Of a stretch of 64,000 bases of DNA, positions 1 through 64,000 are shown piece after piece. The DNA lies in the NCBI GenBank assembly GCA_029558535.1, contig JAKQEK010000131.1, positions 1-64,000 on the forward strand. The letters run 5' to 3'. The number at the start of each line of letters is the position of its first letter. Positions within the stretch are counted from its first letter, which is position 1. Below the pieces are notes generated by a model that worked only from the letters and a program-made list of their open reading frames with translations, did not search any database and had not been told where the DNA came from. The stretch comes from Bacteroidota bacterium (GTDB lineage Bacteria > Bacteroidota > Bacteroidia > Bacteroidales > ML635J-15). A program made the translations under genes and the position numbers.

Positions 1-77
1 CAGAGCCTGTTTCCGCTTACTTGATAAGCAAATCTATACAAACTTTTAATTCATTCACAAAAACATTAAAAATAAAA

Positions 78-137
78 AGCCTGAATTTTGTCTATTAATA
101 ACAAACATCAAAAAAATAGCCTGAATTTTGTCCATTA
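78..137. repeat. Two-copy 20-nt direct repeat in the left intergenic stretch
   Basis: The unit AGCCTGAATTTTGTC(T/C)ATTA occurs at 78-97 and again at 118-137, so the period is 40 bases with one mismatch. It lies in the first 236 bases, where I find no credible gene. A plus-strand reading frame there overlaps the 3' end of the convergent TPR gene and has no family resemblance. The repeat could be a small regulatory or recombination remnant; no function can be assigned. Confidence 0.5.
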
Positions 138-236
138 CACCTGTAATTCTTACTTTCATGTGAAAATCTTTTCTCCCAAAACTATAAATAAAACATCATT
201 TAGAAACAAATGGTTGCAAATAAAAGAATTATCCTA

Positions 237-2294
237 CTATTTAAGATTTATCCTTTGCTTTGCAATTAATACATATTGTTTCAACTGTTCATCATCAGGT
301 TTCAGACTTAAAGCTTTTTCAAAATATTTTAAAGCCATTTCATCATTATTTTCCATACCATAAGATATACCAAGATAACGATATACTTCGGGATCTTCAT
401 TAATAGCTGCTGCTAAGAGTAAATTCTCTCTTGCCCTGACAAAATCCTGTTTGTTTCCATAAGAAACCCCGAGATAAAAATATACTTCGTAATTAGTTGT
501 TGTTAGTGTTTTTGCCTTCTCGTACCAGAAAATAGCAGAATCAGCATTGGCAGGTTGAGCGAAATAATAAATATTGCCCAACTGTAAATAGGATTGATAT
601 TGTCCGGGCGAATATTTAATAAATTGAGTCCAGACATATTTTTCATACTCCGGATCATTTACATTGTATAATAATACGCCAAGTGCATTTGTCCATACAT
701 CTTTGTTCAAAGGGCTGGCTTTTAATGTCTCAATATAGTATTCGAACATCGTCTTATAATCGCCATACAGTTTGTAATGAATATTTCCAAGTCTTACCAA
801 AGCTTCGCTGTAATCAGGATATATTTCTACAGCCTTATTAAAATATGGAATTGATTCTATCAGGTATTTGTTGCGTAAAGCAGTATCTCCTGCTGCTTCG
901 GCATCTTCTGAAAGTTTATATAATTCACTTGCATACGTACTATTTCCTTTGGCTGAATTGGAACTAATTTTAATATCGTGCGAAAACAAACTCAAATTGC
1001 TTTCCCACACCTGATTACGCGAGATTGTTTTAACAGAAAAAGCAAGAAGCAAAACAATCATTATTGCCATTGCAGATTTATGATATTTCTTAAGATTAGC
1101 TTGTTTTTGATAAAGTTTCTCAGATACCAAATAGGCAATAATTATACAAATGCCAAGCAAAGACACGTAAACAAACCTTTCACTCATAAAGGCACCTATA
1201 TTGAAAAACACATTTGAAGTTATTGATAAAGTTATAGCATAAATCAAGATACCAAATGAATATATGCTCTTCTTCCTTAATCCTTTAATTGCAACAACTG
1301 CAAGTCCAAGATATAGCACCAGGCCAAGTATCACACGCCAGTCTGTCCAGTCAACAATCGGTATATGATACGGATAATAATCCCAAGTCAAAGGATGAGG
1401 GAATATCAATAATTTCAGATAAATTAATAATGTAAGAACAATAGTTGCATATCGTTGTCCAATTGTTGCTTCGAGAAATGGATTATTCATCAGCATAGTA
1501 GCTTCTATTGCAGTTTGATCGCCAATTACCAGCTGTCTAATTATCAGATATAGCAATGCCCCTGCAAATAAAGGGATTACACTGACAATGTATTTTGAAA
1601 TCTTTTCCTTTCTAAAAAAATAAATACACAATGGAATCACCGCTACAAAAGTTATTGTAATTTCCTTGGACATTGAGCCGAGAAAAATAAAAATAAACGC
1701 ATTTATTAGTTCGGTTTTAACATTTTTATCAACAAAATTGATTATTGAATTCAGAGCTGCCACCGAAAACAGAAAAGCCAGAATTTCATCACGTCCCTTG
1801 ATATTTGCAACTATTTCGGTATGCAAAGGATGGGCAGCAAAAATCATTGTCGCTAAAAACGGAATGCTTAAATACCAATATTTAGGTTTGTAATCCTTAA
1901 ATAGTTTAAGTAAAACTTTGTACAAAATTAATAGGGAAAAACAGTACAAAATAATATTAATAAAATGACTAAGCCCCGGATTACCTTTGAATGGAGCTTT
2001 TGCAGACATATCAGTAGTATCTTTACCAAACAATTCAACTTCTACAGCAAATGTTATAAGTGAAAGAGGTCTGTATCTTCCACCTTCGAGCTCCTTCGAA
2101 TCTTTTCCAAACATTCCGGCCATCGAATCATAAGTCAAAATATCTTTTATGCCCGAAACACCGTTTTGCACAAATTCATTCTTCCAATAAGTCATTTTAT
2201 CGTCTAGAGCATATTTATGACCTAAAGTATTTGCATAAATAATAAAGGCGAAAACAAAAATTACTATATGTGGTATATAAGATTTGTATTTCAT
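237..2294 (-). CDS. Polytopic membrane protein with C-terminal TPR repeats (TMTC/DUF1736-like architecture)
   Basis: The 685-residue product has a polytopic N-terminal part (roughly residues 1-440, about ten or more hydrophobic segments) followed by tetratricopeptide repeats to the end (for example YRYLGISYGM and ALKYFEKALSLKPDD). The first periplasmic loop carries the acidic pair in YALDDKMTYW and a later GRYRPLS segment. These are features of GT-C-type glycosyltransferases and TMTC-like proteins, which use lipid-linked sugars. The enzymatic role is therefore inferred from architecture only; the TPR part probably mediates protein contacts. Its ATG lies 6 bases from the end of the upstream small gene on the same strand, so the two are probably co-transcribed. 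Confidence 0.8.
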   Translation of the reverse strand: MKYKSYIPHIVIFVFAFIIYANTLGHKYALDDKMTYWKNEFVQNGVSGIKDILTYDSMAGMFGKDSKELEGGRYRPLSLITFAVEVELFGKDTTDMSAKAPFKGNPGLSHFINIILYCFSLLILYKVLLKLFKDYKPKYWYLSIPFLATMIFAAHPLHTEIVANIKGRDEILAFLFSVAALNSIINFVDKNVKTELINAFIFIFLGSMSKEITITFVAVIPLCIYFFRKEKISKYIVSVIPLFAGALLYLIIRQLVIGDQTAIEATMLMNNPFLEATIGQRYATIVLTLLIYLKLLIFPHPLTWDYYPYHIPIVDWTDWRVILGLVLYLGLAVVAIKGLRKKSIYSFGILIYAITLSITSNVFFNIGAFMSERFVYVSLLGICIIIAYLVSEKLYQKQANLKKYHKSAMAIMIVLLLAFSVKTISRNQVWESNLSLFSHDIKISSNSAKGNSTYASELYKLSEDAEAAGDTALRNKYLIESIPYFNKAVEIYPDYSEALVRLGNIHYKLYGDYKTMFEYYIETLKASPLNKDVWTNALGVLLYNVNDPEYEKYVWTQFIKYSPGQYQSYLQLGNIYYFAQPANADSAIFWYEKAKTLTTTNYEVYFYLGVSYGNKQDFVRARENLLLAAAINEDPEVYRYLGISYGMENNDEMALKYFEKALSLKPDDEQLKQYVLIAKQRINLK

Positions 2295-2300
2295 GAACGC

Positions 2301-2837
2301 TTAATCTCTCGAAGATTCACCTACAAAATTATCAGATTTATTCTTAAATAAGATATTGAAAGAAGTTAAACTACCATAGGAACGAGTGATATATTGCTGA
2401 CACGCAATTTTATCCTCTTCGGTCATTTTGCTGGCATTAACTTTTTGTTCGAGTACTCTCAAACGGTCGCGGACCATGATAATTTTATTAAAAAAAGTAG
2501 CTATTGGCATCTCGTAGGGTTTCATTTCGGGATTTGACGGCTTTAGAATTAAAGTGCCGCCCCTCCATTTATCAGCAATAGGAACGACCTCCTGTAAATC
2601 GGAAAATTGTCTTAAAATTTTTATCAAAGTTTGTTCTATAGTTTCGAAACTAACCAAATCATCGGGTTGTTCAATCATATCAATAACATCAAGTCCATCA
2701 TAAGATTTAAGAATTTCCCTCATGCCCTGATTTTGAAATGTTATGACATAAGAAGCTGCTTTAACCTGAATTACAACACCAAATCCATATTCCTTGTGAT
2801 TAACACGTGAGCCTATTCCTAATATTTCGTTTTCCAT
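2301..2837 (-). CDS. Conserved cytoplasmic protein with N-terminal Tudor/CarD-like fold, function unknown
   Basis: The product is 178 residues with no signal peptide or membrane segment. Residues 1-45 (GSRVNHKEYGFGVVIQV) resemble the small beta-barrel start seen in CarD/UvrD-tail Tudor-like domains, where a short HxxYGxG motif begins the strand pair. The rest is predicted helical and ends in a basic/acidic tail. I do not recognise a characterised family. It precedes the TPR membrane gene by 6 bases on the same strand, which suggests an operon. DNA- or RNA polymerase-binding is possible from the fold resemblance but is not shown. Confidence 0.7.
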   Translation of the reverse strand: MENEILGIGSRVNHKEYGFGVVIQVKAASYVITFQNQGMREILKSYDGLDVIDMIEQPDDLVSFETIEQTLIKILRQFSDLQEVVPIADKWRGGTLILKPSNPEMKPYEMPIATFFNKIIMVRDRLRVLEQKVNASKMTEEDKIACQQYITRSYGSLTSFNILFKNKSDNFVGESSRD

Positions 2838-2927
2838 ATATAAATTTTTGTCGCAAAATAATCATTATAATTTTATTGCTCAAAAAAGATATTTATATTT
2901 TAATTAAAATTTGGACAAATGTTTATC

Positions 2928-4406
2928 CTATTTCAAAACAGGCATGGTTTTTTGCTCCGTTACTTCAATATTAGTACTTTGGTGTTTCTCTTTATAAAAC
3001 ATTCCTTTGTTTTCGGTTTGTTCAAAAAGTTCTGGACGAATATATGTTCCTTTTTTTCTTTTTTCAACTTCAACTTGTTTTGAATTTGGATTTCCCTGAA
3101 CATATTTATCATTTCTTTCCGCATATAATACCCATGATACTTTCAAATTTTCTACACCTCCACCAATAACAAAGGAATTGCCATTTACTTCTTCTTTAAC
3201 ATGCAATTCAGGAGCGGCACCTCCAATTGGAGTTAAATAATATGAAAAATTTATATTGATTTCAGAAAAATACTCAGGAAGATTAACTTCAGCTTCACCA
3301 TTTTCATTCAAAACAACATTACCTCTGTAAATGTTTAATACTTCAGGGGATTCGGCACAAAAGTGTTTAAGTATTTTATTTTCAGGATCAAGAGGGTGGT
3401 CAATAACAAATGATTTTAATCCGGAGCAACCAAAATCACCATCCGAATAAACACCAAATCCTGTCCCATCATCCTGTCCAAACACACCAACCCAACCCCA
3501 ACCTGCAACACCAATATTATTATCGACTAAACTGGAACTAATATTTTCGCCATAAATACCATAGTATTGTCCATTTGTTGTTTGTCCATAAACCCCGGTT
3601 TGCCCAACGCCATAAACTCCCGGTCCGTCACCTGATCCTAAAGAAGCTGTATTGATGCCATAAACACCAAATCCTTGCAAATAGTTTGTCTGACCTACAA
3701 CACCATTAACACCCATTCCAAATACACCATGTCCACCAGTTGTTCTTAAATTACTTCCATATACTCCCGCAGAGCCTGTAGCACCTGCTTCGATTTGACC
3801 TGTAACGCCATATGCCAGTCCTGTAGAACTACCCAAGATAGCAGAAACAACACCGGAAGATGAATTTGTCGTTGCCTGAATAGTCGAGTAGGTATTTGCA
3901 GCATTTGTTGATCCTGCTGCAAGAGCAACACCTGTATTACTATGCTCAGCGCTAATACAAAAAACATTAGCCCCTGAGTTTCTAACTAGGAGAGGTTTTA
4001 GAACAGAAGTTGAAACAATTTCTACAGAACCTGCATCTGCTGTAATTACTCTACCAGCACCTGCACCTCCACAATCATAGGCTTCATCCAATGTAGAACA
4101 ACCTGTAGAACCACCTCCGGAGCCAACCAAAACCCATTCGCCACCATCCCAATAGTAAAAACCATTTTCAATTGAACCTCCCGAATTATAAACCAATAAA
4201 CCCGTTGCAGGAGTATTTACAGGCGAAGTTCCATTCGTAGTCGCTAATAAAGTTACACGAGGTATTAATAAACCTTGAGTAGTAGATTGCAAATCTAATA
4301 GTGCCGAAGCATGTGGAGTTGTTGTGCCAATTCCAACGTTTTGAGCTAATACTCCTGCACACAGTACAAAATTCAGAACGAAAACCATTAAATATCTCTT
4401 CTTCAT
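2928..4406 (-). CDS. Secreted GVYG-repeat protein (tail-fibre-like, Bacteroidota exported family)
   Basis: This 492-residue protein starts with a signal peptide (cleavage probably after VLAQ), then NVGIGTTTPHASALLDLQ. That opening is common in Bacteroidota exported proteins resembling phage tail-fibre and adhesin heads. Residues about 110-320 form a glycine-rich series of short GVYG/GVFG-type repeats, probably a beta-helix or trimeric fibre. The C-terminal third contains a KSFVIDHPLDP segment, typical of a conserved module near the end of such proteins. No T9SS sorting domain is evident. It likely sits on or outside the outer membrane; the ligand is unknown. It is a single-gene unit with a 90-base gap to its neighbour. 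Confidence 0.75.
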   Translation of the reverse strand: MKKRYLMVFVLNFVLCAGVLAQNVGIGTTTPHASALLDLQSTTQGLLIPRVTLLATTNGTSPVNTPATGLLVYNSGGSIENGFYYWDGGEWVLVGSGGGSTGCSTLDEAYDCGGAGAGRVITADAGSVEIVSTSVLKPLLVRNSGANVFCISAEHSNTGVALAAGSTNAANTYSTIQATTNSSSGVVSAILGSSTGLAYGVTGQIEAGATGSAGVYGSNLRTTGGHGVFGMGVNGVVGQTNYLQGFGVYGINTASLGSGDGPGVYGVGQTGVYGQTTNGQYYGIYGENISSSLVDNNIGVAGWGWVGVFGQDDGTGFGVYSDGDFGCSGLKSFVIDHPLDPENKILKHFCAESPEVLNIYRGNVVLNENGEAEVNLPEYFSEININFSYYLTPIGGAAPELHVKEEVNGNSFVIGGGVENLKVSWVLYAERNDKYVQGNPNSKQVEVEKRKKGTYIRPELFEQTENKGMFYKEKHQSTNIEVTEQKTMPVLK

Positions 4407-4533
4407 ATAATAAACTATTAAAACTTACTTCTAAAAAATAATTGATTCTTTAAATACTATTACTTCATTTCTCTTTTACAAAATATGCGATAAAGTTAAT
4501 CATTTTTTTCATTCCCGAAATTTTTTCAAAAAA

Positions 4534-4588
4534 TTTGCATAATCAAAAATCATTTCGTAATTTTGCGAAATATTAAAATAACGAAATG
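4534..4588 (+). promoter_or_regulatory. Promoter of the arsenic cluster with overlapping ArsR-type operator
   Basis: A Bacteroidota -7 element TAATTTTG lies at 4558-4565, with TTTG at 4534-4537 placed 20 bases upstream as the -33 element. The -7 box is exactly the 8-base spacer of the inverted repeat ATTTCG (4552-4557) / CGAAAT (4566-4571). A third half-site, CGAAAT, lies at 4582-4587 and forms the wider pair CATTTCGT/ACGAAATG (4551-4558 and 4581-4588). Occupancy would block the promoter, as expected for an ArsR repressor, and arsR is the second gene downstream. The binding protein is inferred. Confidence 0.65.
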
Positions 4589-4611
4589 TTTAACTTTTTA
4601 AATTTAAGATT

Positions 4612-4848
4612 ATGGAAATAAAAATTTTAGGGCCGGGCTGTCCAAAATGTAAGCAACTAGATAGGTTAGTACGAGATGTTGTATCAGAGAATTCTATTGA
4701 CGCAACAGTAATAAAAGTTGAAGATATAGTAGAAATAATGAATTATGGGATTATGGTAACTCCGGCTTTATTAATAAATGATAAGGTGGTTCTCAAAGGT
4801 TCAGTACCGTCAAAAGATGAAATACTAAAGAAAATAAAAGAAGCATAG
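4612..4848 (+). CDS. Small thioredoxin-fold protein with CxxC (redox-active disulfide protein 2 family)
   Basis: This 78-residue protein is a minimal thioredoxin/glutaredoxin fold. The active-site pair is C10-P-K-C13 in GPGCPKCKQL, followed by the cis-proline region VTPALLIND near residue 52. It lacks a signal peptide, so it acts in the cytoplasm. Members of this family are often encoded with ArsR regulators and DUF318-type permeases and probably pass electrons to partner thiols or bind thiophilic metal(loid)s. It is the first gene after the operator-bearing promoter, and its stop codon is one base before the arsR start. This supports a role in arsenic handling; the precise partner is unknown. 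Confidence 0.85.
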   Translation: MEIKILGPGCPKCKQLDRLVRDVVSENSIDATVIKVEDIVEIMNYGIMVTPALLINDKVVLKGSVPSKDEILKKIKEA

Positions 4849-4849
4849 T

Positions 4850-5158
4850 ATGAGTAAAAAAATTGAATTATCTGATGATATTAAACAAATGGCCGTATGG
4901 GCTAAAGTTATGGGTCATCCTACCCGACTCTACATTTTAAAAAAGCTATCTGAAAGAAATTCTTGTTGTTATAGTGGAGATCTGGTAGATGAAGTCCCGG
5001 TAGGAAGATCAACCCTATCTCAACATCTGAAAGAGTTGAAATATGCAGGATTGATTCAAGGTGAAACTGAACCTCCATTTATTAAGTATTGCCTTAACAG
5101 AGAAAATTGGGCCAAAGCTAAAATATTATTTAATGATTTATTTAAAAACGCTATTTAA
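4850..5158 (+). CDS. arsR: ArsR-family metalloregulatory repressor
   Basis: The 102-residue protein has the ArsR/SmtB winged-helix fold: GHPTRLYILKKLSER for the first helices, then GRSTLSQHLKELKYAGLI as the recognition helix and wing. Vicinal cysteines C39 and C40 (NSCCYSGDL) occupy the alpha-3 position used by As(III)-sensing ArsR proteins, though the classical CVCDLC spacing is absent. It should repress the cluster until a trivalent metalloid binds. The operator is probably the ATTTCG/CGAAAT repeat straddling the promoter at 4551-4588. It is one base from the upstream gene and 12 bases from the next, so it is embedded in the operon it controls. Confidence 0.9.
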   Translation: MSKKIELSDDIKQMAVWAKVMGHPTRLYILKKLSERNSCCYSGDLVDEVPVGRSTLSQHLKELKYAGLIQGETEPPFIKYCLNRENWAKAKILFNDLFKNAI

Positions 5159-5170
5159 AAATTTAGAATT

Positions 5171-5578
5171 ATGAAAAATCTAAAAGTTTTATTAATACCT
5201 TTTGTTTTAACACTGGTATTAATCGGTTGTAAAGCTAAAACTGAGAATCAAAACTCTGAATTAAATGAAACTGAAGTTACTGTTTATTATTTTCATGGAG
5301 AGCAGAGATGTCCTACTTGTATTGCAGTTGGCGACGTATCATCAGAACTTGTTAAAACAAAATATGCTGATAACAAAGATGTAAGTTTTATTGAAGTGAA
5401 TTTTTCTACTAAAGATGGGGAGGCCATCGCAGATAAATACGAAATAGCAGTAAGTAGTCTGCTAGTTGTAAGCGGAGAAAAAGTAAGTGACTTAACTAAC
5501 GATGCTTTTTCATATGCTAAAACCAATCCTGAAAAATTAAAGCAAATTATTGAAGATGAAATAAATAAAAACCTTTAA
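5171..5578 (+). CDS. Exported thioredoxin-like lipoprotein, ArsF family (copy 1)
   Basis: The 135-residue product has a lipoprotein signal with lipobox LIGC (C20), then a thioredoxin-like domain starting at VTVYYFHGEQRC. The active site is C47-P-T-C50. This matches the family that databases name after ArsF, reported as part of a Shewanella nitroaromatic-arsenical reductase; the biochemical role in this organism is inference. Anchoring to a membrane facing the periplasm would let it shuttle electrons with the ArsG/CcdA-like membrane protein encoded 0.4 kb downstream. Two more paralogues lie in the same cluster, at 8688 and 9150. Confidence 0.8.
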   Translation: MKNLKVLLIPFVLTLVLIGCKAKTENQNSELNETEVTVYYFHGEQRCPTCIAVGDVSSELVKTKYADNKDVSFIEVNFSTKDGEAIADKYEIAVSSLLVVSGEKVSDLTNDAFSYAKTNPEKLKQIIEDEINKNL

Positions 5579-5581
5579 AAA

Positions 5582-5992
5582 ATGAAAAAACTACTAATTA
5601 TTATGTCAGTAATTCTGACAATGTTCGTATATGCCAAGGCTCAAAAAGCAGAATTTTTATACTTCAAAGCCGACCTTGCTTGTTGTCAAGCAAAATCTTG
5701 CAATACTCTGGAAACAGATGTTAAAGCACTTATTGAAAAAAACTATCCAAATGGAGAAGTCGTTTTCAAAACTGTAAAAATTTCAGATCCGGCTAACAAA
5801 GAACTGGTAGATAGATATCAGGCAAAGTCTCAAACCTGCGTATTGATAGTTAAAAAGAAAAAGAGTGACATTTATTATGACATGTCTGATTTAGTTAAAA
5901 AATATTTAGTTGCACAGCCTGATGACAAAGTTGTTGCAGGGAATAATCTGATTCTAGAAATACAAAAAGATTTAGTTAGAAAAAAGAAATAA
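5582..5992 (+). CDS. Exported thioredoxin-like protein with unusual CC-x4-C cysteines
   Basis: The 136-residue product has a signal peptide (cleavage probably after AKA at residue 20) and a thioredoxin-like domain beginning AEFLYFKADLACCQ. It lacks the CxxC of its neighbours. It has C34 and C35 adjacent and C40 further on (LACCQAKSC), plus C86 near the cis-proline region (QTCVLI). It is clearly related in layout to the ArsF-type proteins on either side. The extra thiols could bind As(III) or Cu(I) rather than do simple disulfide exchange; this is inference. It sits 3 bases after ArsF copy 1 and 1 base before the ArsG-like gene, so translation is tightly linked. Confidence 0.75.
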   Translation: MKKLLIIMSVILTMFVYAKAQKAEFLYFKADLACCQAKSCNTLETDVKALIEKNYPNGEVVFKTVKISDPANKELVDRYQAKSQTCVLIVKKKKSDIYYDMSDLVKKYLVAQPDDKVVAGNNLILEIQKDLVRKKK

Positions 5993-5993
5993 T

Positions 5994-6707
5994 ATGGAAT
6001 TCTTAAACAGTCTAGCCGACAACAGCCAATTTCCTATATTTACGGCATTACTATTAGGATTGATGACTGCTATTAGTCCATGTCCTCTTGCGACAAATAT
6101 TTCTGCAATAGGATTTATTAGCAAAGACCTTGAAGATCGCAAACGTGTTTTCATAAACGGGTTACTCTATACACTCGGCAGGGTTATATCATACACTGTT
6201 TTAGGAATCATTCTTATCGTGATTTTAAAACAGGGGTCAAGCGTTTATAAAATTCAAAAAGCTATAAACAGCTACGGAGAATATTTTTTAGGTCCCCTAT
6301 TAATATTAATTGGAGTATTTATGCTCGACCTCATAAAACTTAAGTTCTCGATGTTTTCGCGTCTGACAAATAAAATGGCAGAGAACAGTAAAAAAGGCAG
6401 TTCATGGGGAGCTTTATTAATGGGAATAGTATTCGCTTTAGCATTTTGTCCCTACAGTGGGGTTTTGTATTTTGGTGCATTGATACCCCTTTCGGTAACA
6501 GCATCAGGGGGATATTTTTTACCGGCAGTTTTTGCACTTGCTACAGGATTACCGGTAATTGTTTTTGCGTGGATTTTAGCCTTCAGTTTGTCAAGCGTTG
6601 GTAAATTTTACAACCGACTAAAAAGCTTTGAAATTTGGTTCAGACGAGTAGTTGCGGTCATTTTTATTGTTGTGGGATTATACTATATGTGGGTGTTTTA
6701 CTTGTAG
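5994..6707 (+). CDS. ArsG-family/CcdA-DsbD-like membrane protein
   Basis: This 237-residue inner-membrane protein has six or more hydrophobic segments and the CcdA/DsbD transmembrane layout. C30 is in AISPCPLATN of the first segment and C152 is in ALAFCPYSG of the symmetric later segment, the usual pair that moves reducing equivalents across the membrane. ISPCPLATNISAIG closely fits the ArsG subgroup, named as an efflux permease for aromatic aminoarsenicals. Both electron transfer to the exported CxxC proteins and efflux are possible. Its start is one base after the preceding stop. It closes the first block of the cluster and is followed by a repeat-rich spacer. Confidence 0.82.
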   Translation: MEFLNSLADNSQFPIFTALLLGLMTAISPCPLATNISAIGFISKDLEDRKRVFINGLLYTLGRVISYTVLGIILIVILKQGSSVYKIQKAINSYGEYFLGPLLILIGVFMLDLIKLKFSMFSRLTNKMAENSKKGSSWGALLMGIVFALAFCPYSGVLYFGALIPLSVTASGGYFLPAVFALATGLPVIVFAWILAFSLSSVGKFYNRLKSFEIWFRRVVAVIFIVVGLYYMWVFYL

Positions 6708-6714
6708 AAGTGCT

Positions 6715-6852
6715 ATAAAGTGCCTAAAGTGCACTAGAGAGCCTAGAGTTTAACAGGAATTATATTAAAATGGATTATTAATAAATATATAAAATTAAAA
6801 AAGCCCAAAGTACTTTAGGCACTTTAGTGCACTTCAAGTACTCCAGGCACTT
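6715..6852. repeat. Spacer with degenerate AGTGCCTAA/AGTGCACT repeats in both orientations
   Basis: Between the ArsG-like gene and the permease gene, AAGTGCCTAAAGTGCACT (about 6719-6736) is mirrored by CTTTAGGCACTTTAGTGCAC near 6813 and a further CCAGGCACTT copy just before the permease start. The units are variations on a 7-9 base motif and can fold into a long imperfect stem. This looks like a dispersed intergenic repeat and may attenuate read-through or stabilise the 5' mRNA segment. No coding potential is seen. Confidence 0.6.
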
Positions 6853-6858
6853 AAAATT

Positions 6859-8202
6859 ATGGAAACAAAAAAAGAAATAAAAATCCTGTTTTGGATAGCT
6901 GTGGTTTTTGTGGCAGCATTTTTTCTACCTGTTGAAAGTGCAAGATTTACTACAGCCGTTGATGCGACTCTTGATTTGGTAAAATGGTATGCACGTGAGC
7001 ATGTTATTTTATGCTTATTACCTGCGTTTTTTATTGCCGGGGTGATTTCAATTTTCGTAAGTCAGGGTTCAGTTCTAAAATACTTTGGTGCAAGTGCAAA
7101 GAAATGGGTTTCCTATACTGTAGCAGCAGTTTCGGGAACCATATTGGCAGTATGTTCATGCACGATATTACCCTTATTCTCCAGTATTCACAAACGCGGT
7201 GCAGGATTAGGTCCCGCTGTGGCATTTTTGTATTCAGGTCCGGCAATTAATATTTTAGCTATTATTTTAACTGCTCGCATCCTGGGATTTGAAATGGGTG
7301 TTGCGAGAATTATAGGAGCGGTTTCATTCTCAGTTATAATTGGATTGATAATGTCAGTGATTTATCGCAAAGAGGAAAAAGCCAAAAAAGAAGAACAGAT
7401 GCATATAACTGCTCCACCGGAAAAAAGACCGATGTGGCAAACTGCATTCCATTTCTTTGTGCTTGTACTTATTTTAGTTTTTGCAAACTGGGGATCTCCT
7501 AGTGATGGCGACACTTCCAGCACTTGGTATTACATTTGGGCAAACAAGTGGTTAATAACAGCATTTTTCAGTGTACTGTTAGGATTTTCTCTCATTTTTA
7601 ATCTAAAAATTAGGTGGTATTGGGTTTTGATGGTAGCTGCAGCAACAACAATTGCATCAATTTTATCTTTTGGCTACATCGAAAGTCTCAAATTGGCTCC
7701 ACTTGTACCTGTTATGGTTGCAATAGCAGGTTTAAGCATAATTACATTATTCGACAAACAAGATGAAGATAATAAAGAATGGACACTTTCAGCATGGGGT
7801 TTTGCAAAACAGATAATGCCATTATTGGCCATAGGCGTTATAACTGCAGGTTTTCTACTTGGATCTACTCACGATGGTAAAACAATTGCTGGTGTAATTC
7901 CGAATGAATGGATTGTGAATTTGGTTGGTGGGAATAGCTTTTTTGCAAATCTTTTTGCATCGGTTATTGGTGCATTTATGTATTTTGCGACATTAACAGA
8001 AGTTCCAATTTTACAAGGGCTAATTAGTGCCGGAATGGGAAAAGGTCCTGCTTTGGCTTTATTACTCGCAGGTCCATCTCTCTCCTTGCCAAATATGTTG
8101 GTAATTCGTGGTGTAATGGGAACTCAAAAAACTATAGTTTATGTAGCACTTGTAATTATAATGGCAACGAGTGCAGGTTTGATATATGGAGGATTGTTTT
8201 AA
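6859..8202 (+). CDS. DUF318/ArsP-like permease
   Basis: The 447-residue polytopic protein has two permease halves: GVISIFVSQGSVLKYFG with C99-S-C101 (AVCSCTILPLF) in the first, and TEVPILQGLISAGMG with AGPSLSLPNM in the second. The central loop (residues about 170-190) is charged. This is the permease family of ArsP (methylarsenite/trivalent organoarsenical efflux) and related metal exporters; the cysteine pair in the membrane is typical for thiophilic substrates. Location between ArsG-like and ArsC/Acr3 genes supports arsenical export at the inner membrane. Substrate is inferred. Confidence 0.85.
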   Translation: METKKEIKILFWIAVVFVAAFFLPVESARFTTAVDATLDLVKWYAREHVILCLLPAFFIAGVISIFVSQGSVLKYFGASAKKWVSYTVAAVSGTILAVCSCTILPLFSSIHKRGAGLGPAVAFLYSGPAINILAIILTARILGFEMGVARIIGAVSFSVIIGLIMSVIYRKEEKAKKEEQMHITAPPEKRPMWQTAFHFFVLVLILVFANWGSPSDGDTSSTWYYIWANKWLITAFFSVLLGFSLIFNLKIRWYWVLMVAAATTIASILSFGYIESLKLAPLVPVMVAIAGLSIITLFDKQDEDNKEWTLSAWGFAKQIMPLLAIGVITAGFLLGSTHDGKTIAGVIPNEWIVNLVGGNSFFANLFASVIGAFMYFATLTEVPILQGLISAGMGKGPALALLLAGPSLSLPNMLVIRGVMGTQKTIVYVALVIIMATSAGLIYGGLF

Positions 8203-8259
8203 AAAATAAACTGTCGATTTATGCTGTCAAAATTGTGTGATTACCTAAATAAATAAAAT

Positions 8260-8676
8260 ATGAAAATACTAATCTCAACTCTATTACTTGTGATATCCGC
8301 TTCTTGTATTGTCAGTCAAAACATTATCAACATCAACTCTATCGAACTTGAGAAAACAATAGAAGAACTTGATAAACAAAACTCTGTAATTATTGATGGT
8401 AGATCTGCCGAAAAGTTTGCGGAAAACCATATTATAGACGCAATAAACATTGACGCTTTTTCTGAAGAAGCTCAAAAAGAAATCTTAAATTATCTTAACA
8501 AACATACTATTCTGTTGTATTGCACTACATTTAATAGAGTTGAGTTACTTACAGAAATCTTAACAAATTTGAATTATTCCGGCACTATCATAGTAGTTGA
8601 GGATGGCTTGGCTGGAATGATGAAAAATATACCCAACAGTAAGATATTTAGTATTAACTTAAATAATCAATTTTAA
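8260..8676 (+). CDS. Exported rhodanese-domain protein
   Basis: The 138-residue product begins with a signal sequence; ISASC at residue 16 could be a lipobox, so it may be a lipoprotein. Residues about 25-130 form one rhodanese domain: VIIDGRSAEKFAENHI and then LLYCTTFNR, where C88 is the probable catalytic, persulfide-carrying cysteine. Single-domain rhodaneses move sulfane sulfur or bind thiophilic metalloids. Its place between the permease and two ArsF-type redox proteins points to periplasmic thiol chemistry tied to arsenic. It is 57 bases after the permease and 11 bases before the next gene. Confidence 0.8.
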   Translation: MKILISTLLLVISASCIVSQNIININSIELEKTIEELDKQNSVIIDGRSAEKFAENHIIDAINIDAFSEEAQKEILNYLNKHTILLYCTTFNRVELLTEILTNLNYSGTIIVVEDGLAGMMKNIPNSKIFSINLNNQF

Positions 8677-8687
8677 AAAAGCAAATT

Positions 8688-9098
8688 ATGAAAAAAATCG
8701 TTTTATTTATTAGCATTTTAGCAATGGTTTTAGGAATACATTCGTGTAAAAACAAAACCAACAACTCAGTTGAAACTGAAGAATTTAAAGAAAAAATTAC
8801 CATTACCTACTTTCATGGCGAAAGACGTTGTAAAACCTGTATTGCTGTTGGCGATGTAGCAAAACTAACTTATGAGGAAAACTACAAAGACAACAAAGAT
8901 ATCGCGTTTAAAGATATAAACATAGATGATAAAGCAAATGAAAAAATTGCCGAAAAATATGAAATCGCAGGTTCAGCGCTACTTATAATTATTAATGGAA
9001 AAGCAGAAGATATTACAGGCATGGCTTTTCAAAACGCTGTGAACAATCCTGAAGTTTTGAAAGAAAAAATAGAAGAAATTGTAAATAAATCTTCATAA
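8688..9098 (+). CDS. Exported thioredoxin-like lipoprotein, ArsF family (copy 2)
   Basis: The 136-residue protein has a lipoprotein signal (IHSC, C20) and a thioredoxin-like domain with ITYFHGERRC and the pair C48-K-T-C51. It shares YFHGE.RC.TCIAVGDV with copy 1 at 5171, so the two are recent paralogues. The change of the dipeptide from PT to KT between the cysteines should shift redox potential, suggesting division of labour. It is expected at the periplasmic face, exchanging electrons with the ArsG/CcdA-like protein. A TTACG/CGTAA inverted repeat (about 9124-9146) follows, before copy 3. Confidence 0.8.
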   Translation: MKKIVLFISILAMVLGIHSCKNKTNNSVETEEFKEKITITYFHGERRCKTCIAVGDVAKLTYEENYKDNKDIAFKDINIDDKANEKIAEKYEIAGSALLIIINGKAEDITGMAFQNAVNNPEVLKEKIEEIVNKSS

Positions 9099-9121
9099 CA
9101 TATAACTATATTCAATAACCG

Positions 9122-9147
9122 TTACGAAAAATATTTTAACGTAAATC
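9122..9147. promoter_or_regulatory. Inverted repeat TTACG-N13-CGTAA before ArsF copy 3
   Basis: The 51-base gap between ArsF copies 2 and 3 contains GTTACG and CGTAA arms separated by an AT-rich spacer, ending just before the ATG at 9150. It resembles an operator or short hairpin. It differs from the ATTTCG half-sites at the head of the cluster, so no common regulator is implied. Weak evidence. Confidence 0.3.
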
Positions 9148-9149
9148 TC

Positions 9150-9557
9150 ATGAAGAACTTAATAAGTATTGTAGTCATTAGTCTTGTTTTATCATCAATT
9201 GGTTTTTCTCAGACAAAAACACCAAAGGTAATCGTGTATTACTTTCATGCAACAGAGCGATGCCATACATGTAAAGAAATAGGACAAAAAACAAAAATGG
9301 TAATGGCCGATAATTTTAGAGATGAAATTATTAGTGGGGTAGTAAAATTTCAGGAATTCGATTATGAAGACCCAGTAAATAAATCTATCGTAAATAAATA
9401 TTTCGCATATGGCAGCACTCTTTTATTAGTTTATCCCGAAAACGAAGAAAAAAATGTAGATCTAACCGAAATGGCTTTTCAGTATGTTGTAAATAAACCG
9501 GAAAAGTTTAAGGAAGAACTAGCAAAAGAAATTGATAAACTGATAATGAGCGATTAA
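9150..9557 (+). CDS. Exported thioredoxin-like protein, ArsF family (copy 3)
   Basis: The 135-residue product has a standard signal peptide (probable cleavage after IGFSQ, no lipobox) and a thioredoxin-like domain VIVYYFHATERC with C38-H-T-C41. A CxHC-type dipeptide resembles the oxidising DsbA style (CPHC) more than its neighbours. The final segment (LTEMAFQYVVNKPEKF) aligns with the same region of copies 1 and 2. Being soluble while copies 1 and 2 are lipid-anchored suggests a mobile periplasmic carrier. It precedes arsC by 50 bases. Confidence 0.8.
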   Translation: MKNLISIVVISLVLSSIGFSQTKTPKVIVYYFHATERCHTCKEIGQKTKMVMADNFRDEIISGVVKFQEFDYEDPVNKSIVNKYFAYGSTLLLVYPENEEKNVDLTEMAFQYVVNKPEKFKEELAKEIDKLIMSD

Positions 9558-9607
9558 ACATTCGTTAACAAATCTATCCAGCTATCATAAATGAATGAAA
9601 ATAAAAA

Positions 9608-10021
9608 ATGAAGATACTAATTTTATGTACCGGCAATTCTTGCCGATCGCAAATGGCGCATGGATTTTTACAATCATTTGATAAAAGTCTGACTGTTCGC
9701 TCTGCCGGAACCGAGGCCAGTGGCAAGCTTAATCTCGGAGCCGTAGAGGCTATGAAAGAAGTTGGAATAAACATTTCGCATCACACTTCTGATTCGGTTG
9801 ATTTATACCTTGGCGAAGAGTGGGATTATGTGATAACTGTTTGCGGTGGAGCAAATGAGGTTTGTCCTGCTTTTATCGGTAAAGTAAAAAACCGTTTGCA
9901 TATTGGTTTCGACGATCCGTCTCATGCAGTTGGCAGCGAGGAGTTTATCAAGTCAGAATTTCGCAGGGTTAGAGATGAGATTAAGGTGAAGTTTGAGAGG
10001 CTTTATGAGAGTATTAAGTAA
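9608..10021 (+). CDS. arsC: Thioredoxin-coupled arsenate reductase (low-molecular-weight phosphatase fold)
   Basis: This 137-residue cytoplasmic enzyme reduces As(V) to As(III). The P-loop C7-T-G-N-S-C12-R13-S is the CX5R motif of the phosphatase-like family, and the redox shuttle cysteines C79 and C86 are seen in [11 protein letters not shown]. This is the thioredoxin-linked pI258 type, not the glutaredoxin type. The As(III) product is the substrate of Acr3, encoded 68 bases downstream. Length is normal for the family. The first ATG gives the P-loop immediately, as expected. Confidence 0.93.
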
Positions 10022-10022
10022 A

Positions 10023-10070
10023 ACTGCTCCTTGTAAGGATGGGTTTAAAACCCATCCTTACAAGTGCAGT
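10023..10070. repeat. Near-perfect 17-bp-arm palindrome between arsC and acr3
   Basis: Arms CTTGTAAGGATGGGTTT (10030-10046) and its complement (10048-10064) flank a single A, and a second arm pair ACTGC/GCAGT (10023-10027, 10066-10070) extends the stem. The lack of a proper loop and of a T-tract argues against an ordinary terminator. It looks like a REP-like intergenic palindrome and could also modulate Acr3 translation or mRNA stability. Confidence 0.6.
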
Positions 10071-10089
10071 TATTAGAATTTTATATAAT

Positions 10090-11109
10090 ATGAAGAAAAT
10101 AGCATTTTTCGAGAAGTACCTAACCTTGTGGGTAGCTGCCTGTATAGGATTGGGTGTAATTATAGGGCATTTTGCAGGAAATGGAATCACGATTCTAACC
10201 GAAATGGAATTATTTAATGTAAATATTCCGGTTGCGATTCTAATTTGGTTAATGATATACCCTATGATGTTGCAAATTGATTTTTCAAGCCTTAAAAGAG
10301 TCGGCAAAGAGCCAAAAGGTTTGATTTTAACAGTAGTTATAAACTGGCTGATAAAACCTTTTACTATGTCTTTTTTCGCGTGGTTGTTTTTCACGAAGAT
10401 TTATTCTGCATTCATTGACCCATCGCTGGCAGGGGAATATATTGCCGGTGCAATTCTTTTAGGAGCTGCTCCATGTACAGCAATGGTTTTTGTGTGGTCA
10501 TATTTATCGGACGGAGATCCAAATTACACACTTGTTCAGGTTTCTGTTAATGACCTGATAATATTGATTGCATTTGTACCAATTGTTGGGTTACTGCTAG
10601 GCATTACAGATGTAAAGATCCCTTACGAAACCTTATTGACTAGTGTAGTTGTTTTTGTAGTAATCCCACTGTTAGCAGGTTATATTACAAATCGTTCGGT
10701 TGTTAAGGCTAAAGGCGAAGAGTGGTTAAAAAAAAATCTATTACCTAAACTTCGTCCATTTTCTATTGTTGCATTGCTGGTAACTTTAGTACTTCTGTTT
10801 GCTTTTCAGGGGGAAATTATCACAGACAATCCATTAATTATACTTTTAGTTGCTGTACCTTTAATTATCCAGACCTATTTCATCTTTTTTATTACTTGGA
10901 TTGGAGGGAAAAAACTAAAACTGCCCTACTCTACTTGTGCTCCTGCTGCAATGATTGGTGCTAGTAACTTTTTCGAGTTGGCTGTTGCTGTTGCAATTGT
11001 TTTATTCGGTTACGACTCTCCTGCAGCTTTGGTAACAGTTGTCGGTGTTCTAGTAGAAGTTCCTGTTATGTTATCGCTGGTTGCTTTTGCAAATAGGAGA
11101 AAATATTGA
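10090..11109 (+). CDS. acr3: Arsenite efflux permease, ACR3 family
   Basis: The 339-residue inner-membrane protein of about ten segments exports As(III) by proton exchange. The essential cysteine lies in [20 protein letters not shown] and the conserved glutamate in [16 protein letters not shown], both hallmarks of ACR3. I place the start at ATG 10090 ([20 protein letters not shown]). A longer frame from 10039 would begin inside the upstream palindrome and add 17 atypical residues. It works with ArsC and ends the cluster. A diverged copy of its last ~95 codons lies 3 kb away at 14169-14453, beyond an oppositely oriented protease gene. Confidence 0.93.
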
Positions 11110-11125
11110 AAAACTATTAACCCTG

Positions 11126-14047
11126 CTAGATTTTTACGATTCGTTTTGCAAAAGTCTTTTTACCATTATCAATTATCACAAAATAAACACCTTTCTCAAA
11201 TCTGCTGAAATCGATATCATAAGATTGCCTGATTTGAATAGTTTCAAAAACAACACGACCGTTTACATCAATTATTTTAAAACTATGCTTGTGATTGTTA
11301 TCATCAGCCACAAAAATGCTTACAACATCACTTACAGGATTGGGATAAACGCACACATCATCAACAAGTTCCAACTGAGTTTTATTTATACCATCTAATA
11401 CTATTTCGATGTCATCAAGATACAGATTAAACATTTGAGCAATGCTATAACAATAAAATCCAAAATAATAGAAATCATCGGACCATATCGGAAAATAAAC
11501 TTCTGCCTGCTGATATGTATTATTTGTCAGATTGGGATAATCTCCTAACAAAACATTCAATTCTGAATGAGTTTGGGTGTTACCCATCATTAGTTTCAAA
11601 TTTTCAGGCCAAGTTCCATCTTCTATTTTGTACCAGAAACTAATTTTGTAAATAAAACCTGACTCAAGCCAAACGCATTTCGAAATCAACCAATCATCAG
11701 CTGCTGCAAAATCATTGTACTCATACTTCACACAAGCAGGTTGCGAATGCCCTCCGTTAGTTTTATACTGCCATGTTCTATTATCATTATTTACATTTTC
11801 GATAATCCAATCTTCATACTCATCTAATAATTCAAACCCAATTAAATATGGTAATTCAGCATTTGTTTTATTTTTAACGCTTACAAAAAGGCTATCATTC
11901 TCTTGATCAACATCGCCGGAGTATTCTGCCCATATTTTTATCGAATATTCTCCATACGCACTTAAATCTGCGACAGTTAAAAAATTAAAAATCTCAGATT
12001 CTCCAGGATGTAATGTTTCTCCAAAGTTTTCCACAACAACTTCGTTTTCATCAATTTGGTATTTCATAGTAATATTACTAAGGATTTGCGAACTAAGATT
12101 AACAATCTTAACAGCAATAGTCTCCTCACCCATCATACAGGACGACACCGGATTTATAACTTCGCTAAGCATAACATCAGGTTCAGAAAGCTCAATTATC
12201 TCGAAATTGTCAATCAAGAAACTAAGCATTTCCGGTTGACTATAAATATGAAATCCAAAATAGTAAGAGGCATTCTCATTTACAGTGAAATAATGTACTG
12301 CCGTTTGAAATTCAGCATTATTTAAACCATTTAGATTAATCAATTGATCCGTCATAAATTCAGAGTACGGAGAATTTCCCAAATAAACGGCAATATCATG
12401 AAACCAATAAACACCAATTCCATGATAATCAAAACTTAATTTATAAAGCTTACCTTGCTCCAGAATTATACATTTCGACATAAGCCAGTCATCAGCCATA
12501 TTATCTGTTGATGAATTATATCCGGGCGAGAATCCCGAACCAGATAAACCCCAAGTAACCCCATCATCATTACTATCCTCAATAAGCCAGCCCATATCAT
12601 CGCCACCACCACTAATTTGATAGGGAATATCGGCACACAGTACATTTACAACATTTATGGCAAGTGTATCATTTACCCTATATGTATCACAAACCAATTC
12701 AGAATAAACTTGCAAACTGTATATTTCACCTGCTGTTTGGGAAAAGTCGTAAGTTTGTTCAAATTGATAAACTATAGATTCTCCGGGATTTACAGTCGTG
12801 TTAACTATTTCAGTAACCGGTTCTCCGCCATCTACTACATAAGAAATTGGAAAATTTGAGCACGAGGAATTTCCGTAATTATCTATTATAACACTAATGT
12901 GTGTCGGCTCTGTATATGTCATATTTATCGGATGAATAATCTCTGTAATCTTAATATCACATTCATGCTTAGGGAATATATTAATTAAAGCACACTGTGA
13001 CAGAGGGAAAAAATTATCATCTAACAAATAATAAGCACCATCCGAATCCCAACCCCAGTTAAAATGAAAATAATCATCAACATCATATCCATCTAAAACC
13101 CATGCATGTCCTTCGGGTATAATTTCAGAAAAACCAATATAAAGCATTGGGAATCCGTTATCAATTTGATTTCTCAACAAGTTTTTCCAATCTTCGTCCG
13201 AAAAGCCTGACTTATGCACATAACTCAGATTTGCAGAATAATTAAAGTAGTCCACAAAAGTATTATTACTAACTCCAGCACCTGAACTTGTTGCTGCATA
13301 ATTCATATTAACCGCCACACCACTATGATACATCAGGGTTGCAACAGCATTATTTTCTTCGGTAAGTTCGTCCGACATTTGAGCCCAAAGATATTCGGTT
13401 GCACCAAAATCTGCTGAAAGACTCCCATACAATAAGTGGTCATATGAATGATTACCAATTCCAAATTGCGGATAGTTCCAATATTTCATAATTTGAGCCA
13501 TCGCAGTTGCAACACATCCTGTAACTGAATGACCACAAGGTCCGTTTATATCTTCGGGACACAATGTATTATAGTAACAACCTTGTCCCCAACGGGTAGT
13601 TAGTAATTGTATCGATTTAGTTTGTCCTGAAATGAATTCTGAACTTTGAGTTCTTTCCCATGATGAATGCTTCGGTAAACTGTTGTAATTTAAGCTTTCT
13701 TTCGTTTTTAACATTTGTTCACCTATATGCTCGAACCACAACTTTTCGGACTCTGACATAAACTCCGGGTCGTAAAAACTGTTATACGAGTACGCTAAAA
13801 CAGCAGGAAAGCAATCATCTGTACTTAATGCCACAAATCCTCCGGTCTCAAAATAAAAAATACTAATTGCATGATATTCACCCGAATAAATTCTGTGTTC
13901 ATCTATTGAGCTTCCTAAATCGGCCATATTTAGTTTAGTTTTATAAAAGAATTTTACAAAATCTTTTAACTGTTCTTCCGATAAAGGTTTTGAAAACAAT
14001 GCAGCTACGACAATTAAACTAAATCCAAGACAAATTAGTTTTTTCAT
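11126..14047 (-). CDS. Secreted C10-family (streptopain-like) cysteine peptidase with T9SS sorting domain
   Basis: The start is taken at 14047 (MKKLICLGFSLIVVAALFSK, a clear signal peptide); an upstream in-frame ATG at 14110 would add 21 poor residues. After a propeptide, the C10 domain shows the catalytic cysteine in SVTGCVATAMAQIM and the histidine in PEGHAWVLDGYD, with NWGWDSDGAYYL following. Two choice-of-anchor-J/CARDB-like blocks follow, each with a DDWL.SKC segment. The last ~75 residues (VCVYPNPVSD to FAKRIVKI) are a T9SS type A sorting domain, so it is exported across the outer membrane and processed. It lies between acr3 and the acr3 remnant, in the opposite orientation. Confidence 0.88.
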   Translation of the reverse strand: MKKLICLGFSLIVVAALFSKPLSEEQLKDFVKFFYKTKLNMADLGSSIDEHRIYSGEYHAISIFYFETGGFVALSTDDCFPAVLAYSYNSFYDPEFMSESEKLWFEHIGEQMLKTKESLNYNSLPKHSSWERTQSSEFISGQTKSIQLLTTRWGQGCYYNTLCPEDINGPCGHSVTGCVATAMAQIMKYWNYPQFGIGNHSYDHLLYGSLSADFGATEYLWAQMSDELTEENNAVATLMYHSGVAVNMNYAATSSGAGVSNNTFVDYFNYSANLSYVHKSGFSDEDWKNLLRNQIDNGFPMLYIGFSEIIPEGHAWVLDGYDVDDYFHFNWGWDSDGAYYLLDDNFFPLSQCALINIFPKHECDIKITEIIHPINMTYTEPTHISVIIDNYGNSSCSNFPISYVVDGGEPVTEIVNTTVNPGESIVYQFEQTYDFSQTAGEIYSLQVYSELVCDTYRVNDTLAINVVNVLCADIPYQISGGGDDMGWLIEDSNDDGVTWGLSGSGFSPGYNSSTDNMADDWLMSKCIILEQGKLYKLSFDYHGIGVYWFHDIAVYLGNSPYSEFMTDQLINLNGLNNAEFQTAVHYFTVNENASYYFGFHIYSQPEMLSFLIDNFEIIELSEPDVMLSEVINPVSSCMMGEETIAVKIVNLSSQILSNITMKYQIDENEVVVENFGETLHPGESEIFNFLTVADLSAYGEYSIKIWAEYSGDVDQENDSLFVSVKNKTNAELPYLIGFELLDEYEDWIIENVNNDNRTWQYKTNGGHSQPACVKYEYNDFAAADDWLISKCVWLESGFIYKISFWYKIEDGTWPENLKLMMGNTQTHSELNVLLGDYPNLTNNTYQQAEVYFPIWSDDFYYFGFYCYSIAQMFNLYLDDIEIVLDGINKTQLELVDDVCVYPNPVSDVVSIFVADDNNHKHSFKIIDVNGRVVFETIQIRQSYDIDFSRFEKGVYFVIIDNGKKTFAKRIVKI

Positions 14048-14168
14048 AAATTGATAGTTAAATGATATATCAGCAAATATATTTAAATAATTCGAAAAAT
14101 GATATAACAAACATTTAGAGTTTTTTTATCACAGATAGCAAGTTATTCTCTTTCTACTTACATTTAGA

Positions 14169-14453
14169 GACCCTTTGATTATTTTAATTGTTGTAGCATT
14201 TCATTAAATTATCCAAGCCTATTTTATATTCTTTTTAAATTGGTTTGCAGGCAAGAAATTAAAGTTGCCTTATGCAGTTTGTGCTACTTCATCAATGATT
14301 GGAGCTAGTAACTTCTTTGAGCTTGCGGTGGCTGTTGCAATTGTACTTTTTGGTTATGATTCTCCTGCAGCTTTGGTTACTGTTGTAGGAATACTGGGTG
14401 AGGTTCCTGTTATGTTATCGCTGGTTGCTTTTGGAAATAGGAGAAAATATTAA
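14169..14453 (+). pseudogene. Decayed 3' fragment of a second acr3 gene
   Basis: This segment reads as the last ~95 codons of an ACR3 permease and ends NRRKY like the intact gene at 10090-11109. Translation in frame gives DPLIILIVVAFH, an in-frame TAA at 14205-14207, then IIQAYFIFF and [14 protein letters not shown]. No 5' part exists; the upstream side meets the C10 peptidase leader. By eye, roughly 84% of the bases over the last ~160 match, most changes are silent, and the final ~49 bases differ at only two or fewer positions before the stop. A 62-codon open frame from 14265 is only the tail of this remnant. Confidence 0.85.
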
Positions 14454-14472
14454 AAAAAATAATGAGAGTCAG

Positions 14473-14488
14473 TACTTTAAATGAGGTA
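14473..14488. promoter_or_regulatory. Palindrome of the TACCTCAAATGAGGTA family (copy 1, imperfect)
   Basis: TACTTTAAATGAGGTA is followed by TGTTTTACTTG, matching two perfect copies at 16561 and 23231 including the flank. The site is 425 bases upstream of the minus-strand C10 peptidase start, separated from it by the acr3 remnant. It may be a response-regulator site (see the findings). Two mismatches in the left arm make it the weakest copy. Confidence 0.5.
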
Positions 14489-14670
14489 TGTTTTACTTGT
14501 GATATAAAAACAAGCTAAATTGCTGTGAGGTATGATAACAAATGATTATAGAGGTTTTTGTGGTAAGATTTGGAAATTGTAAAATATTTTAGTGGTGATT
14601 AAGAAGGTGTTTTTTTGATTATGATTGGAGTGAGTTATAGCCTATATAAGGATAATTTAGCTATTAAAAT

Positions 14671-14700
14671 GAATAAAAACTAAAAGTTTAGTTTTTATTC
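14671..14700. terminator. Perfect 14-bp-arm AT-rich hairpin
   Basis: Arms GAATAAAAACTAAA and TTTAGTTTTTATTC flank a 2-base centre. It lies about 70 bases beyond the stop of the minus-strand lipoprotein gene (14768) and could terminate it, although the stem has almost no GC. The rest of the 314-base gap 14454-14767 holds the copy-1 palindrome and no gene. Confidence 0.4.
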
Positions 14701-14767
14701 TTCAAGTTGTATTTTTGGTGACATAGATGGCTAAATATTTAGCTAATGGTTAATATAATGGATGCTT

Positions 14768-16444
14768 TTAAGGTCTTGGTACAATCTTTTTAACTATGTT
14801 ACTGGTGTAACCTCCATCTGAAACATATCTTACATTTTGTCTTAATACCGTTGTTGCTCCTCCCCAGCAAAAATCGCAATCAAATGAGCACACATTATTA
14901 TTTGTTATAGCTGCAATATTAATTGAGTGCCATTCCGTAGAGCCTTCAAAACTTCCGTTATTTTCGTTGTCCCATTCTGTTTTGAACTCAATTCTTCCTG
15001 ATGATGGGATTATTCCATCTTTAAAATAAACTGTATTTTTTGCTACAGTACTTGTGTTATGTGTAGGGCATGGATTATTATGATAATTGCTAAAACTGAT
15101 ACTTTGAATTACTGGATTTTCAGCAACTAAAATAGCAGAGTAAGACTTTTCTAATGTATATGAATTTTCATTATATACAAATATAAAATCAAAGTTCTGA
15201 TTAGTAGATTGACTTGTTGAAAATGTCAAGTTTAACTGATTGTCGCTATTGTTAGTTGATAATATCACATTAGAATTGCTTATACCCACAATTGAAGCAT
15301 TAGTCACATTTCCTATTTTCTGTAAAGTATTGTAAGTTGATATATCAGATATAGTTTGTGGGCGACCGGTCAATCCTCCTCCTGAAAATCCAAAAACATT
15401 CTTGATAGTAAGAATAAATCCATCAATTTTACCCCACCAATACTGAAAAGTATCTAAGTGAAGAATTATAGAAGATAAAGTGGAGTTATTTGTGCCAATA
15501 TCAGCATTGTAAACGGATCTTAAATTTACATTAATGTCAAAAGTATATTCATTATCATTTGTAAAAATAAAATCGGTATTTTTTGACGATCCAACTAAAC
15601 TTGAGATAAATGGAATATGTGCAATATCGTAAAATTCAATAGTTTTGTATGCGACTGCTTTTAACTCCCGAACAAGAATAATAGCTGCAGTAATGGCAAT
15701 TATTTTTGTTAAAATGTCTGGAGAGGGTGCAGTTATTGATAAGCCTAGTACTGTTCCAGATGTGCCTATAGTGAATACTTTCTTCAACAAAAATTCTTTG
15801 TAGTTAATTACTGCTTGATTATCGGATTTCACTTTGTTTTTATCTCCAGGTTCGAACAAATCGGGGTTTTCATTAATAAAATGTGCGTATGCAAGCTTTT
15901 CATTTTCATTTAATTGAGAATACGTGTCATTAAAAGAGTTAATCATATTTGTGAGTAAATCAACTTCTTCATTTGCAAGAGAATTACCTGTTTCAGCAGC
16001 TATTGCTTGAGCGTAATCTAAAGTATTGATAATTTCTGATTCTACAGTAGAAATTATAAGGTTGTAATCGTCAATAGTTGTATTTTCTAATATAACAACA
16101 TTTGTAGAGGCAGTGTTGGAATTGTCGAAAGTAAGACTTAAGGAATAAGTGCCAGGCGATAAGTTTGGAACCATTAAAACTAATTCATTCTCTGAAGCTC
16201 TTTTTAGAATTATTTCTTCTGTGCCAATGATTCCGTTATAGTCTTCGTATAAAAGGTCTGTGCCAGTAATTGCTACTGTTACAATTTGATAAGGCCTAAT
16301 GGATGTTTCATTAATATTTATAGCTATAGTATCAATATTATCAGGTGGGTTTTCAACTGTATCTTTTTTGCAGCTTGTATTCAAAGTTAGTATAAAAACT
16401 GATGTAATAATAGCTGTTTTAAGAAATAATTGTTTGCTTTTCAT
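14768..16444 (-). CDS. Large lipoprotein of unknown function
   Basis: The 558-residue product has a lipoprotein signal (LTLNTSC, C25). Residues about 40-120 look like an IPT/TIG-type beta-sandwich (ISGTDLLYED-like spacing, LVLMVPNLSPGTYSLSL). A helical stretch (about 120-215) and a hydrophobic segment near residues 225-265 (SITAPSPDILTKIIAITAAI) follow, then beta-rich sequence with a cysteine-containing end (CSFDCDFCWGG). I do not recognise a family. The membrane-like segment is odd for an outer-membrane lipoprotein. A perfect TACCTCAAATGAGGTA palindrome lies about 117 bases upstream of its start, as for the 1651-residue protein, so the two may be co-regulated. Confidence 0.7.
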   Translation of the reverse strand: MKSKQLFLKTAIITSVFILTLNTSCKKDTVENPPDNIDTIAININETSIRPYQIVTVAITGTDLLYEDYNGIIGTEEIILKRASENELVLMVPNLSPGTYSLSLTFDNSNTASTNVVILENTTIDDYNLIISTVESEIINTLDYAQAIAAETGNSLANEEVDLLTNMINSFNDTYSQLNENEKLAYAHFINENPDLFEPGDKNKVKSDNQAVINYKEFLLKKVFTIGTSGTVLGLSITAPSPDILTKIIAITAAIILVRELKAVAYKTIEFYDIAHIPFISSLVGSSKNTDFIFTNDNEYTFDINVNLRSVYNADIGTNNSTLSSIILHLDTFQYWWGKIDGFILTIKNVFGFSGGGLTGRPQTISDISTYNTLQKIGNVTNASIVGISNSNVILSTNNSDNQLNLTFSTSQSTNQNFDFIFVYNENSYTLEKSYSAILVAENPVIQSISFSNYHNNPCPTHNTSTVAKNTVYFKDGIIPSSGRIEFKTEWDNENNGSFEGSTEWHSINIAAITNNNVCSFDCDFCWGGATTVLRQNVRYVSDGGYTSNIVKKIVPRP

Positions 16445-16560
16445 AATTAGATAAATTTTTTTTCACCTACTCTTTCCCGGATTTTCGGCAAACTCCGTAT
16501 GATTTAATAAACAATGCATTAATATGCTATAAAAATATTGGCAATATTAATACCAGTCAA

Positions 16561-16576
16561 TACCTCAAATGAGGTA
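16561..16576. promoter_or_regulatory. Perfect palindrome TACCTCAAATGAGGTA (copy 2)
   Basis: The 16-base palindrome is preceded by TCAA and followed by TATTTTACT, the same flanks as copy 3 at 23231. It lies 117 bases upstream of the minus-strand lipoprotein gene start (16444) and 211 bases upstream of the plus-strand AbiEi start. Because the other copies also lie upstream of minus-strand exported-protein genes, I assign it to the lipoprotein gene. Confidence 0.6.
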
Positions 16577-16731
16577 TATTTTACTTGAAAGATAAGAAGT
16601 ATATATGATTGAGAATGCTATTTGCCATGACGTTTTTTATAATTTGAGACGTGTTGATGAAAATAGTTTTACGATAATTGGCAGCTTTTGTAAATATTTT
16701 ATTCTAATTTATTTGCACAATTAAAATAGAT

Positions 16732-16771
16732 TTACTATTATTGTGAACTGATAGTAATAATATGTATTACT
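16732..16771 (+). promoter_or_regulatory. Putative AbiEi operator: overlapping inverted repeats
   Basis: AGTAATA (16753-16759) and TATTACT (16765-16771) form a 19-base palindrome ending 15 bases before the AbiEi start. TTACTAT (16732-16738) and ATAGTAA (16751-16757) form a second, overlapping pair. AbiE antitoxins are known to repress their operon by binding inverted repeats upstream. The remainder of the 342-base gap holds copy 2 of the other palindrome. Confidence 0.5.
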
Positions 16772-16786
16772 TATGGGGCACGAATT

Positions 16787-17347
16787 ATGAGTGAACGATT
16801 AATATATACGCTTTTGCAAAGCAAGCAAACTGTGTTTTCAATCAATGAAATTGCTTTGATTGGAAATTTCAAAGAGACGAAAAATCTAAAGAGTCAACTG
16901 AATTATTATGTCAAAACCAACTTATTACTAAATATTAGAAAAGGTTTTTATGCAAAGCATAATTTTAGTATCGAAGAAATTGCCTGCAAACTATACACTC
17001 CTTCATATTTGTCTTTAGACTACGTGTTACAGAAAGAAGGAATAATTTTTCAGTACAATAGCGAAATTACTGCGGTCAGTTACTTGAGTAGAAAAATTAA
17101 TCTTGACTTTTCAAATTTGAAGTATCGAAAAATAAAGTACGATGTTTTATTAAATACGTACGGAATTATAAGGCAAGAAAATGGAGTAAATATTGCTACT
17201 GCAGAGCGTGCTGTACTAGATAGTTTATACTTTAAAAAATCGGGATATTTTGATAATATTTCAGCATTAGATATGGATTTGACAAAAAAAATGCTTGCTA
17301 TTTATAAGTCAAAAGCATTAGAGAAATTATTTTACAAAGTTTTTTAA
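16787..17347 (+). CDS. abiEi: AbiEi-like antitoxin/transcriptional repressor of a type IV toxin-antitoxin pair
   Basis: The 186-residue protein has an N-terminal winged-helix segment (FSINEIALIGNFKETKNLKSQL, then KTNLLLNIRKGFYAK) and the AbiEi core SYLSLDYVLQKEGIIFQ and NIATAERAVLDSLYF. AbiEi proteins bind their own promoter and counteract the cognate nucleotidyltransferase without a stable complex. The stop is one base before the toxin gene, the usual two-gene arrangement. Overlapping inverted repeats just upstream (16732-16771) are a credible operator. Function is assigned from family motifs and neighbour. Confidence 0.85.
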   Translation: MSERLIYTLLQSKQTVFSINEIALIGNFKETKNLKSQLNYYVKTNLLLNIRKGFYAKHNFSIEEIACKLYTPSYLSLDYVLQKEGIIFQYNSEITAVSYLSRKINLDFSNLKYRKIKYDVLLNTYGIIRQENGVNIATAERAVLDSLYFKKSGYFDNISALDMDLTKKMLAIYKSKALEKLFYKVF

Positions 17348-17348
17348 T

Positions 17349-18041
17349 ATGTTTGATATTAATGCACACAAATATTATTTGGTTAGAATACTTAAAGACA
17401 TATATTCTGACACCCTTCTGAGTTCTGTCCTTGGTTTTAAAGGAGGGACAGCTCACATGTTGTTTTATAATCTTCCGCGTTTTTCGGTCGATTTAGATTT
17501 TAATTTACTTGATAAAAAAGAATCAGATGTGGTTTTTGAAAAAGTGCGAAAAATTCTATCTGCTTATGGGCAAATTAAGGATGAGGCTCAAAAATATTAT
17601 GGTTTATTGCATGTACTTAACTATGGTTCACATAATCGCAATTTGAAACTGGAAATATCAAATCGAGAGTATAATGACAGATATCAAAATCTAAACTATC
17701 TTGGAATTATAATAAAAGTAATGCATGTAGAAGATATGTTTACTCATAAGTTATGTGCACTTACTGATCGCAAATCCGTTGCCAGCAGAGATGTTTTTGA
17801 AATTTATTATTTCCTTAAGGATAATATTAAGATTAATCCGGAAATTATCAAGCAAAGAACAAATATGGATGTATCCGAATATGTTGATTATTCAATTTCT
17901 ACAATAAAAAACATAAAAAAAACAAGTTTGTTAAATGGAATAGGAGAGCTTATAGATGAAGATTATAAAGTGTTTGTTAAAAACAAACTGCAAGACGAAA
18001 CTATACATTTGCTGCAAATTTATAAAAGCATATATTTGTAG
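17349..18041 (+). CDS. abiEii: AbiEii-like nucleotidyltransferase toxin
   Basis: The 230-residue protein is a DNA polymerase beta-fold nucleotidyltransferase of the AbiEii/AbiGii family. FKGGTAHMLFYNLPRFSVDLDF contains the G-G-T substrate loop and the D-L-D acidic pair; LKLEISNREY probably provides the third acidic residue. The C-terminal helical motif KLCALTDRKSVASRDVFEIYYF is also typical. Such toxins modify tRNA 3' ends or other targets with NTPs and provide phage abortive infection. All catalytic motifs look intact. It is paired with abiEi one base upstream; a bidirectional terminator follows at 18184. Confidence 0.87.
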   Translation: MFDINAHKYYLVRILKDIYSDTLLSSVLGFKGGTAHMLFYNLPRFSVDLDFNLLDKKESDVVFEKVRKILSAYGQIKDEAQKYYGLLHVLNYGSHNRNLKLEISNREYNDRYQNLNYLGIIIKVMHVEDMFTHKLCALTDRKSVASRDVFEIYYFLKDNIKINPEIIKQRTNMDVSEYVDYSISTIKNIKKTSLLNGIGELIDEDYKVFVKNKLQDETIHLLQIYKSIYL

Positions 18042-18183
18042 AGAGTATTATAATGCTGATTTGTTCTAAAACTGCTGTTTTTGCTGTGAAAAATGAGGGG
18101 ACAAACTTTCTAGTCGCAGTGTATGGCGCATTTTGTCTTTTTACTAGTTATTCGGAGGATATTGTGCGCAAAATAACTTGAAC

Positions 18184-18220
18184 AAAAAGAGGCTGTCATA
18201 TTTTTAGACAGCCTCTTTTT
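18184..18220. terminator. Bidirectional rho-independent terminator
   Basis: Arms AAAAAGAGGCTGTC and GACAGCCTCTTTTT flank the loop ATATTTTTA, with A- and T-tracts on both sides. It serves the convergent abiEii gene and the 1651-residue protein gene. The 200-base gap here holds nothing else recognisable. Confidence 0.85.
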
Positions 18221-18241
18221 CATATTTATCAGTTATTGTTT

Positions 18242-21200
18242 TTACTCAATTATAAGTTTTTTAACTATTGCTCCTTTGTTTGAGTAAAAATTAATAAAGT
18301 AGACTCCTTTAGCAAATCCTGTCATATCAAGAATAATACTTGTCTTATTATGCATATCAACTGTATTGACAACTTTTCCGTCAATAGAACAAATATTAAT
18401 TAATTGGTAAGTAAAATCATTATCTATCAATTCGATATTAACTAATCCATTTGTGGGATTCGGATAGATGGTAATATTATTAATGATTTCCATTTCTAAT
18501 TCAGTTGCATCAAATCTATTAAAATTACTCACCGAATGAGTATAAACATCACCTGATTTTGCTGATATCGGATTACAAGTACCCGCTAATTGAATACTAA
18601 CCAAATAGTATTCATTTTCAACTGCATTTAATATATTATAATTGTATGATGACAATCCTCCTGAAAGAGATGTTTCAAGAGTTAGATTATCCGGATCTAA
18701 TCCTCTATAGACATGATAATTAGTTGGTGCAAATTCACCACTTTCGTCAATATACTTATTCCAGAAAAGAACTACCCCATTACCGGCAGGAACTTTACTT
18801 AAGTTCATTGTTTGGTGATAAGGGCTCAATAAACTTTCGTTATCTGCAGTATCTACGGCAGTTATTTTGTATTTATCTGCATGTACGGATGGTTGCGATA
18901 ACATGTCAATATATTCAGTGTCACTATCAAAATCTAAAGAACCAATCATTTCATAAACATCTGTACTAACCTCTTTATAAATATTGTAGCTCACAATAAC
19001 TTCTGTTTCCGGTTTTTCCCAAACAATAATATTTTTACTATCAACCATCGAAGTATCTACTGTAACCATGCAAATTCTAGCTTTTTGGACATTGATTTCT
19101 ATAGAAGCGAATGCCTGACACGAACTAACATTATCAGTAACCGTTAAATAATAATTTGCATTATTAGAAGTTATCAAGCTTAATGTATTATTGGTAGTAG
19201 AATTTGACCATTCGTACTGGTAAGTTCCCGAGCCTCCAGTAACCACCGGACTGATTGTTATGTCAATGCCTTCAATCACATCTAATTCATCCAACATTGC
19301 AATGGTAGGTGTTTCGCTTACTGACAAGTTGATACTTGCTCCATCAGCCCCATCAATTGTAAAAGAATACTCTCCTGCATCTTCAAGCGTAATATTGTCA
19401 AGCATAATTGATTCTCCGGTTTCTCCGATCAACTCCTCACCTTCAAAATACCATTGATAACTACTTGCATCATTAAATGGTACAATTGTTAAACTAACAT
19501 CACTATTTGAACATAAATTTGTCCCCATTGAAGAAACAATGCCACTACCACCAATATAAATATCCAATGCCAATGTGCCGTTTTCATATAAATACCAATC
19601 AAAATCATCGAAAGTTAGCCAACTGTAATTTAACGAAGAACTAGCATATTGACAAGTTAATGGTTGAGAGGCAGGAATTTTAACCATACCATTAACATGT
19701 TTAATACCAATATAATAAATACCTGCATCATTAAATGTAAAGTCACAAGGAATCGTAATGGTTTGACCTATATCTAATCCTGAAATATCAACTACCGGTC
19801 CTGTATATAGTAAGTTATAATAATCATATACTACAGGTCTTATTTGTGTAGTACCACTAACATCATTTATATGTATTTGGATTGAATCAAGCCTGTCAGT
19901 TGCAGTTAAATAAAACTCGTTAACAATAGCCGGATGTCCATAGCCAACATATTCTGCAATAGTTGCCTGATGATCAGTTGGAAGCTGATGACTAGTAAAA
20001 AGATTATTAGTTATGTTATAACTTTTAATATCAGTATTATCGGATAAGTTTTCATCATTACCGATTAATTCTACATTGAACTCGTACTTATAAGTGTTAC
20101 CGGCAGAATAGTTATTAAATGTCATAATATTACTAAACTGGTATGCTAATGTAACCGATTCTCCACCCAATAGAGTACCTGTATAGTTTGACGTGTAAGT
20201 GTCAACTAATGTCTCTCCTTCGTACAAATCGATATTAACTGCAAAATTTGTTTGAGCTTGACTTCCAAGATTATTAACCGTAACATAGATCATTTCTGGC
20301 AATTTATGTAAAATAGGAATGTTTGAATAATAAATCAAGTTGGGGTATTTAAAAAATGCTTTGCCTAAAACCGATACATTATTAATGTAACTTATTGAGA
20401 AACTTTCGCTAACAGCTAGTTCAAAATTAGAATTTTGAATAACTTTAATTGAATAGTTCGTAGCATTCGAATAGGATGAAGGGACATCCCAAATTAAATC
20501 GTTATTTCCTGGATTAAGTGTAATTCCCGCAAAAAGTGTTTCAACAAAATCGTTTCCTTTATATAATTCGATTTCTATATTTGTAAAATCTGAAATATCA
20601 TTATTAGTAATTGATATTGTTTCTTGTGTTCCGGGAATCCAAGTACTCGATGCTGTTGGATTTGTAAATTCGCATAGTGGGATTTCCAAAAGCGTAAAGT
20701 TCTCACTTGTAGTTGTTGCAGAACTCGAAGCATCAGTTATTCTGATTAAGGAATTTGGGTTATCTCCCGTAACACCTGAGATTGTCCACATAAAGGAGTT
20801 TTCACCATTGGAAACAGGTAAATTACTAGCAACATTATTCCAAGAACTTCCATCATTAATTGAATACTCGATATTTACATTACTAACCATATATGTGCTA
20901 AAAACAATATTTTTTGTTTGTGTATTAGCCCAAATACTACCTAAATGCGGATTTGTAATACTATATACTGTCGGCTCAGCGATTTTAAGTTCAAACGTTT
21001 CGCTCTGTGTAATTAGAGTAGTACCTTGATATATACGCAAATAACAATTAGTTGAAGGCCAAGCATCCCATATCCAAAATGACTCATAATTAATAACTTC
21101 GTCAAGCCAGACATTTTCATTTTCTGCCTCCATTCCATCAATATAAAACTTAATGTTAACAGAAGTATAAGATGGGCCTGAGTTCAGCTTAAGCTGACAC

Positions 21201-23161
21201 TGCATCATAACCATGTTAGATCCGTTAATAAAAAATACAGTTGATGAAGTTGGCGAAATAAATTCAACTAGAGGTTTGTCTGATAAGGTAAATTCTGAAC
21301 TATTTAAATTGTTTGACGCATTACCGGATTCAGAAATACGTATTTGCGAGTTCTCATTAGTCCCTGTTATTCCTGAGACTGTCCAATTGTAAGTATTTTC
21401 GCCATTGGCAACAGCTACATTGTTCACAATTGTTGTATAATCTGTACCGTTGGGAGTGTATTCAATATCTACTTCGGTTAAACCGTAAGTGTTAAAAATG
21501 ATATCATAACTGTTATTGTTAGACCAATAGTAATATTCTGCAGGAGATTCTATTGACAGTACACTTGCAGGTGGTTCTGATAATTCAAAAGTTTCGCTTA
21601 CAGCATGTACTGTTGATTCGTAATTGTTTTGAACTAATTTTAGGACACAATTTGTTGATGCATTATATGCAGTCGAAATCTCCCATGTTCGTTGTTTTAA
21701 ACCCGTTGAGTTATAATCCATGTAACTAGGCATATTTTCAACAAATATACCATCAATATAAAGTGCAAGATTAAAATACTCCCACGATGGTTGCATAACC
21801 ATTATTTTAATTGTTTGCGTAGATCCCAATTGCCAATTGCTTGTAATATTGGGGTCAACAAAATATATTGGCGTATGTTCTGCTAAAGTAAACAACTCAC
21901 TGCTTAGATTATTGCTTGAATTCCCGGATTCAGAAATTCTTATTCGAGAATTAGAGTTTGTACCAATAATACCTGAAACTGACCAACTATAAGTGTTATC
22001 GCCATTATTAACATCTACATTGCTTGCAATTGTTGTGTATTCTATACCGTTGGTAGTGTATTCAATATCCACTTGAGTAAGACCGTAAGTATTAAAATCT
22101 ATGCTATAAGTAAGGTTATTTGCCCAAAAACTTTCGTTTACCGGACTAGTAATTGATAATACTGCAGGAGCAGGTTCTGCCAATTCAAAAACATCACTCT
22201 GACTATAATAACTACCATAATCATCGTATAAATAGAGTTTGCAGTTGTCAGAAGCCGGATAAGATAAAGGAATATCCCATTCTAAATTTGTTAATCCGGG
22301 GTATAAATTTCCATTGAAAAATATATATGCTTGAAATACATTATCAATATAAAGCTTTAAATATGGTGACCAAAGAGAACCGCTACTTACATTGTTAATA
22401 GTTATTGTTTGTTGTGTACCAAGCTCCCAACTTGTGCCTTCTTCAGGATTAATAATCCTATATGGAGGAAACTCTGATAACATAAATATAGAACTTTCTT
22501 TATAAATTGAATTATCTGCTGAAGATGAAACTCTTATTTTAGAATTTGGATTATCTCCTGAAATGCCTGAAATATTCCATAGATAATAATTTGTACCAAC
22601 ATATTGAACAGTTTGATTAGTTGTTATATTTATCCAATTATCACCATTATCAATGGAATAATCAATGTCAACCTTATCTACTGACCATGATTTCCAGTAA
22701 ATATATTGATTCGTACCATTCTGCCAATAATAACCTGTAGATGGTTGTGAAACTTCTGTTATTTTAGGAGTAGCTTCTACTATCTCAAAATTATCACTTG
22801 TTGCCACTGGTGTTGACATATCCGACCAGTTAAATATAACTATTTGATAGTTTATTCCCGGATTAAAACCAAATCCTGAAATTGCAACGTTTTTAATATT
22901 TTCACCCATTTGGCAATAATAAGAAGATGCAATGGTTTCTTTGTAAACTCCTCCTTGATAAAGCTGAATATTAACCTCATTAATTGCAGGAGTTGTAACA
23001 TTAAAAATGATATCCTCATTATTTCCAATCTCCCATGAAGTAGAAGAATTAGGGCTTGTAAAAGTTATACTTTGACTATATCCAAATATGACCAACAAGC
23101 TCAACGTGATAACCAGTGAAAAACGCCGCAATAATAATTGCTTTTTGTAGTTCTTTTTCAT
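18242..23161 (-). CDS. Giant T9SS-exported multidomain protein with alternating Ig-like modules
   Basis: Start chosen at 23161 (MKKNYKKQLLLRRFSLVITL); in-frame ATGs at 23167 and 23197 are possible. A signal peptide ends near FGYSQ. About nine ~95-residue beta-sandwich modules alternate between type A (SPTSSTxWxxGxxxTI) and type B (VDIEYTTNG...YSWSVSGIIGTNSNSRIRIS). A CARDB-like domain (VNNLGSQAQTNFAVNIDLY), a PKD/SprB-like stretch, a fibronectin-like part and a T9SS type A domain (ITIYPNPTNGLVNIEL to VKKLIIE) follow. It is probably a cell-surface adhesin or binding protein. Copy 3 of the palindrome lies 70 bases upstream, next to the two-component genes. Confidence 0.85.
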   Translation of the reverse strand: MKKNYKKQLLLRRFSLVITLSLLVIFGYSQSITFTSPNSSTSWEIGNNEDIIFNVTTPAINEVNIQLYQGGVYKETIASSYYCQMGENIKNVAISGFGFNPGINYQIVIFNWSDMSTPVATSDNFEIVEATPKITEVSQPSTGYYWQNGTNQYIYWKSWSVDKVDIDYSIDNGDNWINITTNQTVQYVGTNYYLWNISGISGDNPNSKIRVSSSADNSIYKESSIFMLSEFPPYRIINPEEGTSWELGTQQTITINNVSSGSLWSPYLKLYIDNVFQAYIFFNGNLYPGLTNLEWDIPLSYPASDNCKLYLYDDYGSYYSQSDVFELAEPAPAVLSITSPVNESFWANNLTYSIDFNTYGLTQVDIEYTTNGIEYTTIASNVDVNNGDNTYSWSVSGIIGTNSNSRIRISESGNSSNNLSSELFTLAEHTPIYFVDPNITSNWQLGSTQTIKIMVMQPSWEYFNLALYIDGIFVENMPSYMDYNSTGLKQRTWEISTAYNASTNCVLKLVQNNYESTVHAVSETFELSEPPASVLSIESPAEYYYWSNNNSYDIIFNTYGLTEVDIEYTPNGTDYTTIVNNVAVANGENTYNWTVSGITGTNENSQIRISESGNASNNLNSSEFTLSDKPLVEFISPTSSTVFFINGSNMVMMQCQLKLNSGPSYTSVNIKFYIDGMEAENENVWLDEVINYESFWIWDAWPSTNCYLRIYQGTTLITQSETFELKIAEPTVYSITNPHLGSIWANTQTKNIVFSTYMVSNVNIEYSINDGSSWNNVASNLPVSNGENSFMWTISGVTGDNPNSLIRITDASSSATTTSENFTLLEIPLCEFTNPTASSTWIPGTQETISITNNDISDFTNIEIELYKGNDFVETLFAGITLNPGNNDLIWDVPSSYSNATNYSIKVIQNSNFELAVSESFSISYINNVSVLGKAFFKYPNLIYYSNIPILHKLPEMIYVTVNNLGSQAQTNFAVNIDLYEGETLVDTYTSNYTGTLLGGESVTLAYQFSNIMTFNNYSAGNTYKYEFNVELIGNDENLSDNTDIKSYNITNNLFTSHQLPTDHQATIAEYVGYGHPAIVNEFYLTATDRLDSIQIHINDVSGTTQIRPVVYDYYNLLYTGPVVDISGLDIGQTITIPCDFTFNDAGIYYIGIKHVNGMVKIPASQPLTCQYASSSLNYSWLTFDDFDWYLYENGTLALDIYIGGSGIVSSMGTNLCSNSDVSLTIVPFNDASSYQWYFEGEELIGETGESIMLDNITLEDAGEYSFTIDGADGASINLSVSETPTIAMLDELDVIEGIDITISPVVTGGSGTYQYEWSNSTTNNTLSLITSNNANYYLTVTDNVSSCQAFASIEINVQKARICMVTVDTSMVDSKNIIVWEKPETEVIVSYNIYKEVSTDVYEMIGSLDFDSDTEYIDMLSQPSVHADKYKITAVDTADNESLLSPYHQTMNLSKVPAGNGVVLFWNKYIDESGEFAPTNYHVYRGLDPDNLTLETSLSGGLSSYNYNILNAVENEYYLVSIQLAGTCNPISAKSGDVYTHSVSNFNRFDATELEMEIINNITIYPNPTNGLVNIELIDNDFTYQLINICSIDGKVVNTVDMHNKTSIILDMTGFAKGVYFINFYSNKGAIVKKLIIE

Positions 23162-23230
23162 AGACATATAAATTTTAGTAGTTAATAATAATAACAATCC
23201 AAAAATAATTTAACAATTTATGCCTATCAA

Positions 23231-23246
23231 TACCTCAAATGAGGTA
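23231..23246. promoter_or_regulatory. Perfect palindrome TACCTCAAATGAGGTA (copy 3)
   Basis: It is flanked by TCAA on the left and TTTTTTACT on the right, as at 16561. It lies 70 bases upstream of the minus-strand giant T9SS gene and 47 bases beyond the response-regulator stop. The spacing fits an activator site near -60. The adjacent LuxR-type regulator is the obvious candidate binder, but this is inferred only from proximity. Confidence 0.6.
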
Positions 23247-23292
23247 TTTTTTACTACATTAATGAAATAAAAATGGATATTTTACCGACTAT

Positions 23293-23856
23293 CTACAATC
23301 GCGACAATCGCTCTAATAATTGAGCAACATTTTTTACATCAAGTTTTGAATAAATACTCTTTCTATGAGTCCTGATTGTGTGTTCGCTTATGTTTAAAAT
23401 GAGGGCTATTTCCTTATTCTCCAGCCCGTTCATAATATAATGAGCTATTTCGTTCTCCCTATCAGTAAGAGGATTTTTTGATTTTGCAGAAAAGTATTTC
23501 TTTTCAACAAGTTTAATTGTTGCAATGAGTTGAACTTCAGTAAAGGGTTTTACAATGTAACCGTCATTTTTTACTTCTACTAAAGAAGTAATTATATCTT
23601 CTGTACTATATGCTGTTAAAAATATTAGTGGGAAGTACTTACTTTTCTGCGCTTGCTTGTTGATTTCTATTCCTGTAACAGAGTTCTTAAGATAAATATC
23701 GCTAATAATAATATCAGGATCTATTTTAAGAATCATTTGCACAGTATCTTCTTTGCCGTTTAATATCCCACAAACTTCATAATTGTTTTTCTCTAAAATT
23801 TGTTTTATATCTCTCGCAATAATAACATCATCTTCAATTAATAATATCTTTCTCAT
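23293..23856 (-). CDS. Response regulator, REC + LuxR-type HTH
   Basis: This 187-residue regulator has a receiver domain at about 1-120 with acidic pocket D9/D10 (LLIEDDVI), phospho-acceptor D53 (ISDIYL) and the lysine in GYIVKPF. The LuxR/FixJ helix-turn-helix follows at about 125-187 (LTDRENEIAHYIMNGLENK, then SEHTIRTHRKSIYSKL). Its ATG overlaps the end of the kinase gene by 23 bases, so the pair is translationally coupled. It probably activates genes for exported proteins; the palindromes at 16561 and 23231 are candidate targets. Confidence 0.9.
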   Translation of the reverse strand: MRKILLIEDDVIIARDIKQILEKNNYEVCGILNGKEDTVQMILKIDPDIIISDIYLKNSVTGIEINKQAQKSKYFPLIFLTAYSTEDIITSLVEVKNDGYIVKPFTEVQLIATIKLVEKKYFSAKSKNPLTDRENEIAHYIMNGLENKEIALILNISEHTIRTHRKSIYSKLDVKNVAQLLERLSRL

Positions 23857-25087
23857 TAACTTTAAGATTTACACAAATTTTTATATAATTTCCATTTTCT
23901 TCATAAATCTGATAATCGGCTTCAAGTTGCTCTAACATACTTACTACTAAAGAAAAGCCAAAACCGTGTTTTCTAACATCATTTAAGACATTTATTCCCC
24001 TTCCGGAATCTGAATATATTAAACAAATATCTGTAGAAGTTTTACTTTCAAGAAAAATTTTTATCTCTTTATTTCCTACACCCTGTAAACCATGCTCGAT
24101 AGAATTTGTAACAAGTTCGTTTATAATTATTCCAATACTGACCGCATCATCAATATTAATATATTTATTATCCGAATTATCAATTAAACTGAACTTTATT
24201 TGCTCTCTTGACATAGAGTCAATAATGCTCATCGCTAATTCCTGAATATAATCAGACATCATAATTTCGTTTGATCTACTGCTTAAGTATAGTTTTTTAT
24301 GTACAAGTGCTATAGTGTAAATTCTTGATTTTACATCATTTAAAATAGATTTTTCTTGACCGTCGCTTATTTCGTTTGATTGAAGATTTATAAGACTAGA
24401 AATTAGCTGCAAATTATTTTTAGTTCTATGGCTTATCTCACTTAAAAGAATCTCAATTTTCTTATTTTTTTCAATTAACTCATTATTTCGTTCTTCTAGT
24501 TCTATGTTTTTACTATCAAGTATTTTTCGGTTTTCTTCATATTCAATTATAAAAAGTCTTATAAATAGGAAAAGCAATATAATTGATGCACTGATATTAG
24601 TATATAAAAAGTATTGTCCAATCATTGCTATATCAGGTTCTACCTCTATTGTCATTTCCAGATACTTAATAATCAAAAAGCTTATTATATATAAAACTAG
24701 AAAAAAACTTAAAGTCTTAATTGGCTTTTTTAAATATGCCAATATTACAATAAAAGGAAAAAGATAAAATTCACATCCTGCGCCACCATACACGTAAGCA
24801 ATAGCTATAAGTAAAATGGGTAAGAATAAAAAGGTGAAAAAAGTTGAGGATTTATGCAATTTAAAATAATTCAACAAGATTGCAATAACAGCAAATACGG
24901 CAATGGCAAAGTCAAAAGCAGCAAGATATATATTGCCCATGAGTAATAAAAGTGTCGTATATGAAATTCCTACCATTGCGGTACAAAAATTAAATACATT
25001 CATCAACCTAATTTCCTTTACTTCATCGAAGTTATGGCTTGCTTTAACGCCAATATTACGAATTCTATCAAACGAAAATCTTTTCAT
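23834..25087 (-). CDS. Membrane histidine kinase, HisKA_2 type
   Basis: The 417-residue protein has six hydrophobic segments in residues about 28-185 (7TM/5TM-like sensor without a large periplasmic domain), a coiled-coil linker (about 185-215) and the HisKA_2 phosphoacceptor SEISHRTKNNLQLISSL with H220. The HATPase domain shows NELVTNSIEHG (N box) and DSGRGI (G1), then GFSLVVSMLEQL. It should sense a membrane-linked or diffusible signal and phosphorylate D53 of the adjacent regulator. The 736-base intergenic region upstream carries no gene but contains repeats (see 25434-25620). Confidence 0.9.
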   Translation of the reverse strand: MKRFSFDRIRNIGVKASHNFDEVKEIRLMNVFNFCTAMVGISYTTLLLLMGNIYLAAFDFAIAVFAVIAILLNYFKLHKSSTFFTFLFLPILLIAIAYVYGGAGCEFYLFPFIVILAYLKKPIKTLSFFLVLYIISFLIIKYLEMTIEVEPDIAMIGQYFLYTNISASIILLFLFIRLFIIEYEENRKILDSKNIELEERNNELIEKNKKIEILLSEISHRTKNNLQLISSLINLQSNEISDGQEKSILNDVKSRIYTIALVHKKLYLSSRSNEIMMSDYIQELAMSIIDSMSREQIKFSLIDNSDNKYINIDDAVSIGIIINELVTNSIEHGLQGVGNKEIKIFLESKTSTDICLIYSDSGRGINVLNDVRKHGFGFSLVVSMLEQLEADYQIYEENGNYIKICVNLKVNEKDIIN

Positions 25088-25433
25088 AATAATAACAAAT
25101 GCTTAATACAAATAAATAAAAAATCTATTATTAAACCAAACTTTATATTATAATTTATAATAAATCCTATTCTTTATACTTATTATATAATAAACGCAGT
25201 GTTTAGCCCTAAGAACTTAGACAGATAATATTATACCAAATCTGCAAATATGTATTTTACAACTATTCGAATTGTATTTTATTTGCTTGTTGTCAAACTA
25301 ATTCTTTTATTAACCAATCGCTGGAATGAATCGTCCTCACAGATAATTCAAAAATATCTTTTTGGGAACGATATAGATTTTACATATTACATACTTATTA
25401 AATCTTGTAATTATTTAGCTGGCATCTAATTTT

Positions 25434-25620
25434 AACTTTTGTCATTGTATTTGTGCCTTCCCGACAATCCCCTAATTTAACAAATACGAATGCCAAAAGG
25501 TATTGTTTAGTTTGTGAACCCCCGACTTAAAAGTCAGGGTTACTGATATTGAGCCCTCCGGGCTCAGAATTCACTTTTGTCATAACTTGTTTGTGTCCTC
25601 CCGATAATCTCCTAATTTAA
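25434..25620. repeat. Intergenic duplicated segment with two GC-rich palindromes
   Basis: ACTTTTGTCATTGTATTTGT (from ~25434) recurs as ACTTTTGTCATAACTTGTTT (from ~25572), each followed by a CTTCCCGACAATC/CTCCCGATAATC variant and CCTAATTTAAC. Between them lie a stem AACCCCCGACTT/AAGTCAGGGTT (~25516-25541) and GAGCCC/GGGCTC (25550-25565). The gap 25088-25823 has no credible gene. It resembles remnants of a dispersed palindromic element. Confidence 0.5.
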
Positions 25621-25823
25621 CTATACTTCCCGAAAAGACGGGACGGGTTATGCTAAAAGCTACTATTCGAGCTTAAGGAGCTCAGAATCTTGAACCACCT
25701 AAATAATTATTAAATCTTAAACTTATCACAACCACATAACAATCATTTCACTCAACACTCATTGTTGAAAACTTAATTTTATTACTAATGATATTTAAGT
25801 AATTTCGCACAAAATTTTACAAA

Positions 25824-26741
25824 ATGAATTTGAAACAAGCCATAATACTAATTTTAAAAGGGATGGCTATGGGAATCGCAAATGTTATCCCCGGTGTCTC
25901 GGGAGGCACAATTGCATTACTTACAGGCATTTTCGAAAGGCTGATAAATGCAATAAAATCATTCAATTTATCTGCATTGAAGTTATTGTTTAAAGGCAAA
26001 TTTGCCGAATTAGTTAAACATATTGATCTTTTTTTCCTGATTTGGGTTTTTCTTGGAGTTGGTATAGCTATTATCAGTATTGCTAATTTGTTCAAATATT
26101 TATTTGAGAATTACCCTGTTTATATTTGGTCGTTTTTCTTTGGTTTGGTTTTAGTTTCAGTATATTTTGTGGGCAAAGAAGTTAAAAAATATAATTTCTC
26201 ATCTATCATAAGTTTAATTATTGGAACCGCCATAGCTGTTGCAATATCGTTGCTCAGCCCTGCAAGCGAGAACAGTAGTATGTGGTACCTGATAATATGC
26301 GGTATAATTGCAGCATGCAGCATGATATTACCCGGATTAAGCGGATCATTCGTACTAATATTACTTGGAAATTATCAATTGGTTATGATAGATGCCGTTA
26401 GCAGTCTCGACTTATCAATACTATTTCCTATAGTTATTGGTGCAGGAATAGGAATTATGGGGTTTTCGTATATCTTATCATGGCTGTTTAAGAAATATAA
26501 AGACCAGACAATAAGTGCTCTCACAGGGTTTGTTTTAGGATCTGTGATGATATTATGGCCATGGAAAAACAGTATTACTCAAACTTTCGGCGACAAAACC
26601 AAATTGGTTGGTTACGAATGGTTATTACCCGAAATGAATCTAGAGTTTTTTATTTCAATAATTATTATATTTGCAGGAATATTGAGTGTGTGGATGATAG
26701 AAAAATATGCTGCAAAGTCAAAAAATAAAATTACCAATTAA
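25824..26741 (+). CDS. DUF368 membrane protein, undecaprenyl-phosphate carrier family
   Basis: The 305-residue polytopic protein has the DUF368 signature: GMAMGIANVIPGVSGGTIAL near the N-terminus and the repeat half ILPGLSGSFVLILLGNYQ near residue 170. Both PG.SG motifs sit in re-entrant-like segments. DUF368 members have been shown to return undecaprenyl phosphate to the cytoplasmic face for reuse in peptidoglycan and polysaccharide synthesis. That function is assigned by family. Its stop overlaps the aroE start (TAATG), so the two are translationally coupled. The link to aroE is probably incidental. Confidence 0.88.
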   Translation: MNLKQAIILILKGMAMGIANVIPGVSGGTIALLTGIFERLINAIKSFNLSALKLLFKGKFAELVKHIDLFFLIWVFLGVGIAIISIANLFKYLFENYPVYIWSFFFGLVLVSVYFVGKEVKKYNFSSIISLIIGTAIAVAISLLSPASENSSMWYLIICGIIAACSMILPGLSGSFVLILLGNYQLVMIDAVSSLDLSILFPIVIGAGIGIMGFSYILSWLFKKYKDQTISALTGFVLGSVMILWPWKNSITQTFGDKTKLVGYEWLLPEMNLEFFISIIIIFAGILSVWMIEKYAAKSKNKITN

Positions 26742-27493
26742 TGAGAGAATTTGGTTTAATCGGTTATCCTTTAGGGCATGCTTATTCTCAAAAATATTTT
26801 GAGGAGAAGTTTGCAAAAATGGGTATTTCTGATGCAAAATATAAATTATTTCCCATATCAGAAATTTCTAAAATTTCTAATATTATTAATAGCTATCCAA
26901 ATCTTATCGGACTTAATATCACCACTCCTTATAAAGAGTTGGTAATACCTTATTTAGATGAAGTAGATAGCCTAATTTTAAGATTGGGAACAGTAAATAC
27001 AATTAAAATTACCCGAACAGAAAATTCTATTAAAACAAAAGGTTTTAATACTGACGTTTTTGGTTTAAATAAAACTTTTGACAATCTAAAATTCCCAAAA
27101 GAAAGTAAGGCTTTGATTTTAGGCAGTGGAGGATCAGGAAAAACGGCGAGTTTTGTTTTAAAAGAAAGAGGCATAGCCACAACAAATGTCTCAAGAAATC
27201 CTCAAAATTTACAAAATCTACCTTATTCCAAATTAACCGAATCAGTAATTTCTCAGCACAATATTATTATTAATGCCACTCCAGTAGGGATGTATCCTAA
27301 AATTGATTTATTCCCTAATATTCCTTATAAATACATTAGTAAGAATCACTTTTGTATTGATTTGGTATATAATCCTGCCCAAACGGAATTTCTGAAAAAA
27401 TGTTCCGAGCAAAAAGCTATTACTGTAAATGGCTTGACTATGCTTTACGAGCAAGCAGACAAATCATGGGAAATATGGAATACTATTCTATAA
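26741..27493 (+). CDS. aroE: Shikimate dehydrogenase
   Basis: The 250-residue enzyme reduces 3-dehydroshikimate to shikimate with NADPH in the aromatic amino acid pathway. FGLIGYPLGHAYSQ binds shikimate, LNITTPYKE carries the catalytic lysine, ILGSGGSGKTASFVL is the glycine-rich NADP loop and NGLTMLYEQADKSWEIW is the conserved end. Length is slightly below the usual 270 but all motifs are present. It overlaps the DUF368 stop by one base and converges with the downstream lipoprotein gene, sharing 11 bases at their 3' ends. Confidence 0.92.
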   Translation: MREFGLIGYPLGHAYSQKYFEEKFAKMGISDAKYKLFPISEISKISNIINSYPNLIGLNITTPYKELVIPYLDEVDSLILRLGTVNTIKITRTENSIKTKGFNTDVFGLNKTFDNLKFPKESKALILGSGGSGKTASFVLKERGIATTNVSRNPQNLQNLPYSKLTESVISQHNIIINATPVGMYPKIDLFPNIPYKYISKNHFCIDLVYNPAQTEFLKKCSEQKAITVNGLTMLYEQADKSWEIWNTIL

Positions 27494-27986
27494 CTCTGTT
27501 GTAAACTTCTTCATCCTTGTTATAAAAGAAACTTAAATCTTTATATTTATTAAAGAAACCGTACAATTCAGTTGAAGAAGTAAATGTTTCATCAATATTA
27601 TCAGTAACTTCAAACAGTTTAAACTGATTTTTGTCCACAATTACTATTTTATAAAAATAATATGTGCCATCCTGATTCATATTAGCAAATCTTGTACTTC
27701 CAATATCTGTAAAATGACAAATATACGTTCCGCTGACTTCATAAAATTCGTCAGTTGTATTAAACTCATATTTTTCAGCTTTAAACTTTTTACCGTCAAT
27801 ATTTGAAAAAACAAAGTAATTCGGATTGTCAGAATATGAATCCGCAACCATCCACTTACCCATCAGATCTTTATCTAAATTTACATTTGGTTCTGCAAGA
27901 GGTACAGTTGAAGAATACGGACATGCAGTAAAAATAACTCCTGCGAGAATAATCAAAGAAATAATAATGATACTTGACTTTTTCAT
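27483..27986 (-). CDS. Small lipoprotein of unknown function
   Basis: The start is placed at 27986 (MKKSSIIIISLIILAGVIFTAC), giving 167 residues with lipobox FTAC. A longer frame to 28124 would run through the promoter: a minus-strand -7 element TAAATTTG lies at 28020-28027. The mature part is beta-rich (lipocalin/DUF-like: GKWMVADSYSDNPNYFVF, then TYICHFTDIGSTRFANM). I do not recognise a family. The domain GKW...F...YYF pattern resembles small calycin-like lipoproteins of Bacteroidota. It converges on aroE with an 11-base overlap. Confidence 0.75.
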   Translation of the reverse strand: MKKSSIIIISLIILAGVIFTACPYSSTVPLAEPNVNLDKDLMGKWMVADSYSDNPNYFVFSNIDGKKFKAEKYEFNTTDEFYEVSGTYICHFTDIGSTRFANMNQDGTYYFYKIVIVDKNQFKLFEVTDNIDETFTSSTELYGFFNKYKDLSFFYNKDEEVYNRVIE

Positions 27987-28019
27987 AAAATTTAAATTTA
28001 GGTTATTAATATTTTTTGA

Positions 28020-28027
28020 CAAATTTA
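28020..28027 (-). promoter_or_regulatory. -7 promoter element of the small lipoprotein gene
   Basis: On the minus strand the octamer reads TAAATTTG, matching the Bacteroidota TAnnTTTG consensus. It is 34 bases upstream of the chosen start at 27986 and rules against the longer reading frame. Confidence 0.5.
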
Positions 28028-28047
28028 TAAAATAGTTTAATACTATT

Positions 28048-28284
28048 CTATTCGAGGCTGTTAAATATTTTAATTGCTTCATCAAAGTTATTACCACAAA
28101 AATCGTGATCAGGTTTGCAGTCACTACAAACTAAAGGTCTGTCAGGATTATTATATAGCCTACACAAATTATTCTCATCCAAATGAGGACATCGGAAATT
28201 TTTGGGCTTTCCATTTGGCAAACCCGGAATCGGACTTGATATAGAAGGAGCTATACAACATGCTCCACATTTTCTACAATTCAC
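28048..28284 (-). CDS. YkgJ-family cysteine-cluster protein
   Basis: This 78-residue protein has C3-x2-C6-x2-CC in MNCRKCGACCIAP, then FRCPHLDENNLCRLYNN and VCSDCKPDHDFC. This is the CxxCxxC(C)...C..L....C layout of the YkgJ/zinc- or Fe-S-binding family. Such proteins coordinate a metal cluster; their cellular role is generally unknown. It lies 21 bases after the aminotransferase gene on the same strand and may be co-transcribed with it. Its stop lies 60 bases upstream of the next gene's start. Confidence 0.82.
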   Translation of the reverse strand: MNCRKCGACCIAPSISSPIPGLPNGKPKNFRCPHLDENNLCRLYNNPDRPLVCSDCKPDHDFCGNNFDEAIKIFNSLE

Positions 28285-28305
28285 AATTAAAACAGAATTT
28301 GATTA

Positions 28306-29457
28306 TTACAACTTGCGATTTCTATTTACAAATTCAATAATATTATCTATACCCTGCTTAAACTCACTATCTGTTCTGGCAACATTAATTCTGATATAAT
28401 TATACCATTCATTGCCAAAATGAATCCCGGGAATTATCGCAGTTCTGGCTTGTTCATAAATATCCAAACCGAATTTTAAACTGTTATTAAATCCTTCGGG
28501 CAAACGGCACCAAACAAAATAGCCTCCGTCTGCATTAGGACAATAAAAGCCAGCTTTGGATAATTTTTCAACTGCGTAGTAATAATTCGACTTTATCTTT
28601 TCTCTTAATTCTTTAATATACTCATAATAATTGTCCTTTTTTACAAATTCTGCAATAGCATACTGCAAAGGAGCCGGAGCACTTAGTCCTATATAATCAT
28701 GAGTATAACACATTTTTGTATAATGCGACTTGTGCATTACAAAATATCCTACTCGCCAACCGGTAATTGAAAACTTTTTTGAAAAACTGTTAGCATAAAA
28801 AACATTTGGTGAAACAGACTTATCTGAAAAGCAATTCTGCTCTTCATTAAAATATATTTCATTATAAACTGCATCAAAAATGATATAAGCATTGTACTTT
28901 TCAGCTAATCTTATTAAAAAATCAAGTTTAGACTTTGATATTGATTTACCATAAGGATTACCTGGACTCGCAATAAACAATAGCTTGATTTTATTCTCAA
29001 CGAAGAAGCTTTCTAAAGACTTTTCCTCAAAATAATCATTATCATCAATAACTATTGAAAAAAACTTATGACCAAAAATCTGTGGTAAATGAATATATGA
29101 CTCATACGCAGGAGAAAATGCAGCAACATTAAAATCCTTATTATCAGTAACATACATTAGATAATTATAAATTAGCGATATAGCCTCTGTTGCTCCATTT
29201 GTAATTATAATATCGGCCAATCTAGATGACGCCCTGTACTTGTCATATAAGAATTCGAGAAGTGAAGTATTTCCTGAGCCCGGAGCATATTGATGAACAT
29301 CTGAATAACTTGAGGCAGATAATAATTTAAGTAATTTTTCAGGAGGCTTAAAACCCGGTATTCCCTGAGCTAAATTTATTCCACCGTTTATTTTTACAAG
29401 ATTACTAAAATGTCTTATTAAAGAACCTTCAATTTTAATTTCAGGGTCTAAAGTCAT
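28306..29457 (-). CDS. PLP-dependent class I/II aminotransferase
   Basis: The 383-residue enzyme is a fold-type I aminotransferase. Visible motifs are GINLAQGIPGFKPP (N-terminal substrate loop), TNGATEAISLIYN, SPGNPYGKSIS, the internal aldimine lysine in NSFSKKFSITGWRVGYF and the carboxylate-binding arginine in YIRINVART. It resembles the aspartate/kynurenine-type or methionine aminotransferase group (YbdL-like). The donor cannot be specified. It lies 5 bases after the acyltransferase gene on the same strand, so an operon with it is likely. Confidence 0.9.
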   Translation of the reverse strand: MTLDPEIKIEGSLIRHFSNLVKINGGINLAQGIPGFKPPEKLLKLLSASSYSDVHQYAPGSGNTSLLEFLYDKYRASSRLADIIITNGATEAISLIYNYLMYVTDNKDFNVAAFSPAYESYIHLPQIFGHKFFSIVIDDNDYFEEKSLESFFVENKIKLLFIASPGNPYGKSISKSKLDFLIRLAEKYNAYIIFDAVYNEIYFNEEQNCFSDKSVSPNVFYANSFSKKFSITGWRVGYFVMHKSHYTKMCYTHDYIGLSAPAPLQYAIAEFVKKDNYYEYIKELREKIKSNYYYAVEKLSKAGFYCPNADGGYFVWCRLPEGFNNSLKFGLDIYEQARTAIIPGIHFGNEWYNYIRINVARTDSEFKQGIDNIIEFVNRNRKL

Positions 29458-29462
29458 TTCTG

Positions 29463-31208
29463 TTACTTATTATAAGAATTTATTACTTCCTGAGAAACCA
29501 CATCTATATCAAGCACGACAAGTCCGTCAACAGTATAATTAAAATCAGGATCTACATTAAAACAAAGAATTTTTCCTCCTAAAGATAGATATTTTTTAAT
29601 TAATACGGGTATTCCGAAATGATTGAAATCAATGTCCTTTATAAGCCTGTCTATTGTATTCAAATCATGCTCAAAAGTGCTAAGCAATATTTCGTGATGA
29701 TGATTTGATGTATAGTTAAAACCTTTTCTGAATTTTACCATTGTTGATAGTTCAGGCCAATTATGATTTCTTTTAAGGTATTCTACTATCAATATTTTAG
29801 CATTGTCCGAATACAAACTTGAAATGCTTGCCGGACCAATGAGATATTTATAATCCGGAAATTTCTGAGTTACATGATAAATCCCTTTCCACAACAGGAA
29901 TAACGGCAATGGTTTACGTTGATATTCAGGGACTATGAAAGAACGTCCCATTTCCATAGATTTTCCCAGATAAGATTTAAAATCATCTTTAAATTCAAAT
30001 AAAGAATTAAGATAAAAACCTGCAATGCCTTTATCTTTAATTATATCAGCTCCCATACCTATTCGGTACGAACCAACTAACATAGAAGCTGCTGAATCCC
30101 AAAGAAAGAGATGATTATAGTAGCTGTCAAATTTGTCGAAGTCCTTTTCCTTGCCTGTTCCTTCCCCAATTTCTCTGAAAGCTATTTCTCTCAATCTGGT
30201 AAGTTCATCAAATATTACAGGAATATTATCATGTTCTGAAAAATAGCACTCATAATTATCAGTCGTAAATAACAAATCCGTCTTTTTGATTTTTTCAATT
30301 TCACTTTTAATCAAGTTAGTGTCCAAAGCTTTAACAATATCCTGATAATTAACAGTTGGCTTAACTTCAGCACCTGTACTTTCTTGATCATTCAAACAAT
30401 ATGTTCTAGCTTTAAGAACTTTTGCGAGGGTATTTTTATCTTCAATATTATTAATGATCTTTGGTTGTAAAGGAGCACTAAATCGAATAAAAATATTTCT
30501 GTTTTTTTTGTTCAATAACTCTGCCGGTAACCTTACTGTTCTTAGAGAAGGGTTAATTTTTCCTACTATATGAAAAAGTTTACTGTTCTGGCCGGAGACA
30601 AAACCTGAAACAACAGGAGCATTAACTTTTTTAACAAACTTCATAACATTAATATGCCAATCTCTATCCTCAACAACTTTTGATTTTCCATATTTTGTTG
30701 AGACCTCCCCTGCTGGTAAAATGCAAATTGCACCACCGGATTCAATGACTTTATACATCTCTTTCAAACCCGCAAGACTTGAAAAAGCCTCTTTGTGCGA
30801 TTCGAAAGGATTGACTGAAATCAAATGATGAGCAACCGGTTCTACCCTACTTAATAAAAAATTTGCTAAAAATTTTGTATCAGGACGCCTTTTTAATACA
30901 GACAGCATTATTGCCAATGCATCTAAGCCACCATATGGATGGTTAAATAAAAACACAACAGGTCCAGACTCGGGAATGTTATTTAAATCAGATTCCGAAA
31001 CCGTTAAATTAATATTCATCAATCTCAGACAGTTTTCGACAAAAACTGTACTGTCCTTATCATAAGCCTTGTCATATAAATCATTTAGTTTGTCAAATTT
31101 CATTATGCGCATTCCCCATGACGAAAGTAATCTCCCATGAAAGCCTTTTACTTTCAATACTTTCTGGAAATCTTCTTTTGAAATTACTTTATGTTTTGAT
31201 TCCGGCAT
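29463..31208 (-). CDS. Bifunctional acyltransferase-GNAT, OlsF-like aminolipid synthase
   Basis: The 581-residue protein fuses an N-terminal PlsC/OlsA-like O-acyltransferase (residues about 60-270, FLFNHPYGGLDAL with H90 and D96, then ILPAGEVSTKYGKS) to a C-terminal GNAT/OlsB-like N-acyltransferase (about 320-560, LREIAFREIGEGTGKE, LVGSYRIGMGADI, SMEMGRSFIVPEYQRK). This order is that of OlsF, which makes ornithine lipids in one polypeptide; in other Bacteroidota related enzymes make glycine/serine-glycine lipids. The amino-acid headgroup is therefore uncertain. It acts at the inner membrane. The adjacent aminotransferase could be coincidental. Confidence 0.82.
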   Translation of the reverse strand: MPESKHKVISKEDFQKVLKVKGFHGRLLSSWGMRIMKFDKLNDLYDKAYDKDSTVFVENCLRLMNINLTVSESDLNNIPESGPVVFLFNHPYGGLDALAIMLSVLKRRPDTKFLANFLLSRVEPVAHHLISVNPFESHKEAFSSLAGLKEMYKVIESGGAICILPAGEVSTKYGKSKVVEDRDWHINVMKFVKKVNAPVVSGFVSGQNSKLFHIVGKINPSLRTVRLPAELLNKKNRNIFIRFSAPLQPKIINNIEDKNTLAKVLKARTYCLNDQESTGAEVKPTVNYQDIVKALDTNLIKSEIEKIKKTDLLFTTDNYECYFSEHDNIPVIFDELTRLREIAFREIGEGTGKEKDFDKFDSYYNHLFLWDSAASMLVGSYRIGMGADIIKDKGIAGFYLNSLFEFKDDFKSYLGKSMEMGRSFIVPEYQRKPLPLFLLWKGIYHVTQKFPDYKYLIGPASISSLYSDNAKILIVEYLKRNHNWPELSTMVKFRKGFNYTSNHHHEILLSTFEHDLNTIDRLIKDIDFNHFGIPVLIKKYLSLGGKILCFNVDPDFNYTVDGLVVLDIDVVSQEVINSYNK

Positions 31209-31328
31209 AAATAAAAATGTACTGAATTACAAAGATGATAAATTTTGTTATAAATGAAAAGCTTTTTGATATAAAGTTTTATTATTATTTTTATAAGTAG
31301 CTATTAAACCACATATTAATGACATTTG

Positions 31329-32513
31329 TCAGTTTTTATTATTTTTAATAACAGAAAAATAAAATAATAAAACAATAAATCCACTAGTAAGAATTATTAT
31401 GCCTGATAGCAAAAAAGCATTTTGCAATGAGTAAATGTCAGCATACCAACCTACAAAAGGTCCAAAACCCGCAAATAATATTCGTATTACAAAATTCCTT
31501 ACCGACAATACTGTTGCTCTGATATTGGGGGTACACGATCTATTAATGTAGTCCTTAAGAACCGGAGTTGCAATTCCTCTAACAAAATAAAACAACCAAA
31601 TAACAAAAAATATAAAAAACAAATCAGTTATCCCTAGTAGAACATATGACCCTCCAATGATTATCAGAATAGCGATGATTGTAGTTTTACTTCCAAGTAT
31701 CTTCTCTATTTTATATGCAAAAATGGTGGCTATTCCCACAGTTAGATTAACAACTGACCAGGCAATTCCAATTTGGTACTTCGAAAAGCCTTGAATTTCA
31801 TTAAGATAAGCTTGTAGAAACCATGCCATTGTTAATGTAGCACAGCCAATAACTGCTGATAACAAAATATTTAAAGACAAATTTTTTGACTTAAACAATG
31901 AGAAATTAACGATAGAAATAATATGTTTAAATCCTACTTTAATATTGTCTTTTTTAAAAGATGGTTCGTAAATCCAGAATGCAGCAGGAATAGCAATAAA
32001 AGCAACAATAGCCTGACCATAAAAAGGGGTTCGCAAGCTTATCTCTGCAAGAAAACCTCCTACCACTGCAGCAATAGTTTCTGCGAAATTACCAATTGCC
32101 AATACCCTACCCTCGTATTTAATAAACTGGTTTTCTTTATTCTCGTTTTTTAAACTATCATATAGCAAAGCAGAATCGCTACCACTAATAAAACTTTGAG
32201 CAACTCCCAAAACTAATTCTGCTATTAAAAACTCGTAAAAACCGGATGTGAAACTGTAAATTGCAAAACCTATTGTGCCAAGAACAGCTCCAAGTATAAT
32301 TGTGCTTTTTCTACCCCAAACATCTGCCAGATAACCACTGGGTATTTCGAGAGCAATTACCGCAATTGAATATACTGCTTGTAAAGTCAGGACATCTCTT
32401 AAGCTCAATCCGTTTTCTTGATAAAAAAGCACAATTATCGGCATAAACAGCATAAACCATTTTGCTGTTTTTATTACGTACAAAGCAAAAATATTTCTTT
32501 TCAGAATATTCAT
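31329..32513 (-). CDS. MFS transporter
   Basis: The 394-residue protein has about twelve membrane segments. The MFS loop 2-3 motif is IPSGYLADVWGRKSTIILG (GxxaDrxGRrxxl). The second half has a weaker copy (FAGFGPFVGWYADIYSLQ). It resembles drug or sugar-type exporters; no substrate can be named. It is separated from the acyltransferase by 120 bases and diverges from the protease/asnB run. A small overlapping reading frame at its start is a shadow. Confidence 0.87.
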   Translation of the reverse strand: MNILKRNIFALYVIKTAKWFMLFMPIIVLFYQENGLSLRDVLTLQAVYSIAVIALEIPSGYLADVWGRKSTIILGAVLGTIGFAIYSFTSGFYEFLIAELVLGVAQSFISGSDSALLYDSLKNENKENQFIKYEGRVLAIGNFAETIAAVVGGFLAEISLRTPFYGQAIVAFIAIPAAFWIYEPSFKKDNIKVGFKHIISIVNFSLFKSKNLSLNILLSAVIGCATLTMAWFLQAYLNEIQGFSKYQIGIAWSVVNLTVGIATIFAYKIEKILGSKTTIIAILIIIGGSYVLLGITDLFFIFFVIWLFYFVRGIATPVLKDYINRSCTPNIRATVLSVRNFVIRILFAGFGPFVGWYADIYSLQNAFLLSGIIILTSGFIVLLFYFSVIKNNKN

Positions 32514-32607
32514 AAGTTTGCAAATATATATCGTTTAATTAAAACAAAATTGAGAATTTTTAACGATTTAATACAACAATTAAATAATGACTTGTCAAGA
32601 GATTTTT

Positions 32608-32615
32608 TATTTTTG
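32608..32615 (+). promoter_or_regulatory. -7 promoter element before the exported peptidase
   Basis: TATTTTTG fits the Bacteroidota TAnnTTTG consensus and lies 15 bases before the ATG at 32631, giving a very short leader. A good -33 element is not evident. Confidence 0.45.
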
Positions 32616-32630
32616 CAAGAAAATTGACAC

Positions 32631-34022
32631 ATGAAAAGAATAATATTTATTTTGATTTTTATCTTAATATCTTCTACATTGCTGTATAATCAATCTTTGG
32701 ACGATCAAACAATAAACAAGATTAGAACAGAATATCAAAAACAAGCAGAAAATGATATAGCTGTTAGAAATGCCTTATCCAATAATGATATAAAATCTGT
32801 TTCTTTGAATAGGGATGTTTGCGGAAAAACTGATCATAATTTTAAATATCGAGTAAAAGTTAGTGGAATAACCGACCAAAAAAGTTCGGGAAGGTGTTGG
32901 ATGTTTACAGGACTTAATTCTTTGAGGCCAATGATAATTGAATCGGCAAATCTCTCCGGTTTTGAATTCTCAACAAACTATTTGTTTTTTTGGGATATGC
33001 TAGAAAAATCAAACCTCTTTCTGGAGGCGACTATTCAGAATGCAAACAAAGATTTCTCCGATAAGACTGTTGAATGGTTGTTTAAAAATCCCATTGGAGA
33101 CGGCGGTGTTTGGAATTCATTTGCAAATATTATTGCAAAATATGGCGTTGTACCAAAAACTGTAATGCCGGAAACATATCATTCGGAGAATACTTCGTGG
33201 CTTAACAGAATATTGTCCCGTAAATTAAGAGAATACGGATTAAGACTGCGGGAACTTAAAAACTCAAAAGCAACAGACATTCAAATTAGTCAGGAAAAAT
33301 TTAAAATGATTTCAGAAATATATCGTTTGTTAGTTTTGTTTCTAGGAGAACCTCCTACAGAATTTACATACAGATTTGTAGATAAAGATAAAAATATTGG
33401 AGAATATGCAACATACACTCCATTAGATTTTTTTAAACTTATGATTCCCGACTATGACAAAAACAACTATGTAATGCTGATGAATGACCCAAGTCGTGAA
33501 TATTACAAAGTCTATGAAATAGAATATGACAGAAATGTCTTAGAAGGCGAAAACTGGAAATTTCTAAACTTACCGGCAAATGAAATAAAAATATTTGCTT
33601 TGGAAAGTATAAAGAACAATGAATCAATGTATGCTTCGTGTGATGTTGGCAAACAGCTAAACAAAGATGATGGTAGCCTCGATATAAACAATTATGATTT
33701 TGAGTCTTTGCTTGGAACTAAATTCGGAATGAATAAAGCCGAAAGAATAAAAACTTTTGACAGTGGATCAACACATGCCATGCTGCTTATTGCCTGCGAT
33801 ACAGATGATAGTGATAAACCTGTAAAATGGCAATTCGAAAATTCGTGGGGAGCATCATACGGTCATAACGGATATTTAACATTTACGGATGAATGGTTTG
33901 ATAATTATATGTTCAGACTTGTAATTAACAAAAAATTTATTGACGATAAAACACTAAAATTACTTGAACAAAAAGCAATAATGCTACCTCCGTGGGACCC
34001 AATGTTTATGGCCGACAACTAA
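32631..34022 (+). CDS. C1-family aminopeptidase/bleomycin-hydrolase-like protease, exported
   Basis: The 463-residue protein has a signal peptide (MKRIIFILIFILISSTLLYN) ahead of a full papain-like bleomycin hydrolase fold. The nucleophile is C89 in SSGRCWMFTGLNSLR; the histidine is in GSTHAMLLIACD and the asparagine in QFENSWGASYG. PepC/bleomycin hydrolases are normally cytoplasmic hexamers, so an exported form implies periplasmic or surface peptide trimming. The C-terminal tail, which auto-blocks the active site in family members, is present (LPPWDPMFMADN). It is 19 bases before asnB. Confidence 0.88.
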   Translation: MKRIIFILIFILISSTLLYNQSLDDQTINKIRTEYQKQAENDIAVRNALSNNDIKSVSLNRDVCGKTDHNFKYRVKVSGITDQKSSGRCWMFTGLNSLRPMIIESANLSGFEFSTNYLFFWDMLEKSNLFLEATIQNANKDFSDKTVEWLFKNPIGDGGVWNSFANIIAKYGVVPKTVMPETYHSENTSWLNRILSRKLREYGLRLRELKNSKATDIQISQEKFKMISEIYRLLVLFLGEPPTEFTYRFVDKDKNIGEYATYTPLDFFKLMIPDYDKNNYVMLMNDPSREYYKVYEIEYDRNVLEGENWKFLNLPANEIKIFALESIKNNESMYASCDVGKQLNKDDGSLDINNYDFESLLGTKFGMNKAERIKTFDSGSTHAMLLIACDTDDSDKPVKWQFENSWGASYGHNGYLTFTDEWFDNYMFRLVINKKFIDDKTLKLLEQKAIMLPPWDPMFMADN

Positions 34023-34041
34023 TAATTATTTATACTAACTT

Positions 34042-35928
34042 ATGTGCGGGATAACCGGTATTTATTGTTTCGAAGGAACAGCAGACAAATTTAGTGATAA
34101 ACTATCTGCTGCAGTAAATACATTATCTAAACGCGGACCTGACAATGAAAATATCTCTTTTCATAATAAGATTGGTTTAGGACACACAAGATTGTCTATA
34201 ATTGACACTTCAAATGCTGCAAATCAACCGTTTATTGATAATACCGGAAAATATGCAATAGTATTTAATGGCGAATTTTATAATTATAAAGAATATAAAA
34301 ATGAGTTAATAGATGACGGCATACAGTTCAGATCTGAATCTGACACAGAAGTTCTGTTGTATTTGCTAATAAAATATGGCAAATCAGCTCTTGAAAAAAT
34401 AAATGGATGTTTTGCTTTTGCTTTCTGTGATTTTGACAAAGAAAAATGTTTGTTGGCTAGAGACAGAATGGGAATAAATCCTCTGTATTATTATAATGAT
34501 AATGAAAAGCTGATTTTTGCTTCAGAAATGAAAGCTATTTTAGCATACAATATCCCAAAACGACTAGATTACGAATCGCTTAAAATATATTTTCAGTTAA
34601 ATTATTTACCGGTAAATTGCAGTATTATAAAAAACGTAAACAAATTAGAGCCGGGCAGTTATATTGAAATACATAATAACAATTTTACAATATCAAAATA
34701 TTATAAAATCCATCAGTTTAATCCAAACGAAAAGCATGATGATTACGAAACGGCAAAAACAACAATAAGAAATTTATTAGACTGTTCGGTAAAACGTAGA
34801 CTAATTTCTGATGTACCTCTTGGTTGTTTCCTAAGTGGCGGAATTGACTCAACAATAATAACTGCTCTGGCGTCCGAGCACACAAAAAACCTGAATACAT
34901 TTTCAATTGGGTTTAAGGACGAGGATTACTTCGATGAAACAGAATATTCACAAATTGTTGCAAAAAGATACCATACAAATCATACCGAATTCAAAGTTTC
35001 CAATGATGATTTGTTAAATGATCTCGAATCTGTACTAAATTATATTGATGAACCCTTTGCTGACTCGTCTGCATTAGCTGTAAATATTTTGAGTAAACTT
35101 ACACGTCAAAAAGTAACAGTTGCATTGAGCGGAGATGGTGCTGATGAGCTATTTGCAGGATACAATAAGTATGCAGCACATTTTAATTCAAAATACTCCG
35201 GTACAAGAGAAAAATTAATTTCAGCAATGAATCCTGTTTGGAAAGTATTACCCAAATCCAGAAACTCAAAATCTGCAAATTTAATTAGACAATTGGATCG
35301 CTTTTCGGAAGGTTACAAATTAGATTCTTATGACAGATACTGGTTTTGGGCGAGTATTGGTTCTGAACAATATTCGAAAAATTTGTTAAAAATCGCAGTT
35401 GACAATAATATATACTCATTGTTAAAACAAAAATACAAAACAGATTATAATGATTTCTCAGAAATAAACTCAATACTATATGCAGATATGCATCTGGTTT
35501 TAGAAGGAGACATGCTAACAAAAGTTGACCGGATGTCAATGGCAAACAGTCTTGAAGTTAGAACCCCTTTCCTCGACCATTCTGTTGTTGATTATGTTTT
35601 TAGTTTACCTGCATCTTATAAAATTACAGCAACACAAAGAAAAAAGATTTTAAAAGATAGTTTCTCTGATTTAATTCCTCAAGAAATATTAAATTTGCCG
35701 AAACATGGATTTGAAGTACCTTTGCTAAAATGGTTCAGAAATGAACTTTGGGCTATGATTAACAATGATTTATTATCAGAAAAATTCATTAAAGAACAAG
35801 GAATATTTAATTATTCAATTATTGAACAACTTAAAACTAACATCAAATCGAAGAATCCTAGTGATTCCGCCGCCAAAATTTGGGCACTTATTGTTTTTCA
35901 GAGTTGGTGGAAGAAGTATTATATTTAA
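34042..35928 (+). CDS. asnB: Asparagine synthetase, glutamine-hydrolysing
   Basis: The 628-residue enzyme has an N-terminal class II glutaminase (MCGITGIYC with C2 as nucleophile, then GLGHTRLSIID) and the AsnB synthetase domain (LGCFLSGGIDSTIITALAS, a PP-loop for ATP; ALSGDGADELFAGYNKY). It makes asparagine from aspartate, or acts as a family member amidating sugar acids in polysaccharide loci. Its location before glycosyltransferase and exopolysaccharide genes makes the latter possible. It lies 19 bases after the peptidase gene and 9 bases before the glycosyltransferase. Confidence 0.9.
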   Translation: MCGITGIYCFEGTADKFSDKLSAAVNTLSKRGPDNENISFHNKIGLGHTRLSIIDTSNAANQPFIDNTGKYAIVFNGEFYNYKEYKNELIDDGIQFRSESDTEVLLYLLIKYGKSALEKINGCFAFAFCDFDKEKCLLARDRMGINPLYYYNDNEKLIFASEMKAILAYNIPKRLDYESLKIYFQLNYLPVNCSIIKNVNKLEPGSYIEIHNNNFTISKYYKIHQFNPNEKHDDYETAKTTIRNLLDCSVKRRLISDVPLGCFLSGGIDSTIITALASEHTKNLNTFSIGFKDEDYFDETEYSQIVAKRYHTNHTEFKVSNDDLLNDLESVLNYIDEPFADSSALAVNILSKLTRQKVTVALSGDGADELFAGYNKYAAHFNSKYSGTREKLISAMNPVWKVLPKSRNSKSANLIRQLDRFSEGYKLDSYDRYWFWASIGSEQYSKNLLKIAVDNNIYSLLKQKYKTDYNDFSEINSILYADMHLVLEGDMLTKVDRMSMANSLEVRTPFLDHSVVDYVFSLPASYKITATQRKKILKDSFSDLIPQEILNLPKHGFEVPLLKWFRNELWAMINNDLLSEKFIKEQGIFNYSIIEQLKTNIKSKNPSDSAAKIWALIVFQSWWKKYYI

Positions 35929-35937
35929 CTGATTTTA

Positions 35938-37119
35938 ATGCCAAAAGTATTAAGAATAATAAATAGATTTAATCTTGGGGGACCAACATATAATGTTGCA
36001 TACCTGACTAAATATATGAGTCCCGAATACGAAACTTTATTGGTTGGCGGTATGCAAGATCGTCATGAGGCTTGTTCTGATTACATCGTTAAGAAATTAG
36101 GAATTCATGCTATTCAAATTCCTGAAATGATTAGAGAAATTGGAGTTAATGATATAAGTGCATACTTTAAAATCAAAAATATTATTAAGCGTTACAAACC
36201 TGATATCGTTCACACTCATGCTTCAAAAGCAGGATATCTTGGACGTAAGGCAGCAATAAGTTTAGGAGTTCCCGTTATTGTTCATACTTTTCATGGTCAT
36301 GTTTTTCATTCGTATTTTAATAAATATTCTACTGCTATTTTTAAAAAAATTGAGAGAGATTTGGCAAAAAAAACTTCTGCGATTATTGCAATCAGTGAAC
36401 TACAAAAACAAGAATTATGTAATATCCATAAAATAGCCCCCGAAAACAAATTCAGAGTTATACCCTTGGGTTTTGATCTTGACAGATTTCAGGAAAATTA
36501 CCAACAAAAACGCCAATACTTCCGCGAAAAATATAATATTGCCGATGACGAAATTGTAATTTCAATTATTGGTAGGTTAGTTGCTGTTAAAAACCATCCA
36601 TTGTTTATAAAGGCAATAAGTAATATAAAAAAGCAAACCTCAAAAAAAATAAAAGCTGTAATTGTGGGTGACGGTCAATTAAGAAACGGACTTATTGAAC
36701 TTGCATATTCCCTCGGCTTAACCTGCTCCTATGCTGATGAAATGGTGCCAAACCCTGATATTATTTTTACTTCATGGATACAAGATGCCGATATCGTTTT
36801 TGCGGGTTCGGAGATTACAGCTCTGACCTCTTTCAATGAAGGTACACCGGTTTCAATAATTGAATCCCAGGCAGCTAATACACCAATTGTTACAACAAAT
36901 GTTGGAGGGGTTGAAAATGTTATATTAAAAAACAAAACTGCCTTACTGGCAGAAAATGACAATATCGAAGACTTTTCTGCAAAATTATTTGAATTAGTTG
37001 AAAACGATGGTCTTCGAAATGACATGTCCAACCACGGCTGGGATTTTGTTAAAGATAAATTCCATTACACAAGACTTGTAAAAGACATGAAATTGCTGTA
37101 TGATGATCTGCTAAGCTAA
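35938..37119 (+). CDS. Glycosyltransferase family 4
   Basis: The 393-residue GT-B fold enzyme has NRFNLGGPTYNVAYLTKYM at the N-terminus (acceptor loop) and the nucleotide-sugar-binding region IIGRLVAVKNHPLFIKAI, then TSFNEGTPVSIIESQAANTP with the E-x7-E-like pair. VNDISAYFKIKNIIKRYKPD and HTHASKAGYLGRKAA are also typical of WbpH/Cap-like GT4 enzymes. It likely adds a sugar to the lipid-linked exopolysaccharide at the cytoplasmic face; donor and acceptor are unknown. It is 9 bases after asnB. Confidence 0.9.
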   Translation: MPKVLRIINRFNLGGPTYNVAYLTKYMSPEYETLLVGGMQDRHEACSDYIVKKLGIHAIQIPEMIREIGVNDISAYFKIKNIIKRYKPDIVHTHASKAGYLGRKAAISLGVPVIVHTFHGHVFHSYFNKYSTAIFKKIERDLAKKTSAIIAISELQKQELCNIHKIAPENKFRVIPLGFDLDRFQENYQQKRQYFREKYNIADDEIVISIIGRLVAVKNHPLFIKAISNIKKQTSKKIKAVIVGDGQLRNGLIELAYSLGLTCSYADEMVPNPDIIFTSWIQDADIVFAGSEITALTSFNEGTPVSIIESQAANTPIVTTNVGGVENVILKNKTALLAENDNIEDFSAKLFELVENDGLRNDMSNHGWDFVKDKFHYTRLVKDMKLLYDDLLS

Positions 37120-37216
37120 CTAGAATTTGCTTTGATTTTAATAATTTATCACAAAAGAGTAATTATTCTATCAAATAAATAATATGTACTATTATATGCA
37201 TAATGGAATATTTTTA

Positions 37217-37224
37217 TAATTTTG
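37217..37224 (+). promoter_or_regulatory. -7 promoter element before the export lipoprotein gene
   Basis: TAATTTTG matches TAnnTTTG. It is 20 bases before ATG 37245, inside the longer open frame from 37203. This places the transcription start near 37231 and supports the shorter start. It marks an internal promoter in the polysaccharide run. Confidence 0.5.
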
Positions 37225-37244
37225 CAAATGGTAATATAGATAAA

Positions 37245-38015
37245 ATGAAAATTAGAATATCCGGCATATTTAGTATAATTATTGTTTTATTGTTTTTCAA
37301 TTCCTGTAAAACCCTGAGGCCATCAGAGATGTTCCAAACAGATACAGAATATCCGGTAAACAATTTTGAAGCTTCTAAACTGGAATATGTAATTAAACCT
37401 TATGATAAAATCTCGTTGCGGGTAGTAAGTAATGTAGGTGAATCTTTTTTCAAAGGAGATATATCCGCCGGAGGTAGCACATCTAGTAGTCAAAACGGAT
37501 ATGAATTTTCTGTTGAATTTGACGGCTTGGTTAAAGTTCCAATTTTAGGGCGAGTTCCTGTAAGCGGGAAAACTGTTCGCGAAGTTGAAGAATATTTCGA
37601 AGAACTATATGGTCAATATTTTGTAAACCCATTTGTCTTAGTGCAAGTTACGAACCGTAAAGTAATGGTGTTTATGGATAGTGGTACCAAAGCTACTATT
37701 GTTGAAATGCCAACAGAAAATCTTACCCTTATTGAAGCAATTGCAGAAGTTGGTGGAATATCAGAAATAAGCAGAGCATATCGAATTAAACTAATCAGAG
37801 GCAATTTAACCGAAAATCCTGAAATCTATTATTGGAATATTTCTAATTTGACAGACTTAAAAAACTCTAATATTTTTCTTGAAGCAAATGATATAATTTA
37901 TATAGATAGCAAACCTCAATATGTTGTAAGAGCTTTACGCGAAATAAGTCCTTATCTGACTTTAGTAACAACCCTTGTAACTGTTTATGGTGTATTTTTT
38001 AAGCTCAACCAATAA
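37245..38015 (+). CDS. Polysaccharide export lipoprotein, Wza/GumB family (Poly_export + SLBB)
   Basis: Start ATG 37245 gives a good lipoprotein signal (MKIRISGIFSIIIVLLFFNSC) of 256 residues; the frame from 37203 begins before the promoter. Residues about 55-150 form a Poly_export domain (YVIKPYDKISLRV; VPILGRVPVSGKTVREVE), then an SLBB-like segment (LTLIEAIAEVGGISE, IYIDSKPQYVVRAL). It would form the outer-membrane/periplasmic export channel for exopolysaccharide. The tail (LTLVTTLVTVYGVFF) is hydrophobic, as in Bacteroidota members. It precedes the tyrosine kinase by 6 bases. Confidence 0.9.
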   Translation: MKIRISGIFSIIIVLLFFNSCKTLRPSEMFQTDTEYPVNNFEASKLEYVIKPYDKISLRVVSNVGESFFKGDISAGGSTSSSQNGYEFSVEFDGLVKVPILGRVPVSGKTVREVEEYFEELYGQYFVNPFVLVQVTNRKVMVFMDSGTKATIVEMPTENLTLIEAIAEVGGISEISRAYRIKLIRGNLTENPEIYYWNISNLTDLKNSNIFLEANDIIYIDSKPQYVVRALREISPYLTLVTTLVTVYGVFFKLNQ

Positions 38016-38021
38016 TTACTA

Positions 38022-40490
38022 ATGAAACAACAAAATAAAATACCTTTTTTAAATCAGAAATTTGATCCAAGGACATTCTTCACGATATTTAAAAAGAATT
38101 TTTGGGTAATTATAATTATTGGTGTTGTTTCAGTTGGAGTAGGATTTGCTTATTATCGATATACTTTACCAGTATTTAAAGCCACTTCTATATTACAGAT
38201 TAAAAACGAAAATAAAACAAATCAGATACTTGGAATCAACAATGTTGGTATGGAGACTGACTTGGCTCCGGTAATAGAATTGATAAGATCACACGAATTT
38301 TTAAAAACTGTTGTTGCAACCTTGCCGTTAGAAATAAGTTATTACAGACAAGGAACGTTTTTATCAACCGAATTATATGGGAGCACGCCTTTCGAAGTAA
38401 AATATAGATTAAACAATCCTGTAATTCTTGATCAAAATATTATCTGTGAATTTGTTGATTACAAATGTCATCTTTCATACGAGATTAATGGCGAAATTTA
38501 TGAATATCGGATAAATCCAGAAGAATGGCAATCGGTTTTCGGCATGGAGATATTAATACATTTCCCTACAAAAAAGGATATGGAAATAGAATTAGATGCA
38601 GACAACAAATCGCAGTATTATTTTACAATTAATGACCCGAATACAGTACTATATAGAATTAGCGCAAATCTAAACATACAGGTACTAAATGAAACTGCAG
38701 GGACAATTCTTATTACATACTACGACTATAATGCAAGCAAAGCTGCTGATATAACAAATACAATAGCGGAGAAATTTATTGAGTTTGACGGAACAAAAAA
38801 GAAAGAAAGTGCAAACAATATAATAAATTACATTGACCAACAAATGGAAAATGTGTTTGCACAATTGAATTTAACTGAAAGAGATTTACACGATTTTAGA
38901 GTGCAAAATAACATAAAAGCAACAAATGATAATGTTTTATTCAATAAAGCAAATTTATATACTTCGAAAATTTCTGAACTCGAAACAAAATTGTTAAATA
39001 TTGATTTTGAAATAATGACTTTAGAGAAAATTGCCATAAAAATAAAATCAGAACCCGAATTAAAAACATACGAAATACTGGCAATGCTTTCAGGTCAACA
39101 ATCAGAAACTTTTCTATCCGAAATGATTAACTCACTTCAAGAACTGTTAAGTAGAAAAGAAATTCTGTTATTTGACGTAACTGCAAATAATCATAAAATA
39201 AAAGTAATTGATGAACAAATTCAGTCTAAAAAAGACATAATTGTTGATTTTGTAAATTCTACTATCCTTAGATTAGGGGAAGAAAAAACAGAGTATGCAA
39301 AACGCATAAATGAAATTGAGAGTCAGGTTTTTGTTGATTCTTCATATGACGAGATTGAGTATGCAAGATTAATGCGTTTATATGCCATTAATGAAGATTT
39401 CTATTCTCAACTTATACAGACAAAAGCTGAGACAATGATTTCGCAAGCCGGATATGTAAGTGTTAACCTTATACTCGAAAAAGCGTCTGTACCTGCATAT
39501 CCTGATTATCCTGCATTAAGAAAAGTTTTTATGCTTTCTGTGATAATCGCATTTGTTATTTCTGCAATGTTTATTTTATTGAAATATTTACTTTATAATA
39601 AAATTTTATCAACCGTTGACATCTCCGAATATACAGATATACCTGTAATTGGAGGCGTCCCGGAAGCTAAACTTGACATGAGTGTTTCGCAGGTTGTTGT
39701 TCATAAACGACCCAAATCAATGATGGCCGAAGCATTTCGAAGTATCCGAAATAATTTAGACTTCTATCCTATTAAAGACAAATGCAGGGTTATAACAGTT
39801 TCTTCAACAATTGCCGGTGAAGGAAAGACATTTGTCGGGATAAATATTGCGGCTATTTATGCAATGACCGGCAAAAGAGTACTTATTATGGATTTCGATC
39901 TTAGAAAACCACGACTTGACAAGTGTTTTTCTGTGAGTAATTTAAAAGGAGTAAGTACTATCCTAATAAAAAAACACAATTATGAGGAATGTCTGCATAA
40001 CAGCGAAATTGAAAATCTTCATTTTATTACCTCAGGACCTTTGCCTCCTAATCCTGCCGAGTTGATTCTAGGCAAAAATTTAGTGAATTTGGTTGATGAA
40101 GTAAAAAAGGATTTTGACGTAGTAATTATTGACACTCCTCCTGTAGGAATTGTTACAGATGCTTTGGTTACTTACCGCCTGGCACATAACCCAATTTATG
40201 TAATGCGTGCTTCTATTAGTCCAAAATCTTTCATAAGTAATGTGGATTCGTTTGCCCAAGATTCAAAACTTGATAACCTTGGCATTATACTGAACGGAAT
40301 CGAAAGAAGTACAAGCAGATACGGTTATGGTTATAAGAGCGGTTATGGATACCAATACGGATATCGATCATACGGATATGGCTACGGATATCTTACAAAG
40401 ATACATAATTCGTATTATGGAGAAGAAGTAGAAACTAAATACCTGATTTTTAACAGGCTTATCAATAGAATTAAGAAGCTGAAAAAATGA
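38022..40490 (+). CDS. Wzc-like tyrosine autokinase/polysaccharide co-polymerase
   Basis: The 822-residue protein has a Wzz domain with two membrane segments (about 25-50 and 500-520), a long coiled coil (about 260-460) and a BY-kinase. Walker A is in SSTIAGEGKTFVGINIAA (about 595-610), Walker A' in LIMDFDLRKPRLDK and Walker B in VVIIDTPPVGI. The C-terminus has an exceptionally Y/G-rich stretch (GYGYKSGYGYQYGYRSYGYG), the tyrosine cluster that is autophosphorylated. It controls chain length and export with the Wza-like protein. It overlaps the next gene by four bases. Confidence 0.92.
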   Translation: MKQQNKIPFLNQKFDPRTFFTIFKKNFWVIIIIGVVSVGVGFAYYRYTLPVFKATSILQIKNENKTNQILGINNVGMETDLAPVIELIRSHEFLKTVVATLPLEISYYRQGTFLSTELYGSTPFEVKYRLNNPVILDQNIICEFVDYKCHLSYEINGEIYEYRINPEEWQSVFGMEILIHFPTKKDMEIELDADNKSQYYFTINDPNTVLYRISANLNIQVLNETAGTILITYYDYNASKAADITNTIAEKFIEFDGTKKKESANNIINYIDQQMENVFAQLNLTERDLHDFRVQNNIKATNDNVLFNKANLYTSKISELETKLLNIDFEIMTLEKIAIKIKSEPELKTYEILAMLSGQQSETFLSEMINSLQELLSRKEILLFDVTANNHKIKVIDEQIQSKKDIIVDFVNSTILRLGEEKTEYAKRINEIESQVFVDSSYDEIEYARLMRLYAINEDFYSQLIQTKAETMISQAGYVSVNLILEKASVPAYPDYPALRKVFMLSVIIAFVISAMFILLKYLLYNKILSTVDISEYTDIPVIGGVPEAKLDMSVSQVVVHKRPKSMMAEAFRSIRNNLDFYPIKDKCRVITVSSTIAGEGKTFVGINIAAIYAMTGKRVLIMDFDLRKPRLDKCFSVSNLKGVSTILIKKHNYEECLHNSEIENLHFITSGPLPPNPAELILGKNLVNLVDEVKKDFDVVIIDTPPVGIVTDALVTYRLAHNPIYVMRASISPKSFISNVDSFAQDSKLDNLGIILNGIERSTSRYGYGYKSGYGYQYGYRSYGYGYGYLTKIHNSYYGEEVETKYLIFNRLINRIKKLKK

Positions 40491-41548
40491 ATTATATTCT
40501 TTTAATAACATTTATTGCTTCGCTGGGATTAGGAATTTTTTTTAATAATTTTTTCATCAAAAGACCTATTAAATTCTTAATCAAGAAAGCTAATAAATCT
40601 GCAATAAGATTTAGCACACAATCCAAACCAATTTTGGGGGGCTTGGGTTTTTATGCTGTTTTTCTTATTGTAATAATTGCATCACTATTAGTACTGGAAG
40701 AAGAAATTTATTTATCCAAAGAATATTTAAGTCTTTTGATAATTGTTACAATGTCTTTTGTTATGGGATTAGCAGATGATATAATAAATACTCCTCCATC
40801 ATTCAAGTTTATTGTTCAGTTTTTATGTGCATTTATTCTGATTTTTAATGATATTTATATTCACATTAGCCCTATAGACTGGATAAATTATTCAATAACA
40901 GTATTGTGGGTTGTAGGCATTATGAATTCTATAAATATGCTTGACAATATGGATGCCATAACGAGCTTGACATCACTATCTATAATAGGAGGAACAATAA
41001 TTTTCAGTATATTTTACAATACTCAAATATCTAATTTCGGCTTAATGGTTTTATTATCCGTAGCCGGAGCCTTGCTGAGTTTCTTGTTTTACAATTGGAG
41101 TCCATCTAAAATGTATATGGGAGACAGTGGGAGTCAATTCCTTGGAGCTATTCTTGCCTGGGTTGGGATTTCATTTTTCTGGAACTCTGTACCAATTGAA
41201 GAAGTACAATATAGTTTTAATACAAAGCAAGCTTTGATTGTTGCATTGGCGTATATTATACCTTTGTCTGATACAACCACTGTCACTATCAACAGGTTAT
41301 TTAGAAAACAATCACCTTTTATGGGTGGAAAAGATCATACAACACATCATTTATTTTATCTTGGTCTATCTGTAAGGTGGGTAGGAATACTGTATTTTAT
41401 TCTTAATTCTATAGGTATATTTTTATCGCTATATCTTATAAATACAGGCAAAGATTTTAACTATTCACATTTATGGTTGTATTTTATTTTTCCGGTAATT
41501 ACATTTTCATTTCTATATCTTAATACAAAATTTACAAAAATCAAATAA
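40487..41548 (+). CDS. Polyprenyl-phosphate sugar-1-phosphate transferase, WecA/MraY family
   Basis: The 353-residue polytopic protein shows the family landmarks: VMGLADDIINTPPSFKF (DDxxxT-like aspartate pair), NSINMLDNMDAITS (Asp-rich metal site), MYMGDSGSQFLGAILAW and the loop GGKDHTTHHLFYLGLS with its histidine motif. It transfers a sugar-1-phosphate (probably GlcNAc-1-P) from UDP-sugar to undecaprenyl phosphate, starting the repeat unit. It overlaps wzc by 4 bases and the lytic transglycosylase by one. DUF368 at 25824 may recycle its lipid carrier. Confidence 0.9.
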   Translation: MNYILLITFIASLGLGIFFNNFFIKRPIKFLIKKANKSAIRFSTQSKPILGGLGFYAVFLIVIIASLLVLEEEIYLSKEYLSLLIIVTMSFVMGLADDIINTPPSFKFIVQFLCAFILIFNDIYIHISPIDWINYSITVLWVVGIMNSINMLDNMDAITSLTSLSIIGGTIIFSIFYNTQISNFGLMVLLSVAGALLSFLFYNWSPSKMYMGDSGSQFLGAILAWVGISFFWNSVPIEEVQYSFNTKQALIVALAYIIPLSDTTTVTINRLFRKQSPFMGGKDHTTHHLFYLGLSVRWVGILYFILNSIGIFLSLYLINTGKDFNYSHLWLYFIFPVITFSFLYLNTKFTKIK

Positions 41549-42516
41549 TGAAATTTAATAAAACTTTTAAACTGCCATTTCTACTGTTAATAGGCATTGG
41601 TTTTGGTTTAATTCTTTCCAATGTTTTTATGTTTTCTGATACTAGCAATAATAAAGACAAACAAAACACAAATGATTTAGATAAATTTCAAACACCCTAT
41701 ACCGTATTTCAGCCATATATACCGGAAGAAGTCTATTTTTGTGGAGAACAGGTCCCTCTGAAAAACTTTGATGTTTATGAATCTCTCGATCTTGAGATGA
41801 TTGCAAACACTTATCGTCATTCAATGACAATTCTTTACTTAAAAAGAGCAAACAGGTTTTTTCCGGAGATTGAAAAAATATTAAAAGAAAATGGAATCCC
41901 TGATGATATGAAATATATTTGTGTTGCAGAAAGTGGTTTTGCAAACTTAGTGAGCCCTGCAGGAGCAACCGGATTTTGGCAAATTATGAAAGCAACCGGA
42001 TTAGAATACAATTTGACAATAGATAAAAATGTTGACGAAAGATACAATCATAATAAATCGATTATTGTTGCAATAGATTATTTTAAAAAAGCATATAAAC
42101 ACTTCGGAAATTGGACATTAGTAGCAGCTTCGTATAATATGGGAATGGGTGGCATTAAGAAAGAAATGGATTTCCAAAGAGTAAAATCATATTGGGATTT
42201 AAATTTAAATGATGAAACTTCACGCTATGTTTATAGAGTTATTGCCTTAAAACTAATCTTATCAGATCCTGAACGATACGGGTTTAACATTCCCGAAGAT
42301 AATCTGTATCGTGAAATAAAAACCGTTGAAATTACTGTTGATACAAGTATAAATGATCTTGTTCAATTTGCTTTTGAGCATGGAACAAATTATAAAATGT
42401 TAAAGTACTTTAACCCATGGATAATCGGCAGCAGTTTAATAAATCCAAGTAAAAAAGAATATAAAATAAAAATCCCTGCAAAAGGAGAAAGAGATTGTTA
42501 TATTCCAGAGGAATAA
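41548..42516 (+). CDS. Lytic transglycosylase (SLT family, MltD-like)
   Basis: The 322-residue protein has an N-terminal membrane anchor/signal (LPFLLLIGIGFGLILSNVF) and an SLT domain: AESGFANLVSPAGATGFWQIM, with the catalytic glutamate in AESGF, then LVAASYNMGMGGI. The C-terminal part (ITVDTSINDLVQFAFEHGTN) could be a degenerate LysM-like segment. It cuts peptidoglycan, perhaps to allow the Wza/Wzc-type apparatus through the wall. It shares the operon with the polysaccharide genes and starts at the preceding stop (TAATG). Confidence 0.88.
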   Translation: MKFNKTFKLPFLLLIGIGFGLILSNVFMFSDTSNNKDKQNTNDLDKFQTPYTVFQPYIPEEVYFCGEQVPLKNFDVYESLDLEMIANTYRHSMTILYLKRANRFFPEIEKILKENGIPDDMKYICVAESGFANLVSPAGATGFWQIMKATGLEYNLTIDKNVDERYNHNKSIIVAIDYFKKAYKHFGNWTLVAASYNMGMGGIKKEMDFQRVKSYWDLNLNDETSRYVYRVIALKLILSDPERYGFNIPEDNLYREIKTVEITVDTSINDLVQFAFEHGTNYKMLKYFNPWIIGSSLINPSKKEYKIKIPAKGERDCYIPEE

Positions 42517-42526
42517 TCGAAGAATA

Positions 42527-45358
42527 ATGGGAACGAAAGAAGGGATAATTCAAGTTAGAGGTGCAAGAGTACATAATTTAAAAAATCTGGATGTTGATAT
42601 TCCTCAAAACAAATTATGTGTAATTACCGGACTAAGCGGTAGTGGAAAATCCTCACTTGCATTTGACACAATATATGCTGAGGGGCAAAGGAGATACATG
42701 GAAACTTTTTCTGCCTATGCCAGACATTTTATTGGGAATATGGAACGTCCCGACGTAGATTTAATTTCAGGGTTAAGTCCTGTAATCGCGATAGAACAAA
42801 AGACCACTGTAAAAAATCCACGCTCCACAGTTGGTACAATTACCGAAATTTATGATTACCTCAGATTACTATTCGCTCGTGCATCAACTGCATATTCAAG
42901 TAACACAGGCGAAGAAATGGTAAGATATAGTGACGAACAAATTATAAATATTATATGTCAAGAATTTGATGCAAAGGCTGTTTACATACTCGCACCTGTC
43001 GTTGACGGAAGAAAAGGTCATTATAAAGAATTGTTTGAAAATTTCCGAAAAAAGGGTTTTTTACATGCACGAATTAATGGCGACATAACTGAAATAACAT
43101 ATAACCTTAAACTTGACCGTTATAAAACACATTTTATAGAGCTGGTAGTTGACAAACTCATCGTTAAAGAAGATGACAAACAGAGACTACAAAAATCTAT
43201 AGATTTGGCAATGAATATTGGAAAAGGTGTTATAATGCTCCTTGATAAAGAAAACAATAAGCCAAGATTCTTCAGTCGCTTTTTAATGTGTCCAACCACA
43301 GGAATTTCATACAAAGAGCCTGCTCCACATTCTTTCTCATTTAACTCCCCTCAAGGAGCATGTCCAAAATGTAACGGATTGGGTGTAATTGCTGATATAG
43401 ATATTTCAAAAGTTATTACAGACACTTCAAAATCAATTAACGATGGTGGTATAAATTACATCGGAAAATATAAAAATTCTCTACAATTCTGGATACTTGA
43501 AGCATTAGCCGAAAAAATGAATTTTTCATTAAAAACACCTTTAAATGAATTAAATGAAGAGGCGATAGATGCTATTTTGTATGGTTATCCTGAAAGTTTA
43601 AGACTAAAGAATACTCCCTTGGGTGAAAACTCTAACTATATCGTAAGTTATAACGGCATAGTTAATATGATAAAAACAAGGCAAGATGAAGAAGAAAAAG
43701 ACCCTTATTCAAACAAATCATCTTTTCGTTACAACAGGTTTATTACATGTCCAAAATGTAATGGGACAAGATTGAAAGAGGAATCATTGTATTTCAAATT
43801 TGGTAACAAAAACATAGCGGAACTTGCTGCTATGGATATACTACAGCTTCATGATTTTTTAGATCAAGCTCTTGAAATTTCAGGAAAAAGAGAACAAAAA
43901 ATAGCCTCAGAAATAGTAAAAGAAGTAAAAAGCAGATTAGGCTTCCTACTGGACGTTGGACTTGATTACCTTTCTCTTGATCGTCCGGCAAAAAGTTTGT
44001 CGGGTGGAGAGTCACAAAGAATAAGATTAGCAACTCAAATTGGTTCAAGACTCGTAAATGTATTGTATATTCTCGATGAGCCTAGCATAGGCCTTCATCA
44101 ACGCGACAATAATAAACTGATACATTCTTTAAAAGAGCTTCGCGATAGGGGTAATTCTGTAATTGTTGTTGAACACGATAAAGAAATGATTCAGCAATCT
44201 GATTACATTGTGGATATAGGTCCGGGAGCAGGTCGTAAAGGCGGCAAATTGGTTTTCGCAGGAAAATACGATTCAATGCTGAATTCAGATTCTATTACCT
44301 CACAGTATATCACTGAAAGGAAAAAAATCGAAATACCTAAACAGAGAAGAAAAATTAGCGATAAAAAAATTAAAATTTTTGGAGCTAAAGGAAACAATCT
44401 TAAGAATATTAATGTCGAAATTCCTACTGGGGTATTTGTATGTGTAACAGGCGTTTCGGGAAGCGGAAAATCGAGTTTGCTCAACGAAACACTTGTACCA
44501 ATTTTAGCTAAACATTTTTATAACTCTAATAGCTTTCCTCTCGAATATGATAAAATTGAAGGCATAGGAAATATTGACAAATTTATTGAAGTAAATCAGG
44601 AACCTATCGGAAAAACTCCACGTTCTAATCCAGTAACATACACAGGAATATTTACCGAAATAAGAGAATTATTTGCTTCTATACCTGAAGCTAAAATTAG
44701 GGGCTATAAATCAGGAAGATTTTCATTTAATGTTGCAGGAGGTCGTTGCGAGACATGTAAAGGAGCAGGAGTAAGAACAATCGAAATGAATTTTCTACCA
44801 GACGTATATGTTCCTTGCGAAACTTGTCACGGAAAAAGATATAATAGAGAAACCCTTGATGTTAAATTTAAAGGGAAATCTATTTCTGATGTTTTAAATC
44901 TTACAATAAATGCTGCTGTTGAATTTTTCGAAAACATTCCTCAAATCTACAGAAAACTGTCGGTACTACAGCAAGTAGGATTGGGTTATATTACTTTAGG
45001 TCAATCCTCTACTACCCTTTCAGGTGGCGAAGCACAAAGAGTAAAACTCGCAACAGAATTAATGAAGCGTGATACAGGCAACACACTTTATATACTAGAT
45101 GAACCAACCACCGGATTGCATTTCGAAGATATTCAAGTATTATTAAACGTTTTAAATTCACTGATTGACCGAGGTAACAGTATGATAATTATAGAACATA
45201 ATATGGATATTATCAAATCTGCTGACTGGATTATTGATTTAGGTCCCGAAGGCGGCGAAAGGGGTGGTTATATTGTGGCAGAGGGGACTCCGGAAGACAT
45301 TGCAAATTGCAAAAAAGGATATACAGGAATATTTATGAAAAAAGAGCTGTCACTTTAA
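42527..45358 (+). CDS. uvrA: Excinuclease ABC subunit A
   Basis: The 943-residue ATPase detects DNA lesions in nucleotide excision repair. Two ABC modules are seen: ITGLSGSGKSSLAFDTIYAE and VTGVSGSGKSSLLNETLV (Walker A), with signatures KSLSGGESQRIRLATQIG and TLSGGEAQRVKLATELM and Walker B LYILDEPSIGLH and LYILDEPTTGLH. Zinc-finger cysteines are in CPKCNG pairs and CETCKGAG.../CETCHGKR. Length is normal. It is 10 bases after the transglycosylase, an unusual companion for polysaccharide genes; no uvrB or uvrC is nearby. Confidence 0.97.
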   Translation: MGTKEGIIQVRGARVHNLKNLDVDIPQNKLCVITGLSGSGKSSLAFDTIYAEGQRRYMETFSAYARHFIGNMERPDVDLISGLSPVIAIEQKTTVKNPRSTVGTITEIYDYLRLLFARASTAYSSNTGEEMVRYSDEQIINIICQEFDAKAVYILAPVVDGRKGHYKELFENFRKKGFLHARINGDITEITYNLKLDRYKTHFIELVVDKLIVKEDDKQRLQKSIDLAMNIGKGVIMLLDKENNKPRFFSRFLMCPTTGISYKEPAPHSFSFNSPQGACPKCNGLGVIADIDISKVITDTSKSINDGGINYIGKYKNSLQFWILEALAEKMNFSLKTPLNELNEEAIDAILYGYPESLRLKNTPLGENSNYIVSYNGIVNMIKTRQDEEEKDPYSNKSSFRYNRFITCPKCNGTRLKEESLYFKFGNKNIAELAAMDILQLHDFLDQALEISGKREQKIASEIVKEVKSRLGFLLDVGLDYLSLDRPAKSLSGGESQRIRLATQIGSRLVNVLYILDEPSIGLHQRDNNKLIHSLKELRDRGNSVIVVEHDKEMIQQSDYIVDIGPGAGRKGGKLVFAGKYDSMLNSDSITSQYITERKKIEIPKQRRKISDKKIKIFGAKGNNLKNINVEIPTGVFVCVTGVSGSGKSSLLNETLVPILAKHFYNSNSFPLEYDKIEGIGNIDKFIEVNQEPIGKTPRSNPVTYTGIFTEIRELFASIPEAKIRGYKSGRFSFNVAGGRCETCKGAGVRTIEMNFLPDVYVPCETCHGKRYNRETLDVKFKGKSISDVLNLTINAAVEFFENIPQIYRKLSVLQQVGLGYITLGQSSTTLSGGEAQRVKLATELMKRDTGNTLYILDEPTTGLHFEDIQVLLNVLNSLIDRGNSMIIIEHNMDIIKSADWIIDLGPEGGERGGYIVAEGTPEDIANCKKGYTGIFMKKELSL

Positions 45359-45425
45359 AATCCAATATATAAGCAATAACAAAATAAAAAATTAAAATTT
45401 TAACATAATTTTAATAAAATTTAGT

Positions 45426-45465
45426 ACTATGTATTGCATAGTTCTAATTTTTTTATATATCTTTG
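45426..45465 (+). promoter_or_regulatory. Promoter and palindromic operator of the PadR/PspC pair
   Basis: The -7 element TATCTTTG is at 45458-45465 (TAnnTTTG). Upstream, ACTATG (45426-45431) and CATAGT (45437-45442) form a 17-base palindrome over the -33 position. PadR regulators bind such ATG-rich inverted repeats and often autoregulate. The gene start at ATG 45492 fits; an in-frame ATG at 45429 lies within this operator. Confidence 0.55.
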
Positions 45466-45491
45466 CATTGTCAATTACTAATTTATTAATT

Positions 45492-45818
45492 ATGGATTTA
45501 ACAAACAACAAAGCTCAAATGCGTAAAGGAGTATTAGAATACTGTACTTTGCTTATACTCAAGCAAAGTGATTGCTATTCGACAGAAATACTTGAAAAGC
45601 TGAAAGAAGCAGAAATGATAGTTGTCGAAGGCACTTTATATCCTTTGCTTACAAGACTAAAAAATATGCAATTATTAAACTATCGTTGGGAAGAAAGCAC
45701 ACAGGGACCACCTCGAAAGTATTATAGCCTAACCGAAAAAGGCGAATCAGTCCTTCAGGATCTTGACAAATCATGGATTGATTTAGTAGAATCTATAAAC
45801 AAATTAAAAATTAAATAA
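45492..45818 (+). CDS. PadR-family transcriptional regulator
   Basis: The 108-residue protein starts at ATG 45492 (MDLTNNKAQMRKGVLEYCTL). It has the PadR winged helix (STEILEKLKEAEMIVVEGTLYPLLTRLKNMQLL, then YYSLTEKGESVLQDLDKSW). The tryptophan/leucine C-terminal helix for dimerisation is short. PadR-PspC pairs are frequent in Bacteroidota; the regulator likely controls the downstream envelope protein and itself through the palindrome at 45426-45442. It is 10 bases before the next gene. Confidence 0.9.
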   Translation: MDLTNNKAQMRKGVLEYCTLLILKQSDCYSTEILEKLKEAEMIVVEGTLYPLLTRLKNMQLLNYRWEESTQGPPRKYYSLTEKGESVLQDLDKSWIDLVESINKLKIK

Positions 45819-45828
45819 AACTACAGTT

Positions 45829-47412
45829 ATGAAAAAGACAGTAAGTATCAATTTGAATTCGTTTATGTTTGTCATAGATGAAGATGCCTACAATATGTTA
45901 CATTTATATTTAGGCAAATTAGAGGATCATTTTTCAAAGATTGAAGAAGGAGGCGAAATAGTTAGAGATATAGAATCGCGAATCGCTGAAATATTCAGTT
46001 CAAAAATTAGCGAAGGCAAACAAGTAATCAATCTTCGTGATGTTGAAGAAATTATACAAATTCTTGGCAATGTAGATGATATTACCGGTGACGGGAATAG
46101 TGAAAAATCAACTAATGAATCAGATAATAACACTAAAGAAAATAAAAAATCAAAAAAATTATACAGAGATCCTGACAGTAGGGTTCTTGGAGGTGTGTGT
46201 AGCGGCTTGGCTGAGTTTACCGGCGTCAGCACAACTTTCTGGAGAATAATTTTCCTAATTTTTATCTTCATTGGCCAGATTAGCATTATTGCATATCTTA
46301 TTTTGTGGATAGCAGTTCCTGAGGCAAAGACTACAGCTCAAAAGTTAGAAATGAAAGGAGATAAAATTAACCTAACCAATATAGAAAAAACAGTTAAAAA
46401 AGAATTTGATGAAGTAAAAAAGAATTTCAGAAAAATTGACAAAAGCAGATTCTCAGATGTAATCAACAATATTGGAAAAGCAATCGTTACTGTAATAACT
46501 GTCTTCGCACAAATCTTCGGAAAAGTTTTAGGTATTGTATTTATCTTATCAGGTGCTGCAGTATTAATTCTGTTAACCATTGCATTATTTAGCGTTGGAA
46601 AGGAGAATATGTTTTATTCAAATGATTTTATAAATATGATATGGCTGCCGGGATTATTAGAATATGTGACAAACTCCGGAACTGCATGGCTTTTAAGCAT
46701 TTGCATAATGATAGTTTTCATTATTCCAGTGATAGCAATAATTAGCTGGGGAGTTGGTTTATTGTTCGAAATAAAGTCAAATAAATACTTAAGCATAGGA
46801 ACCTTTGTTCTATGGATAATAGCAATTGTGTTTTCGATTGCGTTAAGCATCAACATAGCAGCATCCTTCCGTTCTATTGAAACAAAAACCCATACAGAGA
46901 TAATTAAAACTGATTCATTGAACACATATCACTTTACAATAAATCCTGAGATTAAAGATTTTAATATATTAACAGAAGACGATATTGACAATTTTAATGA
47001 TCTTCATCTAGTTCTAAATTCAAAATTCTTTTTATTAAAAAATGGGAACATTCAATATTATCCTCATATATATTTTAATCCGACAAAAGACAGTATAGCG
47101 TCAATGGAAATAAAATATTATGCCAGAGGGGCAAATAATCATGAAGCAAAAGAAAATCTTAAACTTATTGATTACAAATACATTTGTGATACCAATAATA
47201 TATATTTTAACCCATATTTTCAAATAAATGCTAATAAATGGCGGGCTCAGGACATTAAAATAACTGTAAATATCCCTGCTGACTCCAAGATAATTATTGA
47301 TAAAAGTTTGTCTTGGTTAATTGATATTGAAGATATAAGTGGAGAACTAAACGATGACGAGATGTGTGACAAGGAGATTTTTGTATCTGATGCGGGTTTT
47401 ACTATAAAATAA
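45829..47412 (+). CDS. PspC-domain membrane protein
   Basis: The 527-residue protein has a cytoplasmic N-terminal domain (1-95, SINLNSFMFVIDEDAYNML; a DUF-like domain with acidic helices), a PspC domain (about 105-165: KLYRDPDSRVLGGVCSGLAEF, IIAYLILWIAVPEA) and several further membrane segments. The final ~190 residues are a beta-rich domain on the other side of the membrane. PspC proteins take part in phage-shock/envelope stress. Regulation by the PadR gene 10 bases upstream is likely. A terminator hairpin follows. Confidence 0.85.
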   Translation: MKKTVSINLNSFMFVIDEDAYNMLHLYLGKLEDHFSKIEEGGEIVRDIESRIAEIFSSKISEGKQVINLRDVEEIIQILGNVDDITGDGNSEKSTNESDNNTKENKKSKKLYRDPDSRVLGGVCSGLAEFTGVSTTFWRIIFLIFIFIGQISIIAYLILWIAVPEAKTTAQKLEMKGDKINLTNIEKTVKKEFDEVKKNFRKIDKSRFSDVINNIGKAIVTVITVFAQIFGKVLGIVFILSGAAVLILLTIALFSVGKENMFYSNDFINMIWLPGLLEYVTNSGTAWLLSICIMIVFIIPVIAIISWGVGLLFEIKSNKYLSIGTFVLWIIAIVFSIALSINIAASFRSIETKTHTEIIKTDSLNTYHFTINPEIKDFNILTEDDIDNFNDLHLVLNSKFFLLKNGNIQYYPHIYFNPTKDSIASMEIKYYARGANNHEAKENLKLIDYKYICDTNNIYFNPYFQINANKWRAQDIKITVNIPADSKIIIDKSLSWLIDIEDISGELNDDEMCDKEIFVSDAGFTIK

Positions 47413-47419
47413 CTCTTTT

Positions 47420-47450
47420 AAGTGGCGTGAAATTGAAATTCACGCCACTT
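47420..47450. terminator. Bidirectional terminator hairpin
   Basis: Arms AAGTGGCGTGAA and TTCACGCCACTT flank the loop ATTGAAA, between the convergent PspC gene and the DUF3078-type gene. The T-tract after it is short, but the stem is strong and position is apt. Confidence 0.75.
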
Positions 47451-47463
47451 TTCATCACTTCAA

Positions 47464-48369
47464 TTATTGAAATTTATAAGTAATACCTATACCAAATAAC
47501 TGTTTTAACTGCAATTTTGCACCTTCACTATCATCAATTCCATCATGATTAGAATCGTATTTTATTTTTATATCATCGTCATACAACATTGTAATATGCA
47601 AATTTGCGCTAAAAAAACTATTGATTTTCATATTAATAAGATTTTCCCAGTTAACATCAATATTTTGTGGGTTGTTTAAATAATTCGAGAAGAGCTCTAG
47701 CTTCGTTGTGTATGAAATATTCTTCATCAAGTCAACTTTATATTGGACTTTAACGAATCCCCCAAACTCATGTCTTACATGCTCATTTTTTGTCACGCCA
47801 TAAGCACCCTGAGAAGATAATAAAGTATCCATAACGAAAGTTGTTTTTCCGGAAAGAGGAGAAATAAACAGTGTAAATTTATCATTTGGTTTGTAGTCCA
47901 TGCCAATTGATATATTAAGATATGCGGGAGCTAAAAAATTTGAAATTCTAACAGTATCTGCTGCAGTTTTAAAACCCTGATCAAACTGTGACTTAAAACT
48001 TATCAAACCTGAATAATACCAATGCTTAAACGCATACTGACCATATTTAGATGCAAAATCTATTTTATCATCAGTTTTATAAAACACAGCCTCTTCTCCT
48101 ACTCCTTGCATCATTTTTCCATAACCAAGATCAAGAGTATTATCCCAAGTTGTTTTGTTCTTTTTATAATTTGCAAACAAGTTAACAAAAGAATTTCCGC
48201 TAATTGAATTCTGCCCCCCTGCTGCCCAATGTGTAAAAGATATTTGCGAAGCATTTAGCGAAACCATTCCTCCTGTTTTCCAATTAGATACATTTTTTGT
48301 AGAATCAGTTTGTGCAAGTATCACACTTGAAACTAGTATAAAAGAAATAAAAATAAAAATTGTTTTCAT
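47464..48369 (-). CDS. DUF3078-type exported outer-membrane-like protein
   Basis: I start the gene at 48369 (MKTIFIFISFILVSSVILAQ, a signal peptide), giving 301 residues; the longer frame to 48462 overlaps the mscS gene. After NWKTGGMVSLNASQISFTHWAAGG the sequence has alternating beta strands ending in an aromatic residue (GIGITYKFQ), typical for an outer-membrane beta-barrel. This is the DUF3078 family, found in most Bacteroidota; function unknown. The downstream end of mscS is 10 bases before this start, so the two are likely in one transcript. Confidence 0.82.
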   Translation of the reverse strand: MKTIFIFISFILVSSVILAQTDSTKNVSNWKTGGMVSLNASQISFTHWAAGGQNSISGNSFVNLFANYKKNKTTWDNTLDLGYGKMMQGVGEEAVFYKTDDKIDFASKYGQYAFKHWYYSGLISFKSQFDQGFKTAADTVRISNFLAPAYLNISIGMDYKPNDKFTLFISPLSGKTTFVMDTLLSSQGAYGVTKNEHVRHEFGGFVKVQYKVDLMKNISYTTKLELFSNYLNNPQNIDVNWENLINMKINSFFSANLHITMLYDDDIKIKYDSNHDGIDDSEGAKLQLKQLFGIGITYKFQ

Positions 48370-48379
48370 AACAAAAAAT

Positions 48380-49183
48380 TTAGTTGTTTTTAACATGAAC
48401 ATCCATTTGTGGGAACGGAATTTCAATTCCTTCTTTATTAAAAACTTCGTAAATTTTTTCATTTACATCAAAAAATACTCCCCAATAGTCTTCAGTTTTA
48501 GTCCAAACCCTAGTAACGATATTTACAGATGAATCTGCCATTTCTCCCAGTCCAATAAATATTTCAGGATCTTTTAAAACTCTTTTATCTGAATTTATAA
48601 TATTAAGAATTATTTCTCTAACTTTTTTATAATCCGAACCATAAGCAACTCCAAATTTCCAATCAACTCTTCTGGTTGCTTGTTGTGTATAGTTTGTCAT
48701 TGATCCATTCGCTAAACCTCCGTTAGGTATAATAATAATTTTATTATCAACCGTAGTTAGAATTGTATTAAATATTTGAATTTCCTTAACAGAACCGGCA
48801 AATCCTTGTGCTTCAATATAATCCCCAACTTTAAATGGTTTAAATATTAATATCATTACTCCTCCGGCAAAATTTGACAATGTACCCTGAAAAGCCAGAC
48901 CTACTGCCAAACCTGCTGCACCAAGTATTGCAATAAAAGAGGTCATCTCAATCCCAACCATTCCCATCACAGAAACGATAATCATTGCCTTAAGAGCAAT
49001 ACCAAGAAAACTACGTAAAAATGTAACCAAACCTACATCTACATTACGCTTGGTCATTATTTTGGCTAAGTGTTTAACAATAAATTTTGTAATCCAGAAA
49101 CCAATAATTAAAAACAGTATTGCTCCGATGAATTTCATACCGTTATCAATTAACCACATGTACACCTGATCTAAATTTTCCAT
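48380..49183 (-). CDS. mscS: Small-conductance mechanosensitive channel, MscS family
   Basis: Start at 49183 ([15 protein letters not shown]) gives 268 residues; the longer frame would begin in the leader. Three membrane helices precede the MscS pore helix ([25 protein letters not shown], glycine/alanine-packed) and the cytoplasmic beta and alpha/beta domains ([24 protein letters not shown]-like [11 protein letters not shown]). It opens under membrane tension to release solutes during osmotic downshock. The pore motif is intact. It is followed by the DUF3078-type gene on the same strand. Confidence 0.92.
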
Positions 49184-49265
49184 ATTTTTTAATTTTAAAA
49201 TTGTAGAGTTACAAAGATAATACAAAAATAAAAAAACAGAATTCTCAAATTAAGAACTCTGTTTG

Positions 49266-49351
49266 TACCCGGGGCCGGGATCGAACCGGCACGATCGTTA
49301 AAGATCACTGGATTTTAAGTCCAGCGCGTCTACCTATTCCGCCACCCGGGC
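49266..49351 (-). tRNA. tRNA-Leu (UAA)
   Basis: The minus-strand sequence folds as a class II tRNA. The acceptor stem is GCCCGGG with CCCGGGT and discriminator A. The anticodon arm is CTGGA-CTTAAAA-TCCAG with anticodon TAA. The long variable arm is TGATCTTTAACGATCG and the T arm GCCGG-TTCGATC-CCGGC. CCA is not encoded. A partial copy of its 5' end lies at 49446-49473. Confidence 0.95.
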
Positions 49352-49445
49352 AACCTATTTATTATAAAGAACTTTCACAACACCTGGGGGCGTCTCCTCG
49401 AAAAACTTCTAAAATCCGTTTTTTCGGATTTTTGGTTTTTCGGGA

Positions 49446-49483
49446 CTATTCCGCCACCCGGGCAACCTATTTATAAAGAACTT
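49446..49483. repeat. Duplicated tRNA-Leu 5' end and flank
   Basis: 28 bases (49446-49473) are identical to 49334-49361, covering the first ~18 nucleotides of the tRNA-Leu gene and 10 bases of its upstream flank. The match resumes after a 3-base gap (TAAAGAACTTT). The intervening 73 bases contain a stem AAATCCG/CGGATTT and no tRNA-like fold. The fragment cannot make a tRNA. It may be a recombination scar or a decayed tandem tRNA gene. Confidence 0.75.
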
Positions 49484-49526
49484 TTTGTTTGATGTTCTAT
49501 AAAACAGAACTCTTTTAAAAAAAAAG

Positions 49527-49599
<73 letters not shown>

Positions 49600-49832
49600 A
49601 AAATAGGTTGCAAATTTAAATCATTTTCTTTTAAAACACCAAATATTTTTACGATTTTTTTTGATATAAAATATTAGCCATTATAAAATATTGCATATCA
49701 AGATATTAGAACAATCCATTTTACAAAAACACACCGAAAAATTTTATTAGATAATTTACACCTGAAGATATTCATTTGATTTACTAACATGAAATATAAA
49801 ACTTTTGTATTTTTACAATAAATATAAATATA

Positions 49833-51446
49833 ATGAAAAAAATAATTACTAGTCTGCTTTTTATTGCTTTCTACTATTCAGTATTAGCTTATCCTGGAAA
49901 AATTATTAAGTCATTCGATGCTCCCGGACAATATATTACCGGTATAACATTCGATGGTAAAAATTTATGGGTGTCTGACCGTAAAGCAGATAAGATTTAT
50001 TGTATTAATCCTGATAACGGTAAGGTTACAAATTCGATTTCAAGTCCTGCCTATTGGCCTGTTGGACTGGCATTTGACGGACAATATTTGTGGAATGCTG
50101 ATGCTAAAGGTGGTATTCCTTTGTCAGAAAACTATATCGGGATGATTTATAAAATAGATCCTAGTGATGGAACGATACTGCATCAATTAGTATCTCCAGC
50201 GCCGGTACCAAAAGATTTGACCTGGGATGGGAAATATTTATGGCTGATTGATGATCGTTTCGATAAATTAGTGCAATTTGACCCAAAAGATGGAACCACA
50301 ATTAAAGAGTTTATTGCACCGGCTTCAAACCCTTCCGGCTTAACATTCGACGGTACATATCTGTGGATCTCGGATTGTGTTACAAACGAAATTTATATGG
50401 TAAATCCTGAAAATGGTACTGTTTTAATGACACTTGATGCCCCGGACAAAAATTCATGTGGACTTGCTTTTGATGGAAAAAACTTATGGAATACAGATCG
50501 TAATAACTGCAAAATATACTGTTTAGTGCATAATGATGAAGAATTATATATTGCTAAAAATCCAAAGAAATCGGTTATTAAATACACTCACCTGACTAGT
50601 AATTTTGGCCCGGGAACTGTTAAAACAACAGATGTATATTTTGCAGTTCCTGAAAACAGAATTAACCAAAAGCTCTTAAAAGAAACGGAATACTCAATAA
50701 AACCTGAATTTATAAAAGACAAATGGGGACAAAATATTGCTCATTTTCAGTCAAAAAATCTTAAATCGGGAGAGCAATTCGAAATTATAGAAACTTTTTA
50801 TGCCGAAACCTATGAGGTAAGATATTTTATTTCTCCGGATAAAGTTGGAAGTTTTGCTGAAATACCACAAGATATAAAAGACAAATATCTGGCGAATGAC
50901 TCTAAATATGAATTTGACCACCCTGTTATTCAAAACGCATTAAAAGAAGCTGTAGGAGATGAAACAAACCCATATTGGATAGCCCGAAAAATCTATGATT
51001 ATCTGATTTTAAAAATGTACTATGAAATGACCGGAGGATGGAATACTGCCCCTACTGTCTTAGCTCGTGGAAACGGTAGCTGTTCCGAATATTCATTTGT
51101 ATATATTTCAATGTGTCGGGCTGCAGGATTACCTGCACGTTATGTAGGTTCAATCGTTCAGCGTGGGCAATTAGTTGCTATGGATGATGTCTTTCATCGA
51201 TGGGTAGAGGTATATTTGCCAAAATATGGATGGATTCCTGTTGATCCGAGCGGAGGAGATCAAACTTCTCCGGCAGCACAGGCAAGATATTTTGGATATT
51301 TAGGGAACCGCTTTTTAATTACCACTCAAAGCGGAGGCGGGTCTGAATATCTTGACTGGCAATACAATTCAAATGTTTACCATACTTGTTCCCCAAAGAC
51401 TTTTGTTGTTCATGAGTATTTTGGCGACTGGGTGGAAGAAGAGTGA
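49833..51446 (+). CDS. Secreted beta-propeller/transglutaminase-like fusion protein
   Basis: The 537-residue protein has a signal peptide (cleavage near VLA|YPG). Residues about 25-235 are six repeats of a Vgb/NHL-like propeller blade (LAFDGQYLWNADAKGG, LTFDGTYLWISDC). Residues about 360-500 carry a transglutaminase-like core with C in ARGNGSCSEYSFVY, H in DDVFHRWVEVYL and D in GWIPVDPSGGD. It could crosslink or cleave peptide or isopeptide bonds outside the cytoplasm. The fusion is unusual. It stands alone: tRNA genes lie upstream and the defence operon downstream. Confidence 0.85.
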   Translation: MKKIITSLLFIAFYYSVLAYPGKIIKSFDAPGQYITGITFDGKNLWVSDRKADKIYCINPDNGKVTNSISSPAYWPVGLAFDGQYLWNADAKGGIPLSENYIGMIYKIDPSDGTILHQLVSPAPVPKDLTWDGKYLWLIDDRFDKLVQFDPKDGTTIKEFIAPASNPSGLTFDGTYLWISDCVTNEIYMVNPENGTVLMTLDAPDKNSCGLAFDGKNLWNTDRNNCKIYCLVHNDEELYIAKNPKKSVIKYTHLTSNFGPGTVKTTDVYFAVPENRINQKLLKETEYSIKPEFIKDKWGQNIAHFQSKNLKSGEQFEIIETFYAETYEVRYFISPDKVGSFAEIPQDIKDKYLANDSKYEFDHPVIQNALKEAVGDETNPYWIARKIYDYLILKMYYEMTGGWNTAPTVLARGNGSCSEYSFVYISMCRAAGLPARYVGSIVQRGQLVAMDDVFHRWVEVYLPKYGWIPVDPSGGDQTSPAAQARYFGYLGNRFLITTQSGGGSEYLDWQYNSNVYHTCSPKTFVVHEYFGDWVEEE

Positions 51447-51691
51447 AAAGGAAAACAAGCTCCAAAATCCGAACTACAAACTCTAAGTCGCAAATTTTTA
51501 GACTAAGCTAGATATTTACTATTCGAATTTTGTTTTTCTCTCAAACTTGTCAATAAAATGAATAATGTTTTTTCATAATTATAAATTTTAAAGTAAGTAA
51601 AGTATATTGTTTTTCTTACAAAGTTTAACATTATGGTGTTAGTGTCATACGCTTTGTAACAGCAGCTTTTAATTTTTTAAAATAAACAACC

Positions 51692-51704
51692 ACTATCTGA
51701 TAGT
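51692..51704. repeat. 13-base palindrome in the spacer before the defence operon
   Basis: ACTATC-T-GATAGT lies in the 394-base gap between the propeller/transglutaminase gene and the XRE gene. Apart from this and the operator at 51805, I see no gene or other element there; the stretch is very AT-rich. Confidence 0.35.
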
Positions 51705-51804
51705 CAAAATATTAACTGACCACACATAAACAAAAAACATAATTGTTAATAACTTCTCAAATAAGTATAAAAAATATTTTAATAAATTATACCCAAGTTA
51801 ATAA

Positions 51805-51830
51805 ATTTGACTATTTTTGACAAGTCAAAT
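51805..51830 (+). promoter_or_regulatory. Promoter with overlapping operator of the XRE-led defence operon
   Basis: ATTTGACT (51805-51812) and AGTCAAAT (51823-51830) are perfect 8-base inverted arms with a 10-base spacer. The -7 element TATTTTTG (51812-51819) lies between them, 22 bases before the ATG at 51841. Binding of the XRE protein would block transcription, as for controller (C) proteins of restriction-modification systems. Autoregulation is inferred. Confidence 0.65.
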
Positions 51831-51840
51831 AAATACTATT

Positions 51841-52128
51841 ATGAAATATTTTGGACGAAGAATCAGAGAATTAAGAGAAAGTCAGGGTTTACTTTTACGG
51901 CAAGTGGCAGCAGCAATTGAAATAGATACTGCACTTATTAGTAAAATTGAAAGAGGAGAAAGGAATGCATCGAAACTACAAGTCGAAAAAATTGCAAACT
52001 ATTTAAATGCTGATCGCGAAGAGTTAATCTCTCTTTGGCTAGCTGATAAAATTGAGTCAACAATAGTTGAAGAACCTGCTGCAGCTTACCATGCTATTAA
52101 TATTGTAAAAAAAAATCTTGAAAAATGA
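51841..52128 (+). CDS. XRE-family controller regulator (C-protein-like)
   Basis: The 95-residue protein starts at ATG 51841 (MKYFGRRIRELRESQGLLLR); a TTG at 51817 would place the start inside the promoter. The helix-turn-helix is LLLRQVAAAIEIDTALISKIERGER, with NASKLQVEKIANYL following. It is the usual HTH_3 fold found just ahead of restriction-modification operons. The end of the gene overlaps the helicase start (ATGA), so it is translationally coupled. It probably represses its promoter at 51805-51830 and delays nuclease expression until methylation is established. Confidence 0.88.
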   Translation: MKYFGRRIRELRESQGLLLRQVAAAIEIDTALISKIERGERNASKLQVEKIANYLNADREELISLWLADKIESTIVEEPAAAYHAINIVKKNLEK

Positions 52129-55100
52129 AAAAAGGTTTAAAGTTAATTGATAATTCCGGAAATGAATTCAAATTAGGGAATCTAGTTAAGGAGCTTCTCA
52201 TAAGTGATGATTATCAAGAGATATCTGTTGCTACTGGGTATTGGGATTTACCAGGAATGGTTTCGATTTTTGATGAACTAAAGTCTTTCTTATCAAAACC
52301 TGACACAAAACTTAGGCTATTAATTGGCGAAGAACCAAATGTAAGATCTTACCAAGTTAAAAATCCAAGTAAACAAGACCCTGATTTTCCGGAAAAATTC
52401 TTAAAGAAAGATCTGGAAGACCTTGAACTTAAGGAGGAGTTTCAAAAAGTTGCTGATTTATTAGTAAAATCTATTTCCAACGAAAACAATAAACTGGAAA
52501 TTAAGGTATATCGTAAAAACTTTTTACATGCAAAATGTTATATTTTTGGAAGCACTGAAGATAATGCCATTGGAATTATTGGAAGCTCAAACTTCACATA
52601 TCAAGGACTCTTTGGAAATCTTGAATTAAATCAATTTGAAGACAACAATTCTACAGTAAATTTCCAAAGAGTTAATTTAAATCAAAACCCATCTCACAGA
52701 AGTTGGTTCGAAGAACTATGGGCAGAATCAGAAGATTGGACAAAAGTGTTTAAAGAAGAGGTGGTTAATATCAGCAAACACGGCAATCTTTGTTTCAGTC
52801 CATACGAAATGTTTATCCATGCTTTATATAGAGTTTACGGTCAGGAATTAGATGATGAGCAAGATGCTAAGATTGAAAATGAAGAAGCAAATCCTGAAGT
52901 ACCAAAACTTCTGAAGTTTCAGATTCAAAATGCCAACAGCCTAATTAAAAAACTTGAAAGACAAGGCGTTGCGATGCTTTCAGATTCAGTTGGACTAGGA
53001 AAGACATACACTGCAATAAAAGTAATTGATTTTTACAAAACCCATTTAAATCAAAGAGTTGTTGTTGTCGCACCTGCTAGTCTAATCCCACAATGGCGGA
53101 AAGCTTTTGATGATTTTAGAATGATTCATATTCCTGAAATCTATAGTTTACAAGATACTGCAAAAATTGAAGATGTAAAAGAAAATTTAAAATCAATACC
53201 AGTTGGGCTATTCGTATTTGATGAAAGTCATAATCTAAGATCATCAGGAGGTCAAAGATTTGATACATTTATTAAATGGAAACAGATTAATAAAAATTCT
53301 AGAACTCTTCTTCTTACTGCAACACCAATAAATAATCAATTATCGGATTTAACCAATCAAATAATGCTTGGCTCGGGCGGAAACATTTATAAACTCGGGA
53401 GATTTTACGACAGAAATCGTCAAAGGTATTTCACTCTAAAAGAAAGGCTCGAGCTATTGCAGACGGACATTAAAAGTCAGATACGTGAAAATGGTACTGT
53501 TAATTATTCACAATTAAAAGAACAACTTACACCTTTATTAAATAGGTTTATTGTTCGCCGAACTCGCCAAGGTATTGAGAAAGAATATCCTAATGGATTG
53601 GAAATAAATGGTAAACTTCAAATTTTTCCAATTTCGACACCAGATAATTTAGAATATGAAGTGCCAAATCAATATAAAACCAAATTACTTAAAATAGCTG
53701 AAGAATTTCCGGAATTATTAAACAATTGCCAATTCGAAATAAGCAGCTTAGCCGAAATGGAGTACCTTGCTCACCCTTTGGATTTATCTGAGCATTATCA
53801 AAAAAGAGAAAAACCGATTTCTTCATCTTTAGAAATCATTTATACTGCACTTTTAAGTCTGGGATTCCCAAGTTATAGGTATAATATGTACCGATATGCT
53901 TATCACGGTAAGAGAAGGGAAGAATTAGAACTAAATGCTGACGAAAACAGAGAGTTGAGCAGACAAATTGGGATATATGGAATTTTCAGAACTGTTTTTC
54001 TAAAAAGATTAGAATCTTCCTTATATTCAATAAATAAATCAATAATAGGATATGAAACTAAATTAAAAGATTTCAAAACCAAATTAGAAAAATATAACAA
54101 AATCATTTCGGTAAAAAATTTAAATACTCTTAACAAAGCTTTGGAGATTTATAATGAGCAATGTGCCAGTGAGGATGAACTTGATTTTGACATTGAAATG
54201 TTCGAATTAAATGATAGCATGTTTTATTCGATAGAGGCTGATCCAGGATTTTTCAATATTGATAAATTAAAAGATGATATTAACAAAGACCTGAAAATAC
54301 TTGGCATTTTAAAACAACAAATCGAGCTTCTTATATCCAAAGATGATAAAATTCAAGTTTTAGCGAAACACCTTAATCAAAATGATGACAGCAAAATTTT
54401 AATTTTCACATATTTCGCCGACACACTTGAGTATTTGTCAAAATTCTTACCTAACTATTTAGTAAAAGGTAAAAATATAGAATTTGCTATTGGTGGTAAA
54501 AATGATATTGAGAATTATGCCCGCAGATTTGCTCCTGTTGCAAAAAAATATGATTTAAAAACAGATGAAAGAGAAATTGATTTCTTAGTCGCAACAGATA
54601 AATTATCGGAAGGACAGAATTTACAGGATAGCGGAATGATAATTAACTATGATTTACACTGGAATCCTGTTAGAATGATCCAACGTAACGGTAGAATAAA
54701 CCGATTGGGAACAAAACATGAGGAAATTTTCATTTATAATTTTAGGCCAACAGAGCAACTGGAAAGTTATTTAAAATTGGTCAGCAAACTTCAGGACAAA
54801 ATAAATTTAATTCGATACACAATTGGAAGCGACCAAAGTGTACTCGATGAAGAGCCGATACCACAGGACTTTACAGAAGATTTGTACAGCCGTGATGAAA
54901 AGAAAAGACTGGAAGCTTACAAAAAAATATTTGAAACGTCCGAACTGCTTGCTGCCGAAGATTTATTTATGGATGATTTAAGAGAATTTGACAGAAATGA
55001 AAACTTAAGTCAAGAATACAAAAAGTCAATCCGCAATTTGCCTAAAGGAAAATGGGGAAACATTAAAATGAAAAAAGAAGATGAAGATTTTGATTACCTA

Positions 55101-55625
55101 GCACATCTTGTGGCCGAAGGCGAAGAAAAATTGGAAGCTGGCTATTTCTTTGCTTTTAAAAAAGACGGACAAGGTGAAATGCTAACTGCAACAGAGGGTT
55201 TACTTTCAATCAAAGCAACTAGCGAAGAAAATCAAAGATTTAAGGACCCTTTCATGAACAAACCAAGTGTCGAAGAAATGATAAGCAATTTCATTAGAAA
55301 CTATCAATTTCAGGAAGATGATCACCAAAACCGCTTTAACAATTCACAGCAAGCATGTATAAATCAGCTAATAATCAAGATGATTGAATATGGATACGCA
55401 GCTGACATAATCGAAAATGTAAATTTAATGATTACATCATCTCAAAATGCGTATATAAATAAAGAAATAATGAAACTTGTAAGAGTAATAAATAGAAGGA
55501 ATCGAAACAATGAAGCTTTTTCTGACGAATTAATACAGAAATTTATCAGCCTTGTAAAACAATTTGATCCCGAAGAAAAATCTGATAAAATTCCGCTAAG
55601 TGAAGTAATTCAAATTTTCTGTTAA
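52125..55625 (+). CDS. PLD-nuclease/SNF2-family helicase fusion
   Basis: The 1166-residue protein has an N-terminal phospholipase-D-like domain (about 20-190: NFLHAKCYIF with H135 and K137, then IIGSSNFTYQGL) and an SF2/SNF2 helicase. Walker A is SVGLGKTYTA (about 287-296), motif II FDESHN, motif III LTATP, and motifs V-VI are ATDKLSEGQNLQDSG and QRNGRINRLG (~852). The HKD aspartate position is glycine (G142). The region 410-850 is a long helical insertion. It probably translocates on foreign DNA and cuts it, in the manner of defence helicase-nucleases. It overlaps the XRE gene by four bases; the methyltransferase follows after 36. Confidence 0.88.
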   Translation: MKKGLKLIDNSGNEFKLGNLVKELLISDDYQEISVATGYWDLPGMVSIFDELKSFLSKPDTKLRLLIGEEPNVRSYQVKNPSKQDPDFPEKFLKKDLEDLELKEEFQKVADLLVKSISNENNKLEIKVYRKNFLHAKCYIFGSTEDNAIGIIGSSNFTYQGLFGNLELNQFEDNNSTVNFQRVNLNQNPSHRSWFEELWAESEDWTKVFKEEVVNISKHGNLCFSPYEMFIHALYRVYGQELDDEQDAKIENEEANPEVPKLLKFQIQNANSLIKKLERQGVAMLSDSVGLGKTYTAIKVIDFYKTHLNQRVVVVAPASLIPQWRKAFDDFRMIHIPEIYSLQDTAKIEDVKENLKSIPVGLFVFDESHNLRSSGGQRFDTFIKWKQINKNSRTLLLTATPINNQLSDLTNQIMLGSGGNIYKLGRFYDRNRQRYFTLKERLELLQTDIKSQIRENGTVNYSQLKEQLTPLLNRFIVRRTRQGIEKEYPNGLEINGKLQIFPISTPDNLEYEVPNQYKTKLLKIAEEFPELLNNCQFEISSLAEMEYLAHPLDLSEHYQKREKPISSSLEIIYTALLSLGFPSYRYNMYRYAYHGKRREELELNADENRELSRQIGIYGIFRTVFLKRLESSLYSINKSIIGYETKLKDFKTKLEKYNKIISVKNLNTLNKALEIYNEQCASEDELDFDIEMFELNDSMFYSIEADPGFFNIDKLKDDINKDLKILGILKQQIELLISKDDKIQVLAKHLNQNDDSKILIFTYFADTLEYLSKFLPNYLVKGKNIEFAIGGKNDIENYARRFAPVAKKYDLKTDEREIDFLVATDKLSEGQNLQDSGMIINYDLHWNPVRMIQRNGRINRLGTKHEEIFIYNFRPTEQLESYLKLVSKLQDKINLIRYTIGSDQSVLDEEPIPQDFTEDLYSRDEKKRLEAYKKIFETSELLAAEDLFMDDLREFDRNENLSQEYKKSIRNLPKGKWGNIKMKKEDEDFDYLAHLVAEGEEKLEAGYFFAFKKDGQGEMLTATEGLLSIKATSEENQRFKDPFMNKPSVEEMISNFIRNYQFQEDDHQNRFNNSQQACINQLIIKMIEYGYAADIIENVNLMITSSQNAYINKEIMKLVRVINRRNRNNEAFSDELIQKFISLVKQFDPEEKSDKIPLSEVIQIFC

Positions 55626-55661
55626 AATTTAAAACCAAGAATAACTCAATAATTAAACAGT

Positions 55662-58600
55662 ATGAACATAATTGACCTTAACCAAATATTAGCAAGTTTA
55701 TCGGAATCAAAACGCGAAAATGTTTTCAATTTTGCTTTCGCAATTATGGAATGGATGGGAATTGAACCAAATGGTGACAAAAAACCGCAGTTGGTTGCAC
55801 CGCAGACTCAAAAACTGAAAGATTTTCTTGTTCCTGCACCACAAACTGTTCAACCACAATTATACAGGCTTAGTGCCGAAAGCCAAAACATCCGTATTCG
55901 TTTTGCAGTTCTAAAAAAGATAAAAAAAGAATATGTTAGTCAATTAGTTGACAACGATCCTGGACTAATGAGTTATCAGGCTTTTACTAAGAACATAAGT
56001 CAAGAAATTGCTGCAAAAGGCTATATTCCGTCACAGCCTTATTATCTGCATTTTGTCACAACACCTCAATACGATAAACTGATACTAATCTTTAACCATG
56101 GCGATCAAAAACGTTTAGTTAGCTTTAAAAACAGGCTTACAACTACCCAGTACAACAAAATACTTGAGAAATGGGCTTATATCGCTACTAAATCAAAACC
56201 GGAAATTGTAGAAACATTATGGAAATCGCTTGATATTAAAGAAGTTAACAAGGAATTCTACAAAAGAATTAAAGAACAGTTCGACAATCTCATCGAAATT
56301 GCAAAAACACAAGATTCTTTGGCACATGAAGAAGTTTTAAAACAGTTTGCTGTTCGCCTTATTGGCAGATACATTTTTTGTTGGTTCTTAAAAGAAAAGG
56401 GTATTATTCCAAAGGAGTTGCTTGAATCTGATACAATTTTAAGGTACAAGGATGATTTTAGTTCAACAATATTAACAAAACTGTTTTTCAAAACTTTAAA
56501 TGCTGAAGTTTCAGATCCGATACGCAAAGATATTACAACAGATTTGGATGATTTTTATAAAAGTATTCCTTACTTAAATGGGGGCTTATTCGAAGTTCAT
56601 AGCGAAGACTATTTATTTGAAAAACTTAATTTAAATCAGTGGTTAATTAGTTTTGTTGGAGTTCTTGAAAGTTTCGATTTTACAGTTGACGAAGGCAATA
56701 GCCAATACCAACATGTTGCGATTGATCCGGAAATGCTCGGTCGTATTTTTGAAAATTTACTTGCCAGTCAGAATCCCGAGACAGAAAAAATGGCAAATCA
56801 GCGAAAAGCATTTGGAGCATTTTACACTCCGCGCGAAATTGTTGATTATATGGTTAACGAAAGCCTTAAAGCTCATTTAGAAACTGCACTTTTTAGAGAT
56901 ATTTTAAAAATAGAAGATACAGTTAACGAACCGGCATCTCAGTTCAACGATGGTTTATTCTCTGTTACCAAACTTGAAGAACCTAAACCCACGCCTTATT
57001 CTGTTGCAAATGATAAAGAAGCAAAGGACAAAGAAAAGACACTTAGCAAAATTGAAAGACTTTTTGCTATAGATTGTTCCGATAATCCTTTCGACAAAGC
57101 CGAAACCGAAGTTGTAAAAAAAGCTTTGAGCGAAATTACAGTTTTAGACCCTGCTTGTGGTTCGGGAGCTTTTCCAATGGGTGTTATGCTAAGGCTGATG
57201 GAACTTCGCCAAATTGTAGGACACGGGCATCGCAATAATTATGACCTTAAAGAAGAAATTCTGAGTAAAAACATTTTTGGCGTGGATATTATGCCAATGG
57301 CAGTAGAAATTGCAAGACTAAGGGCATGGTTAAGCCTTGTTCTTGAATCGGATTTTAAACCTACAGATAAAAAGAACAATTTTGGAATTGCAGCCTTGCC
57401 AAATTTGGATTTTAAATTTGTTTGTGCAAACAGTTTGATAGATAGTGGATATGATGATTTTGCCGGCAAACTTAGCCTTAATGCAACGCTTTACAGATTA
57501 GATGGTGAAATTCAAAAATTGGAACGTATAAGAAATGATTATTTCGACCCCAAAGGAGATAAAGCGATTAAGAAACAATTGCAAAACGAGTTCACACAAA
57601 CCAAAGATTACATAAAATCTCAAATAAGTCACGGCAGCTTACTAAAAAACTACAATCTTACCGATTTCTTTAACAAAGTTGACGATTGGAATCCTTTCGA
57701 CGATAGCCGACCATCGAGTTTCTTTTCCCCTGCCTGGATGTTTGGTATTAAAAACGGTTTTGATTTAGTAATAGGGAATCCTCCGTATATTAGTGCAAAT
57801 AATATGAAGTTTGAAGAGAGAACTTTCTTCAATAAATATAAATATTATTCATCATTAACTGGTAAATGGGATTTATACGTTGCATTTATAGAAAGAGCAC
57901 TTAAATTATTGGTAAATAAAGGTCAATTAATATTTATTGTTCCATTTGGTTTGCTAAATCAGCCTTTTGCAGAAGCTTTAAGAGGGATTATTTTAAATAA
58001 GTTTAAACTACTAAGTATTGTTGATTTACATAACAATAAAGTATTTGAAAGCGCAACGGTTCCATCATGTATTCCGCTTATAAAAAATGAAAGCGGGGAA
58101 AATTATCCGATCTCAATTTTTGAGTTTATTAATGACATGTTTATTAAAAAACATGAAATAAACGTTCTGAAATATCATATTGCAAATCAAAAGATGTTTA
58201 GAACTGAGGACTTGGATTCTAAAACTGAAGTTTTGAATAAGATAAAGAACAATGGTGAAAAACTTGATTCTTTCTTTTATTGTTCAACTGGAGCAGAAAT
58301 TCATGGAAAAGAAAAAAGAAATAACGACGGTTCTCTTACGTCTGGTAAAAGTAAATTTGATGTTTTATATGATCAATTTAGAAACGGTTTAATGCCTTAT
58401 ATTGAAGGCGCTGATATAAAAAAATCAAAAGAAGGTAGATACTCTACACCATCAATTAAAAAGTGGCTTGATTATAGTGAGCCTGAAAAAATGAGATCTG
58501 CCAAATTTATAGAGTTATTTGAGAGCAATAAAATAATTGTTCGACGAAGTTCGGGGCTATTAAGAATTCTAGCAATTTATGATGAGCGTAAAATATATAC

Positions 58601-59003
58601 TTCAGAAAAATGTTTATTGATAATAAAAAAATCAGACTTGCCTGCAACCCATTCACAATACAGCAATAAAACTCCTTTAGAATTAAAATATCTTGTTGCT
58701 ATTATTAATAGTAAACTTATAGATTTTTATTATGAAAATGTGTATGGTGGGTTTATTGACGTTTATCCAAACAATTTAAAGGAGTTGCCTATTATCATTG
58801 GCAGTAAGGAATTAATGGAATCAATAATTAATCATGTTGATAAGATAATCAAATATAGAAAAGAAGGAGAAAACACCGAACCTATAGAACGCCAAATAGA
58901 CTTATTGATTTACAAACTTTACGAACTAACCTATAACGAAGTAAAAATAATTGATCCTGAATTTTGGCTAAGTGAGGAGGAGTATAATAAAATTAAGTTG
59001 TAA
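55662..59003 (+). CDS. Eco57I-like N6-adenine DNA methyltransferase with target-recognition region
   Basis: The 1113-residue protein has the motifs of type IIG/BREX PglX-like enzymes: FGAFYTPREIVDYMV (about 384), motif I VLDPACGSGAFPMG (about 494-506) and motif IV VIGNPPYIS (about 704-712). The C-terminal third (TGKWDLYVAFIERAL to KELPIIIG) is a TaqI-like specificity domain. The first ~230 residues are helical and show no PD-(D/E)xK nuclease that I can see, so cutting probably falls to the PLD-helicase. It would methylate host DNA at an unknown asymmetric site. The RES-domain gene is 5 bases after its stop. Confidence 0.9.
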   Translation: MNIIDLNQILASLSESKRENVFNFAFAIMEWMGIEPNGDKKPQLVAPQTQKLKDFLVPAPQTVQPQLYRLSAESQNIRIRFAVLKKIKKEYVSQLVDNDPGLMSYQAFTKNISQEIAAKGYIPSQPYYLHFVTTPQYDKLILIFNHGDQKRLVSFKNRLTTTQYNKILEKWAYIATKSKPEIVETLWKSLDIKEVNKEFYKRIKEQFDNLIEIAKTQDSLAHEEVLKQFAVRLIGRYIFCWFLKEKGIIPKELLESDTILRYKDDFSSTILTKLFFKTLNAEVSDPIRKDITTDLDDFYKSIPYLNGGLFEVHSEDYLFEKLNLNQWLISFVGVLESFDFTVDEGNSQYQHVAIDPEMLGRIFENLLASQNPETEKMANQRKAFGAFYTPREIVDYMVNESLKAHLETALFRDILKIEDTVNEPASQFNDGLFSVTKLEEPKPTPYSVANDKEAKDKEKTLSKIERLFAIDCSDNPFDKAETEVVKKALSEITVLDPACGSGAFPMGVMLRLMELRQIVGHGHRNNYDLKEEILSKNIFGVDIMPMAVEIARLRAWLSLVLESDFKPTDKKNNFGIAALPNLDFKFVCANSLIDSGYDDFAGKLSLNATLYRLDGEIQKLERIRNDYFDPKGDKAIKKQLQNEFTQTKDYIKSQISHGSLLKNYNLTDFFNKVDDWNPFDDSRPSSFFSPAWMFGIKNGFDLVIGNPPYISANNMKFEERTFFNKYKYYSSLTGKWDLYVAFIERALKLLVNKGQLIFIVPFGLLNQPFAEALRGIILNKFKLLSIVDLHNNKVFESATVPSCIPLIKNESGENYPISIFEFINDMFIKKHEINVLKYHIANQKMFRTEDLDSKTEVLNKIKNNGEKLDSFFYCSTGAEIHGKEKRNNDGSLTSGKSKFDVLYDQFRNGLMPYIEGADIKKSKEGRYSTPSIKKWLDYSEPEKMRSAKFIELFESNKIIVRRSSGLLRILAIYDERKIYTSEKCLLIIKKSDLPATHSQYSNKTPLELKYLVAIINSKLIDFYYENVYGGFIDVYPNNLKELPIIIGSKELMESIINHVDKIIKYRKEGENTEPIERQIDLLIYKLYELTYNEVKIIDPEFWLSEEEYNKIKL

Positions 59004-59008
59004 AAAAA

Positions 59009-59839
59009 ATGCGAGAAGATAGCATATCCAAATTAGCATTACTAGTCAATTTTGCTTTCGCGCAAAAGTTTATTTTCCACACATATAAATTTGATTTTCA
59101 GCATGTTTACCGAGGACGTAAGTTTGAATATTCGAAAAATTACAACCTTGAAAAAGTCAAAAAAAAAGTTACAAACATAAAAGACATGTGGGCACCACCA
59201 GCAAGATACGCTTCAAATAACCGATGCAATAGAGCTGGAGACCCAAAGCTATATTTAACCACATTAAAAAAAGCCATTCCCTTTGAATTAAGATATGAAT
59301 TAGGAGATAAAATTGCGATAATTACTTACAAATCTATTGAGCAATTAAATAAAATTGCAGTTATTGGATGCAAGCAACTCATGCAAACTGATGAAATATT
59401 CAAAGATATTTTTATTTATCATCTTAAAGATAAAAGCTTAGAAGTAAAACAAATTGAAGACATGTTTGCTAACTTTTACATAAAACCTAAAGATTATAAC
59501 ATGAAGCAACATGAATGGTTCTTGAAGAAATATAATCTACCAATCGATTTAAGACTTTATGATTTAACGATTGCCGTATCAGAAAACTATCTTAATTCAG
59601 GAGTTCATGGATTGATATATCCTTGTGTAGCACAAAATTTTAAAAGTGCCAATTTTGTTTTGCAGCCAGAGCAATTTGCTGAAATATTAAAGCCAACTGC
59701 AATTGAAATTTATGACAGTTTTATACTCAAAGACAATAACAATGTTGTTACCAGATTGTTATCAAGCGGGTATTTTGAAAACAGCGGAAATATCTCATGG
59801 TCAGATTCAAGTACAAATAATTGGATAGAATGGGAATAA
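59009..59839 (+). CDS. RES-domain protein, putative NAD-degrading effector
   Basis: The 276-residue protein fits the RES fold: HVYRGRKF with R35, NRCNRAGDPKLYLTTLKKAI (core strand and loop, 71-90), E93 in IPFELRYELG, and SGVHGLIYPCVAQN (198-210) near the position of the final conserved serine. That serine is a cysteine here (C206). RES toxins (ParT, MbcT and Res) degrade or modify NAD to arrest growth. Here the gene ends a restriction-modification-like operon, so it may be an abortive-infection effector. Residues 1-30 and 110-190 have no family I recognise. The assignment rests on motif spacing only; a diverged activity or structural role is possible. Confidence 0.6.
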   Translation: MREDSISKLALLVNFAFAQKFIFHTYKFDFQHVYRGRKFEYSKNYNLEKVKKKVTNIKDMWAPPARYASNNRCNRAGDPKLYLTTLKKAIPFELRYELGDKIAIITYKSIEQLNKIAVIGCKQLMQTDEIFKDIFIYHLKDKSLEVKQIEDMFANFYIKPKDYNMKQHEWFLKKYNLPIDLRLYDLTIAVSENYLNSGVHGLIYPCVAQNFKSANFVLQPEQFAEILKPTAIEIYDSFILKDNNNVVTRLLSSGYFENSGNISWSDSSTNNWIEWE

Positions 59840-59873
59840 AATAAGAGGCTGTCTAAAAAGGCAGCCTCTTATT
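59840..59873. terminator. Terminator at the end of the defence operon
   Basis: Arms AATAAGAGGCTG and CAGCCTCTTATT flank a ten-base loop and are followed by T7. It starts next to the stop codon of the RES gene and also serves the convergent flotillin gene. The core GAGGCTG is shared with the hairpin at 18184. Confidence 0.85.
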
Positions 59874-59876
59874 TTT

Positions 59877-61382
59877 TTATTTTTCTGTTTTCGGTTTCGG
59901 TTTTACCTCTTCAGCTTCAATCAATGGAGGCTCAGTTCCTTTTTCATCAACCGGTGCTTTTCCTTTCAGATAATCGGGTAATTCAATACCGGCCATTTTA
60001 AATAATTCATTAAACGGAGGAATTGACCCCAGCATTCCTGAAAGAAAGTTAGCTGTTGTGGGTTTGCCACCATTAGCACCTCCGCCCATATTGTCCCAAA
60101 CGGTAATCTTATCAATTTTAAGATTTTTAATAGCTTCGACCTGAGATTTGACAATATCCGGCAATTTATCTGCAATCATCAGCATAACTGCATCACGGGA
60201 ATTATCTCCGGCAGCCTTAACAATCTTATCGAAACCTTCTGCTTGCTTGCTAAGAATTTCATATATACCTTTACCTTCGGCCTGCATTTTGAGTAAAATT
60301 GCGTCTGCCTCACCTTTAGCAAGTCTGCGGGTTTGTTCAGCAATAGCATCGGCAGCAATTTCAATTTTTTGTTTATCAATTTCTGTAGGAACAACCACAT
60401 TAGCGTATTGAGTAGCTTTGTCTCTTAAAGCTCTTATCTCTTCAGCAATTTTTTCTGCAGCATACGCGTCTTCGAGAGCTTTTGCCCGTTTTACTTTTTC
60501 TGCAGATATAGCAATACGTTCTGCTTCGGCTTGTTGCTCACGGCGTTTAGCATCAGAATTTGCAATGGTAATTTTAGCAAGGTTTTCTCCTTCCACAGCC
60601 AATGCGTCTGCCTCTGAAGTTTTTACACGTTCCTGACGCTGAGCATCAGCTTCACCGATTTTAGCATAAGCCAAAGCCCCGGCTACTTTAACCCTTTGTT
60701 CTTTTTCTGCTTCTGCCTGACCAATTTCCCCGTCACGATTCTTTTCAGCAACAGATTTCTTGGCATCGTTGATAGCTTTTGCAGCAGCTTCTTTTCCAAG
60801 TGCAATAATATAACCCGATTCATCATTTAAGTCTGTAACGTTAACGTTTATTAATTTCAGACCTATTTTCTTCAACTCAGCTTCAACATTTGATGAAACA
60901 GCTTCGAGGAACTTATCACGGTTTGAGTTAATTTCCTCAATATCCATTGTTGCAACAACAAGACGCAATTGTCCGAATAAAATATCTTCGGCCAATTTAC
61001 TGATATCCTGTTGTGAAAGTCCTAACAAGCGTTCTGCTGCATTTGTCATTACACTGTCCTCAGTGCTAATACCAACAGTAAAACGAGATGGAACATCCAC
61101 ACGAATGTTTTGTTTAGACAAAGCACTTCTCAGATTTATTTCAATTGAAAATGGTGTAAGGTCAAGAAATTCATAATCCTGAATTACGGGCCAAATAAAA
61201 GCCGCTCCACCGTGAATACATTTTGCTGTTCGCGACTCAAGATTTTTCTTGCCAACTTTACCATAAATAACTAAGATTCTGTCAGATGGACAACGTTTGT
61301 ATCTTCTCAGAAATGTAATAATCAGTATAAATACAAATATTACTACTGCAACAATAATAAATAAAAAATATTCTCCATTCAT
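59877..61382 (-). CDS. Flotillin-like SPFH-domain membrane protein
   Basis: The 501-residue protein has an N-terminal membrane helix (about 5-25), an SPFH/band 7 domain (about 30-190, RILVIYGKVG; DVPSRFTVGIST) and a long EA-rich coiled coil (about 200-370, AEAEKEQRVKVAG; ADAQRQERVKTS). The C-terminal part is proline- and glutamate-rich. Flotillins organise membrane microdomains as oligomers. The NfeD-like gene 25 bases upstream on the same strand is the usual partner. It converges with the defence operon. Confidence 0.9.
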   Translation of the reverse strand: MNGEYFLFIIVAVVIFVFILIITFLRRYKRCPSDRILVIYGKVGKKNLESRTAKCIHGGAAFIWPVIQDYEFLDLTPFSIEINLRSALSKQNIRVDVPSRFTVGISTEDSVMTNAAERLLGLSQQDISKLAEDILFGQLRLVVATMDIEEINSNRDKFLEAVSSNVEAELKKIGLKLINVNVTDLNDESGYIIALGKEAAAKAINDAKKSVAEKNRDGEIGQAEAEKEQRVKVAGALAYAKIGEADAQRQERVKTSEADALAVEGENLAKITIANSDAKRREQQAEAERIAISAEKVKRAKALEDAYAAEKIAEEIRALRDKATQYANVVVPTEIDKQKIEIAADAIAEQTRRLAKGEADAILLKMQAEGKGIYEILSKQAEGFDKIVKAAGDNSRDAVMLMIADKLPDIVKSQVEAIKNLKIDKITVWDNMGGGANGGKPTTANFLSGMLGSIPPFNELFKMAGIELPDYLKGKAPVDEKGTEPPLIEAEEVKPKPKTEK

Positions 61383-61407
61383 AGTTTATAATTTAAGTTA
61401 TTAATAT

Positions 61408-61998
61408 TTATAACAATTCTACCATTAAAATTTCACCAGCCTCAATTGCGACAACTTTTACCAAACTACCTGACTTTATATCTTCAGGATTATCCGTCAT
61501 TGCATCAAGTGTTTTCAGTCCTTGCACATTAACCTGAATTTTACCGACTCCCGATTTTGCAGCAGGAATTCTTAAATACACCGAGGCTGTTTTTCCTATG
61601 GCATTTTCTATTTTAGCATTTCCGCTTTCGGTAAGCTTACTCATCAAATAAAACAAAGTTGCCATTATTAACATCATAAGCATACCGCCAATAATAGCGA
61701 GAAAAATGCTTAATCCATCACTCAAACCGGCATCCAGACAAGCAATTCCTGTCCAACCAAAAATGGTAAAAAATGCCATGAAATTTTTCAGCGTAATAAA
61801 TTGAAAGCCTATTCCCGTGTCAGAATCTACTTCTAAGTCAGCATCTCCCGAAGCATCTACATCAGAATCTACTCCGGCACCTATAAGAGTCATTATAAGT
61901 TGAATAAGAAAAATAGCAGAAAATGGCAGAGCAAATCCCCAAAATATTTTTTCAAGAATTTCCATCGATGCCCACCATGAATTAATATCTAATAGCAT
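61408..61998 (-). CDS. NfeD-like membrane protein with OB-fold domain (flotillin partner)
   Basis: The 196-residue protein has about three membrane segments (ALPFSAIFLIQLIMTLIG; IFLAIIGGMLMMLIMATLFY), an acidic aspartate-rich loop (DSDVDASGDADLEVDSD) and a C-terminal NfeD/OB fold (IENAIGKTASVYLRIPAAKSG; VKVVAIEAGEILMVELL). NfeD-type proteins are encoded with flotillins and are thought to assist membrane-domain assembly. The start ATG 61998 leads; an alternative at residue 12 (MEILEK) is possible. It lies 25 bases from the flotillin gene. Confidence 0.85.
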   Translation of the reverse strand: MLLDINSWWASMEILEKIFWGFALPFSAIFLIQLIMTLIGAGVDSDVDASGDADLEVDSDTGIGFQFITLKNFMAFFTIFGWTGIACLDAGLSDGLSIFLAIIGGMLMMLIMATLFYLMSKLTESGNAKIENAIGKTASVYLRIPAAKSGVGKIQVNVQGLKTLDAMTDNPEDIKSGSLVKVVAIEAGEILMVELL

Positions 61999-62264
61999 GA
62001 TTTTTAAATTTTGGTTTAGACTTGTAAAGTTATAAATGTTTTTATTAAAGTCAAGAATTTAAAATCAACAAATTATTAACAGTGCAATCACTTACAATAA
62101 CACTAACGAATACAATTTGCAAATTTAGTTTTATCACGAAAATAGAAAATAACTGCTATTAAATATATTATTTTAACCTAGTTAAATTTGTTTGATAAGA
62201 AAACTGAACCTAACTTAGCAGCAAAATTATCAAAAAGACCTATAACATTTAAATTTAAGATAAA

Positions 62265-63263
62265 ATGCCAGTAAGTTACAAAGAAATTGGATTAGTGAAC
62301 ACCGGAGAAATGTTCAAAAAAGCTACAATAGGAGGATATGCAATTCCTGCTTTTAATTTTAACAATATGGAGCAAATGCAAGCCATAGTATCTGCTTGTG
62401 CAGAGACAAAGTCTCCTGTAATATTGCAAGTATCGAGTGGTGCACGCAAATATGCAAATCAGACTTTGTTGAGATATATGGCTCAAGGTGCTGTCGAGTA
62501 CGCCAAAGAACTAGGTTGGACACATCCACAAATATGTTTGCATCTCGATCACGGAGATAGCTTTGAACTTTGCAAAAGCTGTGTAGAAATGGGCTTTTCG
62601 TCAGTTATGATTGACGGTTCTCATTTACCTTATGAGGAAAATATTGCATTAACCCGTAAAGTAGTTGAATTTGCTCATCAATTCGATGTAAGCGTTGAAG
62701 GAGAACTTGGAGTTTTAGCAGGTATTGAAGATGAAGTTTCTGCAGAACACAGCACTTACACCCAACCTGAAGAAGTTATTGATTTTGTAAAAAGGACAGG
62801 CGTAGATTCTTTAGCAATATCAATAGGTACGTCACACGGAGCAAATAAGTTTACTCCTGCACAATGTACAAGAGATGCTAACGGAAAACTTGTACCTCCT
62901 CCGTTACGTTTCGATATTCTCGCTGAAATAGAAAAACAAATTCCCGGATTCCCAATCGTACTTCATGGATCATCTTCTGTACCTGAAGAATATGTTAAAA
63001 CAATTAACGACAATGGAGGAAATTTAAAAGATACTATCGGAATACCTGAAGACCAGTTAAGACAAGCGACCAAATCAGCAGTTTGTAAAATCAATATAGA
63101 CTCAGACGGACGTCTTGCTATGACGGCAACTATAAGAAAATTCTTTAACGCAAGTCCTGAAAAATTTGATCCTCGTCAATATTTAGGTCCTGCACGTGAA
63201 GAACTAAAAAAACTATACATCCATAAGATTAAAAATGTATTGGGAAGCTTCGATAAAGCGTAA
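62265..63263 (+). CDS. fbaA: Class II fructose-1,6-bisphosphate aldolase
   Basis: The 332-residue zinc enzyme splits fructose-1,6-bisphosphate to DHAP and glyceraldehyde-3-phosphate in glycolysis and works in reverse in gluconeogenesis. Key motifs are YAIPAFNFNNMEQMQAI (substrate), HLDHGDSFE (D and H for catalysis and zinc), MIDGSHLPYEEN, EGELGVLAG and VLHGSSSVP (zinc His). It is a stand-alone gene with a terminator just after it. The 266-base leader region to the left has no gene; I see no clear promoter. Confidence 0.95.
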   Translation: MPVSYKEIGLVNTGEMFKKATIGGYAIPAFNFNNMEQMQAIVSACAETKSPVILQVSSGARKYANQTLLRYMAQGAVEYAKELGWTHPQICLHLDHGDSFELCKSCVEMGFSSVMIDGSHLPYEENIALTRKVVEFAHQFDVSVEGELGVLAGIEDEVSAEHSTYTQPEEVIDFVKRTGVDSLAISIGTSHGANKFTPAQCTRDANGKLVPPPLRFDILAEIEKQIPGFPIVLHGSSSVPEEYVKTINDNGGNLKDTIGIPEDQLRQATKSAVCKINIDSDGRLAMTATIRKFFNASPEKFDPRQYLGPAREELKKLYIHKIKNVLGSFDKA

Positions 63264-63282
63264 TTGAAAGATTTTATTCACT

Positions 63283-63310
63283 AAAAGCTGTCTTATTCAG
63301 GACAGCTTTT
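63283..63310 (+). terminator. Terminator of the aldolase gene
   Basis: Arms AAAAGCTGTC and GACAGCTTTT enclose the loop TTATTCAG and run into T6. It ends the aldolase transcript 20 bases past the stop. Confidence 0.88.
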
Positions 63311-63370
63311 TTGTTTTGCAAACCTGTCTTATTCAATAATTTTTTCATACTTTTGTAAAAAACATAAGCT

Positions 63371-64000
63371 ATGTACATTTTTGCCGATAGTGGTTCAACC
63401 AAAACAAACTGGCTAATAACAAATTCCGAGGGAGAAATAATAAGTGGTTTTCAAACTATTGGATTGAATCCTTATTTTGTCTCAAAAGAAAGGATATTAC
63501 AAGCTATTGGCGAACAATTTCCTTCGGGTGTAGATTCATTGTTAATTAAAAAAGTATTTTTTTATGGCTCAGGATGTGGCGCCCTGGACAATCATGAACA
63601 TTTAAGATTTGCACTTGAAGATTACTTTTTTAATGCAAAAGTTCAAATTTTTTCGGATATGCTGGGGACAGCACGAGCAATATTTAAAAATTCGGAAGGG
63701 ATTGCCGCGATTATTGGTACAGGAACAAATTCCTGTTTATACAACGGCACATCAATAAGTCAAAGTGCTATCTCACTTGGATATATTTTAGGCGATGAAG
63801 GCAGCGGTGCATATATAGGTAAAGTATTTTCAAAAATGTACCTTGAAAAAAGATTTGATGCTGAATTAAATAGAAAAATATTGGATGAAACGGGTGCTAC
63901 TCATTCTTCAATCTTATCGGCAATTTATCAAAATCCCCATCCTAACAGATATTTAGCAGAATTTTGTATTTTCATTAAAAATCACATTGATCATCCTCAA
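63371..64000 (+). CDS. BadF/BadG-type N-acetylglucosamine kinase, 5' part (cut by window end)
   Basis: The frame from ATG 63371 is open for 210 codons to the last base and continues beyond the window. YIFADSGSTKTNWL is the phosphate-1 loop of the actin-like ATPase fold; GIAAIIGTGTNSCLYNG is the phosphate-2 loop, and SLGYILGDEGSGAYIGK a conserved GDEGSG segment. These fit the BadF/BadG family that includes bacterial N-acetylglucosamine kinases; GlcNAc recycling from peptidoglycan would suit. The C-terminal half is not visible. Confidence 0.85.
   Translation, partial: MYIFADSGSTKTNWLITNSEGEIISGFQTIGLNPYFVSKERILQAIGEQFPSGVDSLLIKKVFFYGSGCGALDNHEHLRFALEDYFFNAKVQIFSDMLGTARAIFKNSEGIAAIIGTGTNSCLYNGTSISQSAISLGYILGDEGSGAYIGKVFSKMYLEKRFDAELNRKILDETGATHSSILSAIYQNPHPNRYLAEFCIFIKNHIDHPQ

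Follow-up and report, generated by a model that had tools for sequence, protein, structure and literature searches.

A predicted restriction–modification operon of known kind with a divergent, apparently locus-specific RES-domain gene at its 3′ end

Among the closest described relatives of the operon presented here are the Type-2 BREX-Related (BR) systems, in which, as set out in PMC12839542, an HKD-endoDNase at the N-terminus of a Swi2/Snf2 helicase acts together with an N6-methyltransferase in an R-M-like manner and variable auxiliary effectors lie nearby; neither 'res domain' nor 'nad' occurs in the main text of that paper. CglI and NgoAVII are likewise described as restricting DNA in an ATP-dependent manner, with a nuclease, a helicase-like ATPase and a methyltransferase (PMC4267653, PMC5737866). 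In DISARM and ARMADA, a SNF2/RapA-like helicase adjoins a PglX-like methyltransferase (PMC12458937), and Hma combines a helicase and an m5C methyltransferase with an ATPase gene (PMC8565338). Known NAD-targeting immunity systems are said to rely on TIR and SIR2 in the 2024 paper on the RES toxin NatT, according to which no RES toxin–antitoxin system had so far been implicated in immunity (PMC11535050).

The operon lies in a 64,000-nucleotide stretch of DNA from a Bacteroidota bacterium, referred to below as the window. Its features are as follows.

49712..59898, no strand: variable site next to tRNA genes; the stretch is missing in G969, a genome of the same genus
49833-51446: transglutaminase-like gene, inside the stretch missing in G969
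51805..51830, no strand: operator of the controller, inverted repeat ATTTGACT-N10-AGTCAAAT
51816-51829: inner operator motif TTTGACAAGTCAAA, within the inverted repeat
51841..52128, + strand: XRE controller, 95 aa from ATG (Pfam HTH_31, HTH_3)
52125..55625, + strand: predicted PLD(HKD)–SNF2 helicase-nuclease, 1166 aa (Pfam PLDc_2, NgoFVII-type PLD, SNF2, Helicase_C)
55662..59003, + strand: predicted Eco57I-class DNA methyltransferase with a TaqI_C specificity domain, 1113 aa (Pfam Eco57I, TaqI_C)
59009..59839, + strand: cargo gene for a divergent RES-domain protein of 276 aa (profile homology, NatT residue mapping)
59838..59875, + strand: intrinsic terminator of the operon, 17-pair stem followed by a T run

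The operon thus consists of four co-directional ORFs on the + strand – XRE, helicase-nuclease, methyltransferase and RES-like, in that order – spaced by a 4-base overlap, 36 and 5 bases, a single operon as tightly coupled as the first-pass annotation had claimed. The one operator and one terminator that it had described are likewise present, as the inverted repeat and the 17-pair stem listed above; the latter is the sole stem terminator on the + strand from operon start to end, four terminator-like sites being found against 4.3 expected in shuffles and the other three lacking such a stem. No direct repeat of at least 9 bases is common to both borders of the variable stretch.

Three of these genes form a recognisable unit. 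The controller, whose more likely start is the ATG at 51841 rather than the TTG at 51817 given in the ORF list, matches a PADLOC control protein (E 3.3e-11), and its gene was called in 13 of the 22 close relatives; the inner motif TTTGACAAGTCAAA, itself taken from the window, recurs with three mismatches or fewer in 12 of the 13 with a called XRE gene. In the helicase-nuclease, which matches PADLOC C3a139 'HKD+Snf2' (E 9.2e-44), an alignment of three sequences shows H135, K137, N156, G290-K293, DESH366-369 and QRNGRINR853-860 to be invariant. The same holds, again in three aligned sequences, for DPACGSGAF496-504 and NPPY706-709 of the methyltransferase. PADLOC models of type IIG, the class that has nuclease and methyltransferase in a single chain, match this protein (E 8.2e-87), but Pfam finds no nuclease domain in it. 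Adenine N6 methylation is expected of the Eco57I class. An HKD/PLD nuclease, a helicase and a DNA methyltransferase – the components of HKD-nuclease restriction–modification as a general kind – are encoded together, and, to judge from domains and motifs, the XRE controller, PLD(HKD)–SNF2 protein and Eco57I/TaqI_C methyltransferase constitute a predicted ATP-dependent restriction–modification core of known kind.

SauUSI is a PLD–helicase fusion like that of the window, but it is modification-dependent and is not known to have a partner methyltransferase, in which the window operon differs. It is described as an ATP-dependent endonuclease (PMC7913695). With Type-2 BR systems, as defined in PMC12839542, the operon shares the HKD–SNF2 fusion and the N6-methyltransferase class, yet it comprises four genes and has no DUF499 ATPase or DUF3780 (Pfam at E <= 1 for the operon proteins, PADLOC only for the flanks). 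The NgoFVII-type PLD domain provides a link to CglI and NgoAVII, whose nuclease and helicase are described as separate proteins (PMC4267653, PMC5737866), whereas here they are fused. The HmaA model of PADLOC matches the helicase part, and Hma shares the pairing of helicase and methyltransferase; the window enzyme, however, is an Eco57I-type methyltransferase without an ATPase gene behind it (compare PMC8565338).

DISARM and ARMADA are similar in helicase and methyltransferase (PMC12458937), but the operon contains no YprA-like helicase, DrmA or DrmB. The helicase-nuclease stays below the NCBIfam cut-offs for a DrmD-type helicase (DrmD, 142 bits against 610; DrmD_b, 70.7 against 950), and its weak DrmA match (69 bits) reflects common helicase motifs; DrmA and DrmB genes are found neither among the operon proteins nor among eight flanking proteins. 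Seven of these eight have no PADLOC match. The remaining one, which we take to be UvrA-like, matches 17 families with mad3 at the top (E 8.5e-93), and we read this as ABC-ATPase similarity. The first-pass annotation's statement that BREX and DISARM core genes are absent thus agrees with the PADLOC scan of the operon and its flanks.

The fourth protein is matched by no family in Pfam, PADLOC or NCBIfam, and a genome-wide search with the Pfam RES model passes it over, the sole match being another gene, on C33. Nonetheless, a profile of 12 RES proteins that leaves the window protein out recovers it at E 5.4e-11, against 0.082 for the best of 200 shuffled copies, hhalign gives a probability of 98.1, and six scanned proteins recovered with it as query all match PF08808, four of them above cut-off. 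On this homology, the early assignment to the RES domain is correct even though it is named by none of the libraries, and we regard the protein as a divergent RES-domain protein. A profile of 15 RES genes, in which the short toxin type predominates, misses it at E <= 1, which places it far from the toxin-type RES proteins. Throughout, loci with stops within the match (L007, L066, L167) were unused, and one split into two ORFs (L148) was excluded from alignments.

Its R35, R72, Y82, Y184, C206 and N215 correspond to R23, R82, Y93, Y162, S184 and N193 of NatT, so that five of the six mapped residues are kept, by alignment and spacing; the sixth is a serine-to-cysteine change, and no structure model is usable for this comparison. 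By this mapping, the window protein would resemble NatT, as described in PMC11535050, in its RES domain and active-site spacing, and it differs from it in having no antitoxin partner, in belonging to another, longer subfamily and in this cysteine. Models from a single sequence (mean pLDDT 31.5) and from six sequences (45.4) are too poor for a fold, and Foldseek returns no match at E <= 0.001; the top match of the poor model, an insecticidal-protein catalytic domain by title, is not significant (E 0.12). No RES chain was found among PDB sequences with either the A3 profile or the single sequence.

How often, then, does a RES gene accompany such a core? At 19 of 20 Bacteroidota loci, helicase and methyltransferase are no more than about 2 kb apart. 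Behind the methyltransferase, RES is found in none of 14 close relatives with a visible 3′ end, three of whose contigs stop within 600 bases (L143, whose called ORF is not a full helicase, was left out of this count), and in none of the tails of 101 core loci searched with two profiles, which a third divergent kind could escape. The first of these profiles, built from A3, listed L061 at E 0.71 and L057 not at all; a Pfam-based search exposed both, and the second, for which these two were combined with others to a total of 15 RES genes, matches only them among the 101 loci. As the second profile misses the window RES, the two span different parts of the family. Both L061 and L057 hold ordinary Xre–RES toxin–antitoxin pairs near the core, outside the tail slot. 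Across 118 core-bearing genomes (61 + 57), PF08808 has 64 matches in 37; the 74 genomes with helicase coordinates hold 52 of them, of which two (G195, G313) lie no more than 10 kb from a helicase match, and for the 44 genomes reached through loci the scan covered flanks only. Viral contigs contain two helicase loci, neither with RES. The window RES protein alone found no match in plasmids and none in viral contigs; in the latter, the A3 profile reached 15 distant loci and a RES relative as query one more. Membership of the RES gene in a conserved set was rejected on this census, which – with 0 of 14 tails, and 2 of 101 loci holding separate pairs – is largely the outcome that the first-pass annotation had named as refuting its reading, RES at this locus in other genomes by chance only. 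The searches bear out the association of helicase and methyltransferase and, in part, that of XRE, with the RES tail seen in the window genome only.

The tail behind the methyltransferase is instead a variable slot. In 8 of 14 close loci, a co-directional gene of at least 100 aa lies within 60 bases of the methyltransferase, and these genes differ in kind. Other cores carry a TIR protein of ThsB type (the second core of the window genome), DarT and macrodomain genes (G146), SIR2-like genes (G124 and L089) or nucleases and ATPases; as the Pfam scan covered 10 + 10 tail proteins plus parts of further sets, several without a match, and part of the wider-locus tails, this NAD-linked list is not a rate. 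TIR_2 matches occur in 20 of 61 genomes, with one TIR about 8 kb from the core (G124) among the 17 with helicase coordinates; SIR2_2 gives 42 matches in 31 of 75 genomes, of which three (G124, G215, G224) lie no more than 10 kb from a helicase match. Uniform placement would give, by hand estimate, roughly 0.4 RES and 0.3 SIR2 within that distance, but defence genes cluster anyway and there is no matched control set, so we claim no enrichment.

Directly observed are the order of the genes, their domains and motifs, the conservation of the operator, the empty site and the homology of the RES protein; the activities, and any coupling of RES to the core, are inferred. We put at about 0.5 the reading in which a RES gene particular to this locus has joined a restriction–modification core of known kind, plausibly as a backup suicide effector. 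The methyltransferase would mark host DNA, the PLD–SNF2 protein would move along DNA and cut what is unmarked, and the XRE controller at the operon head would time expression through its conserved operator. At this variable site beside tRNA genes, an orphan RES-domain gene would have been acquired at the 3′ end and be co-transcribed with the core, its product most likely cleaving NAD+ as NatT does and halting growth when restriction fails. The two-layer reading first offered thus keeps its R-M-like operon, with motifs and with RES in the same transcription unit, but not its four genes as a system; a NAD backup is possible as a locus-specific accessory, since the tails of such cores differ and in some cases carry other NAD-linked genes. 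Against our reading stand the occurrence of the RES tail in one genome only, the cysteine at the mapped serine, the poor models, the stand-alone position of the RES relatives examined and the failure to find an antitoxin for the window RES.

It is quite conceivable that the RES gene instead takes no part in restriction and is only a passenger: a mobile orphan that happened to settle after the methyltransferase and shares its transcript by chance. The census places RES behind no other such core, and RES relatives whose neighbourhoods were examined, L168-L172 among them, stand alone without a core of this type adjoining. L168 and L170 lie, by inspection, near toxin–antitoxin-like or transposase-like ORFs. 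The 5-base spacing, common strand and terminator and intact RES frame, however, speak against an accident, as does the frequency of defence-type genes in the tails of such cores.

A more tentative extension takes HKD–SNF2/methyltransferase cores as a platform with an exchangeable tail, one class of which – RES, TIR, DarT–macrodomain, SIR2-like – would be NAD-directed, the window RES being an anti-phage enzyme restrained by the restriction complex rather than by an antitoxin. It is rather improbable that the RES-like protein does not cleave NAD, being dead or a transferase on another target: the cysteine at the place of NatT S184, the longer subfamily missed by the toxin-type profile and the title of that insignificant Foldseek match would fit, but R35, R72, Y82, Y184 and N215 are kept. 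That all four genes form one conserved two-layer defence system, as the first-pass annotation had it, accords with the single operon and is nevertheless highly improbable in view of the census, in which 3 of the 14 contigs end early and which a divergent RES could escape. Least credible is a toxin–antitoxin pair, with XRE as the antitoxin of RES, into which an R-M pair has inserted: XRE and RES co-occur in known modules, including those of L061 and L057 beside cores, but the window XRE has no Xre_MbcA_ParS_C domain by Pfam, no antitoxin with that domain adjoins the RES gene, in contrast to L061 and L057, and XRE recurs with core and operator where no RES is found.

A RES gene in a restriction–modification operon without its usual antitoxin would offer a concrete case for RES enzymes in defence and may also bear on how a restriction complex could restrain such an enzyme, and the 3′ end of these cores is a place to seek backup effectors.

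The operon comprises four co-directional genes, flanked by a transglutaminase-like gene (Transglut_core) and by a convergent gene that, judging from its sequence, we take to be flotillin-like. Its coordinates, 4-base overlap and gaps of 36 and 5 bases had been proposed in the first-pass annotation, and the same values were obtained on re-checking:

51805-51830, conserved operator of the controller, TTTGACAAGTCAAA, also in place in 13 relatives; a second TTTGACA half-site often precedes it
51841-52128, plus strand, XRE gene
52125-55625, plus strand, helicase-nuclease gene
55662-59003, plus strand, methyltransferase gene
59009-59839, plus strand, RES-like gene
59838-59875, strong terminator, 3' of the last operon gene

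The probable start codon of the XRE gene is the ATG at 51841; the alternative TTG at 51817 falls within the operator. The XRE product has HTH domains only. The 1166-aa protein joins a PLD/HKD domain at its N terminus to a SNF2-type helicase (Pfam). The residues of its nuclease and helicase motifs do not vary when it is aligned with two relatives (62% and 35% identity), and its top PADLOC model is C3a139, HKD+Snf2. The 1113-aa protein is a methyltransferase of the Eco57I class with a TaqI_C specificity domain. This helicase-methyltransferase core is of a known kind: Type-2 BREX-Related systems, as described in PMC12839542, likewise pair an HKD-Swi2/Snf2 fusion with an N6-methyltransferase; that paper terms HKD nucleases in ATP-dependent R-M well-established and gives the backup effectors as nucleases. 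In the open papers covered, a RES gene inside such an R-M operon was not found.

The site that holds the operon lies beside tRNA-Leu and tRNA-Gly genes (49265-49711 and 59899 onward). In one genome of the same genus (G969), the matches to positions 59899 and 49711 are 77 bases apart, and a stretch of about 10.2 kb with the operon in it is therefore missing there; in another (G967), the flotillin-like gene is followed by 320 bases that do not match the window. Across 18 same-genus genomes, the helicase has no close copy, and distant relatives occur in two. This site, empty in one same-genus genome and differing in others, is possibly an insertion hotspot.

Within the phylum, the helicase is matched at E <= 1e-20 in 75 of 395 genomes (its own included); 20 loci were fetched, drawn from 18 of those genomes, and at 19 of them a methyltransferase lies within about 2 kb of the helicase. 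A genome contig scan added at least 79 further core loci. The close clade comprises 22 loci – one from the fetched set and 21 among those listed in the scan – with an XRE gene called in 13, a count from an ORF caller that could miss small genes. Among the loci listed, 12 of these 13 have the operator motif at three mismatches or fewer.

The fourth protein had no matches in Pfam, PADLOC or NCBIfam, and structure modelling gave no usable model. Used to query the 395 phylum genomes, it gives matches at E <= 0.001 in 13 besides its own (one of them, L007, by a 60-residue match containing a stop). Six of the proteins so matched were scanned, and all hit PF08808, four above the cut-off. A profile of 12 RES proteins from which it was left out detects it at E 5.4e-11 (best E for 200 shuffled copies, 0.082), and hhalign gives a probability of 98.1. 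By alignment and spacing, the active-site residues that PMC11535050 gives for the RES-domain NADase toxin NatT (R23, R82, Y93, Y162, S184 and N193) correspond to R35, R72, Y82, Y184, C206 and N215; the last three share identical spacings of 22 and 9, whereas the second and third are 10 residues apart rather than 11, and the NatT serine is replaced by a cysteine. The genes for its relatives at five loci (L168-L172) stand alone, none of them next to such a core.

In the arrangement we propose, the most likely roles are protection of host DNA for the methyltransferase, restriction of unmarked DNA for the PLD-SNF2 protein and timing of expression for the XRE controller. If it is active, the RES protein would reduce NAD(P)+ once released or overproduced; it might be restrained by binding to the core proteins or, on another idea, by low activity owing to its cysteine.

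Of the 22 close-clade loci, 14 include the 3' end of the methyltransferase gene, and the contigs of three of these 14 stop within 600 bases. Eight of the 14 have, within 60 bases, a gene in the same orientation that encodes at least 100 aa:

Tail genes of close-clade loci
L046, DUF559
L067 and L079, no Pfam match
L068, DUF5131
L069, ABC transporter-like
L071, GHKL ATPase
L075, SMC-like ATPase
L085, weak 23S-IVP match

Neither RES profile matches any of these eight. The first-pass reading of the four genes as one system is not supported: across 101 listed loci, both profiles (one covering 99, the other all 101) found no RES gene in the tail slot. At L071 (4436-11520), the GHKL ATPase gene behind the close-clade core is accompanied by one of 633 aa that has no Pfam match, an arrangement reminiscent of the R-M neighbourhoods in PMC2292703, which describes GHKL ATPases next to R-M genes.

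Xre-RES pairs and other NAD-linked genes lie near some cores. In L061 (genome G195, 7566-11937, minus strand), a core helicase has a complete Xre-RES toxin-antitoxin pair upstream of it on the same strand, at a distance of 123 bases; at L057 such a pair lies about 2 kb from the core helicase on the opposite strand. Both antitoxins contain Xre_MbcA_ParS_C, which the window XRE protein lacks, and the window RES protein belongs to a different, longer subfamily than the RES of these pairs. The window's own genome has a second helicase-methyltransferase core (L053, contig C236, 1544-9708, minus strand), followed, overlapping, by a 220-aa gene that has no Pfam match and then by a TIR gene of the ThsB type, the genome's sole TIR_2 match, below the family cut-off. 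At L048 (genome G146, 8823-17236), DarT and a macrodomain protein are encoded behind the core pair. In wider-family cores, a SIR2-like gene lies 125 bases behind the methyltransferase (L089, 16607-17755) or is the second gene behind it (L065, genome G124, 15696-16919); in G124 there is, in addition, a TIR gene some 8 kb away from the helicase.

Three of 42 SIR2_2 matches (75 genomes) and two of 52 RES matches (74 of the 75) are separated from a helicase match by less than 10 kb. Both counts exceed uniform placement; as there is no control for defence islands, we do not call this enrichment. After this proximity check, we raised from about 0.20 to about 0.25 the probability of a still unlikely reading, namely that these cores may serve as a platform with an exchangeable tail gene, one class of which would be NAD-directed.
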